Shown here piece by piece: positions 1-64,000 of a stretch of 64,000 bases of DNA (position 1 is its first letter; each line of letters begins with the position of its first letter). The stretch comes from Lunularia cruciata (Eukaryota; Streptophyta; Marchantiopsida; Lunulariales; Lunulariaceae). The notes beneath the pieces are model-generated. The model searched no databases and had not been told where the DNA came from. It worked only from the letters and a program-made list of their open reading frames with translations. The stretch is from assembly GCA_948567375.1 (NCBI GenBank), contig OX419759.1, positions 56,200,593 to 56,264,592 of the forward strand, in the 5' to 3' direction. A program made the translations under genes and the position numbers.

Positions 1-252
1 TCCTGGTCCAAACACAGCCTGCACTCTCACATTTTGAAATTGCTCTCCTGGTCCAAGCACAGCCCTGCACTCTCACATTTCAAAATTCCTCTCCTGGTCC
101 AAACACAGCCTGCACTCTCACATTTTGAAATTGCTCTCCTGGTCCAAGCACAGCCCTGCACTCTCACATTTCAAAATTCCTCTCCTGGTCCAAACACAGC
201 CTGCACTCTCACATTTCGAAATTGCTCTCCTGGTCCAAGCACAGCCCTGCAC
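1..252. repeat. 91-bp tandem array (about 2.7 copies, each two 45/46-bp half units)
   Basis: The block beginning TCCTGGTCCAAACACAG recurs at 1, 92 and 183, giving a period of 91 bp. Each unit is made of two related halves (45 and 46 bp) that differ by AAACACAGCC versus AAGCACAGCCC. The array starts at or before the window edge. It is pyrimidine-rich on the + strand. Open frames run across it only because the repeats carry few stops; there is no sign of a real protein. Confidence 0.9.
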
Positions 253-294
253 TTTCAAGCCCCTTCCTGTCCAACTCGAAAATTCCTCTCCTCT

Positions 295-841
295 GTGTGT
301 GTTCCTCTGTCCAAACCCTCCAGCTTCTCGAGAATTTCTCCTCCTGCCAAACCCCCTCCTGTCCAACTCAAAAATTTCTCTCTTGTGTGTGTTCCTCTGT
401 CCAAACCCTCCAGCTTCTCGAGCATTTCTCCTCCTGCCAAACCCCCTCCTGTCCAACTCGAAAATTTCTCTCCTCTGTGTGTGTTCCTCTGTCCAAACCC
501 TCCAGCTTCTCGAGCATTTCTCCTCCTGCCAAACCCCCTCCTGTCCAACTTGAAAATTTCTCTCCTGTGTGTGTTCCTCTGTCCAAACCCTCCAGCTTCT
601 CGAGAATTTCTCCTCCTGCCAAACCCTCTCCTGTCCAACTCGAAAATTTCTCTCCTGTGTGTGTTCCTCTGTCCAAACCCTCCAGCTTCTCGAGAATTTC
701 TCCTCCTGCCAAACCCTCTCCTGTCCAACTCGAAAATTTCTCTCCTGTGTGTGTTCCTCTGTCCAAACCCTCCAGCTTCTTGGGAATTTCTCCTCCTGCC
801 AAACCCTCTCCTGTCCAACTCAAAATTTCCTCTGTCCCTAA
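295..841. repeat. 90-bp tandem array, 6 copies
   Basis: GTTCCTCTGTCC recurs at 301, 391, 483, 573, 663 and 753, so the period is 90 bp with one 92-bp unit. Because 90 is a multiple of three, several frames on both strands stay open through the array and give long repetitive peptides. These are treated as artefacts. The array shares its pyrimidine-rich style (TCCTGTCCAAC, TCTCCTCCTGCC) with the 91-bp array before it, so the two may be a diverged series. It ends about 400 bp before a truncated gypsy integrase. Confidence 0.9.
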
Positions 842-1244
842 AAAGCCTTCCTGACTACTCCTTCATGATCATTCCAATCCCTTTCGATTCCCTTCCTTCC
901 TGCCCACCTTCTGTCCTCTGCCCCCAAACTCCTCCTGTCATTCCCCGAAAAAAAAAAACCCCTTGCTCTCTCGACACTCCTCTGTCCCTTTTCAAAAAAA
1001 AACCCTACTCCTTTCTTCTCCTGAAAATTTCTGCCACTCCTCTCGAAATCCTCTGCCAAACCCTCTTGAAATCTTTTGGCATTTTGTGAAAACCCTCAGC
1101 CCTTCTCTGTCTCCTCACTTTCTCCCAAAACCAGGTAGCAAAACCACACCCGAGACATATTATCATAAATCCCTGTTTCTTACAACAAATAAAAGAGAAA
1201 AGAAAATTTATCACACCAAAAGCCTCAAGGGTACATGTGGGCTT
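842..1244. other. No gene seen; C/T-rich spacer
   Basis: This stretch lies between the 90-bp array and the truncated gypsy pol. It is C- and T-rich with A-runs at 950-959 and 993-1001. No domain is recognisable in any frame. Confidence 0.5.
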
Positions 1245-2152
1245 TTTTCCCGACGACAACGCTTTACTCCAAAATGTCCTAGCTCCTCATGAGCATGACG
1301 GACCAACTGTGGTCTCTGTGATGGAAGTAGAACTACTCGCACTCTACCATCTTCCCATACATGCAAAAGGTTTTTGCCCTCCAATCTGAACCGTCTGGCT
1401 CGTTGAAGAACTCGGTCTCTCTCCTTGGCCCCAACTGTGCCACCCACAACACCAGTGCAAAGATAGTCCATCACTAAGACATCATCATGAATGTCTCGCT
1501 GAACTATACCAATATCTTCACTCTTTGGATTTGTGACCTCAATAACTCCTCTTGTATGCGCTGAGAGAGATACCACCAAAGCCTCTGAAAATATACAAAG
1601 AAAGGGCAATGCATGCCAACCTGGCACCATCTCCTCATCTGTCTCACCATGCCAACATGCTCTGGTCTGATCCTGCTGGCTGGGACATGGGTTTCTACTC
1701 AACCCATCTACATCACGGTTCACCACTCCAGGTCTGTGAACAACCGTGAAATCATACTCCTGTAAAATCAAAGCCCATCGTGCAAGCTTCCCTGAAAGCT
1801 TGTCAAACTCCATCAACCACTTCAGTGGCTGATGATCAGTGATGAGAGTGAAGGGGTTACCAAATAGGTAACATCAGAAATGTGCTATTGCCCAAACTGC
1901 TGCCAAGCACTCTCCCTCATATGAACTTTACTTTGCCTCCGCTGAATTGTTGGAGCAACTAGCATAGACCACCACAAACGCCTTCCCCTCATCATCATGC
2001 CGGGTGAGCACCGCTCCAAGCCCCAACATACTCCAATCAGTATGAACCAGAAATGGTCGTCCTCTAATCGGTCTCCTCAAAATAGGAGTAGATTTCAACC
2101 TCTCCTTGAGCTCTACAAAAGCTCTCCCTTGCTCATCTCCCCAACACCACTC
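1245..2152 (-). pseudogene. Gypsy RNase H and integrase N-terminus, truncated
   Basis: The minus-strand reading after the RT shows an RNase H core (HTDWSMLGLGAVLTRHD, then TDHQPLKWLM and GKLARWALILQEYDF) followed by HRPGVVNRDVDGLSRNP, the usual RNase H end. About 100 residues later comes RPQLVRHAHEELGHFGVKR, which matches the H..H half of the HHCC zinc-binding module at the start of gypsy integrases. The cysteines and the whole catalytic core are absent; the frame turns into unrelated sequence near 1,255. At least two stops lie in the RNase H part. The truncation point is close to the tandem arrays. Confidence 0.8.
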
Positions 2153-3165
2153 TTATGTAAGCTTGATCAGCTTCATCAAGGCCTTGGCAATGGCACTAAA
2201 TCCTCTAACATAGCGGCAATAGAAGTTCACCAACCCAAGGAATGCTCGCACTCTGCTCACATCCGTAGGCCAAGGAATACGTGCAATAGCCTCCACCTTG
2301 GTTTGCTGAACACCGAGTCCTCCGGGATAGATAGTGTGACCCAAATACTCAACCTGCTTGTGGAAGAACCTACACTTCCCAAGATGTAATTTAAGTCCAT
2401 GAGATCTCAACCTCTCAAACACCTCCAACAATTGTCTCTCATGCTCCTCCACAATAGTGCTATACCCTAAAATGTCATCAATATAGCACTGAGCAAAATC
2501 CAATCCAGCTAGGATCCTACCCATGACCCTCTGGAACTCAGCAAGAGTGTTCTTCAACCCAAATGGTAAGAACCTCCACTGATATAACACATCCTTACCG
2601 TGAGGATCAATAGACCAAAATGTTGTCTTGGACTTATCCTCCTCCCTGATCGGCAACTGATGATATCCCGCTCAAAGATCCAAAGTACTAAAGACCTTTG
2701 CATGCCCAATCGCATCAAAAATCTCCTCCGCTGTAGGCATGGCATACCAATCAGCCCTGGTATGTCGGTTGATAGGACGGTTATTTCCACACATCCACCT
2801 ATCTGTGTAGTTGCCATGCATATCCTTCTTGGCTAGCATCACTATTGCCGATGCATACTCTCCATGTGAAATCTCCACCAAACCAGCCCCAAAAGGTCAC
2901 TACTCCGACTCTGAATCAATGTCTTCTCTATCTCACTATATCGATAAGGACGTCAAAAAACTGGTGTATTGCTAGTCAGCTCAATCCGTATACCAAGTCC
3001 TTTCAAAGCACCCAAATCCTTCATACTGAAGGCAAAACAACTCGTGTGGCTCCTCAAGAACCTCCAAACCCTCCATCTTTCCTCTCTAGTAAGCTTGGGT
3101 CCAAGATCTGGCTCCCAAGTATCCTTGGTAACTGTAGTAGGAGTGGAAGACATATTGACTGGCTG
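2153..3165 (-). pseudogene. Gypsy reverse transcriptase of the methyltransferase-bearing element
   Basis: The linker before RT reads LTREERWRVWRFLRSHTSCF, then GIRIELTSNTPVF, typical of the region just ahead of gypsy RT. The RT fingers and palm follow: EYASAIVM, CGNNRPINRHTRADWYAMP, AEEIFDAIGHAKVFSTLDL, then GYHQLPIREEDKSKTTFW, FLPFGLKNTLAEFQRVM and the catalytic box CYIDDI at about 2,471-2,488. EYLGHTIYPGG and FLGLVNFYCRYV are the thumb/connection motifs. An Arg codon after STLDL has become TGA (2,672-2,674), a CpG-decay change. A few residues usual for the family are replaced (APAEF to TLAEF). The enzyme would have copied element RNA into DNA; this copy cannot. Confidence 0.88.
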
Positions 3166-3479
3166 CTACACTGGGCCCTTGGAAGCAATAGTGTCATGCT
3201 CCTGACCACTAGAGGTCCCAACCTCAATGTGAAAAACTCCCTCCACTTTGGCTACAAGCTCCACACATCCTCTAGCTGCATCCCATGTGGACCAAGGGTG
3301 TAATCTAAGTAGCCCACGCTCACCTGGATGGACTCCAAGTAGACCACTCTCCCTAGTAGCTACTGGATGTGTCCCAAGAATACCATGTCCACTCGGTCCA
3401 TCACCCCCAACATGTGCCTGAATCGTCTTAATAGGCACAAGGCTCACAAGTATCCGAGTGGTGATGCCTATCAAGTGCA
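3166..3479 (-). pseudogene. Linker between methyltransferase and RT
   Basis: The frame of motif X continues for about 100 residues as a low-similarity linker with HGILGTHPVATRESGLLGVHP and a second GLLRLHP, a short internal repeat, before a stop at 3,166. No catalytic motif is seen. It links the methyltransferase to the pre-RT segment and shows that the two belong to one polyprotein. Confidence 0.6.
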
Positions 3480-4445
3480 TCCTACGCTGCTCTGCCAAGC
3501 CAAGGCTCACAATCCATGTCAAATAGTTCAAGTCCATAGCATGACCTAACATCTGACGCCTAGATGCCTTTGACATTGCTGGAACAGCGGTAATACCGGT
3601 GCAAAAACCCATCGCCCGCTCTCTCTCATCGGCATTGGGCTCCACCAACTGCTGTAACTATGAGTCCGAAACAAGTCCAGGTCCTCCCTCTCAAAAAGCA
3701 TGAGAGCCTAGGAAACTCATGAGTGTGGGAAATGTGGCTCTAGGCTGTCCAACTAGGTTCACCATTGCCATAGGTGACCTATCAGTCATTACCACTGTCT
3801 GAGACTGACGCCCAACATCCAAGATATCATCAACAAGGATGTGGTCAAGTCGTTGAATCCCATCATAAGCACACTATAAAACCTCTTTGGGTAAGAGGTT
3901 TGTCCACCAAAGACAAAGATGATAAGCCCTTGATCCCACTCTGGCTGCATCTAACAATATAGCAAGTCCCATCCAAGAATGGACCTCATGTGTACTCGCC
4001 ACCACTCTGGTACGAGAATCACCCATCAAAGGAACATTCTCCAAAAGGTAAGCTAGAGAAACAGACTGATGAACCTGGAGGTGTCGTAGTATCCGTAACA
4101 TCTCCCAAAACACACCAAAACAAGGGTCCTAAAGACCCAATCCTCTACCAACACGTGTATGTCCATGACATGGCCATCCAGAATCACCAAGTGAATAGGC
4201 CCATGTTTCTCTAGATCATGCACCCCAAAGAAGGAAATGTCTCCAAGTAGGGCCTTTTGGTAACCTTTGACTGCTAACATTGGTAATAACTCTGGATACC
4301 GATAGGCCAAGTGTGCCACATGATGTCGAGAGACTCGCCTAGTAGTCTCATCTCTCTCTACATACAAGTACCTATGTACTCGGATACCCGCTTGTAACAC
4401 CACAGCTAGTCCGGTGCTGATCCCCCCAAACAACTCCAATAGGCA
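3480..4445 (-). pseudogene. C5 cytosine DNA methyltransferase domain inside gypsy pol (decayed)
   Basis: Reading down from 4,445: LLELFGGISTGLAVVLQAG (4,384-4,439) is a SAM-binding motif I; VERDETTRRV follows as expected for motif II. After a one-base frameshift near 4,181 comes GWPCHGHTRVGRGLG, the Pro-Cys motif IV with the catalytic Cys codon at 4,168-4,170. LLENVPLMGDSRTRVV carries the motif VI ENV (4,033-4,041). GSRAYHLCLWWTNL (about 3,900-3,937) fits the motif VIII Arg region. ERERAMGF (about 3,604-3,627) and RRQMLGHAMDLN (3,526-3,561) fit the C-terminal part and motif X. The enzyme family moves a methyl group from SAM to carbon 5 of cytosine. Stops at 4,129, 3,874, 3,691 and 3,658 and the frameshift kill this copy. 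The frame upstream joins directly to the protease-side reading through a single TAG, so the domain was part of the polyprotein. I am confident in the fold; substrate and activity are unknown. Confidence 0.85.
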
Positions 4446-5406
4446 TATCCCCTCTATTGGATACTACCAAGCAATGAGTATGGTATCCAAAGATGTCAAA
4501 GCAATTGCCTCTGGAGACTCATCCTCACTCATCTCTTGATGGTACGAAGGTTCCACTCCAAGCCTCCTCCACCAACTGATCTGCATGCTACTACAATGCC
4601 TCCTCTGAACTCCACAATGGAACATCCAATGTGGATGGAACAATCCCACTTGTACTCCAAAGCCAAGTGATCTCCTTTGGTACTGGAGTATCCTCTGCAA
4701 GAGCATTCCTCTCCAACAAGTCACCAAGCCAAGTAATTGCACCATTGAAAGCTAAAACTGATGCTGCCATGGTCCCGAACTGTAGTGAGCCAAGACTGCC
4801 ACTACTAAAGCATACTGGTAGGTGATATACCCATCCCTCACCAGATTGCCAACCAGGCCTATAAGAGGTTGTCTCCTCCCAATAGTCAATGTTGAAACCA
4901 ATGAGGTATAACATTGCTCCCCCAACTAGCATATCATATGACTCAGCTATTGTTGCAATAGCCTGAGCTCTCACCACTGAGCTATCAGTCGGATGACCAG
5001 GCTGAACCTGGACAACAAGCTCTCTACGTGTGATGTACTATGTCGAACCACCACCTAGAGATGTTTGGATCTGAAATGGACACCTCTCCATATCGGTCTT
5101 CCGTAACTCTAGACCGATAACTACAGCCTTCTCCAATATAAGGGGCTGTGCACCAGAGTCTAACAAGACTCTCTATGGTGTATAGACCTTCCTTGAAGGT
5201 CCCACCAAACGGAAAATCCCCCTTTGGTTATCCAATAGGACAACACCAGGTGTAAACCGCACTCTCTCAAAGGCCGGTCTAGCTGGCAACTCCTCCAGTC
5301 TAGCCGCCGCTGCTTGCCACAACCCACTAGTTGTTGAACGGATCCCATGCTCCTCAACCAAGTCAGCTCCACTACCAACCACCTCTACTCTGGTAGTAGG
5401 AACCAC
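4446..5406 (-). pseudogene. Gypsy-type aspartic protease region
   Basis: Minus-strand frames show LLDSGAQPLILEKAV (5,118-5,163), where DSG is the aspartic protease active site, preceded by LDNQRGIFRLVGPSRKVY. Downstream, ESYDMLVGGAMLYLIGFN and SYRPGWQSGEGW fit the second half of a retroviral-type protease (the Leu-Val-Gly element) and its spacer. There is a stop in the protease (TAG near 5,050) and a frame change near 4,590. The final segment, ending in SPEAIALTSLDTILIAW, runs through one TAG into the methyltransferase. The protease would have cut the polyprotein into gag, methyltransferase, RT and integrase parts. Confidence 0.75.
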
Positions 5407-5997
5407 ATCATCCCTACTCTCACAGCGTGGCAGCCAACCGGAACACTAGGGCTGGGTCAGCTCCCAATGTAAACATGTCACTGGCCAAAAACAAAGGATC
5501 CCACATAATCAGCTGAGCCGCTCCCAACATCATGCTAGACTCAGTCTATGTACTAGTAGGTGGCTGACTAGCAAGTAGTCCATCATGCACTCTATCACCA
5601 CCTACCACACCTGCACTGGGATGTCTAGGAACCATGGATGCCGTTTGCAATGCCTCAAATAGTATGAAAGACTGGGGAAATCTGACTTGTCTCCCAACCT
5701 CTCCTCTCTATGGGTCCAATGCCACTGATGCTCCTCTAGGCTCTGGAGCACGTACTCACTCCTAGTCACTGCTGCAAATGCATCCAACTGTCCTGCTTTG
5801 CACATGAAGTCCAAAGCATCTCTATCACCAACATATGAGGTGGAAGCCTCAGCACCCGAATCTGATCGCATCTCTATCACCAACATATGAGGTGGAAGCC
5901 TCAGCACCCGAATCTGATCTCCTCTGAGCAATAGCCATATTAGCCAATCTCTGCTCCAACTGCTCAATCCAAATAGCCATAGTTGTGTCAGAAGTAA
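5407..5997 (-). pseudogene. Gag-like N-terminal region of the methyltransferase-bearing element
   Basis: An ATG near 5,980 opens MAIWIEQLEQRLANMAIAQR, a short amphipathic helix of gag type. A 52-bp tandem duplication then breaks the frame. The later frame has DFMCKAGQLDAFAAVTRS and EEHQWHWTHREERLG, then stops at 5,602. No zinc knuckle is seen. Function is inferred from position only. Confidence 0.45.
5816..5919. repeat. 52-bp tandem duplication, two near-identical copies
   Basis: GCATCTCTATCACC starts at 5,816 and again at 5,868, and the 52 bases between are repeated almost exactly. Since 52 is not a multiple of three, the duplication shifts the gag-like frame, and its near identity suggests it is more recent than the general decay around it. 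Confidence 0.9.
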
Positions 5998-6007
5998 GGG
6001 CAGGTAC

Positions 6008-6697
6008 TATGAGCCAGGCTGTCTCTCACTCAGGATGAACCTCTGGTGGCTATTATGGTAGCGCACCATGGACTAAGAAGGCAAGGAACCCAAACTCCAT
6101 CATACTCCTCCAAGGCTAACACTCCAAGACTCAAGACATTGCTCACTAGAGAACTCAATGAGAGAGATAGTTGCAAATGAAAGGATGATGAGTACCTCCT
6201 CACCCCTTTTTTATATACTTGTGAAATAGTTACGTACCAAATTTACTAATTACCGTAGTAACTCAAGTTACTAGACTAAAAGTCAAGTAAAGTCAAAAAG
6301 TAGAAAGGAATATCCATTCACATGGGCATATTCCCCTAAGCATGTGGTCTTATCTTGACCCAACCACTAAGTCAAGGATTCATTCACATGTGCTATCCTT
6401 GGACTATAGAAGAATCCAAAACAAAAAGGCTTGCGGGCCCAAGAGTTCTCAACTCTTTCTCCAAAGCCAAACACCTATGAATAATACCAAGTCAACACAC
6501 TAAAATCCAAAATAGTGGTGCTCATCTTTTCTACCTCCTCTAAAGTAAGGTCCACTCTATCTTAGTTATGACTAACTTTAGCTAACCATGACTAATATAG
6601 AACCATCCTTTATCTCTATATAAATAATATCTCTTAAGTACTTGTAATACCAAGCTAAATATCACAATACCACACACATGCAGAAATGGGTGTTACA
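6008..6697 (-). mobile_element. LTR of the Athila/Tat-like gypsy family, probably solo
   Basis: On the minus strand this begins TGTAACACCCATTTCTGCAT at 6,697 and ends at 6,008 with a decayed CTCATA in place of CTCACA. It matches the three + strand LTRs at 8,176, 15,887 and 58,747 along about 690 bp, including a TATA-like ACAAGTATATAAA segment. No primer-binding site follows; the next bases lead straight into the gag-like ATG of an unrelated element. Flanking pentamers (GGTAC at 6,003-6,007, GACCT at 6,698-6,702) do not match, so no target-site duplication survives. Confidence 0.85.
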
Positions 6698-8175
6698 GAC
6701 CTCAACCTTCACAAAATCTATGAACACATTACACACAAATGGAGGAGTTGGCACCAATGGAGATTAATGTCATCCAACAGAGACCACCCAACATTGCAAA
6801 TAGAGAAATATTATGACAAAATGGTGATTTCTTTTATTGTTGCCAAATTGGACATTATGTGATATCCACTCAAGAATTGGTGACCTTGACAAATCACCCT
6901 AATGGATTTTGTGGAGTGTTATGACCAAGGAAATGAAGAATTTCAGTAGGAGAGTTTGAGCCACCTACTAGGAACTTGATTAGTTCTAATGGGATTGAAA
7001 GCTTGACCTATGCAAGTTTACTTCACTTGCTAGGTAAGATATATGATTATGATTGTAAGATTTGATTGATTTTGGAAATTTAGAATAGTGCATGTCCATG
7101 CAATTAACAAAAGAATTGGTTATTCCTATCAAGCTAATAATTGGAAGTAGATCGATGATGGTAGATGATAGAAAAAGTTCTATATTCAATGTTTCATATT
7201 TTGTTACATTCAAGATTGGGAAGGAGTATTTGAGTTTTGTAGTGGTACCTCTACTCTATGATGTCATTCTAAGTTTACCTTAGCTTGAATGTCATAAGGT
7301 TCAATTTGATTGGACTTGATGATAAATTCAAGTAACACACCAAAATAAGAATGATTGAGTAGGTTGTCTAGCACCTTTGAGTAAGACACCTAAGAATAGT
7401 TAGTCCTAAGATGGGAAGTTGTTAGTAAAGCAACCATAGACCAAGCTTTGGAGTAAGGTATTCCTATTTTTGTGGTGTAGATCAAGCTGATTGCACATGG
7501 AAAATTTAATGAGAGTGAAAAACCTCAACAAGCAATGGTTGATCAAATAGTTCAAAATTTTGTAGATGTGTTTCTAGATGTTCTATCAAAGGGATTACCC
7601 TCCAATCATGATATTCCTTTCAAAATTGAGTTATTTCTAGGAAGTACTACAATGAGTAGACCAATCTATTGACTCCCACCAAAGGAGTTGGAAGAGCTTC
7701 AAATAACATGGATGGAGTTGTTGGAGAAGGATTTCATATGATATAATGCATCTCCTTGGGGAGCACCAATACTAATTGTCCCAAAGAAGAATGGAGGACT
7801 TTGCTTCTATATTGATTACCATGGTCTCAATAAATAAAAAGTGAAGAATTCATATCCCTTGTTTCAAATTGATAACTTGCTAGATCTATTGAGTGGAGCA
7901 TGATCCTTCTCCAAGTTGGATATCTGAAGCAACTATTGGTAGATTCTCATTGATAGAGAGAATGTGCAAAAGACTACCTTTGTACAAGGTATGGACATTT
8001 TGAATGGAGATCTCTACCTTTTGGGCTCACTTATGCTCCAATAGTCTTCATGAATTTACATCCATTGAGTTATTGGATTTATACATGGTGGTATTCTTGA
8101 CTATGATGAGGTTTGAATCCATTGACACGACGACTGTTATGGTTGGATGACTTCAATGGTTGTGGTATAATGGTC
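6698..8175 (+). pseudogene. Chromovirus-like gypsy fragment: zinc knuckle, protease, RT
   Basis: The + strand shows a decayed zinc knuckle (FYCCQIGHYV, about 6,830), a protease-like segment at 7,092-7,283 ending LLYDVILSLP, and an RT beginning at about 7,650. RT motifs are PPKELEELQITWMELLEKDF, NASPWGAPILIVPKKNGG, YIDYHGLN and NSYPLFQIDNLLDLLSGA, a wording typical of the chromovirus branch of Ty3/gypsy. Many stops interrupt it. Homology ends near 8,060, before the YxDD box, and the next element's LTR begins at 8,176. It is a different family from its neighbours. Confidence 0.75.
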
Positions 8176-8863
8176 TGTAACACCCATTTGTGCATGTATG
8201 TGTGTGGTATTGTGATATTTAGTTTGGTATTATAAGTACTTGAGAAATATTATTTATTTAAAGATAAAAGATAGTTTTAATTTAGTCATAATTAGCTAAA
8301 GTTAGTCATAGTTAAGATAAAAGGGATCTTACTTTAGAACAAGTAGAAAAGATGAGCACCACTTTTTTTAATTCTAGTGTATTGACTTGGTATTATTCCT
8401 AGGTGTTTTGCTTTGAGGAAAGAGTTAAGAATACTTGGACCCACAACCCTTTTTTGGGATCTTCTAAAGTCCAAGGATAGCCCATGTCAAGGAATCCTTG
8501 AGGAGAATATTCCCATTAGTATGTACTACATGCTTAGGAGAAGATTCCCATAAGTATAGATATTCCTTTAGCTTTTTGACTTTATTTGACTTTTAGTCGA
8601 GTAACTTGAGTTATCCAATAATTATTAACTTTGGTGTGTAATTATTTCATAAATATATAAACTAGGGGTGATGAGGTACTCACCATCCTTTCATTTGTAA
8701 TTATCTCTCTTATTGAGTTCTCTAGTGAGCAATGCCTTGAGTCTTGGAGTGTTAGCCTTGGAGGAGTATGATGGAGTTGGGATTCCTTGCCTACTTAGTC
8801 CATGGTGTGCTACCATAATAGCCATCAAAGGTTCATCCTAAGTGAGAGACAAGCCGGCTCACA
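8176..8863 (+). repeat. 5' LTR, 688 bp
   Basis: It starts TGTAACACCC and ends GGCTCACA, with the TG...CA ends of an LTR. A TATA-like CATAAATATATAAACTAGG lies near 8,648, so transcription would start about 180 bp before the LTR end. After the LTR comes TTTTGGTTCTATTATCTGGACC, a decayed form of the primer-binding site seen intact in the second copy at 59,441. Confidence 0.9.
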
Positions 8864-9700
8864 CTTTTGGTTCTATTATCTGGACCTCTCTAGAAGGTAA
8901 AATAATGTTCCGTATATAATTCTATATTAGATAGAAGGAGGCTATAAGAGCTCACTTGGAGAGAACATTAAGGGAAGAGAGGACTAACTTATATAAGAGA
9001 ACTTGGATCCATTTGTATACCATATAGTTCATTATGATGTCTTTGAGGTGACTTTGTACATCTTGTACACATGAGAGGATTTGGAGAGATTGTGTGAGGT
9101 GGATTATAAATTTTGGAGATTAAGGTGATTTTGTGTAAAATCTCAAGTTTTAGATCTAGACTTCAAATTTCTACACATATTAGATTGGATTATTTTTCAC
9201 TTAACACAATCGAAATTATTGTGAGAGCTAGTACACACACTGAGCTAGAATTTTCAAAAGGTGATAGGATACATTGCCTTCACAATTGCATGCTCTTTGC
9301 AAAATTGTACACAATCTACCATTTCTTCAATTTTAAGTGTATTATTTTGAAATCTTCCAAGAAAATTAAGTGCCTAGTATTCTACCTTTTGGACCAAGAA
9401 TTAGAGAAAGATTATTCTTGCACAAAATATGATGATTTTTTAAAGTAAGAGGGGTGGTTTTTAAACCAAATCTAAAATATATGTGCTGAATAGAAAGATG
9501 TCTAAGCCAAATGGCTCAATGAAAAGATTTGAAATTTTGCAAAGGAATATATCATGGAGTTTTTATCAATTTTGAAAATTTTCAAAGAACAATGATATAC
9601 CAAGTGAGAGAATTTATTGATATTGTGAGGAGGGTCAATTCTACAAAGTTGAGGTATCATGCACGAGGAGTGCGAGAGCAATAAAAAAACATGTTTGAGT
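8864..9700 (+). other. Leader region with faint coding traces
   Basis: Between primer site and first ORF the reading AHLERTLREERTN (about 8,955) matches AHLERTL.EERAEL at the same place in the second copy (about 59,530), so a coding segment once existed here. A longer open frame at 9,113-9,448 has a counterpart at 59,679-59,915 but shows no domain. Confidence 0.4.
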
Positions 9701-10105
9701 GTTTAGACTCATCATGGGAATATAGACCTCACCAAGAGTAGAAATTGAGGCTATACCAAAACCTACACCACTAGGAGGAAAGAGTGAGTCTAAGTGCTTT
9801 TTATGTGGAGAGAAGGGACATAAAGCAAGTTCATGTCTATTGACCTTTGAGAGAAAGAGATTGAGGGAAAGGAAAGGCTTACTTGACTTGGGTTAGCATG
9901 TTGGACCTTCTTCACCAAGATTAGGAGGGAGAAGATCTAAGACCAAGGAGTCGTGTAAGGTTTGTGGAATGGAAGGATTTCCAAAAAGACATGAGTGTAG
10001 TGGAGTAAAAGCACTTTTGGAGACTTTGGTGAAGGATCTTGGAAAGAGTCTTAGTATAACTACTGAAATACTATCACCTTTATCAACTAGTTCTCAAGAT
10101 TGGTG
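9701..10105 (+). pseudogene. Extra ORF ahead of gag with two zinc-binding motifs
   Basis: The frame reads SKCFLCGEKGHKASSCLL (Cys codon 9,795), a perfect C-x2-C-x4-H-x4-C knuckle, then a basic helix TFERKRLRERKGLLDLG, one TAG, and SKTKESCKVCGMEGFPKRHE with a following Cys, a C-x2-C-x7-H-x-C motif. It ends SLSITTEILSPLSTSSQDW and stop. The second element copy has the same layout at 60,390-60,767. The first motif is of the nucleic-acid-binding nucleocapsid type. Its position before gag is unusual. The exact start is not determined because stops lie upstream. Confidence 0.6.
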
Positions 10106-10326
10106 ACGGAGATAATCTTTCAACTTATGGATAAATTATCCATGAGGGTTAGATTAATATGCACTCTATGATTTGATGTTGTTATAGAAATCTTGGAACA
10201 ACCTGAAACTTTTGTATTCCCTAGGGTGGATTACTCTCAAATGGTGTTAAATCATGTATATACTCTATTAGTTATATAGAGAGAAAAAAATATTGAGAGA
10301 AAAGAGAAAGATAGAGAGGAGCCAAG

Positions 10327-11690
10327 ATGGAGAAAGTTCCAATTTTCTTTGGCAAGGATGGAGAAGATGTGGGGGTCTTTGTGAGTGACTTCAAGAGAAC
10401 TTGCATAGGAAAAAATTAGAGGAGGAAGAACAAGTGGACCTCATTATTACCAGATTTCTTTGAGTATGCAACACTTATATGTATGAGTCAGAATACAAAA
10501 GAAAGGAAAGATATGCAAGAAGAGTCTTGGGAGAGTTTCACATCAACATTCATTGAGTAATTTTTTCCAGATAAGAGTTATGAGAGACTGATGAGTGAGA
10601 TTAACTTCCTCAAACAAGGAGATGGAGAGAAAATGAGAGTCTATATAGAAAGAGTGGAGAAGTTAGAGTCTAGATTTTGCACAATATTGAGGAAAGGTGG
10701 AGATGATGTGGAGACTACTATGATTGGCATAGGAGCCATGCTTACCAAGAATTTTGTGGAAGGATTGAGACCAAAAATAAGAAGCAAGGTGAGATATGTG
10801 AAACCTTCTTCCAAGGTTGAAGTTACCAAGATTGCAGTTCGTATGGAAGAGAGTTTGGAAGGAGATGAGAGTGATTTGGTGGTGAAGGAGGTTGTGCATC
10901 CTCCTCAAGGCTACAAGTATGGTGGACCTTCTGATAATTTAGTGGCAAGGGTTGCACCAAAAGTAGTAGTTGCTCTAGTTCTTGCACCTCTACCAAACGA
11001 TCCACTTCAAACCACCACAAAACAACTTCCAGATCTCAAGATCAATATATTGCAACTATAGGAGAAGTGAGAGGTGGATCAAAATGTGGGGAGAGTGTCT
11101 AAGAGTTATGGAAACTATCCATATAGAGGAAGCCAACCAAACAAAAATTTCAATGATAGAAATTGTTTTGGTTGTGGAGGGAGAGATCATATCCAAAAGA
11201 ATTACCCAAATTCCACTTACCATAGAGGAAGGAGTTATGAGGGAGCCAATAAAGGGCAAGAGGGAGGGATTGAAACCCAAGTGGCTCCTAATACAAACAA
11301 AGGTAAGAGTATAGCATTTATAGATGTGCTTGAGAGAAAGTATCAGAAGGGAGAGTGCTCAAACTCCAAAGGTCTTAATTTGGATATTTTAGCACAAGAG
11401 AAGAAGAGAGTTCATTTTGCAGAGGATGTACACTCTTCTCAAGGATTAACACCTAGCAAGGATACTCCTATGCCTACTATGAGCACTCATACAAGCACTT
11501 CAACACCATCAACAAAAAAGACTTCAAGGAAGAATTTGGAGATGGAGGACTTCTTTATCTCAAAGCAACAATAGAACTACAATGTATTGGAAGATGTTGG
11601 TAGTCACAAGGCTTACATCATAGTGGGCCAATTGATTTCTTTGAACCCTACCTTGAGAAAGGAGCTTAGAGGTGGTTGAGTTCTACAAGG
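10327..11690 (+). pseudogene. Gag polyprotein of the Athila/Tat-like element
   Basis: From ATG at 10,327 one frame can be followed to 11,574 through stops (near 10,420, 10,558, 11,059, 11,068 and 11,572). It starts MEKVPIFFGKDGEDVGVFV and has the gag core SYERLMSEINFLKQGDGEK, VYIERVEKLESRF, GIGAMLTKNFVEGLRPKIRS. The knuckle NCFGCGGRDHIQKNYPN (about 11,160-11,210) has lost its last Cys to Tyr. A Ser/Thr-rich tail follows. A one-base deletion near 11,670 puts the protease in another frame. Gag would form the particle and bind element RNA. Confidence 0.8.
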
Positions 11691-12074
11691 AGCAAGAGGA
11701 AGAAGAAGGAAAAAGCTCTAGTATCAATGAGGGATGCCAAACCAGCACTATGGGAGGCTTGTGAATATGCCTCCAAGATTGATGTGAAAGTGAATGGTCA
11801 TAATATCAAGGACACACGTGTTGATGGAGGATCAATAGAGAATGCCATGTTAGAAAGGTTGATGAAGAAGTTCGGTATGATACACTCTAGACCTTCAACC
11901 TTTGTGGTGAACATGGACAACAAGTTACAAGTTAGACCAATATGGGTGATGGATAAGGTGGTAGTTTTAGTTATGGGCGTTCAAAATCTCATGATTTTCC
12001 AAGTCTTGCAGGACTCAAGTTATGATTTGCTTCTTGGAATGCCACGGTTGAGAGCAACAACCACAACTGATTGA
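11676..12074 (+). pseudogene. Aspartic protease of the Athila/Tat-like element
   Basis: DAKPALWEACEYASKIDVKV is followed by the active-site region RVDGGSIENAMLERLMKKFG (about 11,817-11,880), the DGGS form used by Athila/Tat proteases, and by SYDLLLGMPRLRA near the end, the second conserved protease element. It closes at a TGA (12,072-12,074) in the context GAT TGA TGG CAC AAA GGG; the second copy has the identical stop at 62,742-62,744. The frame continues unchanged past this stop into the RT region. Confidence 0.8.
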
Positions 12075-12089
12075 TGGCACAAAGGGTAC

Positions 12090-13230
12090 TTGAGGATAAG
12101 GCCATCAAACCATAGAGTTATAGTTTCTATCACAAACACTGCCAACACTTCACATTCAGATATACTATCTTTTGATTATAAGAGATCAAGTGTGGACACA
12201 AGCATGGAAGAGGAGACTTCTACTGAGGAGGATGAATCTAAATCCAATTCAAATGTGTATCTCTTGTGTGTTATGGATTTTGCACCTAAGCCACAGGTTT
12301 TGAAGGACCCATATAAATCACCATTGACACTTAAAAAGATAGAAAGGAGATTATTTACCCTCAAGTATGATCCAAATTTTAACAAGGAGGAGAAGGTGAG
12401 ATTTGAGGAGATTTTCCACTAAACATCTATGTTTTTGCTTTTAGTTACAAGGATCTAAAGGAAGTCACCTTGGAGGAGCACAAGATTGAGGTGGAATCAC
12501 ATGCAAGACCAGTCCACCAAAAGCAACATCCACCAATATCTTTGGTTGTGAAGGAGGAGATTGATAAGCTCAAGGAGACTAGATTTATCTTTGAGATGGA
12601 GAATTAAGAATGGATGTCTCCAATTGTAATTGTGAAGAAAAAGAATGGCAAGCTTTGGGTATGTGTGGATTACAAGAAGCTCAATGTTGGTATTAAGAAG
12701 GACTATTACCCTTTGCCATTCATTGATGAGATCTTGGAGGAGGTTGCAAGTCATGAGAGGTATAGTTTTGGAGATGGTTATAATGGGTATAACCAAATCA
12801 AGATTGCATCAAAGCATCAAAAACTCACCACATTCACAACACCTTGGGGGACTTATGCTTTCAAGGTTATGCTTTTTGGGCTTTGCAATGCTCCAACCAC
12901 ATTCTAATGGTTCATGAACAAGGTGTTTGAACCTTTCATTAGGAAATTTGTGAGAGACTTTATTGATGACTTTTGTTTCTATGGGATCAAAGAGGAGCAC
13001 TTTGAGCACCTGATCAAGGTCTTGCAATGCTTGGATGAAGCAAAGGCATCACACAACCCAAAGAACTACAATTTTTGGTTGTGAAGGTCTTACTTTTGGA
13101 GCACATCATCTCCAAGGATGGAATAGAAGTTGACTCTAAGAAGGTGAGGAAAATCTCAGACCTATCATTCCCTTCAAGCCTGACAAAGTTATGTTGATTC
13201 TTGGGTACCATAAGAGGTTCACCTTCTCAT
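12090..13230 (+). pseudogene. Reverse transcriptase of the Athila/Tat-like element
   Basis: An acidic spacer (TSMEEETSTEEDESK) precedes the RT. Motifs in order: SPIVIVKKKNGKLWVCVDYK, KLNVGIKKDYYPLPFIDEIL, SFGDGYNGYNQIKIASKHQ, WGTYAFKVMLFGLCNAPTTF, then the catalytic FIDDFCFYG near 12,960-12,985. Stops occur at 12,419, 12,606 and 12,905 among others. The thumb and connection are more damaged. It shares its wording with the second copy at 62,760-64,000. Confidence 0.85.
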
Positions 13231-14450
13231 TTTCCAACAAGGCTTATGCATTGATCATCTAGGGTGTAGAATACATGGTGATTTTAGAAGATAAGAAGGC
13301 TCTCAAAGCTTTTGAGGAGCTCAAGCAATCCCTTGTTGTAGCTCAAGTTCTTGTTTAACCTGATTGGAGTAAGCCTTTCATCCTCTTCATTGATGCTTCT
13401 AATGTATCTATAGGATGCACTCTTAGTCAATTAGACAAGATTGTAATACCAATAGCTAGACATGTCATCTAGAGTTGAAAATTGGCTTGCTAACATTTGG
13501 AAGGATGTTGTGTATGATGGGCTAGGTAGATCAAATAGAGATATTGCCAAAAGAGTACTTCTACTAATAGGGCAAGAGCCAAAAATAGCTTGAATTTTGT
13601 AAAACCAAAAGCTAGACATATTATCTAGAGGTGAAAATTGGCTTTGTAACATCTAGAAGGATGTTATGCATGATGGGCTAGGTAGTTCAGATAGAGGTGT
13701 CACCAAAAGAGGACTTTTACTAATAATGTAGGAGCTAAAAATAGCTTGGACACATCAATCAATTTTGGAGGCCTAAATGGATGATTTAGGTCTCAAAAAT
13801 ATACAAATTCCCTTCCCCATGGAGGAAAGGCTGATCTTCCCTCCCCTCAGCTTTGTCTTGTTGAGAGATTTCCAAAGGTACCTCACCCACATAAGTTGGA
13901 GGTACAAGAAGTACAAGAAGATTCCTTCCGGTCAAAGATAGTTTGACCAACCAAATAGGATCAAAACCAACATATGACCCATGCATGCAACCAATCTAAG
14001 GGCAGAGCTTGCTTACAAATCAGCCATCCATTTGTCTGATCCAAGGTGGAGCTTTCTTTGTAGGAGTCCCCTTTGCTATATAATATAGTCAAGGTGCTCC
14101 TTTGGAGCATCAAAGGTTGAGTGTGAAATTATGTGTTTCTTCTTCTATGTTTCTCTTCAAGTCTCCTTTCCTCGGAAGGTTACAAAGATGAGCATGATCA
14201 TCAAATAGCTTATGCTAGTAGGTATATGGTTTCAACAGAAAAGAAATATTATGTCATAGAAAGAGAAGGATTGGTAGTTATCTTTGGTCTCAAGATGTTT
14301 AGACACTACTTGATTGGAGAGAAATCCACCATCTTCATGGATCACAAGGCTTTGAAGTACATCTTTAACAAGCTTAATGTGGAAGGGATGCTAGCAAGGT
14401 GGATGATACCCCTGTATGAGTATGATAACACCGTTGAGGATAAGTTATAA
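13231..14450 (+). pseudogene. RNase H domain, split by a solo LTR
   Basis: KALKAFEELKQSLVVAQVLV and FILFIDASNVSIGCTLSQLD lead up to 13,441; after the inserted LTR the reading resumes at 14,190 as EHDHQIAYASRYMVSTEKKY, VIEREGLVVIFGLKMFRHYL and FMDHKALKYIFNK. These are the standard RNase H segments of gypsy pol. Joining the two sides at the AAGAT duplication restores the frame exactly, which proves the insertion came later. The domain would have removed the RNA strand during reverse transcription. Confidence 0.85.
13442..14184 (+). mobile_element. Solo LTR of a third family, 743 bp, with AAGAT target-site duplication
   Basis: It begins TGTAATACC and ends GGTTACA, the short inverted TG...CA ends of an LTR. 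AAGAT stands directly before (13,437-13,441) and after (14,185-14,189). A TATA-like CTATATAATATAG lies near 14,075-14,087. A second copy of the same family sits at 45,778-46,808 in the opposite orientation. No internal region is present, so this is a solo LTR left by LTR-LTR recombination. Confidence 0.92.
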
Positions 14451-15886
14451 AAGAAACATGCAAATGATGATTTGTTATCTAGGGCTTATGATCATGATGG
14501 AGATGAGACAATGGATGATTCCTTCCCGGATGAGGAGCTCATGACAATCTCAATCACTCAAGAGATTCCAATGGAGTACAAGGAGATTGTGGACTTTGTT
14601 ACAAGAGGTAACTATCCAGAAGGGATGCATGCTAGGCAGAGTTTAGGGCCTTGCAGCAAGATCTAGACCTTACACAATGGTGGAGGATATTCTTTTTCAC
14701 CAAGGAGCAGATGGTCTACTTTGAAGAGAAGTAGGAAGAGTTTATCTTACTTATAAAGGAGTTTCATGGAGGTTTAATGTGTGGAAGACACTTTGTAGGA
14801 AAGGTGACTGCTTTCAAGATTCTAGATGCAGGTTACCATTGGAGAGGGATTTTCAAGGATTTTCTTGATTATTGCAAAACTTGTCATGTTTGTCAAGCTT
14901 TTGCTAGAAAGCTATTTCCACTCCACCACTTAGATCAATTCCATTGCTAGGACTCTTTAAGAAGTGGGGAATTGATTTTGTAGGTCCTTTCAATAGAATC
15001 CCAAGGAACAATTGGTATATTGTGGTGATTACTAATTATTTTACCAAGTGGGTTGAGACTAAGCCATTGAGGGACAAGAATGAAGATGAAGTTGGGAGAT
15101 TTCTTTATGGATGCATTATCATTATGTTTGGGTTGGTTTGGTTCAGAAATCAACCTTTGGAGTTGGTTTTTGATAGAGGAGGAGAGTTACATGAATCATT
15201 ACTACTACCAAGCTTTGACATTTCTCTATCACACATAAAGTAACTACATCCTCTAAGCTAAATTCCAATGGCTTGTTAGAGAGAACCAATCAGATCTTGT
15301 GCATGATGGTGGCCAAAGATATAGAATGGAGGGGGCTAAACATCATTGGGACAAGAGGATTCATGCAATTTTGTGGGAGTATAGGACAACCATGAAGACT
15401 TCCACCAGATATTCTCCATTTCAATTGGTATATGGCATTGAGTATACCTTACCTATTCACTTTGATCTTCCTACCTTCCAAAGCATTCATAGGAGATTGA
15501 AGAAAGCACAAGAAGGTGATGTAGAGAAGTCAAGGAAGGATCAACTCATGGAATTGGAAGAGGCAAGAGTAGTTGCTATGGTTCAAGTGGAGCAAGCCAA
15601 AAGGAAACAAAAGGATAGCTATGACAAGAGGTAAGGCAAGAAGAAGGTGGAGCCTTTCAAAGAAGGTGATTGGATAATGTTGTTTGATTCTATTTGATTC
15701 AAGAGAGTGCAAAAAATTTTTTTTGCTTAAATATTTTGGACCTTTCATAGTGGAGAAGGTGTGGGGAAATTACACCTTTGATCTCAAGGATTTGATAAGA
15801 TTAACCATGATAAGTTGAAGATGTATCATAGAAGGTAGAGAGACCTTCACTTTGAGGACAAAGTGAAAACTAAATCCGGGAGTAAA
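14451..15886 (+). pseudogene. Integrase of the Athila/Tat-like element and pol C-terminus
   Basis: The HHCC zinc module is readable near 14,758-14,905 (KEFHGGLMCGRHF ... DYCKTCHVCQ). The catalytic core follows with KKWGIDFVGPFNRIPRNNWY (first Asp) and VVITNYFTKWVETKPLRDKN, then LVFDRGGELHESL (second Asp region). TTMKTSTRYSPFQLVYGIEY and LPIHFDLPT are the usual end of the core. A basic C-terminal part runs to about 15,640 and then to the LTR. Several stops and frame changes are present. The integrase inserts the DNA copy into the host genome. Confidence 0.82.
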
Positions 15887-16575
15887 TCTAACACCCATTT
15901 GTGCATATGTGTGGTATTATGATAATTAGTTTGGTATTACAAGTACCTAAGAGATATTATTTATAGAGATAAAGGATGGTTCTACCTTAGTTATGATTAG
16001 TTAAAGTTAGTTATAGCTAAGATAGAGTGGATCTTACTTTAGAGGAAGTACAAAAGATGAGCACCATTATTTTGGATTCTAGTGTATTGACTTGGTATTA
16101 TTTCTAGGTGTTTGGCTTTGAGGAAAGAGTTAAGAAATCTTGGATCCACAAGCCTTTTTGTTTTGGATTCTTCCATAGTCCAAGGATAGTCCATGTGAAG
16201 GAATCCTTGACTTAGTGGTTGGGTCAAGATAGGACCACATGCTTAGGAGAATATTCCCATTAGTATGGATATTCCTTTACCTTTTTGATTTTATTTTACT
16301 TTTAACCTAGTAACTTGAGTTACTCTAATAATTAGTAACTTTGGTGCATAACTATTTCACAAGTATATGAATTAGGAGTGAAGAGGTACTTACTATCATC
16401 TCATTTGCAACTATCTCTCTCTCATTGAGTTCTCCAATGAGCAACATCTTGAGTCTTGGAGTGTTAGCCTTGGAGGAGTATGATATAGTTGTGATTCCTT
16501 GCCTTCTTAGTCCATGGTGAACGACCATAACAACCATTAGAGTTTTACCTTGAGTGAGAAACAAGCTAGCTCACA
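15887..16575 (+). repeat. 3' LTR, 689 bp
   Basis: It matches the 5' LTR along its length; the first bases are TCTAACACCC (G to C at position two) and the last are AGCTCACA. It holds the segment TTGGTTGGGTCAAGATAGGA that the 5' LTR lacks but the LTRs at 6,008 and 58,747 keep. The two LTRs of the element therefore differ by an indel as well as by point changes, which speaks for great age or for recombination between elements. Confidence 0.88.
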
Positions 16576-16644
16576 TATCACACTCCAAGGGTGTAACTTA
16601 TTTTACAACTATACACATGTATTTATACAAAAAATCTCTACTTC

Positions 16645-16944
16645 TTACCCACTTGGCTTTCTTGATGCATCTTGTCCTTTGAATCTTTGGATTAGCTCAT
16701 TAACATGCTCCACATATTCTTCCAACTCTTGGTTGACCTCGGTTAAGATGCTGCTAAATTTTTCATCAATATGATTATGTAGCTTCTTGTCCAATTGATT
16801 AATTGCTCAGTTGAATACTTACTTGTCCCAAAGCATGTATCTCCAACTTGATGAGCCTTGCATGATGAACTTGAGTAGATACCACTACTCCTACTTGACC
16901 CTTTTGCCGGTTTGTGGTATCCTCCACTATTGTGATCACCCATT
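16645..16944 (-). pseudogene. Small coiled-coil protein remnant, about 100 codons with one frameshift
   Basis: ATG at 16,942-16,944 (context ACAATGGGT) opens MGDHNSGGYHKPAKGSSRSS, a Gly/Ser-rich start, and a CKAHQVGDTCFG segment. After one frame change near 16,790 the reading DEKFSSILTEVNQELEEYVE and HVNELIQRFKGQDASRKPSG continues to TAA at 16,645. The second half has a strong heptad pattern. I do not recognise the family. It may be the start of a retroelement gag or a decayed host gene. Confidence 0.4.
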
Positions 16945-19380
16945 GTTGTACTTTTCTTTTCTCTCTTTGGGAACACACAAGGTGCTTAGTTGTGGAGCTT
17001 ATAGATCAGAGGTTTTAGATAAACCTATCCCTACTAGTTTGAATGCACATAGAACCCAACCAATAGAACCTTCCTTCTAAGTTTTGCATTTTTGCTATCG
17101 TGTAGGATAGAAATGAGTGACCTAAGTTGTCATCATAACATGCACTCCTGGTCTGTTGGTCATTACTTCCAAAATTCCCAAGGAAAAATACATAGCACTT
17201 GTAGAAGGAAAGAACCAAAGCACAATGCTCGCATACCAATCCAAACCAATTGGGCATACAAATAGGTATGCAAGCACAGAGAGGATCCAATCACAAGAAT
17301 CCAACATCAATTCTTTATGGTTTTTGTCAAAATTGAGCTTCAAAGCCCTGTTGCTCTATCATCAAGCCAATTTAACCTGTACTCCAAGCTTCCTCCAATA
17401 TGTACTTCATCCTTCATCCAATTTGTACTCCAAGTAGAGTGAACCTATGTCTTATTGATGAGTAAAATCCTATGTAACTCAGATGTGCATAAATTTCTCT
17501 TTGTGACTTGTATTCTATTCTTCTAGAATTCAATGGAATGCCTTTGAGATAAGCTTTCCAATGATACAAAATATACCACACTCTGATCACTACAGCTCCT
17601 TTGACAAGCTCTCAAACTTGGCCAATTTTCTATAATTTTTACCCTAATTTTGAAATAACTAATTTAAGGTTTGCTCCTGGTTCTGGGTACCTTTCCCTAG
17701 ATTTTTAGATCAGAGGTGCATCTAATCCTCAAAAAAACTCTAAAAATCTAAAATACTCAATCATAGACACACAAATAGGAGAATTGATAATCAATCATGA
17801 TAAAAGATAGAAATGCTCTATTGAGCTTATGACACTATTTTCAGTAAAGTTTGTTGCATCAGCTCTCACTCTCCATAGACCCAAAGTCTAACCCAAATTT
17901 TCCCAGTAGTTGGTTGTGTCCTTGTCTAAAGCTATGTAAAGTTTAGTATTCTAATCCAACCCCAAACCCTAGATATGAATCAATTCTTGAGTAGAGCTAA
18001 CTTGTGAGCTCTGCAAACACAAGTATGCTTGATCCAAGACCCTTAATTTTCTCTTTGAGAAATTCATATGAAACCTTTGCACAAAAGTGAAAACCCTAGC
18101 CACCAAAAATACTGGAAATTTCACAAGGTGATTCAGATGACAACTTTTAAAATGACCAAATCTTCAAACCTGATCAGCAGCTCATCTCCAACTCCTCTCT
18201 TTCCAAAGCTCCAACTTCAATTGGCCAGATCTAATTTGAGATTGATCAAAAATCTATAATTTCTTGAGCTCAACATCACAAGCACCCTGTCAAATCTCCA
18301 ACCCAACTGACAGATCATGAAGGTGTCTCATGAAGCTCCCTAAATCACCTTTTTGTGCTCTTAGGTATGAATTTCACCCCCCTTGATTCAATTGATCATA
18401 TCTCCCGAATAATTGACTCAAATCACTCAATTATAGTCTTCAAATTATAGCCTACTAGATCCTCTCTCCAATCATAGTCCTCTCTCTTTAAATTCCCTCC
18501 TCACACTCCTTTGATGGTCAAAAAGCTCAGGCCATTTCCTTGGAACCCAATCTCTTGCAATTTTATCATTTAGCCTCTTCACTTTTTGACAAGTGGACCC
18601 CAAAACTCCACCTTGAAACTCATGAGAGAAATTGAATCATTTTCCAATTACAAAAGCACATAGATCATCAATGCCCAACTTGATCATAAGTAAGCACTAA
18701 AAGGACAATAGGATCTAGGTTTTCTATCATTGACTTTGTGAATACCGCCCCAAAATGTACCACCATCCAATCCCATTAGCCATTGCGGTGTAGAATCTGA
18801 AGCCTGATGAGAAAAATATTGGAGAGTGGAAATTGGGAGCATGGGACATCTCTGACCCAATTGCTCTCTCTTTGCTACCCGGTCTCCATGCTCTGCTACA
18901 ACTCTCACTCTCAATGTCCTTCTCTCACTCAGGACTCCTCCAACTAAAACACACCTTCCTTTCAACTCTCTACCACCTATATACTTAAGAGCCCTCAAAG
19001 GAGACAAGACCATAATCCCAGGGGCAAATCATATACATGTACATAGATTGCTCACATGGAAATAGCTTAACTATGGGATCTATCATACAACCTACTCCGC
19101 TAATGTGGAGATAAAATTTGCTAATTTACTTTTCCATGACTACACAAACCACAACATGACATCGTATCCACTCCTTGTCTAGAGTATCTCAAATGGATTG
19201 CACGTCCATATCAACCTCTTTCCTGATCTACACACAAAGAAATATGCTTGTGGTCTTTATGGCCACTAACAATTATGGTTAGTTCTTCAATGCGCACTTG
19301 GGCTTTTTCAACCTCTATGTTGAGGGCATGCTTGTCCTTGGCACTCTAGTTATGGAGAACCTTAGTTCACTTGAGAGATG
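16945..19380. other. No supported gene; non-coding, AT-rich
   Basis: Frames are short on both strands. A 109-codon open frame on the minus strand (18,684-19,013) has no recognisable domain; a TATA-like AAGTATATAGG precedes part of it on that strand, so it could be an old LTR or leader. Confidence 0.4.
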
Positions 19381-19700
19381 CCAGCTCCTCATCTCTAACA
19401 CTCAATTGCTCCTTGTGATTCTTCTTCATTCCCTTCCCACAACGCTTGGACTTACATTTAAGGGTTAGCAAATTGGATTCCAATTGAGAGATTTGCTATC
19501 TTGCCCCTTGATATCTCCTTCTTCAAGTCTATCTCCTTTTCCTCCTCCTTGAAACTCTCTTCTTGGGCCACCTTGTAGTCCATGAATGCCTATTTGTGTT
19601 GGGCAATAGTAACCTTCATTACTGCAAGTTCAGCCTTCACTAGGTGCGGCAATGACAACCTTTTAGATAGCCTTCTAAATTTGAGAGAGTGAAAACTCTA
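19380..19700 (-). pseudogene. Decayed coiled-coil coding remnant
   Basis: The minus strand reads VKAELAVMKVTIAQHK, a stop, then AFMDYKVAQEESFKEEEKEI and DLKKE, a charged heptad-like helix typical of a coiled coil. No domain name can be given. Stops on both sides mark it as a remnant. Confidence 0.3.
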
Positions 19701-20899
19701 TCAAATCCTTGTAATCCATCACAATCAAATAAATAACTCAATATGCAAGTAGTAGGTCCTTCATGGATTTTAACACTAGCCCAACATGTGAAAAAATCCT
19801 ATTGAAAAGGATGGGTAATTTATAGGGTAATTTAGTCTTGGTTGCTCATAGGCCGGTGGGGTCAAACTGGCTCTTATTTCTTCTAGTTGGGTTGTCGGGG
19901 CCACTTCCTACTCTTGTGGGTGATCAAAAACAAGTATCATGACCACCTAGGGGTGGTCTCCATGATTTTCCCTTCTCTTTTACCAATCTTCCACTATGCA
20001 ACACTTCAATTGTTGCTACAATTTTAGCAGTAGCTGCTAAAGCCGCGATTACTTTGTCCACATCTAGGGAGAGTTGTCTCATTAAACCCTTCTCTTTTTC
20101 TGCACTTGAGAACCTACTCTCATGTGATCATGAAGGTGTGGTCTGGATGTCCTTGAGTATAAGTCCTTGAGGCGGAGTCACCACTTGTGGATCTTTTGAA
20201 GGCAATGAACGTGAACTCCTCACTTTCTCCACTCCTCATGTTGGTGGTGGGGTTTATTTTGTTGGCATTTTCTTCTTCTTAGGTAACATTGCACTGCCTA
20301 GCACTTCAAAATCAAATACTCTCATTTTCCTTTGCACTCTTCTAAATCCAATCACCTGCTCACATAGTCTCTTGTGCTACACCTCACAACTCAAGACTTT
20401 GTATTGCAAGATCAACTAATGTGCCTAGTTGAATTGCCTTGTGAATTTGGAGGTGGCACAAATTTAATTAATTGAAACTTACCTTCACTTGAGACAAGAT
20501 GGTTATATTCCTTAGTTGGTCCATTGCGGATTTCCGTCAATCATTACTGGTGAAACATTGTTATTCCTACATGTGTGAAGTGGCATGAGGACTAATGGCA
20601 ACCAAAACTAGTTCTTTCTCCTACATGGCAACAATTTCAAATGTTGACATGCATCATGTACCCATGATTGTGATTGTGGTCATGTTATTGTGGTCTTGGG
20701 ACCATCATCACTTCTATAGGTTGGGGTGGATTCACTCCAATGATATCTCTTGATTGCATGTTTTAGTTTATCTCTTAGGTGATTGGGATATAAGCCCCAA
20801 ATCCTAATTTCTAACATAAATCTAACTTGGGTAGTCAACCAATTGCACAAAATAAATCTATATTAGGAGGCATGGAGTGTGCTACCACAACAACTACAA

Positions 20900-23800
20900 G
20901 CATTATCTAGCCCAATTTTTGAAATGCCATGGAGGTGGATATGCCAACTCAAGTACAGTGGGTGATTGACATATATAGAAATATGGGAAGCTTCGTAGAA
21001 GCAACCTGCATAGTGGACCTCCAAGAGCCAATAGTAGAGGAACAGCCTCTAGGAACAAGCAAAGAAGATATGATGTTGGCTATCATTGAAGAAGAAATGA
21101 CCAGCTTAGCCCGTATATTGATTGGAAAGATACTACGGATAGCTGAATAGTGAAACAACTTGGATCAAGAGAGGTAGTTGAATCTTATATGGGCAGCCCC
21201 TAGGAACGAGCCATAGGCTTGTTGGGCAAGACCAATTAACACCAAAGGCAATGGACTTGGTTTGTTGGTTAGCAAAGAGTACAGTGGTGATCATTGATCA
21301 CTTTCCCTTTTTCATGAGCATATCCCAGGCTCCAAGATTCCTAGGGCCAATAAGGCTAGTAAATATGGCACCTAGGATGCAAAAGATGCTAAATCTTGAA
21401 CATTGCATTTGGAATGTGAAAGCAATATAGGCAGCCAGATGGGACAACCCTAGGCCCTTGGAGGTTATAAAGAGGGTCCTTGAGGAGCTAATGGAATTCT
21501 AAGAATAGCTTAATTTTGTAATTCCATGATATCATATGTCAAGCTATAATCCTATTGTCATCAGCATCCTACTGTTATTTTTGGTACCCACATTTTTCAG
21601 TTTTTACAATTAGGAGTAAAAGAAGTCATGAACAATAGAAAAGAGAGCAATTTCCTTAGAGTAAGTAAGATTCAGATCCAAAATGGAAGTTTTCCTCTGA
21701 TCTGAAGAGAGGTACTTTGCCTTAGAGTGGACATAGACTTTGGAATGGAGTAGAAAGGAGAAGTCCAACTTGATGTCATCCATACTTTGGATCCAAGAAC
21801 TAGGTTAGTTAGAGTAGTGAGAAACCTCATCTTGGGTTGATGTGAGCAAATCTGATTTTCTTCAACTAAAAGGCTACCTTGGGCCATATGATGTGAAGAA
21901 AGGTGTCATTAGTAGAAATTTAATTTGTGCAAGGCCAGATTCAAAATGATTGGGCAAAAACATGAGGTTAGCATGAATTCTTGATGGAAGAATAATAGGG
22001 GATTGGAGGACTATAAATGTTGGAATGTGAAATGTAGATTTTATAACAATTAGCTAGGGAAATTTAAGAAGTGTTGAAAATAGTAAAAGGGTCCAAGAAT
22101 GGGTAGCAAGACTACTTTTGTGAGAGCTTGTGATAGTCAGAGTGACAAGATGTAGACAAAGAATCATAGAAAAATGCCAGTCATTTTAGTTAGGAACCCC
22201 AACAATTTGCAAGTAAGACATGATAGCATGATTTGAGGTCCTATTAAATTGAAAATCATCTTCCTAACCTAGACTGGAATCTTCGTTTCTTGAGGTTCAT
22301 GATAGAAATCACAACTAGCAAGTGTGAGGAGTGCCTTGTGGAAGTGGGGAAGAGAGGACATCCCACTTGTTGGACTAAGGATAATTGGAGACTTGTGTTG
22401 GGGTTGGATGCAAGAGAACCAATATGGATTATTGTCAATCAGAAGTGTGATGCCTTGGAAGAAAAAAAGGATAAAGGTGTTGTTTAGTTAGCCATAGAAG
22501 AAGAACATCTACAAAGTGGAAATGTATGTTGACCTGATGAAACAAAATGTTGCTTGGGTTGTGATGGCAATGAGGAAGCCAAAGCATACAACTTATGTAA
22601 CGAAGCAATAGACAGTGTTTCTCCATATGATGTTTGAAGATGCTAGTGTAAATTGGGTTGCTTGTCTCTATCAAGGACAAGGCCCATGATTATGTAATGG
22701 AAAATGGATTTGCAACCCTATCACTTTGTTTTGTTTGCAACTCACCTCTACTTTGGGTTGAACTTGATGACAGACAAGGAAAGACAATGCTTGGTGTCCT
22801 ACTTGCATCCTTATTGGCATAGAATTGCTGATCTTATCAAAGTGAAATATATTGAAGAAATGCATGAGAATGATCAACACTTTGTAAAGAAGGGGCGGGA
22901 GAAAGTAATGACAACTTTGGTCCCAAAGATAAGGTCTTAACCCAAGGATGCAGTATCACCATCAAAGTAAAAGACATAATGTTGTATAAATCCCCCTCCA
23001 GCCATTGCCATGGTGGACTTGTCTTTGGGTGCAAAAGAGGAGGATGCCAAGTCAAACTCAGAGTTTGAAGAAGAAGAAGAAGAGTTGACATTAAGGACTT
23101 GGGATTCAAAGATTAAGAGTGAAGGAGAACCTAAGGTATAGCAAGAGGAATTGAAGGAGAAAGAAGCATGTATGGATTGGGAGTTCCACAAGGAGATTGC
23201 TTGAATAGAGGGTGTAGACACTTTGTGTATGGACATACCTGATAATGAGGATCCAATAGAAGAAGAAGTAGAGGAGATTTGAGAGTTCATTATGCACAAT
23301 GATTACAATGTGTACACAAGACAATCCAAAGAAACTTGGGTCAACACAAGGCTGTAAGTATGGAGGAACCTTGACTCTGAGTAAGGAAACAAAGACCTAG
23401 GCATACAATTGAGTCCGATGGGGAAGAAGAGAAGAAAGACACCATGTTTCAAGGAGTTAAATACTTGTTGGGTGTAGTGTGTCCATTGTTGGTTTACTTG
23501 CTAGAGAAATTACAAGAATTTAAGGTGGAGCATCCAAACATGGAGCTCCAATTGGTTAAGATATTGCAAGTAGAGAAGGAAGACTTGCAATTGACTTTGA
23601 CGCAAGTACAACAAGAATCAAAGTACTTTGGGTCAATGCAATCATGCAGAAACAGTAGTTAGAAGACTTGTAGGGGAGCTTTGTCCAATGTGAAAAATAC
23701 TTAGACCAGAAAATGGAAGAACTTTTTGCAAATTAGTTGAAGTTCACCACAATGGAGGAGGAGCTAGGACAAATGAACAAGGAGTTAACTCAATAAGCAA

Positions 23801-24300
23801 CACAAATTGGGCAACAAGCTAGCACACTTGCCAAATTGAGGGAAAATGGATCATAAAGATCAAGAGTGGATGTTGGGAGGAAAGTGTGGGAATAAAGCAA
23901 CTCCACAGTCTAATCCAACAAGCAGATTCCAAGTTGGTAGAACTGAATGAGTATATCAAGAACTTGGAAGCAAAGCACTATGAAGAAGTAAGTGTTCTTT
24001 AGGAATAGTTGGAAGAGGAACAAATTTGGGTTAAAGACCAAATTCAATGTGAATGAAGGTTCATAGGAGAAGGATTGGACTCAATTAAGTTGGCAACTCA
24101 GCGGCTCAAGGTGATGCTGAGCATGGAAACCAAGGCAGAGTTGCAAGAGTTATATTTGTATGAGCTGAAGTTGCATGTGTAGGAGATTTGTAGGAGACAA
24201 GTCCACAATGTAGATATAAATTACTTGTTGATTAGTCTTAGGGAGCACTTAGGAAAGTAGGAGAAGTATCCAATAATCTTTGTATTTGGTTAGACCTAGT
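20900..24300 (+). pseudogene. Long decayed coding region, unknown, with C/H motif and coiled coil
   Basis: Several + strand segments read as protein between many stops: QVQWVIDIYRNMGSFVEATC (20,947 on), a C-x2-C-x8-H-x2-C motif in SKCEECLVEVGKRGHPTCW (about 22,317-22,373), HFVLFATHLYFGLNLMTDKE (about 22,720), and a long coiled coil from about 23,470 (VEKEDLQLTLTQVQQESKYF; SKLVELNEYIKNLEAKHYEE) to 24,200. They may be one old retroelement ORF1/gag or several remnants. I do not recognise the family. Confidence 0.35.
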
Positions 24301-26245
24301 AAAAAAAAAGTTTAGGTAAAAGAAGATAGAGTTGCTGCCTTATTAGTTAAACCAGAGAAACCCAATCCAAGGCAATAGACATTAGAGTGCAGGTGGATTT
24401 GGTGGAGTTATCTGAGGCATCTGAGAGAGGTAGCAAGATAGAGAGGGATCTGGTGCAGATGGACAGAACTTTGGTGGCAGTATAGACTGATGATGTGACT
24501 ATAGTAGAGGTATTAAAACCCAAAGTGCAGGCGGCAATGGTAGTTACTTTGGGTGTAGAAGCCAAAGGATCAATTAGCAAAGTAGGACCACTCAGCCCTG
24601 ATCCAAATCAATAGTAGTTACAGACCAAAAGTAGTGGTTTTGTGAATAAAGTTGCTTTGTATCTGCAACATTGGTGGAAGTAGTTGTTACAATCAAGTAG
24701 TTTTGGTAGTTTTTGTAAACTCTAAGTGGTCTTGCTACTTAGTGCAGACATTCAAAATGTTTCATATTCAATATGAGTAGAAGATCAATAAAGTGAAGAC
24801 CTTTTGCAGTACTCATCACTTTCTAAATTCTGATTGTCAATTGAATAAGGTTGTCCATGAATGATTGGGTAAATTTGGATGCAAGTGAAGGTGTGATCAG
24901 CTGTTGGATTCTAAAACCTGAATTTCCTTATGTGTGTTTGATCCTGAGTGAAAAATTTGCAAAGCAATGCCTTGACTGATCTTTTGGAACTATAGTGTTG
25001 TCAACACTCAGACTTTGTTGGCAAGGACCTGATGTTGATGCAGGATTACTTCCATTCAGAACTTGTATCTTGTGGAAGGGTGGAATTCAATTTCAAGGAG
25101 TGATTTCATGATGAAATAGACCATTTTGTATCAACTGAATCATCACAATTGAGTTTAAGTGGAACAATGTTGGCGAATTGTAATTTCAAGTGACATTTCA
25201 ACTATGGCAAGACATCTGGTCGATGTTTGCTCTACTCTTCTAGGTGTTGTTTCTACCCAAGAGGTTAAAGACATGATCAAATGAACTTTTATGTTACTGT
25301 TATTGTGTATTCATCCATTCCTGATGTGTATCTCCATAGGAACAAAAGATTACTTACATATTACTAGAATTCAGCACGTTGTGAGTTATCACATTATTTT
25401 GGAGTGGAACAAATTTGGGATGGGTATGAATTCCATTCAAATTATATTTGGGACTTGAACAAGATGGTCCATGAAGAGCAATGAACGAATAAGGCCTTTT
25501 GTTCTCTTAAAGGATCAAAATGTGGACAAGACTAATAATGCAATTTGGAGTTGGTAGAGAATCTGCCATGTAGTCAATGATAGCAAAGGGCTCGGGCAAC
25601 ATATGTTTACTAGGTGAACAAGTGGAGTAGGAGAAAATACATGTAATCATGAGTGTAAGAGATGAAGAGTGCACTCAGTTGTAATGAACAAAGAAGAAAA
25701 CTTGATCTTGGTCCCCAATATTTAACCACTTATACAGAAAGGTCCATCGAGGGCTTTGAGGAAGGTGAGATAAAGGACATCCCGGTACAGGGGGAATGAA
25801 TAAAAATGTGTGAATGAAAAAAGGGATTGTCTAATTCATTAGTGTTTTACTGAGCAATGTAAAAATGATGAACAAGAAGGCTAGTCAATATCCTTAGTGT
25901 GGGTAGTTACCCTTCACTAAATCCTTAACCTATTTCTCCGCTTAACCATCTAAATTCCACTTCAATTGTCGTTGAGAACAGAACCTCACAAAACACCTCA
26001 CTCCAAATTACTTTTTCCCGGTTCAAAGGCTTGATTTCAGTAGAATATCGCATGCATACCATATATTTTAAGAGTAAAGGCACTGCTCCCTAAGCGTGAC
26101 TCAATAGATGTGACTAATGGATGGGGGGCCACAGGAAGAGCGCGCGCATTATTCTGATGGTGAAAGCTATATTATTCATTCTATATGCTTTCCCAGACAC
26201 ATTATATTCCAGTATCTTAGTTGATACTACAGTCAGCTGGTTTTA
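24301..26245. other. No gene seen; intergenic upstream of the peroxidase
   Basis: No frame beyond random length is convincing; a 77-codon minus frame at 24,347-24,580 shows no motif. From about 25,900 on CpG becomes more frequent (for example GAGCGCGCGC near 26,138), which fits the less methylated upstream region of an active gene. Confidence 0.5.
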
Positions 26246-26292
26246 GGTGCCTCACTCCATGCCAGGTCTATCCTGGCCTGGAATGAGGCACC
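26246..26292. repeat. Imperfect hairpin, 21-bp arms, 5-nt loop, upstream of the peroxidase
   Basis: Arm GGTGCCTCACTCCATGCCAGG (26,246-26,266) pairs with 26,272-26,292 at 19 of 21 positions around loop TCTAT. It lies about 170 bp before the TATA box. Confidence 0.8.
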
Positions 26293-26452
26293 ACTAAGAC
26301 CATTTCTTATGCAGAAGCATGTAGAGCCACGACAATCATTCCTCCCGGTAATGGCGCTTATAATCATGTTGAATAGTTAAATATTCGCAACTTCCAACGA
26401 TGTAACTCAGGAAATATTGTAGCAATTTCCCGCTCATCCAGTCAGCAGGCAA

Positions 26453-26469
26453 TTGACGCATATATAAGG
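26453..26469 (+). promoter_or_regulatory. TATA box of the peroxidase gene with adjacent W-box core
   Basis: TATATAAGG at 26,461-26,469 is a good plant TATA box; transcription would be expected to start about 30 bp later. TTGACG (26,453-26,458) just before it contains the TTGAC core bound by WRKY factors, common at stress-induced peroxidases. That regulation is an inference. Confidence 0.6.
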
Positions 26470-26539
26470 ACTGTCCAACATATTACATATCACATTGGAA
26501 CGCTCGAGCTCCACTTCGGGTCTCCCTTGACCTTTGCAC

Positions 26540-26772
26540 GTAAGTAGCACTCTATTTTCTCTAGCTAAGTGCTTGTCAACGAACCTGCTGGTTGTCTCGA
26601 ATTCTGCTGCCGTTACGGTGCCTTCACTAGAAATCAACTTCTACTTGCAGCCCATGCGCAATTCTATGTGCAATTTGAACTTGCTGGACTTGCTGTTTAC
26701 TTCTCATACTCGTGTTAAATTTCTTTCATTATTTCTCATTTCTGTATCTTCTCCTGACATGTAACTGTACAG
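26540..26772 (+). other. Probable 5'UTR intron of the peroxidase gene
   Basis: A strong donor CAC/GTAAGT at 26,540 and an acceptor TGTACAG/GA ending at 26,772 bracket 233 bp of T-rich sequence between the TATA box and the chosen ATG. Removing it would bring a 5'UTR of roughly 160 nt. The call rests on splice-site quality only. Confidence 0.5.
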
Positions 26773-26887
26773 GAAGGTGGATTCGACCACTGGCGCTGGT
26801 CGAGATACCTTGTGCTGGGTTGGGGATCCCTCCATACAATCGATACGGCAAAACAGCAAAAGGCATCCGCAGTTAAATATCTGTACA

Positions 26888-28635
26888 ATGGCTCCATCAG
26901 ATGTTTCAAGATCGGTCTTGACTGCTACGATCTTTCTGTTGAGCGTAGCAGCAACTCTTTCGAATGCCGAGCTTTCACTGGACTATTATGAGGAAACTTG
27001 TCCACAGATTGCAACCATTGTGAAACAACAGGTCGATGAAATCGTTGAAGCGAATTGGGGAATGGCTGCAGGTCTCATGCGTTTGCACTTCCATGATTGC
27101 TTTGTTGGAGTAAGTCACTACTCGCCTGTCACAGTTAACAGGAATGCGTTTATAACTCATTTATCATGCATGCCAGCATGCCGGGGTTGCTTATCTGCAA
27201 TCGACACCGATAATACGTATCCAGAACAGCTAAAACTGCTGATGCCAAATTCTCCAGATTAGCTAGTACGAACGTTAAACTGCGATCGTCAGATGGTGAA
27301 TAATCATATGATTTACAAGGCAGCATAGCTTATTTCATTTTCGTCCTATTGATGATAGAATTTGGTCTGGATGTACAGGGTTGTGATGGATCCGTACTCA
27401 TCAACTCAACTAAAGATATGGTAGCTGAAAAGGATGCGTTATTGAACAAAGGTTCTCTTCGAGGATTTGAGGAAATTGATCAGATTAAGATGAAGCTCGA
27501 ATGTGAATGTCCTGGAGTTGTATCATGTGCTGATATCCTCGCGTTGGTAGCACGCGATGCAACCGCTAAGGTATGTCGTGAATATCTCAATGTTCCGTTC
27601 CATCACAGAGATGGATTCAATGGGCCCCATGACAAACCCAAACCCATAATTCCACAGATAACATTAGAAATGTCCACCTATTGAACACTATCTTCCCTCA
27701 GCTATATATTGAATGCAAATTTAATGCTCTGTCAAACGCAAGTGGAAAGTGCTTCTAGAACTGGCAAAAGACTTCTGCATATCCTTAGTGATGCTTCTTG
27801 ATAAACTCCAACACTGCAATGCTTATCAATAACGATAAGTTACTGCCCTCTGATGGAATATTTGCAGGTTGGTGGCTTGGCCTGGCCAGTATACTTGGGC
27901 CGAGTCGACGGGGCCGCTTCCATTGCGGAAGATGTGAATGGCAGCTTGCCCCGGCGTACGGATGATTTCGCCCAGCTGGTCGCTACTTTTGCCAAAGTTG
28001 GACTTGATGCACGGGACATGATTATTCTCTCAGGTATCACGCTCAACCTGGACTATCTGCATCTTTATGATCTTGTGCAAAGTCTCTACTTGTAATTTCA
28101 GTATCATCTGCTCCCTACAACTTATTGCTTTCTCCATATAATTTCAACTACCAATGTGTACTTTGAGGTGTTACGTTAAACCAATTCGTGCTATTTAACC
28201 GCAACGGTTTTTCCGCAATTTATAAACGCAGGCGGTCATTCAATCGGACAATTCCATTGTGGAGCATTCCACGAGCGACTTTACGATTTTGAGGGTCAAA
28301 ACATCACCGATCCTTCCATGGACGCCGCTTTTGCTGTCTGGCTCAAGACTAAGTGCCCACGAGATCAAGTTCTCAATTTCATTGCTGCCGACACAACGAA
28401 TGGCACATTCGATTCTACCTACTATTTGGATCTCCTTACAGGCAAGGGACTTCTCCAATCGGATGTCAACCTCTTAACCGACCCGTTGGGTTTGGAGTAT
28501 GCTATCAAGGCAGCACAAAATTCTGAATCATTTTTGTACGATTTTGGAGAGGCCATGATCAAAATGGGCAACATTCAGACCGTGGACTCATACGGCTGGA
28601 GAAAACATTGTGCTGTTGTTGAGCCAAAGTCCTAG
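26888..28635 (+). CDS. Class III secretory peroxidase, four exons, 327 aa
   Basis: Exons 26,888-27,109, 27,379-27,570, 27,868-28,033 and 28,232-28,635, all introns GT-AG, join in frame to 327 residues. The start ATG has context ACAATGGCT. Residues 1-27 are a signal peptide (hydrophobic TATIFLLSVAATLSNA, cut before ELSLD), so the enzyme is exported to the cell wall or vacuole, where it uses hydrogen peroxide to oxidise phenolics. Distal Arg65 and His69 lie in LMRLHFHDCF; the heme-binding His196 lies in LSGGHSIGQFHC. The eight family cysteines are at 38, 71, 76, 118, 124, 203, 235 and 320; Cys116 is extra. N-glycosylation sites are N83, N162, N217 and N250. Three introns at these places are the classic layout of the family, and length is normal. 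Nothing is broken. It is the only intact host gene seen. Its substrate cannot be told from sequence. Confidence 0.95.
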
Positions 28636-29239
28636 AGAACTGATTACAGGTCTCATTTCAGGCACTCTTACCTATACAAGTTTCTTTTTTCTGCTCAATT
28701 GATGTAATAAGCCACGTTACGCTAGCAAAACAGAGCTCATCTCAAGGTCCTGGAGAGGTAAGCATGTAGGAGCCAACAAGAGCAAGCACCATCATCATGG
28801 CCGCCAGTATTTGATGATTGAGAATTCTAGGTTCGTGATCTACTTCGGATCGATCATATGTGCAGAAGATTCATCCTATTTCTGGAATAATAAGCGGTGC
28901 ATTCTCTGTAACTTGCGCTTCCGCAATTATAACATCTTATATTACGAAGTACTTATGTGCATAAGACCTTGGTTTGAGATCTTCGACACATAAGAATCTG
29001 CCATAGCCAAGCCTCGAATTTGATGTCAGTTTTCACTCAAATCTGTTCCATTTGGCCGGATGCTAATATTTTCTTCCATTCCTTGAGAATGCTTCTCCCG
29101 ATCTCATAAATGATGCATCATCTGTGCACCGGCTTGATGATCATAACATCCTACATACACGGCAACATTCAGGCATATGAACGCCAGTTTTTATGTAAAT
29201 ATATCAATTCAAATTTGGTTGAAGGTTATAATCGCTTTG
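28636..29239. other. Peroxidase 3'UTR and intergenic DNA
   Basis: ATGTAATAAGCC near 28,702-28,713 and GGAATAATAAGC near 28,883 could serve as near-upstream poly(A) elements. No further gene is seen. Confidence 0.4.
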
Positions 29240-31140
29240 AACTTCAATTGAAACTATGAAGCGGAAAGTCAGCTGTGATTCTGAACTGTCTGTACAGTTC
29301 AACACAACAAATGACACCTTAGGTTGCACTTGCCCGACAGTCAAAGTGTTGATAGAGATCACATGCAATATTATATTTCTAGCGGCTAGTGTTGGCCGGA
29401 AAGTCAAAATTTCTCTAGTCACCATTTCTAAAGTTTTGGTGGGAGAGACTCAATACACCACTTGTACACATTTCTCCTCTTGGATATATTGGAGTTTTTC
29501 TGTGGTTTTCGTCTCTTGCTTTTTTCCATAAGGTATCAGAGTAGAAGAGAGATATATATGAGAAACTTGATATTGGAGTTGAAGTTTGTCCAGTTGGTGC
29601 TCCTTCATATTCTAATGTACATGCTTGGAAGAAACATACAAATCAGGCAGTGTATTACCTTTCGTTCTGTGTTTATTATCACTGTTATATATTCCTTGGG
29701 GTTGATACTCCCAAGGAGGTTTGGAGGTTCGAAATGGATGTAATGGCAAGTTTTTTCTAGATTTTCAAAGAGGCAAGAAAGCTTCAATTGAAGTAGCAAC
29801 TAAGAAAGACAATTTGAGCAAACTATGTTGATCACATTCATGGTTTAGCTGAGCAACTCAATAGCATTCGGATTAAGGTTTGAAATGCTGATCTAACACT
29901 ACACACCATTGAAGTTCTACCAAAGGGTTATAAACCTCTTGAGGCTTCTTTATCTATTAGAGATATTTATCCTCAATTTGAGACATAGTCCCAATGTTAG
30001 TCTTTGAAGTGATGCAGTTACAAGGCGAGGGCAATGGTCTTACCACTCAGGATCAGGCGTTGTTTTCTAGGAGAGAAAGAGGCAAAGGCAAAAGAATATG
30101 AAGGTTCATTTTGTGGAGGTGTCATTGCTAAAGGTCAATCCTTCCAAAGACTGCACATAACTTACAGACGATCCGCAATAGATGAGTCTTGCATTTACTA
30201 TTGAATTCATTTACTCCTAACGAGAAGACTTATTTTAAGAACTTATATTCAATTAGGTAAGCTTACTCAACAACATTATCTAAAGAAAGATTCGTACTCC
30301 AAAGATCATTTACTAGTGATAATTCACATTGTTGCATCAACTGACAAAGAGTGAAGAAGAGTGTTCTGTTAACTGTTAATGCTCAAACTACATGACAAAT
30401 CAAGCTAGTATATACAGCTCTAAATAACCATTGTCTAAACTTTTGGTTGAATGCTAGTAATGAATCACATGGGCACTATACCTTTCTCAACTCCATTGGA
30501 GAATTTTAGCAGCTCAAGAGAAGTCCTTTGCTTGCCTACAACTACCAATCATATAGTTTTGTTGGCCAAATTATTGGAAAGTGTTATTTAGCTTTATTTA
30601 ACCAAGATGACACTTTTGTTGACAAGTCTAAGAAATACACCATACCTATAGGATAAAAATTTGGATCCAAAATGGATAGGATGTTTAAGTTAGACATCAA
30701 GAACCATTTTACTACAACTCAAAATGTTGTGTTTATTTATGACTCTATTGCAATTTAGCCCTTGAGATGTAGCATAAAAGAGTAGGTCACATGGACCTTC
30801 AAAAAATGAATATTTCATCTATCTTATATCTAGTTTTGAGTCTTTCAAAATTTCTTGATTTTTTTCTCAGAGGTTTTTTGATTATTGGAGTATTTGAGGC
30901 TTGATAGTTAGGTAACAAGCCAAACAACCTTTCAATATTGCTTCTCAACCTCAACCTATTCCTCAATGAAGGACATGTAAACAGGTCAAATATACTGTAA
31001 GATGCTGTAAATTTGAAGAGTTTTTAGCACAACATCATGCCTATGTATATGTTGAAGACTATCCAAGAGCAATAACCAAAATTTCTTGAGGAAATAATGT
31101 ATCATGAAAATGGGTGCAAGCAATGGAGCTTGAAGTTAGA
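29240..31140 (+). mobile_element. Ty1/copia remnant, internally deleted
   Basis: AGGTATCAGAGT at 29,531-29,542 fits the primer-binding site for initiator Met-tRNA; the T-rich sequence before it would be the LTR end. Downstream frames give a copia gag (DHIHGLAEQLNSIRIKV, VLPKGYKPLEASLSIRDIYP, LQGEGNGLTTQDQALFSRRE at about 30,020-30,080), a decayed pre-integrase segment HKRVGHMDLQKMNIS (about 30,776-30,820) and the start of an RT-like stretch WVQAMELEVRTLRNL (about 31,110-31,150). The integrase core is missing. The element is long dead. Confidence 0.7.
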
Positions 31141-31171
31141 ACACTAAGAAACTTAGGAGTTGGTGGGTGGT

Positions 31172-31331
31172 TAAGGGACTCAAAGCAAATGTAATGCATA
31201 ATCCTTATGCTACTACACAAGGATTTCAACAACCTAATTACTTCTATAAAGGAACTCCTACAAGAGCGCCTGCTCACTATGCAGTACCTCAGCCAATGCC
31301 CATTTCTATACCTAATCCCGTAGTTCCTCCT
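31172..31331 (+). repeat. Inverted partial copy of a gag segment (+ arm)
   Basis: The + strand reads NPYATTQGFQQPNYFYKGTP and AHYAVPQPMPISIPNPVVPP. The same peptide is read on the minus strand at 31,572-31,745 with about 80 percent identity. The two arms are about 240 bp apart and face each other. Confidence 0.8.
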
Positions 31332-31561
31332 AATAAGAAGGAAACTCACTTCATCTGGAATTTTTACAACAAGAGAAATTTTGATGAGGCAACATGTGCA
31401 AGAGATCTCTCCCTTAGCTATTGTGTTTACTAGGTTCCTCTCATGAGATTGATATGCTTGGTGTCAACTCAAGTCATTCCAACTTTACCAAGATGTCCTC
31501 CATCTTGATATTTGATGAATGATGATTGGTAGCTACATGCAATATTACTCCCAACTAAGTT

Positions 31562-32560
31562 GGAGGAGCTATAGGAGGAACTACAGAATTAGGCATAGCA
31601 ATGGCCATTGGCTGAGGTACTGCATAGTGAGCTAGCACCATTGTAGGAGTTCCTTTATACAAGTAATTAGGTTGTTGGAATCCTTGTGTAGTAGCATAAG
31701 CATTAGGCATTCCATTTGCTTTGAGTCCTGATATTATAGGGTAGGGGTATGGTAAGGCCATGTCCTACTTCTTAGCTTCAGCCCAGCATTGTCCCTCCTC
31801 AAATGCTTGAGCTATCATAGTAGCTTCGTTGTAGATTTGGAATTTTTGAATGTCCTTGGGTAATGCATCTTTCAACCAACTGAGAACCAATATGGGATCT
31901 AGGGCTGATGCAATCATTGAAGATGTGTATTGAAATTGTTGAATAAATGCTTGCATGGTTTAATTATCTTGTCCTTGAGAGTTGTTCTTGTCATCTTGGT
32001 GAGATGTATTCTTGTCATCCTTATACTTGTATCAATGCATAACTTGTCCTTGTGGCAAGGCTTAGGCCACTAAACCAATGTTGTGTGACCCAATGAAACA
32101 TTGGTTGATTTTTTGTGCCATGGCAATATCATCCAAGGTATTTTGTGCCATACAAACATTCATAGGAATGATTCAAAGTTTTCCTACCCAATGAACACTA
32201 TTGTTTAAAGGGTTATATAGTTGTTTCATCCTCCTAAAGTTGATATCATTGCAGTGGGAATTGTAGGAGCTAAAAGAGGTGTTGCAAACAAAGAGAGGCA
32301 TGTTTAGTTGCTTGTGGTGGTATTGATGCAAATGAGTGTCCTTGGGTAGAAGTGCTTGCCATTAGGCTTCTCCTTGCAATTAGCAAGAGTACTTGGAGAC
32401 GCAAGAGGTAATGCTTCCCTTGGGTTTCAAGCAACATGACTTGTAGAAACAAGGGTAATGCTTCCCTTGGGCTTAAAGGAGAAACACTCTCACAACATCT
32501 AATGGAATAAACACATCCCAAGCAAATTTTAGAGATCAATGGAGAAGACATATGTGTTAG
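31562..32560 (-). pseudogene. Retrotransposon gag-like remnant
   Basis: Minus-strand frames: a Ser/Leu-rich start at 32,551, then IQQFQYTSSMIASALDPILV, SWLKDALPKDIQKFQIYNEA and AFEEGQCWAEAKK (31,956-31,765), one TAG, then a Pro/Gln/Tyr-rich tail NAYATTQGFQQPNYLYKGTP ending in a stop near 31,555. The helical block followed by a Pro-rich tail fits gag of an LTR element. No zinc knuckle or pol follows. Confidence 0.5.
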
Positions 32561-34132
32561 TCGTTAGTGGCACCAAAATGTCGGTGGGTTAGTCTAGTCC
32601 CGGAGTGGGGGATATGGGATGCTATATGAAATAGGAAATGTTGATATGGTCCTTGCACAACCGGCTATTTACCTAGCTCAAGGAGGAGATTGTAGTCAGG
32701 ATTCCCATAGCTAATCATCAATCCACTCCAATACAAGAATCTCCAAAAAATACTTACCCTTGGAGATAACCCTTAGGTTTGTCATCCTTATGAGCTCTTT
32801 AGCATCCCTGGTATGTTCCTTTTTAAACTTCTAATAGAGTCCTACGAGCAGGTCTACTATACAACCTACCACTTAAGCAAACAATGCAACAAGTACTTGA
32901 GGACCATTGATTCAAAACATAACATACATAGCTTAGCAAAATTTGCACTTACACCTTTGCACATACACAAAATTAAGGTATGATAATGTTGTCTTTACTA
33001 AGTCTGATTGCCTTGACCCTTAGGCTTGGATCAAGAGTACATCATTATTTAAGGAATATTGGCCAATTCCTGTAGTTACAGCCAGTCCTTCCTTAGCCCA
33101 TAGGTGAACAAGAGATTAAAAGATAGTTGAATTTGCCTTCAAGAGAATCCTCTACCATGGACTCTTAGGTGGAGGATTACCTTAACAAGGGGGGAACAAC
33201 CCACTTAAATAGTTGTCCTACCCCTAAAAAGAAAAAAAAATTAATTACCCTAATCACTTCTACCTATGGTCATTGTCTCCTTTGCATGCTCACACTATAA
33301 ATGCCAATTTGCTCTCTATCCTTAGATGTTTCTACTCTAGATGTACATACTCTAACATCATCAAAGTGCCACTAGAGTCTCAATTACTACCTATCTTTGA
33401 ACATTTTCTCAACCTAAAGTCCCTTAGTTTCTTCTATAACTTTTTCTAAAGGTCCATCTTGTAGGACTTTGTAACCTTCCATAGAAGGTCTATCTTGTAG
33501 GCCTTTTTACCCCTCAACAATGCCAATGCATTTGCATGTGCAGATGTTGAGTGCCTATCTACTCCTTAACCACCAAGGGCTAAAGAATGACCAAAGATTT
33601 GGGCTATAAATTGAGGAGTTTGCAAATAGTTGCACTTTTCAAAGAGTCACTCACATACATAGTTGATTGCTTAGCACCTACAATTTGCCAAGAACCAAGA
33701 GAGAGTCTATTGCGTTTTGATTGAAGTAGCACTTGGAGTAGAGTAGATCTTAGAGTAGATTCAACCAAAACTTTCATCTTCTTCTTACCATCCAAAATTA
33801 TGGTGACTACACTGAGAGTATATACAAAGATTCTAAAGGCTTTCTTTAGGTGTCTTGTAATTAAAAAATGAACAATTCACTAGAGAACAATAGCGATCCT
33901 GAGCAAACACTTGGGGTTCTTGCCTTGGAATTGGGAATTGATTGACTTTACCATGATACATGACATGAGGAGGAAGAGAGAGAAGACACCAACGGGAATA
34001 AGAGGTAAGCACCACAATTGGACAAAGGACCATTTGGCACATGGTGCTTGCATGAGCATTGACTCTAGACTCCAAGTTTGAAAACAAGGAGCTAATGGCC
34101 ATGATCAAGGCCACTTTCAATGATAAGATATT
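32561..34132. other. No supported gene; possible old LTR or leader
   Basis: TTTTGGTGCCACTAACGAC, read on the minus strand at 32,565-32,583 just before the gag-like frame, has the form of a primer site next to an LTR end, so the DNA to its right could be an old LTR. Boundaries cannot be set. Two minus-strand open frames (33,604-33,795 and 33,833-34,120) show no motif. Confidence 0.3.
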
Positions 34133-34556
34133 TGCAACAGTATGGAGTTTAGTGACGTAGCTAGTAAGGCTAATGAAGTAAGGAATAAGTCAATTATCCT
34201 AGGATATTCCAAAAGCATCTAGGAAGCTTCTTGGGAAGCCTCCCTACTAGTTAACTTGCACCCCAAGCAGGTAGCTTCTAGAAGGAAGCTTCTAGAAGCT
34301 TCTAACTAGCTTAGCTAGCATGCCAAGTAGGTGGCTTCTAGAAGGAAGCTTCTTGAGAAGCTTCCTAGTTACCTTGGCTTGCACTCTAAGAAAGTGGCTC
34401 AAGGAAGCTTCTTGAGAAGCTTCTCAAGGGCCTTGTATGCTACCTACAAATACCAAAGCCAAAGCTCATGCTAGGCATTTGGAGTTTTCCCTCATTCAAG
34501 TGTCCCAATGTGAGTTTCCATTCTCCTATTTCTCTCCTTGGATTTGGTCTTTAACA
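34133..34556 (+). mobile_element. LTR with dense GAA/TTC blocks, 424 bp
   Basis: It starts TGCAACAGTATGGAGTTTAG and ends near CTTTAACA, followed by ATATCAAAGAAC, a decayed Met-tRNA primer site. The minus-strand LTR at 53,833-54,254 is the same family with intact TGTAACA...TTTTACA ends and an intact primer site. The middle consists of about 3.5 tandem 60-bp units. No 3' partner is seen on this strand. Confidence 0.8.
34221..34430. promoter_or_regulatory. Tandem heat-shock-element-like clusters in the LTR
   Basis: Units begin AGGAAGCTTC at 34,221, 34,283, 34,343 and 34,402 (spacing 59-62 bp). Each has GAA and TTC triplets in alternation. The best is GAAGCTTCTAGAAGCTTC at 34,285-34,302: four perfect GAA/TTC units at 2-bp spacing, an ideal heat shock factor site. 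TTCTAGAA at 34,276 and 34,336 adds more. Binding is inferred from the known consensus. Confidence 0.6.
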
Positions 34557-34607
34557 ATATCAAAGAACAATGGGTGGAGTATAGCCAATTACAAGAAGAG
34601 CGATAGT

Positions 34608-34689
34608 AAAGGCCATAGCCAAGCCTCAAAAGGCCATAGCCAAGCCTCAAAAGGCCATATCCAAGCCTCAAAAGGCCATAGCCAAGCCT
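34608..34689. repeat. 21-bp tandem repeat, 4 copies
   Basis: GGCCATA recurs at 34,611, 34,632, 34,653 and 34,674; the unit is AAAAGGCCATAGCCAAGCCTC. A period of 21 keeps the reading frame. Confidence 0.95.
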
Positions 34690-34738
34690 TCTTCTTCTTC
34701 TTCTTCTTCTTCTTTGGAAGAAGAAGAAGAAGAAGGAG
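34689..34738. repeat. Mirror-complement triplet repeat: (TTC)n then (GAA)n hairpin
   Basis: A run of TTC/CTT triplets (34,689-34,713) is followed after TTGG by AAG/GAA triplets (34,718-34,735). The two runs are reverse complements and can form a stem near 18-20 bp. Confidence 0.9.
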
Positions 34739-35316
34739 AAGAAACTTGGGAGGATGCACAATCTATCCCAAACTTGCAAGACCAAGAAATAGAAGAGTGT
34801 CTTGAAGGACCAAAGCAAGAAATGAGAGAGGAAGTTTCATTGTCAAAACCAGTGCCATTGAGCCCCATCAAAGAGGAAGAAGCCACCATAGAGCCCCAAG
34901 ATCAAGCCAAGTGCTTGAATGCCCAAGAACTTCAACTTGAAGTTCTACATAAGGCCAAAGTCTTATAACAAGAGGATGACCAAATCACCAATCATGCCAA
35001 AGAAGAGTATGTAGACATTGATGCTGGTGTTCTTCATCTTGCAACAAGAGCACAAAATTTTTTATTGAAGTATCGACACAATCAATACTAGTGCCAGTTC
35101 AAGAGAAAGCCAACTTTGTGATACATTCAATCAAAGCTACACTACAAGTAATGGAGGCGCCAATACCAAGCCAAATGTCCTAACCTTGTGAATTACACCA
35201 CACTTGTCCAAATTATGCACAAGAAAGTCTATATTTGGAACGCCAGAGAAGATTTGGTCAAGGAAGAAGTAACAAAGGTCAAAGACTTGTACAAGGAATA
35301 GGAAACAAAAGTAAGT

Positions 35317-35370
35317 GTCTTGCTATATGAAAACCAATAGCATGTCTTGCTATATGAAAACCAATAGCCC
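35317..35370. repeat. 27-bp direct duplication
   Basis: GTCTTGCTATATGAAAACCA starts at 35,317 and again at 35,344; the two copies are adjacent. Confidence 0.9.
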
Positions 35371-38300
35371 AAGAGGAGTTCCATAGTGGAGAATGAACAT
35401 GATCACTAGGCTATGGAAATAATCACTAGACAAGTTCATATTAGTTATGATATTCCATTTTATGTGTTGTCAAATGTCTATGTGAGAGTAGAGGTGAGGA
35501 ATTTCACAATAAGGTCCCAAGTGCTTGGTACAAAGTTGGTACTTGCCCTTAATCAAGGATGTGCATTGAAGGAGCCAAAGGAGTTGACCAATCAAAGGAG
35601 TGGATGGGGAAGCTCACCACATTGGCAATACCATGAAATCAAAAAACCAAGACATTCAGCCAACATAATGTGTGCTTTATAACCTACACCTTCTAGGAAG
35701 GTGGAACACACTTGCAAGAGTATGACTTTGGAATGAATTGGCACTTGGAGTGAAGTGAGCCATCACCTTCAAGAGCAATCCCAAATAAAACTTAGAGTAA
35801 AATGATTCTTTTTGTTTTCTTTTTGTTGTAGTGTGCTCTTGTGGGTGACACTACCCTTGTTTGGAAGTGGTTCCACTCCAAGAGGTTAAATAGGAATTAT
35901 AAACAAATTTTGATATTTTGACACTTCATTATTCATACTTAGTCATTTCAAACAGGTTTCTTTGTGAAAACAACCTATTCTTAATGTTATACTAGAAGTA
36001 CATTGACATTGGGCTGCCATAGTGCCCATGTGTCATATTGTTCTATCTTTCAAACAAGCACGCTCCCAAGAGAAAATGGACTTCAATAGATGTTTAGCTT
36101 GTACCCAAATCCTCAACAATCACCGTAAGGAGTTTTGGAAGCAAGATGGCACTCTTAGAGAAAGTAGAGATCAACTGAATAACCCCTCAAGAAATTTATA
36201 TTTGTTGAAATAGGTAAATGTGTGTATAATTTTGCATAATTTTATGATCAAAAAATCCAACCTATGGGCCAAAGAAGATGGTGATTTTATGCAAGGGATA
36301 AAATCTGACCTTGGAGCTGCATTCAAGCCCTATAGAGAATATAGAAAGGAGACATGAAATCCCATTCTCCATCATTGTCTTGCATTTCAACTGCCAAATA
36401 GGCAGTTTGGTGAATCCAAGAATGTTACCCATATTGTAATAAAGCAAATCAAATAGCTCAATAGTTGATTTTGTACATTTTGGCATTGAGTTAATACATT
36501 TTGGAGATTTGGTGGATCCAAGTATTATTATTGTAATGAATGAGGTAGCTCTTGATGTTTAGTACTAAGCTAAGTGGCTTGAGAGTACTTGGGCTATGCA
36601 AGCTACATGATCTCAAATGAGCATGCCTTTATTTCATGATATAAAATGAATGGAGTGGATTGTATTTATATAGAGCTATATAAAAATATTATATCCAAGC
36701 TATCTTAGAGCTTTATTACCCTTTGCTTTATATACTTTTTATAAGATCATGTATAGTTTATAATTCAAAGTGATTATATTTACAGTTTAGATATCATATT
36801 GAATTATTGTTTGCCTAGTATGCATCACCTCAAAACATCTCACATATGGAATTGTTATCTATGCAGTGTCTGCAGCTTGCATACACTTATATTTTGTTTG
36901 ATTGATAACACATATTTTTTGTTTGTCATAGATTTACTTTTGGAATGTACTTTCATAATGGATCACTTTTCTTTGGCTTGGCTCCTAGGAGCTTTACTAA
37001 ACAGTTCTAAGCATCGGTAAGCATCCTCTGTCATCTTGGATGCCATCCCGGATCTACACCTCTAGGGAAGGCCATTTTGCTACACAATATACAATCATTA
37101 AGTACTCAGCTTGCTGGATTCCTAATATCAGTTTGAGATCATAGAATTTAATGATTTGCATGGGTTCCATCAATGGAATACTAAGACAATGGAATTCTCA
37201 CATTCATAGCTTCTCTAGTCTCTTTAACATATATGTCTTTTAAGAAGACACTCCACTCAATAAAGATGTTGTCCTCTTCACCGACTCCAAGCAAGCCGGG
37301 TTAAAAATTTCATGATATTTACTTGTTTTTTCTCGTAGTCCTTGCAGTCTGAGCAATGTGCAATCCATGCACACTGAAAATCCTACATATGCTGCATATA
37401 CTCATCATAAATAGCTTTTAACTATCCACATATAGAAAACAAGAAAAGTTTTTTACTAGATTTACAATTTCCCAAGCTGATTTGCCCGACCCTTGACATA
37501 GCTCGAGGAAATGCTGGGATGAATTCTCTTTAGAAGTACTATCTGCAACCCAAAATTCACGCTGAGGTCATGCACAGTTCTTGTGTGAGAACATCTTGAC
37601 AGTTACCCTTGATTTAGAGTGGCAGATTCAGATTTGTATATTACACGTTTTGATGGACTACAAACTAGAGTAATGGATTATAGGACCATAAAGAACCCAC
37701 GTCTCCCGAGACATGTTAATTGTATGTAATGAGTGCAGAAGCCTTCTAAGGACGTGGAATCCATCCCCACTAAAAGACATCATGCAAACTAAAGCACATG
37801 GAAATCTAAGCAACTACGAATTGTATCAGAGCACATACCAACCGGATTAAAATATGTTTATGATTTATTCAAATACTCCATCCAAGATGTATCGCATTCA
37901 ATAGCAAGAAATAACCATTCATTCCATAGCACTAGAGTAGGTAGGGAAGTCAATCTTATTGTTGGGTGGGCTCAGTTTACTTGTAGATAGGCAAAAAGTT
38001 ATAAGCCGGCCGAAGGGGAAAGAGCAAAGTGTGGCATGGCAGGATAGTGCTTTATAAAGAGATGCATCCTAAAATCCTAAACACAAGAAGTAAGCAACCA
38101 GGCTGTCATCCCTAAAGCACAAGTGGCTTATCAGTGCCCACAAACTAACAAAGTAGCTTGGCAAATGCTAGAACCCTTGCACTTGGTTTGCTCATGCATA
38201 TTGGGCACTCTCTTTTGCTATAGTGATTTACACTTTGGAAAAAAGATTGTAAATACGTGGAAATGAGGAAAGAACGATCATGAATAGACCTCACTAGCAG

Positions 38301-38999
38301 TGGGTAGGAATTGAGAGAAGACTAGGAACAAACCATGAATATGAAATGCATGATGTAATAAGAAGCAAATAGGCAAAGGCAAGAATCCATATTATTGCTT
38401 TTGTAGTGAGTATAAAATCACAACATACCAAGACAATGCATGGCAAGCACCTTGTGATCCTTGAAATGAAATGGTAAAGATTACAGAACTGAAATCAACA
38501 TAACCTGAATGCAACATGTCAAATTGCATGCAAACCAAAGCATTAGAGATAAAAATGTTGTTTTTACTATCTTTTATTCACAAAACAAGCATCCAACATG
38601 AAACAAGGTTGGCTTCCAATGCAAAAAAGAAGAAGGTTACAACACTTGCTAAAAATTTAAAACATGCTTAGAACACCTTATGCTTAGTAAAATAATTTTA
38701 AGTATGAACCAAAAAAACCACAAGAAAACACAAAAGTACTCTCTCAATCACTTCACACTTCAAATATTTTGAGTACTCCATCAATTCACGCTTCAAAATA
38801 TACTCAAGAGGTATCAACAAAATTCATTCACTAAATTTTTTGTTTACGTATGAACAAACAAACCACATGAAAAAGGAAAAGTACTCTATTAGTCAATTCA
38901 TGCTTCAAATATGATAATTATTCCATCAGTTCAAGCTTTTAATTATGTTGAAGATTCATTCATTGAAATCAACTCAATCTCATATTTATTATAAATAAA
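35371..38999. other. No supported gene; AT-rich intergenic DNA
   Basis: A decayed 89-codon frame at 35,413-35,682 continues the preceding element without a domain. The rest has only short frames. Nothing else is recognised. Confidence 0.5.
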
Positions 39000-40340
39000 G
39001 TTGTTTCTTTATAGCTTGTGGGCTTGTGATCCAAATGCCAATCATCACTATCATCTTGTGATCATGGGATCTATATACCATAGTCATCACTATCACCACT
39101 ACAATCCAAACCAAGGAATTTTGGATCAACCACATACTCACTACTAGCACCACCACCCCAAGTATGTGTGAATCTATCTTAGATAGTGTTGTGATTATAG
39201 TCTTGATCTCTCTTTCCCAGCTTGTACTAACTTGAGAGTCATCATGTAAAATCTTTTAGAATTTTACATCTCTTTTTATAATTTGCAATTCCCTATTTTT
39301 AGACCTTATTTTCTATACCTTGAATATTTGCTTTCTTTACCTTCCTCTTCTTACTTTTACAAGGTACCTCTATTTCTCTATCTTTGTCACTTTTAGGCTT
39401 CTATTTCTACTATCTTGCATCTCTCTCAATCTTCTACATATTCACATTTCCATTTACATGGTTAGCTAAATCTTGTGAAAAAGTAGCAAGAGCAAGAGCG
39501 CACTTTGAATTCACTTTTAAAACCTTTCTCCTCTTATTGGATTTACTATCGCCTTCTTGGGAATGATTTTCATCTTCTAGTTCAACATCTTTAGGTAGTA
39601 TCTCTTCAATTCTTGTTCACAATGATGGGACAACATCTTCACATGTTCTTGGAGATTCTTCTTCAGGTATCATTATTGACCCATGCTATACTCCACTCTC
39701 CTCTTCAAAAAACTCATGAGAATCTAGTCCTTGGGTATTTGGGTAGTAAAAGAAATTGAATCCATTCTTGATTCCTCTACTTGTGTCTTTTTGGCCCCGG
39801 TTCCTTGAGTGTATGCACTTGAAATTTGTCTGCATCACCTATATTTTCAATCACACCCACACTAATACTCAATAGTGCAAGAAGATAAATATTAGCCCAA
39901 CTTTCAAACATGAGATCCATACCATCAAAGTGAGTGCACATACAATTTAACTTATTGCTATTATTCCTCATCCGCACTTGTACTTTTTATCTATGTGACC
40001 TTCCTCCATACTCTTGTTCTTCCAATCCCTTGCCTCCTTGTAAGATTTCATGCACTACACCCACTTCTTGTAAAACTTTTCACCAATAAGTGAAAGTGGA
40101 AATCCTCTCTTGTGCTAAATTTAAAAAGTGGCCATATAACTAAAATTGAATTCCGGCAATGGCCACCATGAATTTGGGCAAAATGCTCTTCATCCTCTAG
40201 ATAATTGAGTAATTGTGCATAATAATGAGGAATCATATGAAACTTATCATCCTCATCTTCCCACCTTGGCCTTGGTGCTCAAAGTCAAAGATGATGAAAT
40301 CATTATAAGATGATCTTGGAATTTCACAAGGGGTGTGTGT
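39000..40340 (-). pseudogene. Decayed unknown coding region
   Basis: Minus-strand segments read as protein in shifting frames: SYKEARDWKNKSMEEGHIDK (about 40,050-39,990), FNFFYYPNTQGLDSHEFFEE (about 39,755), SIMIPEEESPRTCEDVVPSL, DENHSQEGDSKSNKRRK and LALATFSQDLANHVNGNVN (about 39,500). An acidic stretch followed by a Lys/Arg-rich signal suggests a nuclear protein, perhaps transposon-associated. I cannot name the family. Confidence 0.35.
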
Positions 40341-40984
40341 TTCAAGGGAACCAACTCTAGAGCTAAATGAATTGAAATGGAGTGGAGAGTTGAAAAAGAT
40401 CAAGGAGGCAAATAGAATCTTGAGCTACCATGGTTTGATTGCATAGGGAATCAAGAGAGTTAAAATCTCTCATTGATTTGGTTTCCATCAATTTGGAATG
40501 AAAATGCTAATTTTCTTGGTGGCACTAGGTGGCCTTTGCTCAAAATATTGCCTTGCCGCAAGAAGATTACCTTGGTGGATATTTTTGGTATCTCAATTTC
40601 CTTGAATGGTATTGTAATGGTTTTGATTCACTAGTTTGAAACTTCCCACATTCTTCCACCCATTCTATACCTGAGAAGGAAGGAATTCAAATGGACCTTT
40701 ATAGTATATGTTCAGCTCTATTAGAGATGAACATGTGGTGGAACTTTTAGATTTCTAGTTTGAACTTCACAGATAGTTTCTATTCCCCCTTTACATTCTC
40801 ACATTTGCTTTGATGAATCGTGTCACTCTTTGATATGTTAATAGCTCCTCTAATGTATCTGGTCACTCTCTTATATGTTTATGACCTCTTCTTTGTACTC
40901 TATGTAATTGGTAATTGTATTATGGTATGATTTAAGCTATTAAGCATAGCGTAAGTCATTGTTTTTTTCTTGTAATCATTCAAA

Positions 40985-41780
40985 ATTGAAACCCCTACTA
41001 CCGCATAAGTAGCTTTCATGACCCGTAAATTGATTTACGAGTCTTCCATTTTCAATTTAAAGTTTACGTCTACTCATAGACAATTTTACGCATGGTAGTG
41101 CACTGCCATAGAAATCCATAGCTTTGGAATCTGAAACCCCCTAATAACCCGCAATATCATTCCGATCTTGTGCAAGATCGTGTCATCAGCAAAACTTTTC
41201 AAACGAAACGAGAAAATAATTAATATACGTTAAATACTAACTCGACTTGTTAGTCGAGGTTATTCGTTTATCTTCCCGTTTCACTAAATTTCAGTGATAA
41301 GGGTATTCATCCTTGTTAGATGATCAAATAAATTTATTCTATTGCAAAACGGGTGAGTAGAGTTTCAATCGTGTTTCAGTCGCGGACGAATGGAAAATTG
41401 ATCTACGAATTGAACCAAGAGTAAATGGTGAAATATACTGCTTTTACAGTGAGCAAATAGACTTGGCAGCACTACAGTACCGACTACCAAGTCATTAATC
41501 ACCTCAGCCTTACGGTATTTAGGTGAAATCCTAGGTAGATATCAATCATGAAATAAAATAAGAAATGGGTCTATATCACTTTGTCACAACCATAGTTGCT
41601 CTATGGCTCCTTGAATACGGTGACGTATTCAAGGAGCCATAGAGCAAACTTTGCGATGATGACACCTCTACGCTCATTAGTGATCAAGAATCTTGAAACA
41701 TTTAGTCTACAAACAAGATTCATTCTATCCTGATATAAGACTCCAAAATAATTTGACACGCTAGTGTCAATAGTAAAAGT
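40985..41780. other. CpG-retaining island of short perfect hairpins
   Basis: This stretch keeps many CG dinucleotides while its surroundings have almost none. It holds several perfect short stem-loops: CGTAAAT/ATTTACG (about 41,025-41,040), CGATCTTG/CAAGATCG (about 41,162-41,179), CTCGACT/AGTCGAG (about 41,242-41,259), a 24-bp-arm hairpin at 41,596-41,647 and TTGACAC/GTGTCAA (about 41,755-41,772). No reading frame of note crosses it. Confidence 0.6.
41596..41647. repeat. Perfect hairpin, 24-bp arms, GTGA loop
   Basis: TTGCTCTATGGCTCCTTGAA plus TACG (41,596-41,619) is the exact reverse complement of 41,624-41,647. The loop is GTGA. The stem has no mismatch. Confidence 0.97.
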
Positions 41781-43999
41781 CTCATAGTGTGAACAAAGAG
41801 AAATTTGAAAATAAAATTTAATAAAGAAACATAATCAAACATAGTGATATGATTATGCCGTTACTAATTATTCTGTAGGGTAAATTGGAAAAAATATTCC
41901 CAAATTTTTTATTATTATTAATTCAACACAAATGTGGTATAAGGCTCTCTTTCTTTGATTTTGGTCAGTGTTGGAATGTCACCCAAATTTTTAATGCTAC
42001 GTGCTTATAAGTGGCTCTAGGTTGACCAAGTGCTACCAAACACTTTAATGCTTCTTGCTCATGGTAGCTCAATAACCCAAGGTTGACTCAAGAAATTGAG
42101 AATTTCAAACTAGTCTCTACATCCAAACTCTTGTGGTTCTTTGTATCAACATAACTGCTCATGGTAGCTTGAGGTTGACTTAGGGAGTACAGAACTTTGT
42201 CTCCACATCCCAATGCTTGAGTTTCTTTGTACAACCAACATGTGTATAGGTAGCTCCCAAATCTAATCACCAAGCACCAAAAAGGAAAAGTATGTAGCAA
42301 GGAAAGAGAGGAAAATGTGTAGACTCTGAATCCAAAACATTCAAAAAGATCCATAAAAAGGAAATTGGTATGGAATAGAAGAAGGGAAAGGATGTGAATA
42401 TTTGGATCAAGAGTTTATCTTTGTGTTGACATGAGAGGATGAATTTATGTAGCTCCGAGCACGATACTACCAATCTCACTCAATGACCAATATCATGAGC
42501 TTGGCCGTCATCTTGGATGGAGTACCATATCATATCTTGAGACTCTGAGAACTCATTGATGGTTGTGCAAGAGATGGCGGTTTGTTATAACTCAAGGATT
42601 TGGATTCATTTCTACTTACAATATTGTTGATTGATGGATGAGGGGGGATTAATTAGAAGTACTACAAGCAAGGAGGGAAGCAAGTGAGGAACTTGGAGCT
42701 GGGAGCATTAGAAATATTCATGCCTTGAGTGTCAAAACTCCTTCACAATGGAAGCAATTAGGGCTTTGAGTGTGAGCACTCCTAGAAATTTCAAATAATG
42801 TTTCTCTGTGTGCACACATTAATTGGTAGCATGGAAAATTAAGGACTATTTTAAGGGATTGAGGTATTAGGACACAAAATTAAGCTAGAAATTAGGTGTA
42901 GGTGCTTGGGCTCCAATATCTTAATAACAAGGTGTAGGAGATAGTAGGGAGACCCAAGTGTTATAATCATTGGGAGAATGGAACATTGTGACTTGCATGA
43001 CATTGATATAAGTGTGAGAATTTGCCAAAAGTATAAGAGATCACCAGAAATGTGGAACTATAGTGGATAAGATTAGAAAATAAAGATTACCAAGAGCAAT
43101 TGGAATAGGCACCAGCAATTGGGATTGATGTAGCCAGAGCATGAGCACAAATTTTGAGGCAAGAGCAACTCCTTATACCATAGGGTCTAACAACCTATTT
43201 GAGTAGGCTTGTGCATTGATTGGTAGTATTTGGCATATAAAGGATAAATAATTTGCAAGAGAGAGAAGTCATGGGAGCTATTTGCATCAAGATTTAGTGG
43301 ATTGCTTATTGTACATTACTCAAGTCCTAGGTCAAGGGATGTTGTTTGAGAATTGGTGTGCGGTTGCTTTTGACCCATGATTGACAACAATAGTTGATCG
43401 TAGGAGGTTTACTTAACCCACCTACTTCCATGGCTATGGTTCCAATGCGCATGTGAGTGGGTCCTTTCTAGCCTTCATCAAAGAGTTGCTAGAGACCTAT
43501 ATGACTTGTAGGAACTTGTAGCAATTGGGGTTAGTGAGTCACATCTTGTTGACATAGAGTTGGTATTGGAGGTAGCAAAGGGACCACTTTGAGCCGTATA
43601 TAGGCTTCTCTCCCACCTCCTATTTTTTGTTTGTGCTTTTCTCAATTTTATCTTTTCTTGTCTTTCTTTGAGATTGGGACACATAGCATTTGGCTATTAT
43701 GTCTTGTTGTTTTGTCATGACATTTTCTTTGTATATACCCTTTAAGTAGCTAATTTCCCCATGGCTCCATTTAGTTATTTGGCATAGGACCACAAAGGGA
43801 CTTCCTTAGGCATCACTCCTCATTTGGCACCCCATATCTCATAAGTGTGACCAAGGAGGTAGACCTTTATGTTGCCTTTTCAACATACACCCACAATTGA
43901 GGAGGTGTATCAAAATTGATTCCCTTGGTGCCTAGGTCATGTTTGTCTCCTATCCTAATAAAGCACCCTATAGGGAACTCTCCCATGGAAGATGTTCTA
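41781..43999. other. No supported gene; includes a diverged direct repeat
   Basis: GCTCATGGTAGCT at about 42,057 and 42,152 starts a diverged direct repeat of about 95 bp (GGTTGACT ... TCTTTGTA). The remaining sequence shows only short frames. Confidence 0.45.
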
Positions 44000-44748
44000 C
44001 TAGCAAGAAGCTATCTCTCCTATGAGGAAGAGAGATAACCTAGGATCACCTCTACTGCCCTACCATCCCCCATGATCATTTGGAGCTTCTTCCAACTCCT
44101 TCTTGTCCATTACTCCTTGTGGATCATCCTCCTCTACCAAGGCCCTTAGCACATCCCTTGGCACATCCTTATATTCTGTGCACCACATAGTCTTGTCTTG
44201 ATGTCCTTGAGTAGGGATTGGTCTAACACAACATAGAGGGAGATCTCATTATTTGCATATGTGTGTAGAAGCCACCATTGTTCCTACTGCTTAGACTTCA
44301 TCCATACTCTGGCTATATCTCTACATGCTCTCTTTGACTCAAACTCTTAGTTACACTCTTTGGACCCTATGCACGCATTGCTACCAAGTTTGTTAAGACC
44401 GTGGATGTATACTTGGATCCCTATGCCTTTTCTTACTCTTGTTGGACATTCCTCCTCCTACTACATGCTATTTTGGTTAATGACCACAAGCAAGAGGTCT
44501 CTACTTAGATGTTATTCTACTCTAGTCCTTGGAGGTGCTTCAAGTCATCACAAGATGGCCTCTAGAATTTACAAGTTCTTGAGAGGCAATTGGGCAACCC
44601 TCTAAGAGGAGTACACCATTAGGGGCCCAAGCTACAGCCAAGTGGATTTGCGGAGTCTCCATAGCTCCATACCTTACTCCCAAAGCATTATTGCCTTCAT
44701 TACTCCTTGATGTTAGGTCAAGTAGGAGAGTATAAGCATGAAACCTAG

Positions 44749-45777
44749 GTGCTCTCTCCCTCTAGGCCATCACTTTTATCCTGTGACACTTTATCAGACT
44801 TACAAATCCTACATCCACTTGCCAATAAGGAACTTCCTTTGTTCCTCCATGAATATCAGCTAGATGAGGAGTTACAATTGACAAAGTCTTGCTTTACCTA
44901 TGCTCTACTCCACTCTTCATGCTTATTAGTGGGAGGAGAGAGCCATAGGTTAGTTTTTGAGCACCTATGGATTACCTCTCTTCCCATACACCTAGATTCA
45001 TGTTTTCCTCTTCTCCTTGCTTTCTATCAATGCATTGCCTCCGGTCATGTGCCCCTTGGAGTGGCACATTTATTTGGAGCTTCTTTTCTCCTTGCTCTCA
45101 TAAAGGAGAACTCAAGTGTGCACCCTATTGCCATTGAGGACGTGTTTTTGTGTTTGGTTTCCCATGCTATTTGCTTATCAATGCAAACTTCTTTTTCTTC
45201 CTCTTTATCTCTCCTTAGTTTGTTGTGGCTACTTCATGGGGATGCAAGACAGTTTATGCAGATATATGAGCATCCTTGGACATTCATCTAGATTGGATGG
45301 TGGTCCAAGTTGATGTCTCCAATGCCTTCAATACCATCTCTTGTCCAACATTGTTTAGTGCACTTTGCTCAACTACCAATCAAATCCCTTCCTTGATCTT
45401 GTTTTTATAGGCTTTCTATAGGATTGAGATACCACTATTGTATAGCCACCATACCACCACAATAGAGTTCTCATAGTTGACATTAGTCAAGGGCACACAA
45501 CAAAGGGATCCCATAGGGGGCCTCTCTTTTGCCATATGGCATTATATGGCTTTATGATAGGTTGCAATAGCTTTTCCATCTTGTCTTTTCCCATCCATCT
45601 TGAATGATACTTATATATTGGGCCCTTTGGAGGATGTCACTAAAGCAATGTCTTCTTTCATACTCAACTTAGAGGCCTTGGATTTACAAGTCCAGATTCA
45701 TAAATGCAAGATTTGGAGTCCTTACATGGTCCTCATTCCCTTTGACTTCCCACCAAGATTCCAATTCTGTAATACTC
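44749..45777 (+). pseudogene. LINE-like reverse transcriptase domain
   Basis: GGESHRLVFEHLWITSLPIH, FYQCIASGHVPLGVAHLFGA and VHPIAIEDVFLCLVSHAICL are the early RT motifs; RPIAIGE-like PIAIED is typical. After a stop at 45,289 and a frame change, VVQVDVSNAFNTISC gives motif A with its Asp. KGTQQRDPIGGLSFA is motif B (usual QGDP now QRDP), and LNDTYILGP stands where a DD-type motif C is expected: the first Asp is Asn. IHKCKIWSP closes the palm. The domain would prime reverse transcription at the target site, but stops and the D-to-N change make it inactive. Confidence 0.78.
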
Positions 45778-46808
45778 CGAGGATAGGAGACCTGAAGAGA
45801 AACACACCCTTTCACACTCAAACTTCGATGCCCCAAAGGAGCACCTTCTCTTTATTATATAGGCAAAGCGGATCTCCTCCAATGAAGCTCTACCATAGGA
45901 TTAGGTACATAGATAGGTGACATGTCGGCAAGCTCCACCCTTGGATTACTTACTTGGATGGGTGATATGTCGGTCCTAAAAAGTTTGGAATGAGTTCCTT
46001 GAAATCCAGATGTAAGCGTAATTAGAAAAATCATTAAAATTTGTTAAAATTATTGAATAATAAATAAATATAATTTTCCAAAAAAAATATAATTTTCCAA
46101 AAAAACCAGTTAAAGGAGGAAGTCTTCAAATAATTTTAGGGATAGTCAGGTTCGAACTGATGACTTTCACCTATCTTTCGAGCACAAGTTGAAGTTCAGC
46201 CTAGATGTGAAAAATGGAGCAAGGAAATGTTGCACAGTTTAATGAATCTTCTACATATTTAATGGGTTGGCTAAGGTTGGTCCTATCTGGTTGGTCAAAC
46301 AAGCTTTGACCGGAGGGAATCTTTTAGGGAATCTTCCTATAAGAATCTCAGAATCACGTGGGGTGAGGTACCATTGGAAAGCTCTCAACGAGACAAAGCA
46401 GGGGGGAGGGAAGGCCGGACTTTCCTCTGATGGGGGGGATCTGCACATTTTCTAGGCCTAATTCATCCTTTTAGGCCTCCAAAATTACCTTTAAAGATTT
46501 CAAGCATATTTTGGTTCCAACTCTATTAGTAGAAGTCCCCTTTTGGAGATACTTCTTTCTGATCTATTCACTCCATCCTGTGTAACATCCTTCCAGATGT
46601 TACCAACCCAATTCTCACCTTCAAATCATATGTCTAGCTATTGGTTCTAAGGTTTTCAAATCTATTTCAATTTTCTGCACTATTAGTAGAAGTACCCTTT
46701 TGGTGATACTTCTATCTAACCTATTTTGACCATCATGTATAACATCATTCCAAGTGTTACCAAACCAAATTTCACATCTAGATCATATGGCTAGCTCTTG
46801 GTATTACA
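45778..46808 (-). mobile_element. Solo LTR, same family as 13,442-14,184, with AATTC target-site duplication
   Basis: On the minus strand it starts TGTAATACCAAGAGCTAG at 46,808 and ends GAGTATTACA at 45,778. AATTC flanks it on both sides (45,773-45,777 and 46,809-46,813). Removing it joins FPPRFQF to PINGLWSFGL in one LINE frame. It is about 290 bp longer than its sister because of an inner insertion. Confidence 0.93.
45979..46285 (-). mobile_element. SINE-like insertion inside the solo LTR
   Basis: Compared with the copy at 13,442, about 300 bp is extra here. GGTCCTA stands at both ends (45,972-45,978 and 46,279-46,285), a likely 7-bp target-site duplication. On the minus strand the insert holds a tRNA-like stretch with a B-box GTTCGAACC (46,149-46,157) in a T-arm-like fold, an A-box-like GGCTGAACTTCAACTTGTGC about 45 bp before it, and an A/T-rich tail. 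This fits a tRNA-derived SINE; the family is unknown. Confidence 0.6.
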
Positions 46809-48050
46809 AATTCCCTATAAATGGTTTGTGGAGTTTTGGGCTCTCCTTTGGAACAAGAGAATTTTTGTAGTTCTTTCAAATTGACACCTTAGAATAGGCT
46901 ATAGCCCATGCACCACCTCCTCCCTAGGTTGGGGAATACCTAGGTGGTCCACTCCATTCTTACTCATTGTTACCTCCCTTGGGCCTCATATTTAGCATGG
47001 GCTTTCTTGCCAATAGAGGCACTATTTTCACACTTGTAGATGTTTGATGGTAATATCCGCTATACTTTCTCCACACTATTAGGACCGTGCATGCTCTCAC
47101 AACTATTAGATGAGTGGTGTAGGTAGCAAAGCTCTCCTTGTAATCATGGACGGATTTGGCCTCATAGGACAAGGGGCCTTAGCACCAATAGCATATATTG
47201 GTGCTTGGGCTCTAATGGTCCCTTGCTTAGAAGAAAGGTTCTTACATCAAGGCCATTCATTCCTATTGAGACCTACCATGACTATGGACTTAGGCACTTA
47301 TGACTTCCAAGCATATCTTTGTTTGGCTCGTGACCTATTGCCAAGCCATGCTCGCTCGTCACTCTCCAAGTTTATTGACTTTGTCTCTCTAGACTGTATG
47401 AAGCTCCAGTGGATCTTGATGAGCATATGCACACTCACACACTTACTAGCGTCCTCATTGATGTGCCTCTACTTCATAAAGCTAGGATCCTCTCTTACGA
47501 GAGAAAGGCTATAGAGCTTGGCTCCAAGCTTCACCTTTGCTTGCATTGTTTTACTTTTGAGGAGTTTACCATGGCTGAGGTTGGGTCTTCCACATCCAAC
47601 TCTCATAAGCCTTCTGACCTAGAATGCATGTGGCTTCTTATATGATATGCAAGGGATACATTTTTATGTTTTGCAATAAGTGGAAAGCCCATGGAGTCCA
47701 TGATGCAATTCATGATAAAGTCACTCAACTCTTACGTGCTACACATGCCCAAGTTCAAATTGAGTGTTGGTTAGATCTACAAGGACCACCTATTTGTCGG
47801 GTACAAGCGGGATTGTTACTTTCATGGAAGGTTATTGCACCTTGCACAATGTGATGGTGGTGAACTCTACAAGCGGAGTCATTGGCACGGGCATGCATAC
47901 AAGTGGGAGAAATGGTGACCATTGCCTCTAGAGGCAAGGATGACCACTACGCATCTTGGCTATCCTTGGATACTTTTGTCTCCCTATCAATTGAGCTTTT
48001 GGTGCCTACATCACCACTTTTACTATCTTCTCAAAGATGCACCACAAAGC
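46809..48050 (+). pseudogene. LINE-like pol, C-terminal part
   Basis: From 46,809 the frame gives PINGLWSFGLSFGTREF, then in pieces FGLIGQGALAPIAYIGAWAL (about 47,150-47,215), TYDFQAYLCLARDLLPSHAR, HGVHDAIHDKVTQLLRATHA (about 47,692-47,750) and HYASWLSLDTFVSLSIELLV (about 47,945-48,005). These follow the order of the LINE C-terminal region, where HDAIHD matches THDAIRD of the fragment at 54,255. Stops and frame changes are frequent. Confidence 0.6.
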
Positions 48051-49429
48051 TCTTTGTAGAAGATTTGTTGTTTGCCCTCTCTATAATACAGAAGAAGGAC
48101 CAGTCTACCTCTAAAATGCCAATAAGACAATCAATCTCAATAGCCAAATTTGCCATCCAAACAAGATTGACATATGTCTTCAAAAGAGTAGCACTCCGCA
48201 ATTGCTTCCAAATGAAATACTTGTGCTCTATCAATAACTTTGAGTCCTCCAAGATCCAATGGGCTTGATGAAACCTTTCACAAGTGCATTGATTGCTTGT
48301 TAGGCATGGGTATTGATCAAAGATAGGAAATATTATTTCTGTTAGATTCCTTGTATCTCGGATCCTATACACTCCTATGGTCTTATACATATTAACAGAC
48401 ATAGGGGCACAAGCTATCTCTCCAACCATGCTCACATCCTATTATTGATAGTGCATTTCTGTCACTTTGTGATGGGCACAATCTTTGTGTTTGCAACAAC
48501 AGGCAGCAGCTGTAGGCACATCCAACATGGCTAGGATCCTCCCTCTCCACTTACCAGATATACTATTGGAGGCCTCTACCACTATTTAGGAGTAATCTTC
48601 ACTCTCTCTTCTTTCTTTGGTGCTTATTGTCCACTTGCTTTTTCCACTTTGGTATCTTAGAGCCCTACTTTGGTGTGCCTTCTTGTGTGTCACGTGGCGC
48701 TCTTGGCTCAGTTTGCACTTGTTTGTGCCTTGTACTCCTTTCCCCTTTCCTTCCGGGTACTATTTCTACATGTGTTCTACTTAAAAAGCTATGCTTGTAC
48801 CTCTTGTACCTCTATTCGAGCACCAAAAAATGCACTCTTCCCCTCTTCCAGTATTCCAATAGTGACATTTACCCTAATAGCAATATCCTAATGTGAATTG
48901 TAAGCTTACCTCACCTTTTCTACTCATCCACCTCACCCCATTCACCTCTACGGGAATATGCAGGGTGCAAATAAACCATTCAAACCACTCTTGCTATATT
49001 ATGTTATGAGCTTGGCTACAATACTAGAATACTAGAATACTATGTAGAAATCCTATGACCATGTCACGGCATGCTGCTGCACCGATCAATTTCACACGGT
49101 TAACCAATCTGATTGCCTGGAAGTGTTAGAATAAGGGGGTGAAGTGGATGAGCCCGAAAGATGAGATGGTTTACTGTTCCCTATCCCAATATGACCTTTA
49201 CTTTAATGATATATAATTTACCCCAATAGCAATATATAACACTATTGAAAATTTTTACCCTTGCAATAGTGACATTTACCCTAATACTGACACTATCTCA
49301 AAGTTTTACTTTGTACCAGTAAATTTTTCTGCGAAATAGTTCTGATTATAATGCACTATATCTTATTATTTGGTATATATCACCTGGTAATACCTATTAA
49401 CACACCTTCCATCACACCTTCTAATCGAA
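48051..49429. other. No supported gene
   Basis: Short frames only. The phrase AATAGTGACATTTACCCTAATA occurs near 48,848 and again near 49,266, so two related low-complexity blocks flank the stretch. Nothing else is recognised. Confidence 0.45.
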
Positions 49430-50016
49430 AGATTGCTCTGAGGGGCAAACCAGACACACATTCAATTTGCCTTCGGCCGCAATCTTGGCACGTGGAAAGC
49501 TGAACGGACCCGCGAAACTCTGGCTCGACGCGGGAACTGAAGACGAGAATGAATATTTCAAGTACTTATTCAGCTTCTTCACTACCGGTAGTATACCTGC
49601 AGAGATTTCCTAGCGATGGCGGGGTATGATACAGCAGGCCGTGAGGAGAAACATTGCCCCAACATGCGCTTGCTCGGAGACAGTTTCTGTCGATGCCGAT
49701 TGCGGTTTTCAATCTGAGAGACCCGCTGTTCCCTACCATCGCTCTGCTCTGTGGGGGCCTGATGATTAAGTTGCATTCGATTAGAAGTTCGTTTCTTCTC
49801 CTTCCGAGAATGGCGACGAGTTTCTTTGTCGAGTCCGTTGTGTTGCAATCGTCGTAGCGCAGGCTCTTTTCTGTGCTCCGTTGGAACATTTTATGAGGGC
49901 CTTTTCTTTGATGATGATTCTTCATCGGGAGCTTCTACATTGTACACTTGTTTATGAAGACGGGCATGTCTTTAGGATGGGTAACGGCGTCCCGTCTTCT
50001 CTGCTCCTCGTTCTCT

Positions 50017-50035
50017 CCCTAAACCCTAAACCCTA
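50017..50035 (+). promoter_or_regulatory. Telo-box: CCCTAAACCCTAAACCCTA
   Basis: Two and a half telomere-type units stand in a C/T-rich setting (GTTCTCTCCCT before them). In plants, AAACCCTAA near start sites is common in genes for the translation machinery. Here it sits in the CpG-retaining stretch, so a promoter role is possible. Confidence 0.55.
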
Positions 50036-50889
50036 GCGGTCTTGTTAACTCCAGGATGTCGTAGTGTGTTTTTCTTCCAGATTAATCCAGGTGGGATTAG
50101 GGTTTGCATTGAAGTATAAAACTTCTTTCATAGACATTGGTCAAGCTAGCTGGTTTATGAGCTTCATCATTTGATTGGCGTGGAACACGCAGCTTGATTG
50201 TTTGAGAGCTGGTAGTATGCTGTGTAGGATCTACAATTGCAATATTAGTTGCTATTGAGCTGAGCATTCTGAGCCTCTTTGGTACTGCTGTAGTTAGTTT
50301 GCTATCTGCGCTAGATCTGGATCTCGACGGTCAGTGGATCCAGAGCTCCAGAGCGCGCACCGATTATTAAGGTCCTTGGGTTTAGAACTTGTGTAGTAGA
50401 AGTAGATCCCGTATTCCTTTCATTTGGAAAAATCGCATGGAGAAATAAATGAACTACCAGTTCATTGCTAAACCATTTGGGTTTGACCCGCTACAAGAAG
50501 ACTAATCTGGTAGGCCAAACCTGAATGGTTTGGACGAAAACATCTCAGGTCATCCCTCTTTCAGGGCACCACGAGGAGAAGGTGTGGCAACCACCACTTC
50601 GGTGAGGTAATAATAGCAGCAATTTCGCTTGTGACTGTCGCTTCTCCTATAGGTTAGTGGATTTCAAGATTGCGAAGTAGTGTTTTTCAGGACTGGCCCT
50701 GAATAGGAACCGCGTAACTTAGGAATTGCTTTGACTCCCTGCATTTCATTTCTTAGAGAGTATCATCTGGTCGAAAATCGTTGCTGATACCCAACAAAAC
50801 AAGAGTGTTTCATTTCCAGATACTTTTCAATTTATATGTTTTGACTCTCAAGTCACAAGCCCCATGAACTACTTCTCCCATGATTACGG

Positions 50890-51227
50890 TGCATATTTTT
50901 TAACTGATCTGGCACAAGGATCATCTCTTGTGGCGTCCCTTGCATTCTTCTCCAGGATCTTGTGGTTCCTATAATGCAATAGTGCAGATCCACGCATGAA
51001 CGAACCTGCAGAGTATCGGTTTGTGACTGTCTACAGTGTACTAAGTTCAATACAGGATATACATATTTGTAGCTGATTCTGCACAAGGACCATCTCTTGT
51101 GGCATCCTTTGCATTCTTCTCCAGGATTTTGTGGTTCCATTAATGTATTAGTGCAGATCCACGCGTGAACTAATCTGCAGAGTATTGGTTTGTAACTAAC
51201 CTATATTGTATTGAGGACCAAAAATAT
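50890..51227. repeat. 169-bp tandem duplication
   Basis: GATCTGGCACAAGGATCATC (50,906) and GATTCTGCACAAGGACCATC (51,075) start corresponding blocks, and GAGTATCGGTTTGTGACT (51,011) matches GAGTATTGGTTTGTAACT (51,180): period 169 bp, about 85 percent identity. Confidence 0.85.
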
Positions 51228-52260
51228 GGCAGCATATACATGGGAATAAGGCAGGTCGGATAAGAAGATTCTACGGAGGACATGGCGTTCGTATTGACCT
51301 GAAAAATCCCATGTGTTGAAGTCTTGCTTTGCACAGGTTTTTCTCCTTGTCTTTTCTCCGACACAACTGCACTCCGCACGGAAAAACTAGTCCAATTTTG
51401 ACAGTTACCTTGGATCACCTGGCAAGTTCCGTGATATTCTGCCCTTGCGGCAGCTACAATGCTAAACTAAGAACCTCAGTTGTTGCTCTGTGTCTTGTGT
51501 CTCCTAGGCCATTGTCCCATCAAACAGCAGTTCTCTAATATCATCTTCTCTCTGTTAAGACACAGCCTATGCCAATTGTGTAAGGGAGTTAACGGAGTCA
51601 AACCTCGGCGAACGTGGGAGATTATGAAGGAGAAACGGATGCTTTGGCTACAGTAGTGCCCAGGTTCTGTCACCTAGCCTGGTTGGCTCCCTTCTCAGTC
51701 AATTTACTGTTCAGTTGGAGCCCTCGGGTTATGGTGAAAATTCTCCGATCAATCGGACCACGAACTGTTCCTGAATTTATGTTACCGTGATCCAATAGCT
51801 GCCCTCGGTGCTCGTGAAGAGCCACATACGAACTCTTCCCTATACCCAGTGAACTCAAAGTGTATTTGCTACATCTTGAAGTCATCATGACTTGTCACAG
51901 TGACACACCAAATCCGGATAATATCGGGAACGAATGGTTCTACAACAGTATGCGCCAACAGTCTGCATGGCACCTTGGCCTACCTTTATTATCGAGATGC
52001 ATCTTCTCAAAAGCAGCATGTTGTACAAATGGTTTTTGCGGTTCTAGAAATTGTTGGGAGTTAATCGAGTTCTCTCCATACATGCATACATGCCAAATCT
52101 TGCACGTCGGTTTTATTCTCTTCGGAGCTCGTCAGACGACAACCTATCAACTGTATTGGGCTCTCTTATGTGAAGGATCTTTGGAGGGGGATCAACTTCA
52201 CCAGATCAAACTTTTAAACCGCAACCAAACTATAATACGTTGCAAACATGGACACTAAGC

Positions 52261-53009
52261 ACACACCGCATGGTAAAAATTCAGCCTGTCTATTTGTATC
52301 CTACCATCTCCAACTATACATTCTATATTGGAACCTCCTCGACAAAATTTGAGTAACTGACTAAAGATACATACAAGGACGTCGCAACGTACCCGCAAGT
52401 TAAAGAAGTTCGTACAAATCAATAAATAGCGAACGAGCAAATCATAACCAGTACCAATTAGATTAATATAACAATCCTACCAAACTTTACACATCCAAAT
52501 GGATACAATCTATAAAAATAAGTATTTTAGTGCATAAGAGAATATCACTCTAGGTCAAGAGATCATTCTTAATGGAAGATAACAAAAGCTATTGAAAAAA
52601 ATACCCTTTATACTCACTCCTAGTAACGCAATGCAAGGAACCTGTATGATAAGTGAAACTAATTATCTTCATTGATCTAAATTAACTTTGGCACAACACC
52701 TTTCAAGAGAGAATTGTAACAGAGTATCCAGTTCAATTCTTCCATTCGCCATTGAAAAATGCCAGCAGTGTAGCATGGGTGAAAAGTCTCATATTGTTTC
52801 TACAAAAAGATACAAAAACTATAATACTGTATTAAGGGTAAAGATTCTCCTATTGCTTCCCAATACAAAATTTGGGTGTTACTGCCCAATCTTAATAGAA
52901 ATTATATCCTCCACCTATGATGAGAGTTATCATAACTTAATGATGGGTACCCAATTGCATGGTTTCTTCTATGTTTTGTGGCTCCCGCATGGTCATCTCC
53001 AATTTGGTT
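52261..53009. other. No supported gene
   Basis: AT-rich sequence without a convincing frame; the gag remnant's readable part fades near 52,950-53,010. Confidence 0.5.
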
Positions 53010-53560
53010 CGTGACTTCAATCATCGCACAAATCGATCTAGAACTTCATCTTTTTGGATACTTGGAATTTGCATGATGATGTTTTGAAATTGTGTGATGT
53101 AGCTTCTCACTGAGCCAATCTGTCTCAACTCTGTCAATTTATCTCGTGCGGCTCGGGTGGCATTTATAGTTTGAAATAGACCAAGTATTGCATCATTGAA
53201 TTCTGTCCATGTCGAAACCGGTGTAACAATTTGTCGTTCAGCTCTTTCTACTTGGAATCGCCACCAAAGTTTTGCCACGCCATCCAATTGGCTAGAAGCC
53301 AAGAGAATTTGTTTCCGCTCGTCTTGAAGATTGGTGGCTTCAAAGTAACGTTCGTAGTCAAACAAAAAAATTCTCCATTGTGCTTGGAAGATTCTTGCTT
53401 TCAAACACCTTGGGTTTCGGAAATCAAATGCAATCTTCTCCATCTTGAACTGGCGCTCTGTCTATTTGTTCTTGTCGTCGCTGGTCTCGTTCATCCAACA
53501 ATCGAGTAAGAAGCTCGATTTGTTGTTGCATTGCAAGGATAACATTCGGTATTGCCGCCA
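53010..53560 (-). pseudogene. Ty3/gypsy gag behind the GAA/TTC LTR
   Basis: ATG at about 53,560 opens MAAIPNVILAMQQQIELLTR with a coiled-coil start and LLDERDQRRQEQIDR. After a frame change near 53,420 comes the gag core: FDYERYFEATNLQDERKQIL, LASSQLDGVAKLWWRFQVER, STWTEFNDAILGLFQTINAT, LTELRQIGSVRSYITQFQNI and KDEVLDRFVR, then a stop at 53,021. This is a clear Retrotrans_gag-type capsid domain. No zinc knuckle or pol follows, so the element is cut short here. Confidence 0.82.
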
Positions 53561-53819
53561 TCGCTACTACTCTATTCTACTACACTCAATTTATCTAGTT
53601 GATTAAAACATTGATACAACATGTCCACCGTTCTCCATAAGTTACAACTCGAAGTATCAAGGGTTCCTCTGACACGGTGATCATGTGTAAAAAATCCTGC
53701 CCAAAGCGCGAGGTGATGAATTGTGTGAAACGATGCTTTGGTAATATCTGGACATGAAAGTCCCAATGGTTTGGTGGAAGTGGATTTGGTGGTCCATAAA
53801 TTTCATCCATCCCATTCTT
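53561..53819 (-). other. Leader between primer site and gag
   Basis: After the primer site the minus strand starts ATGGGATGGATGAAATTTAT, which opens MDEIYGPPNPLPPNHWDFHV and continues for about 70 codons before a stop. It could be a short leader ORF; no domain is seen. Confidence 0.4.
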
Positions 53820-53831
53820 GCTCTGATACCA
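53820..53831 (-). promoter_or_regulatory. Primer-binding site for initiator Met-tRNA
   Basis: On the minus strand TGGTATCAGAGC follows the LTR end (TTTTACA) after one or two bases. It is the standard complement of the 3' end of plant initiator Met-tRNA used to prime minus-strand DNA. Confidence 0.9.
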
Positions 53832-53832
53832 A

Positions 53833-54254
53833 TGTAAAAGACCAAAATCGAGGAAAGAAATAGGAGAATGGAAATTCACATTGGGACACTTGAATGAGGG
53901 AAAACTCCGAATGCCTAGCATGAGCTTTGGCCTTGGTATTTATAGGTAGCATAAAAGACCCTTGAAGCTTCTCAAGAAGCTTCCTTGAGCCGCTTTCTTG
54001 GAGTGCAAGCCAAGTTAACTAGGAAGCTTCTCAAGAAGCTTCCTTCTAGAAGCCGCCTACTTGGCGTGCAAGCTAAGCTAGTTAGAAGCTTCTAAAAGCT
54101 TCCTTCTAGAAGCTACCTATTAGGGCACAAGTTAACTAGTTGGGAAGCTTCCCAAGAAGCTTCTTAGATGCTTCTAGAATATTCTAGGCTATTTTGTCTT
54201 ATTCTCTATTTTGTAAGCCCGACTAACTTCGTCACTAAACTCCATATTGTTACA
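53833..54254 (-). mobile_element. 5' LTR of the GAA/TTC-rich gypsy family, 422 bp
   Basis: On the minus strand it runs from TGTAACAATATGGAGTTTAG (54,254) to TTTTACA (53,833). It shares the inner 60-bp units and GAAGCTTC blocks of the LTR at 34,133-34,556. A TATA-like stretch (CTATAAATACC on the minus strand, near 53,940) precedes the expected start. It has cut a LINE fragment that begins right after it at 54,255. Confidence 0.88.
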
Positions 54255-55354
54255 TGGGCTCTCTTGGCACTCCTATTTTCCTCTAGTTTTGTGATTCTTG
54301 ATAGGTGGGTTTTGGAGACTTATGTGATAGAGTCGAAGGAGGGATCCTTTTCTCTCTAGATGTATTGCGGCAAATGAGAGATAATTTATCCCCATGGGCA
54401 TGCAAGGACTTTCTATCTTTTGCTTCACTATCATCAGATTGGATTAGAGCTTTACATTCTTCCTTGATGGAGCAATAGTATGAGCGTACAATACATTCTC
54501 TCTTAGTTGATTGGTCCATTCCTCAAGCTACTAGAGCACGTCTTTGCTCTTGCTTCGGCAAGGGTGCATGCTCTTGGATCCTAGCTTGACCATGCATTAG
54601 GGCATTTCAACTCGCAACAGCTACTTTCTCTACAGCGATGAGTTTACACCTTGGTTTGGTTTACCCATCTACATCTTCATTACTCACTTGTGAGTGTGGT
54701 TCTACACTAGATGCAATAGCGGTCCATATGACATGATGTCCTTTTGGAGGATAGAAGATAGCTACCCATGATGCTATTAGGGACATAGTGTTTGCTATGG
54801 CACGAGAGAGTGGATACTTGGCTTGGACGGAGCGGATTTATGCTTTGTAGATGACACGTAATAGGGTAGACTTATACTTGGTTTGAGATGATCAGGTGAT
54901 AGTTGCGGATGTTGTGGTTATGGATCCTATGCAAGATATATTTTTGGAAGGGGTGATTGCCCATCCCCTTGGATGGGAGGCAAGTGCAATAGTAGTTCGT
55001 AAGGTCTCCAAGTATAGAGGCATGCGGTGAGGACACCTCTTTGTTCCACTAGCCTTGGAGTTATATGGATTGATGGACACAAAGTTCGACACATTTATTA
55101 GGGAATGTGTGGGAGCTTATCATGTTAAGTGCAAGTGGACATCACTCTCAATCTTATACTTTGTAGCATATTTTAGACAGTGTGTGTCTATTGCTCTGCA
55201 TAGTGCAGTGGCTGGTGCAATCCATAGGAGAGCAATCACACTAGGTGATGCTTCTTTGGATGCTCCAGTTGTTTGTAGACTGTATGACTTGCATAGCTCG
55301 GATATCTTAGGTGCAGTAGGGCAGATTTATCATATAGACTCTTTTGCGGCTTAA
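54255..55354 (+). pseudogene. LINE-like pol C-terminal fragment (+ copy)
   Basis: The + strand reads LSPWACKDFLSFASLSSDWI, LVDWSIPQATRARLCSCFGK, LHLGLVYPSTSSLLTCECGS, a VHM.xCPFGG segment completing a C-x-C...H-x4-C zinc-type motif, THDAIRDIVFAMARESGYLA, DDQVIVADVVVMDPM, and YFVAYFRQCVSIALHSAVAG with HRRAITLGDASLDAPVVCR at the end. Several stops interrupt it. The order matches the end of the LINE at 44,000-48,050. It is cut on the left by the LTR at 54,254. Confidence 0.75.
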
Positions 55355-57389
55355 TCCCATTTTACCTTTTTTGTCTCTCCCTTGTATAGCTTGATGGGGT
55401 CTTCCTATCCTTCGTGTTTTCTACATAGTCACCCTTTCTCTTTCTACAAATAGCTTGCGTTCTTTGGTTTTGTGAGTCACTCCCCATCATCTTTTCTCTT
55501 CAGATGCAGGTCCATCGACCTCTCTAAAATTCTTCTTGATACTATAAAAGTTATACAATAAAGATAATTGCAGATCATAAAAAGTGGAAAGTGAGACCAC
55601 GTAGAAAACACAAAGGATCATAAAAACCATGCATAAATAGATAAGGTGATAGAACAAAAGATGATATTGAAAACATTTGAAATATTTTTTTAGATAACTA
55701 TTTAATCAAAATGGAGGTCTAAGAATATTTAATGCATATAACATATTCTTTTACAATCTCAGAGATAGCTACAACAAATTGATACAAAGATAAATAATCT
55801 CCTTAAACTATAAATTTTCTGGAATTATAAATAGATAATATATAAAACTAAACATATTAAAACTTTGAAAAAATACAGATAGTTTCTTACCAAAAAATTT
55901 GCATAATAAACATGGAAGGGATTCAATAAACAGTAAAATAAAATACATTAAAAATAGAACAAAAGATGATGATGTAAAAATTTGAAAATTTAATTAGACA
56001 ATCATTTAGTCAAATATGAGGTCTACAGATCTTTTCAGGCCTATAACATAACCTTTTAGAATCTCCAGATATAGCTAAAAAATTGATACAAAGATAAATA
56101 TATTAAGAGAAAAATTCTGTAACATCTGTATACAATATGTTTGACTCAATGTAGTGAAACCTCTCTATAGCACTATAGGTAATTCCATACCATGAAAAGT
56201 ATGCCTAAATATATAAGAGAGGGATTTAATTTACTGCAACCACATTTCCAATAAAGTACATTTACTAAATAAGGTAGAATTAAAAACAATACGGAAAGCA
56301 TTTGAAATATCTGCTTAGACTTAGTTAAATTACCATCTAATTAAATTGGAAGCCAAAGATAATTTCATGCCTATAATATTTTTTTTCTATAGATAACAAT
56401 TGATAGAAAGATAGATATTATAATATACCACCATGGTAATAAATAAATAAATAAATGTAGTAAAACATCTCAATGAATGGTCTAGAGGTTTTCTTTATTC
56501 TTTATTAATAGACAAGACAAGAATATACCCACTAGAATTTACCATTCTTAATTTTCAATCAATTTTAATTAAAAAGTAATTAAACTATTCTTTTCCTTGA
56601 AATTTATTTTGTCTTCTTTGCTCAAATTTCATTATCAATAGTTTCTTTATATCTTATAATAGAGCTTCATGAATGCCGAAACAACTACTTTATAGGGTTT
56701 GAGACAGTAAGATCTTGGTTTGTGCCAATAAATCCAAGAGTGGAATATCTATCTTTAATGGTCATTCAAAAATACTTCATATTGATGTAGAGAGTGTGGA
56801 ACATAAGGGTATAAAGATATATGAGTACGTACATATCTATATATCTAGATATTTATCATAAAGTTAGAGATAAGACCATAAGGAAAACCTGAATAGGTTC
56901 AATAGAATACAACAATAAGTAGACTTTTGATGGGTTTCAATAGAAAGGACCAATATGCGTTAATACAGTGATCATGAAGAGATGTGATAAAATTCTCTTT
57001 GGAATACATGGATCATCTCCTATCTTAAAATCCTACTCTTATCAAAGGACAATCAAGATAAGATTACGTGTGCCCATGGTGGTTAGATGGTATGGGTGCA
57101 TAAAAATAATACAATAGTAAGAAGTAATGGACAAAAAATCTGGATAAGATTATGTGTGCCATTGATGGTGTAGAGGTATGGATGCATTATAATAGCCCAA
57201 TAATGGAAGGATGTAGTGGTGAGAATTCCTCTACGTCTAATTATTTTAACGTTGTCATAGCCACTATGATCTATGAGTGAGAAGGTGTGGAGAGTAAGAA
57301 ACTCCAAAGGAAAAAAAGCTTAACTATGAGATTAAACTCAAATAAGGTGATTGCTTAGAAAAAACAAAGGATGGGAAGACCCCATCAAG
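55355..57389. repeat. AT-rich spacer with diverged 310-bp tandem repeats
   Basis: The block GATGAT...AAA.CATTTGAAA ... TAGATAACTATTTAATCAAA ... GGTCTA ... TGCATATAACAT ... TTGATACAAAGATA recurs at about 55,658, 55,966 and 56,287 (spacing about 308 and 321 bp), heavily diverged. Near 57,058 and 57,142 a shorter direct repeat (GATAAGATTA.GTGTGCC) occurs. No gene is seen. Confidence 0.6.
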
Positions 57390-58746
57390 CAGTACAAGGG
57401 AGAGACAAAAAAGATAAAATGAGGCTTAGCCCCAGTAGAGTCTATATGAGAAATCTGCCCAACCGCACTAAGATATCCAAGCCACGCAAGTCATACAATC
57501 TACACACAAATGGAGCATCCAAAGAAACCTCACCTAATGTGATTGCTCTCCTGTGGATTGCACCAGCCATTGACCTTTGTAGAGTAATGGACACACTTTG
57601 CCTAAAATATGCTACAAAGTATGAGAGTAAGAGTGGTTGCCCCTGGCGTCTAACATGATAAGCTCTTATGCACTCCTTGGAAAATGTGTCAAATGCCATG
57701 TCCATCGCTCCATATAGTCCAAGGCTAGAGGAACAAAGAGGTGACCTTGCTGCATACCCCTTTACTTAGAGACATTGCAACCTATTGTTGCACTCGTTGC
57801 CTATCCAAGGGAATGGGTAATCACTCCCTCCAAAATTGTATTCCGCATAAGATCCATAACCACGACATCCGCTACTATCACCTGATCATCTTGGACCAAG
57901 TACAAGTCTGCACTGACACGTGTTGTTTGCAAAGCATATGAACGCTCCCTCCAAGCCAAGTATCCACTCTCTCGTGCCATAACAAACACTATGTCCCTAA
58001 TAGCATCATGGGTAGCTATCCTCTATCCTCCAAAAGGACATCATGTCAATGGACTACTACTACATCTAGTGTAGAACCACACTCACAAGTGAGTAATGAA
58101 GATGTAGATGGGTGGACCAAACCTAGGTGAAAACTCATTGCTGTAAAGAAAGTAGCTGGTGCGAGTCAAAATGCCCTAATGCACGGTTGAGCTAGGATCC
58201 AAGAGCTTGCATCCTTGCCGGAGCAAGAGCAAATACATGCTCTAGTAGCCTGAGGAATGGATGAGTTGACTAAGAGAGAATGTAACATATGCTCAGATTG
58301 TCGCTCCATCAAGGAAGATTGTAAGCCTCTAGTCCAATCTGAAGATAGTGAAGCAAAAGGTGGAAAATCCTCTCATGCAGGTGGAGATAGACTATCTCTC
58401 ATCTGCTGTAATTACATCTGGAGAGAAAAAGATCCTCCTTCCACCTCTATCACATAAGTCTCCAAAACCGGCCTATCAACAACCACAACATGAGAGGAAA
58501 GTAGGGGTGCAGAGAGAGCCTAACTACCCAAAAATGCTATAGGTGCCGTCTCCTCCATAGATAGCAAGCCAACGCTCCACATGAGATTGGCAGAGCCATT
58601 TGTCTACGTGCCAAATCCCCTATCAAACACTCAAACGTCCTTGGTCCAATAATATTACCAAAGACTCCCATAATCCTCCTATCAAAAGATCTCAAACGTG
58701 ATAAGAAGGACGGCGAGTGTGGAACTGTACGGATGAGGGGATGGTT
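57390..58746 (-). pseudogene. LINE-like pol C-terminal fragment (- copy)
   Basis: On the minus strand the order from 58,746 is LRSFDRRIMGVFGNIIGPRT, CLIGDLARRQMALPISCGAL, then through stops the same C-terminal segments as the + copy: FVMARESGYLAWRERSYALQ, VSADLYLVQDDQVIVADVVV and YFVAYFRQSVSITLQRSMAG, GAIHRRAITLGEVSLDAPFV, ending near 57,400. It extends further upstream than the + copy. Its N-terminal side is cut by the LTR starting at 58,747. Confidence 0.75.
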
Positions 58747-59437
58747 TGTAACACCCATTTGTGCATGTGTGTGGTATTGTGATATTTAGCTTGGTATTAC
58801 AAGTACTTGAGAGATATTATTTATATAGAGATAAGGGATGGTTCTACATTAGTCATGATTAGCTAAAGTTAGTCATAGATGAGATAGAGGGGAACTTACT
58901 TTAGAGGAAGTGGAAAAGATGAGCACCACTATTTTGGATTCTAGTGTGTTGACTTGGTATTATTCCTAGGTGTTTGGCTTTGAGGAAAGAGTTGAGAACT
59001 CTTGGGCCTGCAAGCCTTTTTGTTTTGGATTCTTCTATAGTCCAAGGATAGCCCATGTGAAGGAATCCTTGACTTAGTGGTTGGGTCAAGATAAGATCAC
59101 ATGCTAGTGGAATATGCCCATGTGAATGTATATTCCTTTCTACTTTTTGACTTTACTTGACTTTTAGTCTAGTAACTTGAGTTACTATGGTAATTAGTAA
59201 CTTTGGTACGTAACTATTTCACAAGTATATAAACAAGGGGTGAGGAGGTACTCATCATCCTTTCATTTGCAACTATCTCTCTCTCATTGAGTTCTCTAGT
59301 GAGCAATGTCTTGAGTCTTGGAGTGTTAGCCTTGTAGGAGTATGACGGAGTTGGGGTTCCTTGTCTTCTTAGTCCATGGTGTGCTACCATAATAGCCATT
59401 AGAGGTTCATCCTAAGTGAGAGATAGGCCGGCTCACA
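58747..59437 (+). repeat. 5' LTR, 691 bp
   Basis: It begins TGTAACACCC and ends GGCTCACA. A TATA-like ACAAGTATATAAACAAGGG lies near 59,221-59,239. It is the best-kept of the four LTRs of this family. Confidence 0.93.
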
Positions 59438-59440
59438 TTT

Positions 59441-59460
59441 TTGGTTCCATTGCCGGGACC
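59441..59460 (+). promoter_or_regulatory. Primer-binding site, Athila/Tat type
   Basis: TTGGTTCCATTGCCGGGACC starts three bases after the LTR end. The TTGCCGGG core resembles the TGGCGCCGTTGCCGGGGA site of Athila/Tat elements (complement of an Asp-tRNA end). Match is partial, so tRNA identity is moderate. Confidence 0.6.
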
Positions 59461-60389
59461 TCTCTAGAAGGCAAGATAATGTTCTGCGTTCGATTTTACA
59501 TTAGGCAGAAGGAGGCTATGAGAGCTCACTTGGAGAGAACATTATGAGAAGAGAGGGCTGAACTTATGTTAGAGAACCAAGATCCATTTGAATACCTTGT
59601 AGTTCATTATGATGTCTTTGAGATGATTTTATACATCTTGTACACATGAGAGGATTTGGAGAGATTGTGTGAGATGGATTGCAGATTTTGGGGATTAAGG
59701 TGACTTTGTGCAAAATCTCAAGTTTAAGATCTGAACTTGAAATTTCTACACATGATAGCTTGAATTTTCCTTCAGTTAGAACACTTGGAATTATTGTGAG
59801 AGCTATTATGCGCATTAGTCTAGAATTCTTGAAAGTTGATAGGCTAAATTACTCTCGCAACTGCATGCTCTTTGGAAAATTGTATAGAGTCTTCCATTTC
59901 TTCAATTCTCAATAGATAGTTGTGAAAATTTACAAGAAAATTAAGTACGTTATATTCTACCTGCTGACACAAAAATTAGAGAGCGATCATTCTTGAGCAG
60001 GGAGTTGTGAGTTTTTGAAATGAAGGGGTGGTTTTTAGACCAAATCTAAAATATATGTGCTGAATAGAAAAGTGTCTAGGCCAAATGGATTAATAAAAAG
60101 ATCTAAAATTTTGCGGGCAAGGACACCATGAAGTTGTGATCAAGTGTGAAAAATTTCAAAAGACTGTCACATACTAGTTCAGAGATTTGAGTGAAATTGT
60201 GAGGAAGGGTCAATTCTGTAGAGTTGAGATCTCATGCATGAGGAGTTTGAGAGCAACAAAAAGCATGTTTGAGTGTTTAGATTCATCTTGGGAACATAGA
60301 GGGTCATCAAGAGTGGAAATTGAGACTATGCAAGGTTCCCAAAGGGTTTGAGGTGATTGTAGGGGTGGATTTGGGGAAAAGAGAGTTAC
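59461..60389 (+). other. Leader region with decayed coding traces
   Basis: Readable pieces are RFYIRQKEAMRAHLERTL, EERAELMLENQDPFEYLVVH (about 59,550-59,610) and, from about 60,130, EVVIKCEKFQKTVTY, FRDLSEIVRKGQFCRVEISC, SMFECLDSSWEHRGSSRVEI. Matching but worse copies occur in the other element. They suggest that the zinc-motif ORF was once part of a longer gag-like protein. Confidence 0.4.
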
Positions 60390-60767
60390 AATAGAATTGA
60401 AGAGAGTGTTGAGAGGATCCAAAAACCTACGCCACTTGGAAGAAAGAGTGAGTCTAAGTGCTTTCTATGTAGAGAGAAGGGACATAAGGCAATTTCATGT
60501 CCATTGACCTTTGAGAGCAAGAGATTGAGGGAAAGGAGAGACTTGCTTGACTTGGGTTTGCATGTTGGACCTTCTTCACCAAGATTGGGAGGGAGAAGAT
60601 CTAAGACCAAGGAGTTGTGTGAGGTTTGTGGAGTGGAAGGACTTCCAAAAGGACATGAGTGTAGTGGAGTAAGAGCACTTTTGGAGACTTTGGTGAAAGA
60701 TCTTGGAGAGAGTCTTAGTATAGCTATAGAAATACTACCACCTTCATCAGCTAGTTCTCAAGATTAG
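60390..60767 (+). CDS. Zinc-motif ORF ahead of gag
   Basis: An uninterrupted frame reads RIEESVERIQKPTPLGRKSE, then SKCFLCREKGHKAISCPL (C-x2-C-x4-H-x4-C, first Cys codon 60,459), a basic helix ESKRLRERRDLLDLGLHVGP, and KTKELCEVCGVEGLPKGHEC (C-x2-C-x7-H-x-C), ending IEILPPSSASSQD and TAG. Both motifs are kept in the other copy, so the protein was under selection. The first is a nucleic-acid-binding knuckle. No ATG is found close to the start, so the true start lies in the decayed leader. It is possibly a remnant, but the readable part is intact. Confidence 0.55.
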   Translation, partial: NRIEESVERIQKPTPLGRKSESKCFLCREKGHKAISCPLTFESKRLRERRDLLDLGLHVGPSSPRLGGRRSKTKELCEVCGVEGLPKGHECSGVRALLETLVKDLGESLSIAIEILPPSSASSQD

Positions 60768-60769
60768 TG

Positions 60770-60934
60770 ATGGAGATAATCTTTCAACTTATGGATAAAC
60801 TATCCATGAGAGTTAGATTAATATGCACTCTAGGATTTGATATTGCTATAGAAATCTTGGAGCAACCTGAACCTTTTGTGTTCCCTAGAGTGGATTATTC
60901 TCAGATGGTGTTAGTCATGCATATACTCTATTAG
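60770..60934 (+). CDS. Short ORF, 54 codons, between zinc-motif ORF and gag
   Basis: ATG at 60,770 overlaps the end of the preceding ORF by spacing of only two bases and opens MEIIFQLMDKLSMRVRLICT, then LGFDIAIEILEQPEPFVFPR and VDYSQMVLVMHILY. The other copy has the same sequence at about 10,107-10,265 but with ATG changed to ACG and one internal TGA. It may be the tail of the zinc-motif protein in another frame. No domain. Confidence 0.35.
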   Translation: MEIIFQLMDKLSMRVRLICTLGFDIAIEILEQPEPFVFPRVDYSQMVLVMHILY

Positions 60935-61010
60935 TTATAGAGTGAGAGAAAAGAAAAGAGAAAAAGAAGAAAAAAATATTGAGAGAATAAAAAGATAGTG
61001 AGGGGTTAGG

Positions 61011-62390
61011 ATGGGGAAACTTCTGGTTTTCTTTGGCAAGGATGGAGAAGATGTGAAGGCCTTTGTGAAAGACTTCAAGAGAGCTTGCATAGGAAACAAT
61101 GAGAGGAGGAAGAATGCGTTGGCCTCATTATTACCAGATTTCTTTGAGGATGCAGCACTTACATATTGTGAGTCAATATACCAACAGAGAGAGAGTGGAG
61201 AGATGGGGAAGAAGAGTCTTGGGAGAGTTTGACTTCAACAATCATTGGGAACTTTCTCCCATATGAGAGTTATGAGAGATTGATGAGTGAGGTTACCTTT
61301 CTTAAACAAGGAGATGGAGAGAAAGTGAGAGTCTATGTGGAACGAGTGGAAAAGTTAGAGTCCAGATTTTGCATAGTGTTGAGGAAGAGTGGGAATGATG
61401 TGGAGACTACTATGATTGGCATAGGGGCCATGCTCACCAAGAATTTTGTGGGAGGGTTGAGACTACAAATTAGAAGCAAGGTGAGATATGAGAAACCTTC
61501 TTCCAAGGTTGAAACTATCAAGATTGCAATTCGTATGGAGGAGAGTTTGGAAGGGGCTGAGAGTGATTTGGTGGTAAAGGAGGTTGTGCATTCTCCTCAA
61601 GGCTACAAGTATGGTGGAACTTTTGATACTTTGATGGCAAGGATTGCACCACAAGTAGTAGTTGATCCAGTTCTTGCACCTCCACCAAAGGATCCACTTC
61701 AAACTATCACAGAACAACTTGCAGATCTCAAAATCAATATGGTGCAACCATGGGAGAAGAGAGAGGGCCTAGGAGTTATGGAAACTATCCATATAGAGGA
61801 GGACAACCAACCAACAATTTCAATGATAGAAATTGTTTTGGTTGTGGAGGAAGAGGCCATATCCAAAGGAATTGCCCAAATTCCACTTACCATGGAGGAA
61901 GGGGTTATGAGGGAGCCAATAGAGGGAAAGAGGGAAGTAGTGAAACCCAAGTGGCTCCTAATCCAAACAAAGGTAAGGGGATAACATCCATAGATGCGGT
62001 TGAGAGCAAGTATGAGAAGGGAGAGTGCTCAAACTCCAAGGGTCTTAATTTGGAGCTTTTGGCACAAGAGAAGAAAAGAGCTCGTTTTGTAGAGGATATT
62101 CACTCTTCTCAAGCATTTACTCCAAGCAAGGATACTCCTATGTCTACTAAGAGCACTCGCACCTCAACACCATCAACAACAAAGACTCCAAGGAAGAAGT
62201 TGGGGATGGAGGATTTCTTGATTTCAAAGCAACAATGGAACTACAATGTGTTGGAGGATGTTGGTAGCCACAAGGCTAACATCACAGTGGACCAATTGAT
62301 TGCTTTGAACCCTACCTTGAGAAAAGAGCTTAGAGGTGGTTTGAATTCTACAAGGAGCAAGAGGAGGAAGAAGGTAAAGCTCCAGTATCA
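61011..62390 (+). pseudogene. Gag polyprotein, second copy
   Basis: ATG at 61,011 opens MGKLLVFFGKDGEDVKAFVK, DFKRACIGNNERRKNALASL. A frameshift near 61,205 leads to the core SYERLMSEVTFLKQGDGEKV, VERVEKLESRFCIVLRKSGN, GIGAMLTKNFVGGLRLQIRS. A 22-base deletion near 61,755, relative to the other copy, shifts the frame again; after it come SYGNYPYRGGQPTNNFNDRN and an intact knuckle CFGCGGRGHIQRNC (about 61,842-61,883). A Ser/Thr tail and NPTLRKELRGGLNSTRSKRR follow until a one-base deletion near 62,370. Confidence 0.82.
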
Positions 62391-62744
62391 ATGGGGGTGG
62401 TGGATGCCAAGCCAACACTATGGGAGGCTTGTGAATATGCCTCCAAGATTGATGTGAGAGTGAATAGTCACAACATCAAGAATGCATTGGTTGATGGCGG
62501 ATCAGTAGTAAATGCCATGTCAGAAAGGTTGATGAAGAAATTGGGTATGCTACCCTCAAGACCTTTAACATTTGTGGTGAGCATGGCAAACAAGCAACAA
62601 GTTCAACCAGTAGGGGTGATGAATAAGGTGGTAGTTTCAATTACGAGAGTTCAAAATCTCATGACTTTCCAAGTCTTGAAGGATTCAAGCTATGACTTAC
62701 TTCTTGGGAGGCCATGGTTTAAAGCAGCACGTACAATTGATTGA
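62391..62744 (+). pseudogene. Aspartic protease, second copy
   Basis: KPTLWEACEYASKIDVRVNS precedes the active site ALVDGGSVVNAMSERLMKKL (about 62,484-62,543). VQPVGVMNKVVVSITRVQNL and SYDLLLGRPWFKAARTID follow; the last holds the second conserved protease element. There is no stop before the TGA at 62,742, which is shared with the other copy. The domain reads as complete in sequence, but it is cut off from gag by the frameshift. Confidence 0.82.
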
Positions 62745-62759
62745 TGGCACAAAGGGTAC

Positions 62760-64000
62760 TTGAGGATTGGGCCATCAAACCATAGAATCATAGTTCTTGT
62801 GACTAACACTACCAACACTTCACATTTAGATACACCATCTTCTGATTATTGGGAATCAGATTCTGAAGAAGGAGCTTCAGGTGTGGATACAAGCATGGAA
62901 GAGGAGACTTCCACGGAGGAGGATGAATTTGAATCTGATTCAAATGTGTATCCCTTGTGTGCTATAGATTTTTCACCTAAACAAGAGGTTTTGAAGGACC
63001 TAGATAAATCACCATTGACACTTGAGGAGGTAGAGAGATGGTTAGCTACCCTCAAGTATGGTCCAAATATTACCAAGGAGGAGAAGATGAGATTTTAGGA
63101 GATTTTCCCCAAGTTCATCCATGTGTTTGCTTTCGGTTACAAGGATTTGAAGGAAGTCACCTTGGAGGAGCACAAGATAGAGGTGGAATCACATGCAAGG
63201 CCAATCCGCCAAAAGAAATGTCACATTAGCCCACCAATATCTTTGGTTGTGAAGGAGAAGATTGATAAGCTCAAGGAGGCCGGATTTATCTTTAAGGTGG
63301 AGAATTTAGAATGGGTGTCTCCAATTGTCATTGTGAAGAAAAAGAATGGCAAGTTTTGGGTATGTATGGATTACAAGAAGCTCAATGCTGTTACCAAGAA
63401 GGACTACTACCCATTGCCATTCATTGATGAGATCTTGGAGGAGGTTGCAGGTCATGAGAGGTACAGTTTTGGAGATGGTTGTAGTGGATATAACCAAATC
63501 AAGATTGCACCAGAGCATCAACAACTCACCATATTCACCATACCTTGGGGAACTTACGCTTTCAAGGTCATGCCTTTTGGGCTTTGCAATGCCCCAGCTA
63601 CATTCCAACGGTTCATGAACAAGGTATTTGAACCTTTCATTGGGAAATTTGTGGGAGACTTCATTGATGACTTTTGTGTCTAGGGGAGCAAGGAGGAGCA
63701 CTTTGAGCACCTAATCAAGGTCTTGCAATGCTTGGATGAGGCAAATGCATCACTCAACCTAGAGAAGTGCATTTTTGGATGTGAAAAAGGTCTACTTATG
63801 AGGCACATCATCTCCAAGGATGGAATAAAAGTTGATCCTAAGAAGGTGAGGAAAATCTCAGACCTTCCGTACCTTTCAAGCTTGACAAAGTTACGCCAAT
63901 TCTTGGGGATGGTTGGATACTATAAGAGGTTCATCTTCTCATTTTCCAACAAGGCTTATGCTATCATGCCATTTGTAGTGCCGCATCTAGATGCTCGGAC
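62760..64000 (+). pseudogene. Reverse transcriptase, second copy, open at window end
   Basis: The same frame as the protease continues: acidic spacer SMEEETSTEEDEFESDSNVY, a TAG at 63,096, SPPISLVVKEKIDKLKEAGF, WVSPIVIVKKKNGKFWVCMD, KKDYYPLPFIDEILEEVAGH, FGDGCSGYNQIKIAPEHQQL, WGTYAFKVMPFGLCNAPATF and the catalytic GDFIDDF (about 63,655-63,675). A Tyr codon after it has become TAG (63,681-63,683). IISKDGIKVDPKKVRKISDL and LTKLRQFLGMVGYYKRF are the connection motifs. RNase H and integrase lie beyond the window. Confidence 0.85.

What the first reader, a model, noticed from the sequence alone, without database searches (positions are those of the whole stretch)
3166..4445. Cytosine DNA methyltransferase embedded in a gypsy polyprotein of a seed-plant-like genome
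Between protease and RT of the minus-strand gypsy element a C5 methyltransferase can be read with motif I (ELFGGISTG), Pro-Cys motif (GWPCHGH, Cys codon 4,168-4,170), ENV motif (4,033-4,041), an Arg motif and motif X in correct order. One TAG separates it from the protease side and it shares a polyprotein logic with RT, so it was carried by the element rather than lying there by chance. Retrotransposons that acquired such enzymes were reported from charophyte algae and dinoflagellates (recalled). An element that could methylate its own DNA, or interfere with host silencing, would be an unusual counter-defence or self-restraint system. That role is inference; this copy is inactive.
Basis: partly seen in the sequence, partly recalled or inferred. 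Interest (0 to 1): 0.9.

Follow-up and report, generated by a model that had tools for sequence, protein, structure and literature searches.

The report
Jumping gene with built-in DNA methylase
This is a worn-out copy of a plant jumping gene, found more than a thousand times in this genome, that carries its own DNA-methylating enzyme, which it likely makes and packs alongside its coat protein and would use to mark its own DNA.

Summary
The minus strand carries a DNMT3-type cytosine methyltransferase domain between protease and reverse transcriptase of a Gypsy element. This copy is broken by a frame change, in-frame stops and C-to-T decay, and the element is cut off inside gag and integrase.

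It belongs to a large family. In the window's genome (565.8 Mb, unnamed) the DNMT-RT junction pattern matches 1,835 times (reversed-pattern control 7). All 20 copies fetched carry DNMT, RT, RNase H, integrase and a PHD finger. Liverworts, Sphagnum and green algae have relatives; "seed plant" is not supported.

New anatomy: the TAG at 3168-3166 is not decay. It ends Gag-PR-DNMT and is followed by CAGCCA, fitting the tobamovirus-type leaky-stop consensus UAG-CARYYA. A distant relative with open frames has TAG-CAATCA there and RT-RH-IN-PHD in the same frame. So DNMT is likely made at Gag level and Pol by readthrough. Ends are TG..CA with split repeats (A..B-A-B) and 4-bp target duplications.

Closest known: KnitGypsy-Dnmt3 of Klebsormidium nitens. 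I propose particle-borne self-methylation; readthrough, packaging and enzyme activity are untested. New variant of a known kind.

The parts
5411..6009 (-). C-terminal part of gag; the element is cut off upstream at 6010 by an LTR of another family
   Evidence: tblastn of Marchantia P0205 residues 392-556; junction with foreign LTR 6010-6701
4540..5337 (-). Protease region (LDSGAQPLIL) and linker to DNMT
   Evidence: tblastn of P0205 579-846; no Pfam hit in the window pieces; aspartyl-protease models hit relatives P0146 and P0186 and, below cut-off, L009 ORF1
3470..4463 (-). DNMT3-type C5 cytosine methyltransferase domain, motifs I to X, broken by a frame change near 4185 and stops at 4131, 3876, 3693, 3660
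3169..3469 (-). C-terminal tail of ORF1 after DNMT, ending ..HDTIASKGPV
3160..3168 (-). TAG stop (3168-3166) plus CAGCCA (3165-3160): likely leaky stop of the UAG-CARYYA type
1364..3117 (-). Reverse transcriptase and RNase H, same phase as DNMT at the junction, broken further on
   Evidence: RVT_1 76.6 bits and RT_RNaseH 41.4 bits; colinear with P0209
1256..1363 (-). Start of integrase zinc-binding region; the element is cut off here, so no PHD finger remains in this copy
   Evidence: Integrase_H2C2 18.2 bits, below the 25.5 cut-off; alignment to copies ends at 1259

Best explanation
The region is a decayed copy of a high-copy Gypsy-type retrotransposon whose first reading frame runs Gag-protease-DNMT3-type methyltransferase, ends at a UAG that is likely read through at a low rate to give RT-RNase H-integrase-PHD, and whose methyltransferase is predicted to travel in the virus-like particle and to methylate the element's own new DNA. 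Shown: domain order, the recurrent TAG with its CARYYA hexamer, open frames in other copies, split direct repeats, TG..CA ends, 4-bp target duplications and CG-directed decay of this copy. Inferred: readthrough, hence DNMT at Gag level rather than at the lower Pol level. Inferred: packaging with Gag. Inferred: methylation of cDNA or of the fresh insert, which would hand it to host CG maintenance already marked like surrounding DNA and so spare the host while the family persists. Inferred: the PHD finger, similar in sequence to known PHD readers, helps place integration complexes on chromatin.
For: DNMT3-type by profile, fold and catalytic residues: 85 bits to DNMT3 against 41-51 for DRM; model of relative P0001 pLDDT 90.2, the 50 Foldseek matches listed are all DNMT3; catalytic Cys in 171 of 178 aligned stretches. 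Order kept in 20 of 20 copies. TAG in 20 of 20 and CARYYA in 18 of 20; genome-wide 1,835 junctions with TAG (control 7), 1,537 with CARYYA (control 0). The distant relative L009 has TAG CAATCA with RT-RH-IN-PHD in phase. 38 of 125 DNMT-ending relatives share clade-specific tails. pN/pS of DNMT 0.40, in the range of the other domains (0.24-0.59). Target duplications in 8 of 11 copies, 0 of 110 mismatched pairings. Published: SymbioDIRS-Dnmt3 domains methylate CG in yeast.
Against: No expression, readthrough, packaging or methylation data here. In the published yeast test the KnitGypsy DNMT gave no methylation, which the authors call inconclusive. CARYYA is closed under transitions at three of its six positions, copies in one genome are not independent, and only two lineages were read as DNA. 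Some clades join DNMT to RT without a stop, so the leaky stop is not general. All protein searches were DNMT-driven. The sense-codon count at the junction did not complete. CG decay of this copy could be host methylation alone. The pN/pS sample was chosen mostly for long frames and has no formal null.
Confidence: 0.5

Rival explanations
1. The methyltransferase would act on the host instead: it disturbs host methylation or silencing (counter-defence), and methylation of the element is only what the host does to it.
For: The copy's CG decay (40-45% of CGs of seven copies are TG or CA in the window) needs only host methylation; the genome keeps DNMT3-like and DRM genes.
Against: The domain lies in the frame of Gag and protease in copies and in L009, which fits a particle role better than a free nuclear one (inference).
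Confidence: 0.2
2. The TAG would be an ordinary stop: Gag-PR-DNMT is the only product of frame 1 and Pol is made from another start or a spliced RNA.
For: Marchantia gene models join DNMT to RT while skipping the stretch that holds the stop (P0209 694-696 against window 3511 to 3117); no protein data.
Against: DNMT and RT are in phase across the stop in 20 of 20 copies by tblastn coordinates (my arithmetic) and in L009. The hexamer fits CARYYA in two lineages whose flanking residues differ; chance per site is 8 in 4,096 by my arithmetic. Of 24 stops on the window's coding path only this one is followed by CARYYA (over all three frames the element has two, L009 one).
Confidence: 0.2
3. The domain would be kept for another job, such as binding or methylating RNA or acting as a nucleic-acid chaperone, without methylating DNA.
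For: The KnitGypsy domain showed no activity in yeast, called inconclusive; PMC5890265 raises RNA methylation for the LINE case.
Against: Closest to DNMT3, far above DNMT2-type enzymes (85 against 29 bits); catalytic residues kept.
Confidence: 0.1

Closest known systems
KnitGypsy-Dnmt3 of Klebsormidium nitens (de Mendoza et al. 2018, PMC5890265; abstract, sections 9, 10, 11 and search passages read; figures not held)
   Same: Gypsy-type pol with a DNMT3-type domain in the polyprotein, conserved key residues, Ka/Ks below 1, repeats laid out like those of DIRS elements.
   Different: Here a land-plant clade in large copy number, DNMT at the end of a Gag-PR frame before a UAG-CARYYA, a PHD finger after integrase, TG..CA ends with 4-bp duplications. 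The word PHD does not occur in that paper's main text; the figure that draws the domains was not seen, and no K. nitens sequence was compared.
SymbioDIRS-Dnmt3 of Symbiodinium (same paper)
   Same: Retroelement-borne DNMT3-type domain; shown there to methylate CG in yeast.
   Different: DIRS element, independent acquisition according to the authors; the present element has a DDE-type integrase and target duplications.
Type I stop-codon readthrough of tobamoviruses (PMC5382211 and PMC3542737, passages read)
   Same: UAG followed by CAR-YYA, extension in the same frame, polymerase downstream.
   Different: Found in a plant retroelement, leaving a DNA-modifying enzyme on the Gag side; not measured.
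Chromoviruses (recalled)
   Same: Gypsy pol with a histone-reader type domain after integrase.
   Different: PHD finger in place of a chromodomain, plus DNMT; the two other RTs in this window are far from the DNMT element's RT.

Membership tests
C5 cytosine methyltransferase, DNMT3 type | Motifs I, IV (Pro-Cys), VI (ENV), VIII and X in order | tested here: met
   All present in the window in two frames; both motif VIII arginines are lost in this copy
C5 cytosine methyltransferase, DNMT3 type | Nearest to DNMT3 by profile and fold | tested here: met
   in the tree element DNMTs form their own clade (100/100) beside host DNMT3-like, DRM and human DNMT3A
C5 cytosine methyltransferase, DNMT3 type | Catalytic activity on DNA | not testable with these tools
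   No assay; published result for the KnitGypsy domain inconclusive
DNMT-carrying Gypsy retroelement (KnitGypsy-Dnmt3 kind) | Gypsy RT, RNase H and integrase with DNMT in the element's coding region | tested here: met
DNMT-carrying Gypsy retroelement (KnitGypsy-Dnmt3 kind) | DIRS-like repeat layout | tested here: met
   A..B-A-B in 9 of 12 copies with a 5' piece, one of them with an extra A; the window copy has no ends left
DNMT-carrying Gypsy retroelement (KnitGypsy-Dnmt3 kind) | Common descent with the K. nitens element | not tested
   No K. nitens sequence was found by name
Type I (UAG-CARYYA) readthrough | UAG, CARYYA, in-frame extension | tested here: met
Type I (UAG-CARYYA) readthrough | Measured readthrough | not testable with these tools
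   No reporter or peptide data
Chromovirus | Chromodomain after integrase | tested here: not met
   Pfam on L009 ORF2 shows PHD and no chromodomain; PHD probe matches 20 of 20 genome copies; the window copy is cut off before this point

The most novel reading that the evidence does not exclude
A green-lineage retrotransposon family owns a complete epigenetic module: a DNMT3-type 'writer' made at coat-protein level by a tobamovirus-type leaky stop, and a PHD 'reader' on the integrase end. New DNA copies are methylated inside the particle and placed by chromatin state, so a parasite rather than its host sets the first methylation of its inserts, a design inherited with the element since before mosses, liverworts and charophyte algae parted.
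Probability: 0.3. Interest if true: 0.9.

Novelty: new variant of a known kind. Interest (0 to 1): 0.74.

Why it matters
Silencing of transposons by cytosine methylation is usually told from the host's side. Here a large plant retroelement family, with open-frame copies and near-identical repeats, has kept its own cytosine methyltransferase and placed it in the Gag frame. That makes an open question testable: do transposons methylate themselves, and does it help them? The likely Gag-level dose and the nearby PHD finger give precise, cheap tests, and Marchantia, a laboratory plant, holds related elements.

Tried and rejected
Chance reading: rejected. Host gene beside a dead element: rejected. 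Seed-plant host: not supported; Lunularia cruciata (580 Mb assembly, Ty3/Gypsy bursts, 2,827 full-length LTR elements; PMC9985172, passages) would fit the 565.8 Mb genome but is only a lead. The block 6010-6701 as this element's own LTR: rejected, it belongs to the plus-strand family with LTRs at 8172-8861, 15889-16576 and 58743-59435. Tyrosine-recombinase insertion, suggested by the DIRS-like repeats: not favoured, since 4-bp duplications and an integrase are present. IMG/VR scans gave 8 loci with short weak matches to the methyltransferase motifs, not examined beyond use of one as outgroup, and no RT relative. Plasmid records gave 3 bacterial methyltransferase matches, phage records none for ORF2. 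The prokaryote contig scan gave L009 and 3 Streptomyces loci. Copies without DNMT: none among 20 fetched or 28 paired spacings, but a DNMT-less sister family is not excluded. Sense-codon share at the junction: not completed. DNMT-motif count in the genome: not completed. Paper searches listed no account of bryophyte or vascular-plant cases that I could recognise from titles and abstracts, beyond de Mendoza 2018 and a sentence on 'streptophytes' in a 2025 survey (PMC12344493, passages); passages of PMC6338049, PMC9033089, PMC12477816 and PMC10508981 showed none. The library lacks most subscription journals.

Full report
What is there. On the minus strand from 6009 to about 1256 lies a truncated, decayed Gypsy element: gag C-terminus, protease, a cytosine methyltransferase, RT, RNase H and the first part of integrase. 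Single pieces score no DNA_methylase; a read with X at the breaks scores PF00145 at 16.2 bits, under the cut-off of 22, yet finds DNMT3A at E 3.8e-8 and 120 proteins down to E 8.4e-139. Of 10 long relatives scanned 7 pass the cut-off, 2 (P0182, P0162) are just under it and 1 (P0199) shows no hit; of 7 more, 4 pass and 3 show none.

Which enzyme. A profile of 14 relatives hits DNMT3 structures with up to 85 bits, plant DRM with 41-51, bacterial enzymes with up to 34, DNMT2 with 29 and DNMT1 with about 10. A model of the relative P0001, built on 36 sequences, has mean pLDDT 90.2; the 50 Foldseek matches listed are all DNMT3. The catalytic Cys is kept in 171 of 178 aligned stretches that cover it, the ENV Glu in 178 of 188; 12 of 178 have Glu in place of the motif IV Pro. 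In the window copy both motif VIII arginines are lost.

Context in relatives. Named relatives come from Marchantia, Riccia, Calypogeia, Sphagnum, Closterium and Monoraphidium. Of 257 proteins from three DNMT-driven searches, 117 show a second retroelement domain by my own profiles and 140 show DNMT alone, many of them short. Of the 24 that hold both DNMT and RT, 20 have DNMT first and 4 have RT and RNase H first. Ten proteins end in a PHD finger region after integrase. In the DNMT tree the window lies in a 24-row clade with land-plant rows and unnamed ones (100/100), in the RT tree with 5 Marchantia and Sphagnum rows (100/99); both trees also set the RT-first layout apart (100/97 and 96/94). 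The window's two other RTs are far away.

The genome. The window's genome, 565.8 Mb in 74 contigs and unnamed, answered 5 searches. PF00145 gave 2,161 first-look candidates, of which 123 were scored; the rows listed are over the cut-off. Three places are not the element: L013 reads as a DNMT3-like gene in pieces, L014 and L053 as permuted DRM genes; a 2025 survey calls DRM restricted to streptophytes. A DNMT3A query scored 149 matches; besides these three the rows look like the element by their uniform alignments, but I did not check them one by one; 10 of the 149 lie in open frames of 1,428-1,431 aa. From the 123 I fetched 20, chosen mostly for long frames: DNMT, RT, RH, integrase and PHD in 20 of 20, protease in 20 (one partial), gag in 18. 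The window copy is 90.4-92.9% identical to them. The protease motif with up to two mismatches occurs 2,731 times, control 0. Of 47 such sites listed on part of contig 1, 28 have a junction downstream within 12 kb, 27 of them at 1,959-2,070 bp and 1 at 1,679; 19 were unpaired.

The stop between DNMT and RT. In relatives the DNMT often ends a frame: 38 of 125 proteins that reach the DNMT end and show no later domain finish in one of six clade-specific tails. The window's TAG at 3168-3166 stands at that place, followed by CAGCCA and then the RT side in phase. L009, a 9.2-kb contig filed under a cyanobacterial MAG and by content a eukaryotic element, has an open Gag-PR-DNMT frame, TAG CAATCA, then an open RT-RH-IN-PHD frame in the same phase. 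Both hexamers fit CARYYA, the type I readthrough consensus, though residues around it differ. On the plus strand of L009 it is the only stop followed by CARYYA; in the window element there are two over three frames, and of the 24 stops on its coding path only the junction. TAG stands in 20 of 20 copies and CARYYA in 18. Genome-wide the junction pattern with TAG has 1,835 matches (control 7), 1,537 of them with CARYYA (control 0). P0166 has a Tyr at the stop and then Gln-Ser. Several relatives, such as P0158 and P0232, have no stop there. CARYYA tolerates transitions at three positions, so its survival in decaying copies is partly automatic.

Ends and age. Twelve copies have a 5' piece. Eight show one A repeat (about 448 bp) at the 5' end and B-A-B (106, 448, 106 bp) at the 3' end; L027 shows the same with an extra A, L025 a doubled B-A-B, L037 a partial A, and L036 no A. 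Elements start TG and end CA. Four-base duplications flank 8 of 11 copies with both ends read; 0 of 110 mismatched pairings agree. The A pair is 94.9-99.8% identical in nine copies and 88.2% in one. This is the repeat layout reported for KnitGypsy-Dnmt3, here with integrase-type insertion marks.

Selection and decay. pN/pS over copies is gag 0.25, PR 0.45, DNMT 0.40, RT 0.24, RH 0.41, IN 0.59, PHD 0.48; without CpG codons DNMT is 0.32 (7 to 20 copies per domain, those of equal length). So DNMT is held about as tightly as the other parts, with no formal null. Against seven copies, 40-45% of their CGs are TG or CA in the window copy, versus 8.6-9.7% C-to-T outside CG and 10-23% in the reverse direction. 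Of 26 arginine columns conserved in relatives 7 are lost in the window, all fitting CG transitions. This copy was CG-methylated for long, by host or by the element.

How it likely works. Gag-PR-DNMT would be the main product and the Pol extension the rare one, so DNMT would be as common as Gag. I infer packaging and methylation of element DNA, following the proposal in PMC5890265, where SymbioDIRS-Dnmt3 domains methylated CG in yeast but the KnitGypsy domain did not, a result its authors call inconclusive. The PHD finger of L009 resembles those of CHD4, PHF12, UHRF1 and KDM5, several of which read the H3 tail (recalled).

Origin. Element DNMTs form one clade (100/100) beside host DNMT3-like, DRM and human DNMT3A, which argues against recent capture from this host; long branches limit this.

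Novelty. DNMT-bearing Gypsy elements are known from K. nitens, and a 2025 survey mentions streptophytes. In the searches listed I saw no account of the land-plant family, the leaky stop or the copy number; whether the K. nitens element has a PHD finger I could not see. I rate it a new variant of a known kind.

Noticed in passing
window 8172-16576 and 58743-63961 (+): Two copies of another Gypsy family without DNMT; LTRs 8172-8861 and 15889-16576 are about 83% identical; CpG observed/expected is 0.07 and 0.14, far below the DNMT element's 0.33.
   Followed up: partly
window 6010-6701 (-): Solo-looking LTR of that other family, 94% identical to 58743-59435, abutting the DNMT element's gag.
   Followed up: partly
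window 1-1000: Tandem-repeat stretch next to the cut-off integrase end.
   Followed up: no
L009 (CADCWO010000201.1) and protein P0136: Retroelement sequences filed under cyanobacterial and Obscuribacterales MAGs, evidently eukaryotic contamination; the ends of L009 overlap, as in a circular contig.
   Followed up: partly
P0237, P0242, P0248, P0255 and kin: A second layout with RT-RNase H before DNMT, then integrase and PHD, apart in both trees.
   Followed up: partly
G000:C7:31988337-31991654 (L013), C1:48268596-48271946 (L014), C6:13139900-13140900 (L053): Host DNMT3-like gene in pieces and two permuted DRM-like genes.
   Followed up: partly
window 44749-45291 (+): A 180-aa open frame that by eye looks like part of another retroelement; not searched.
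   Followed up: no
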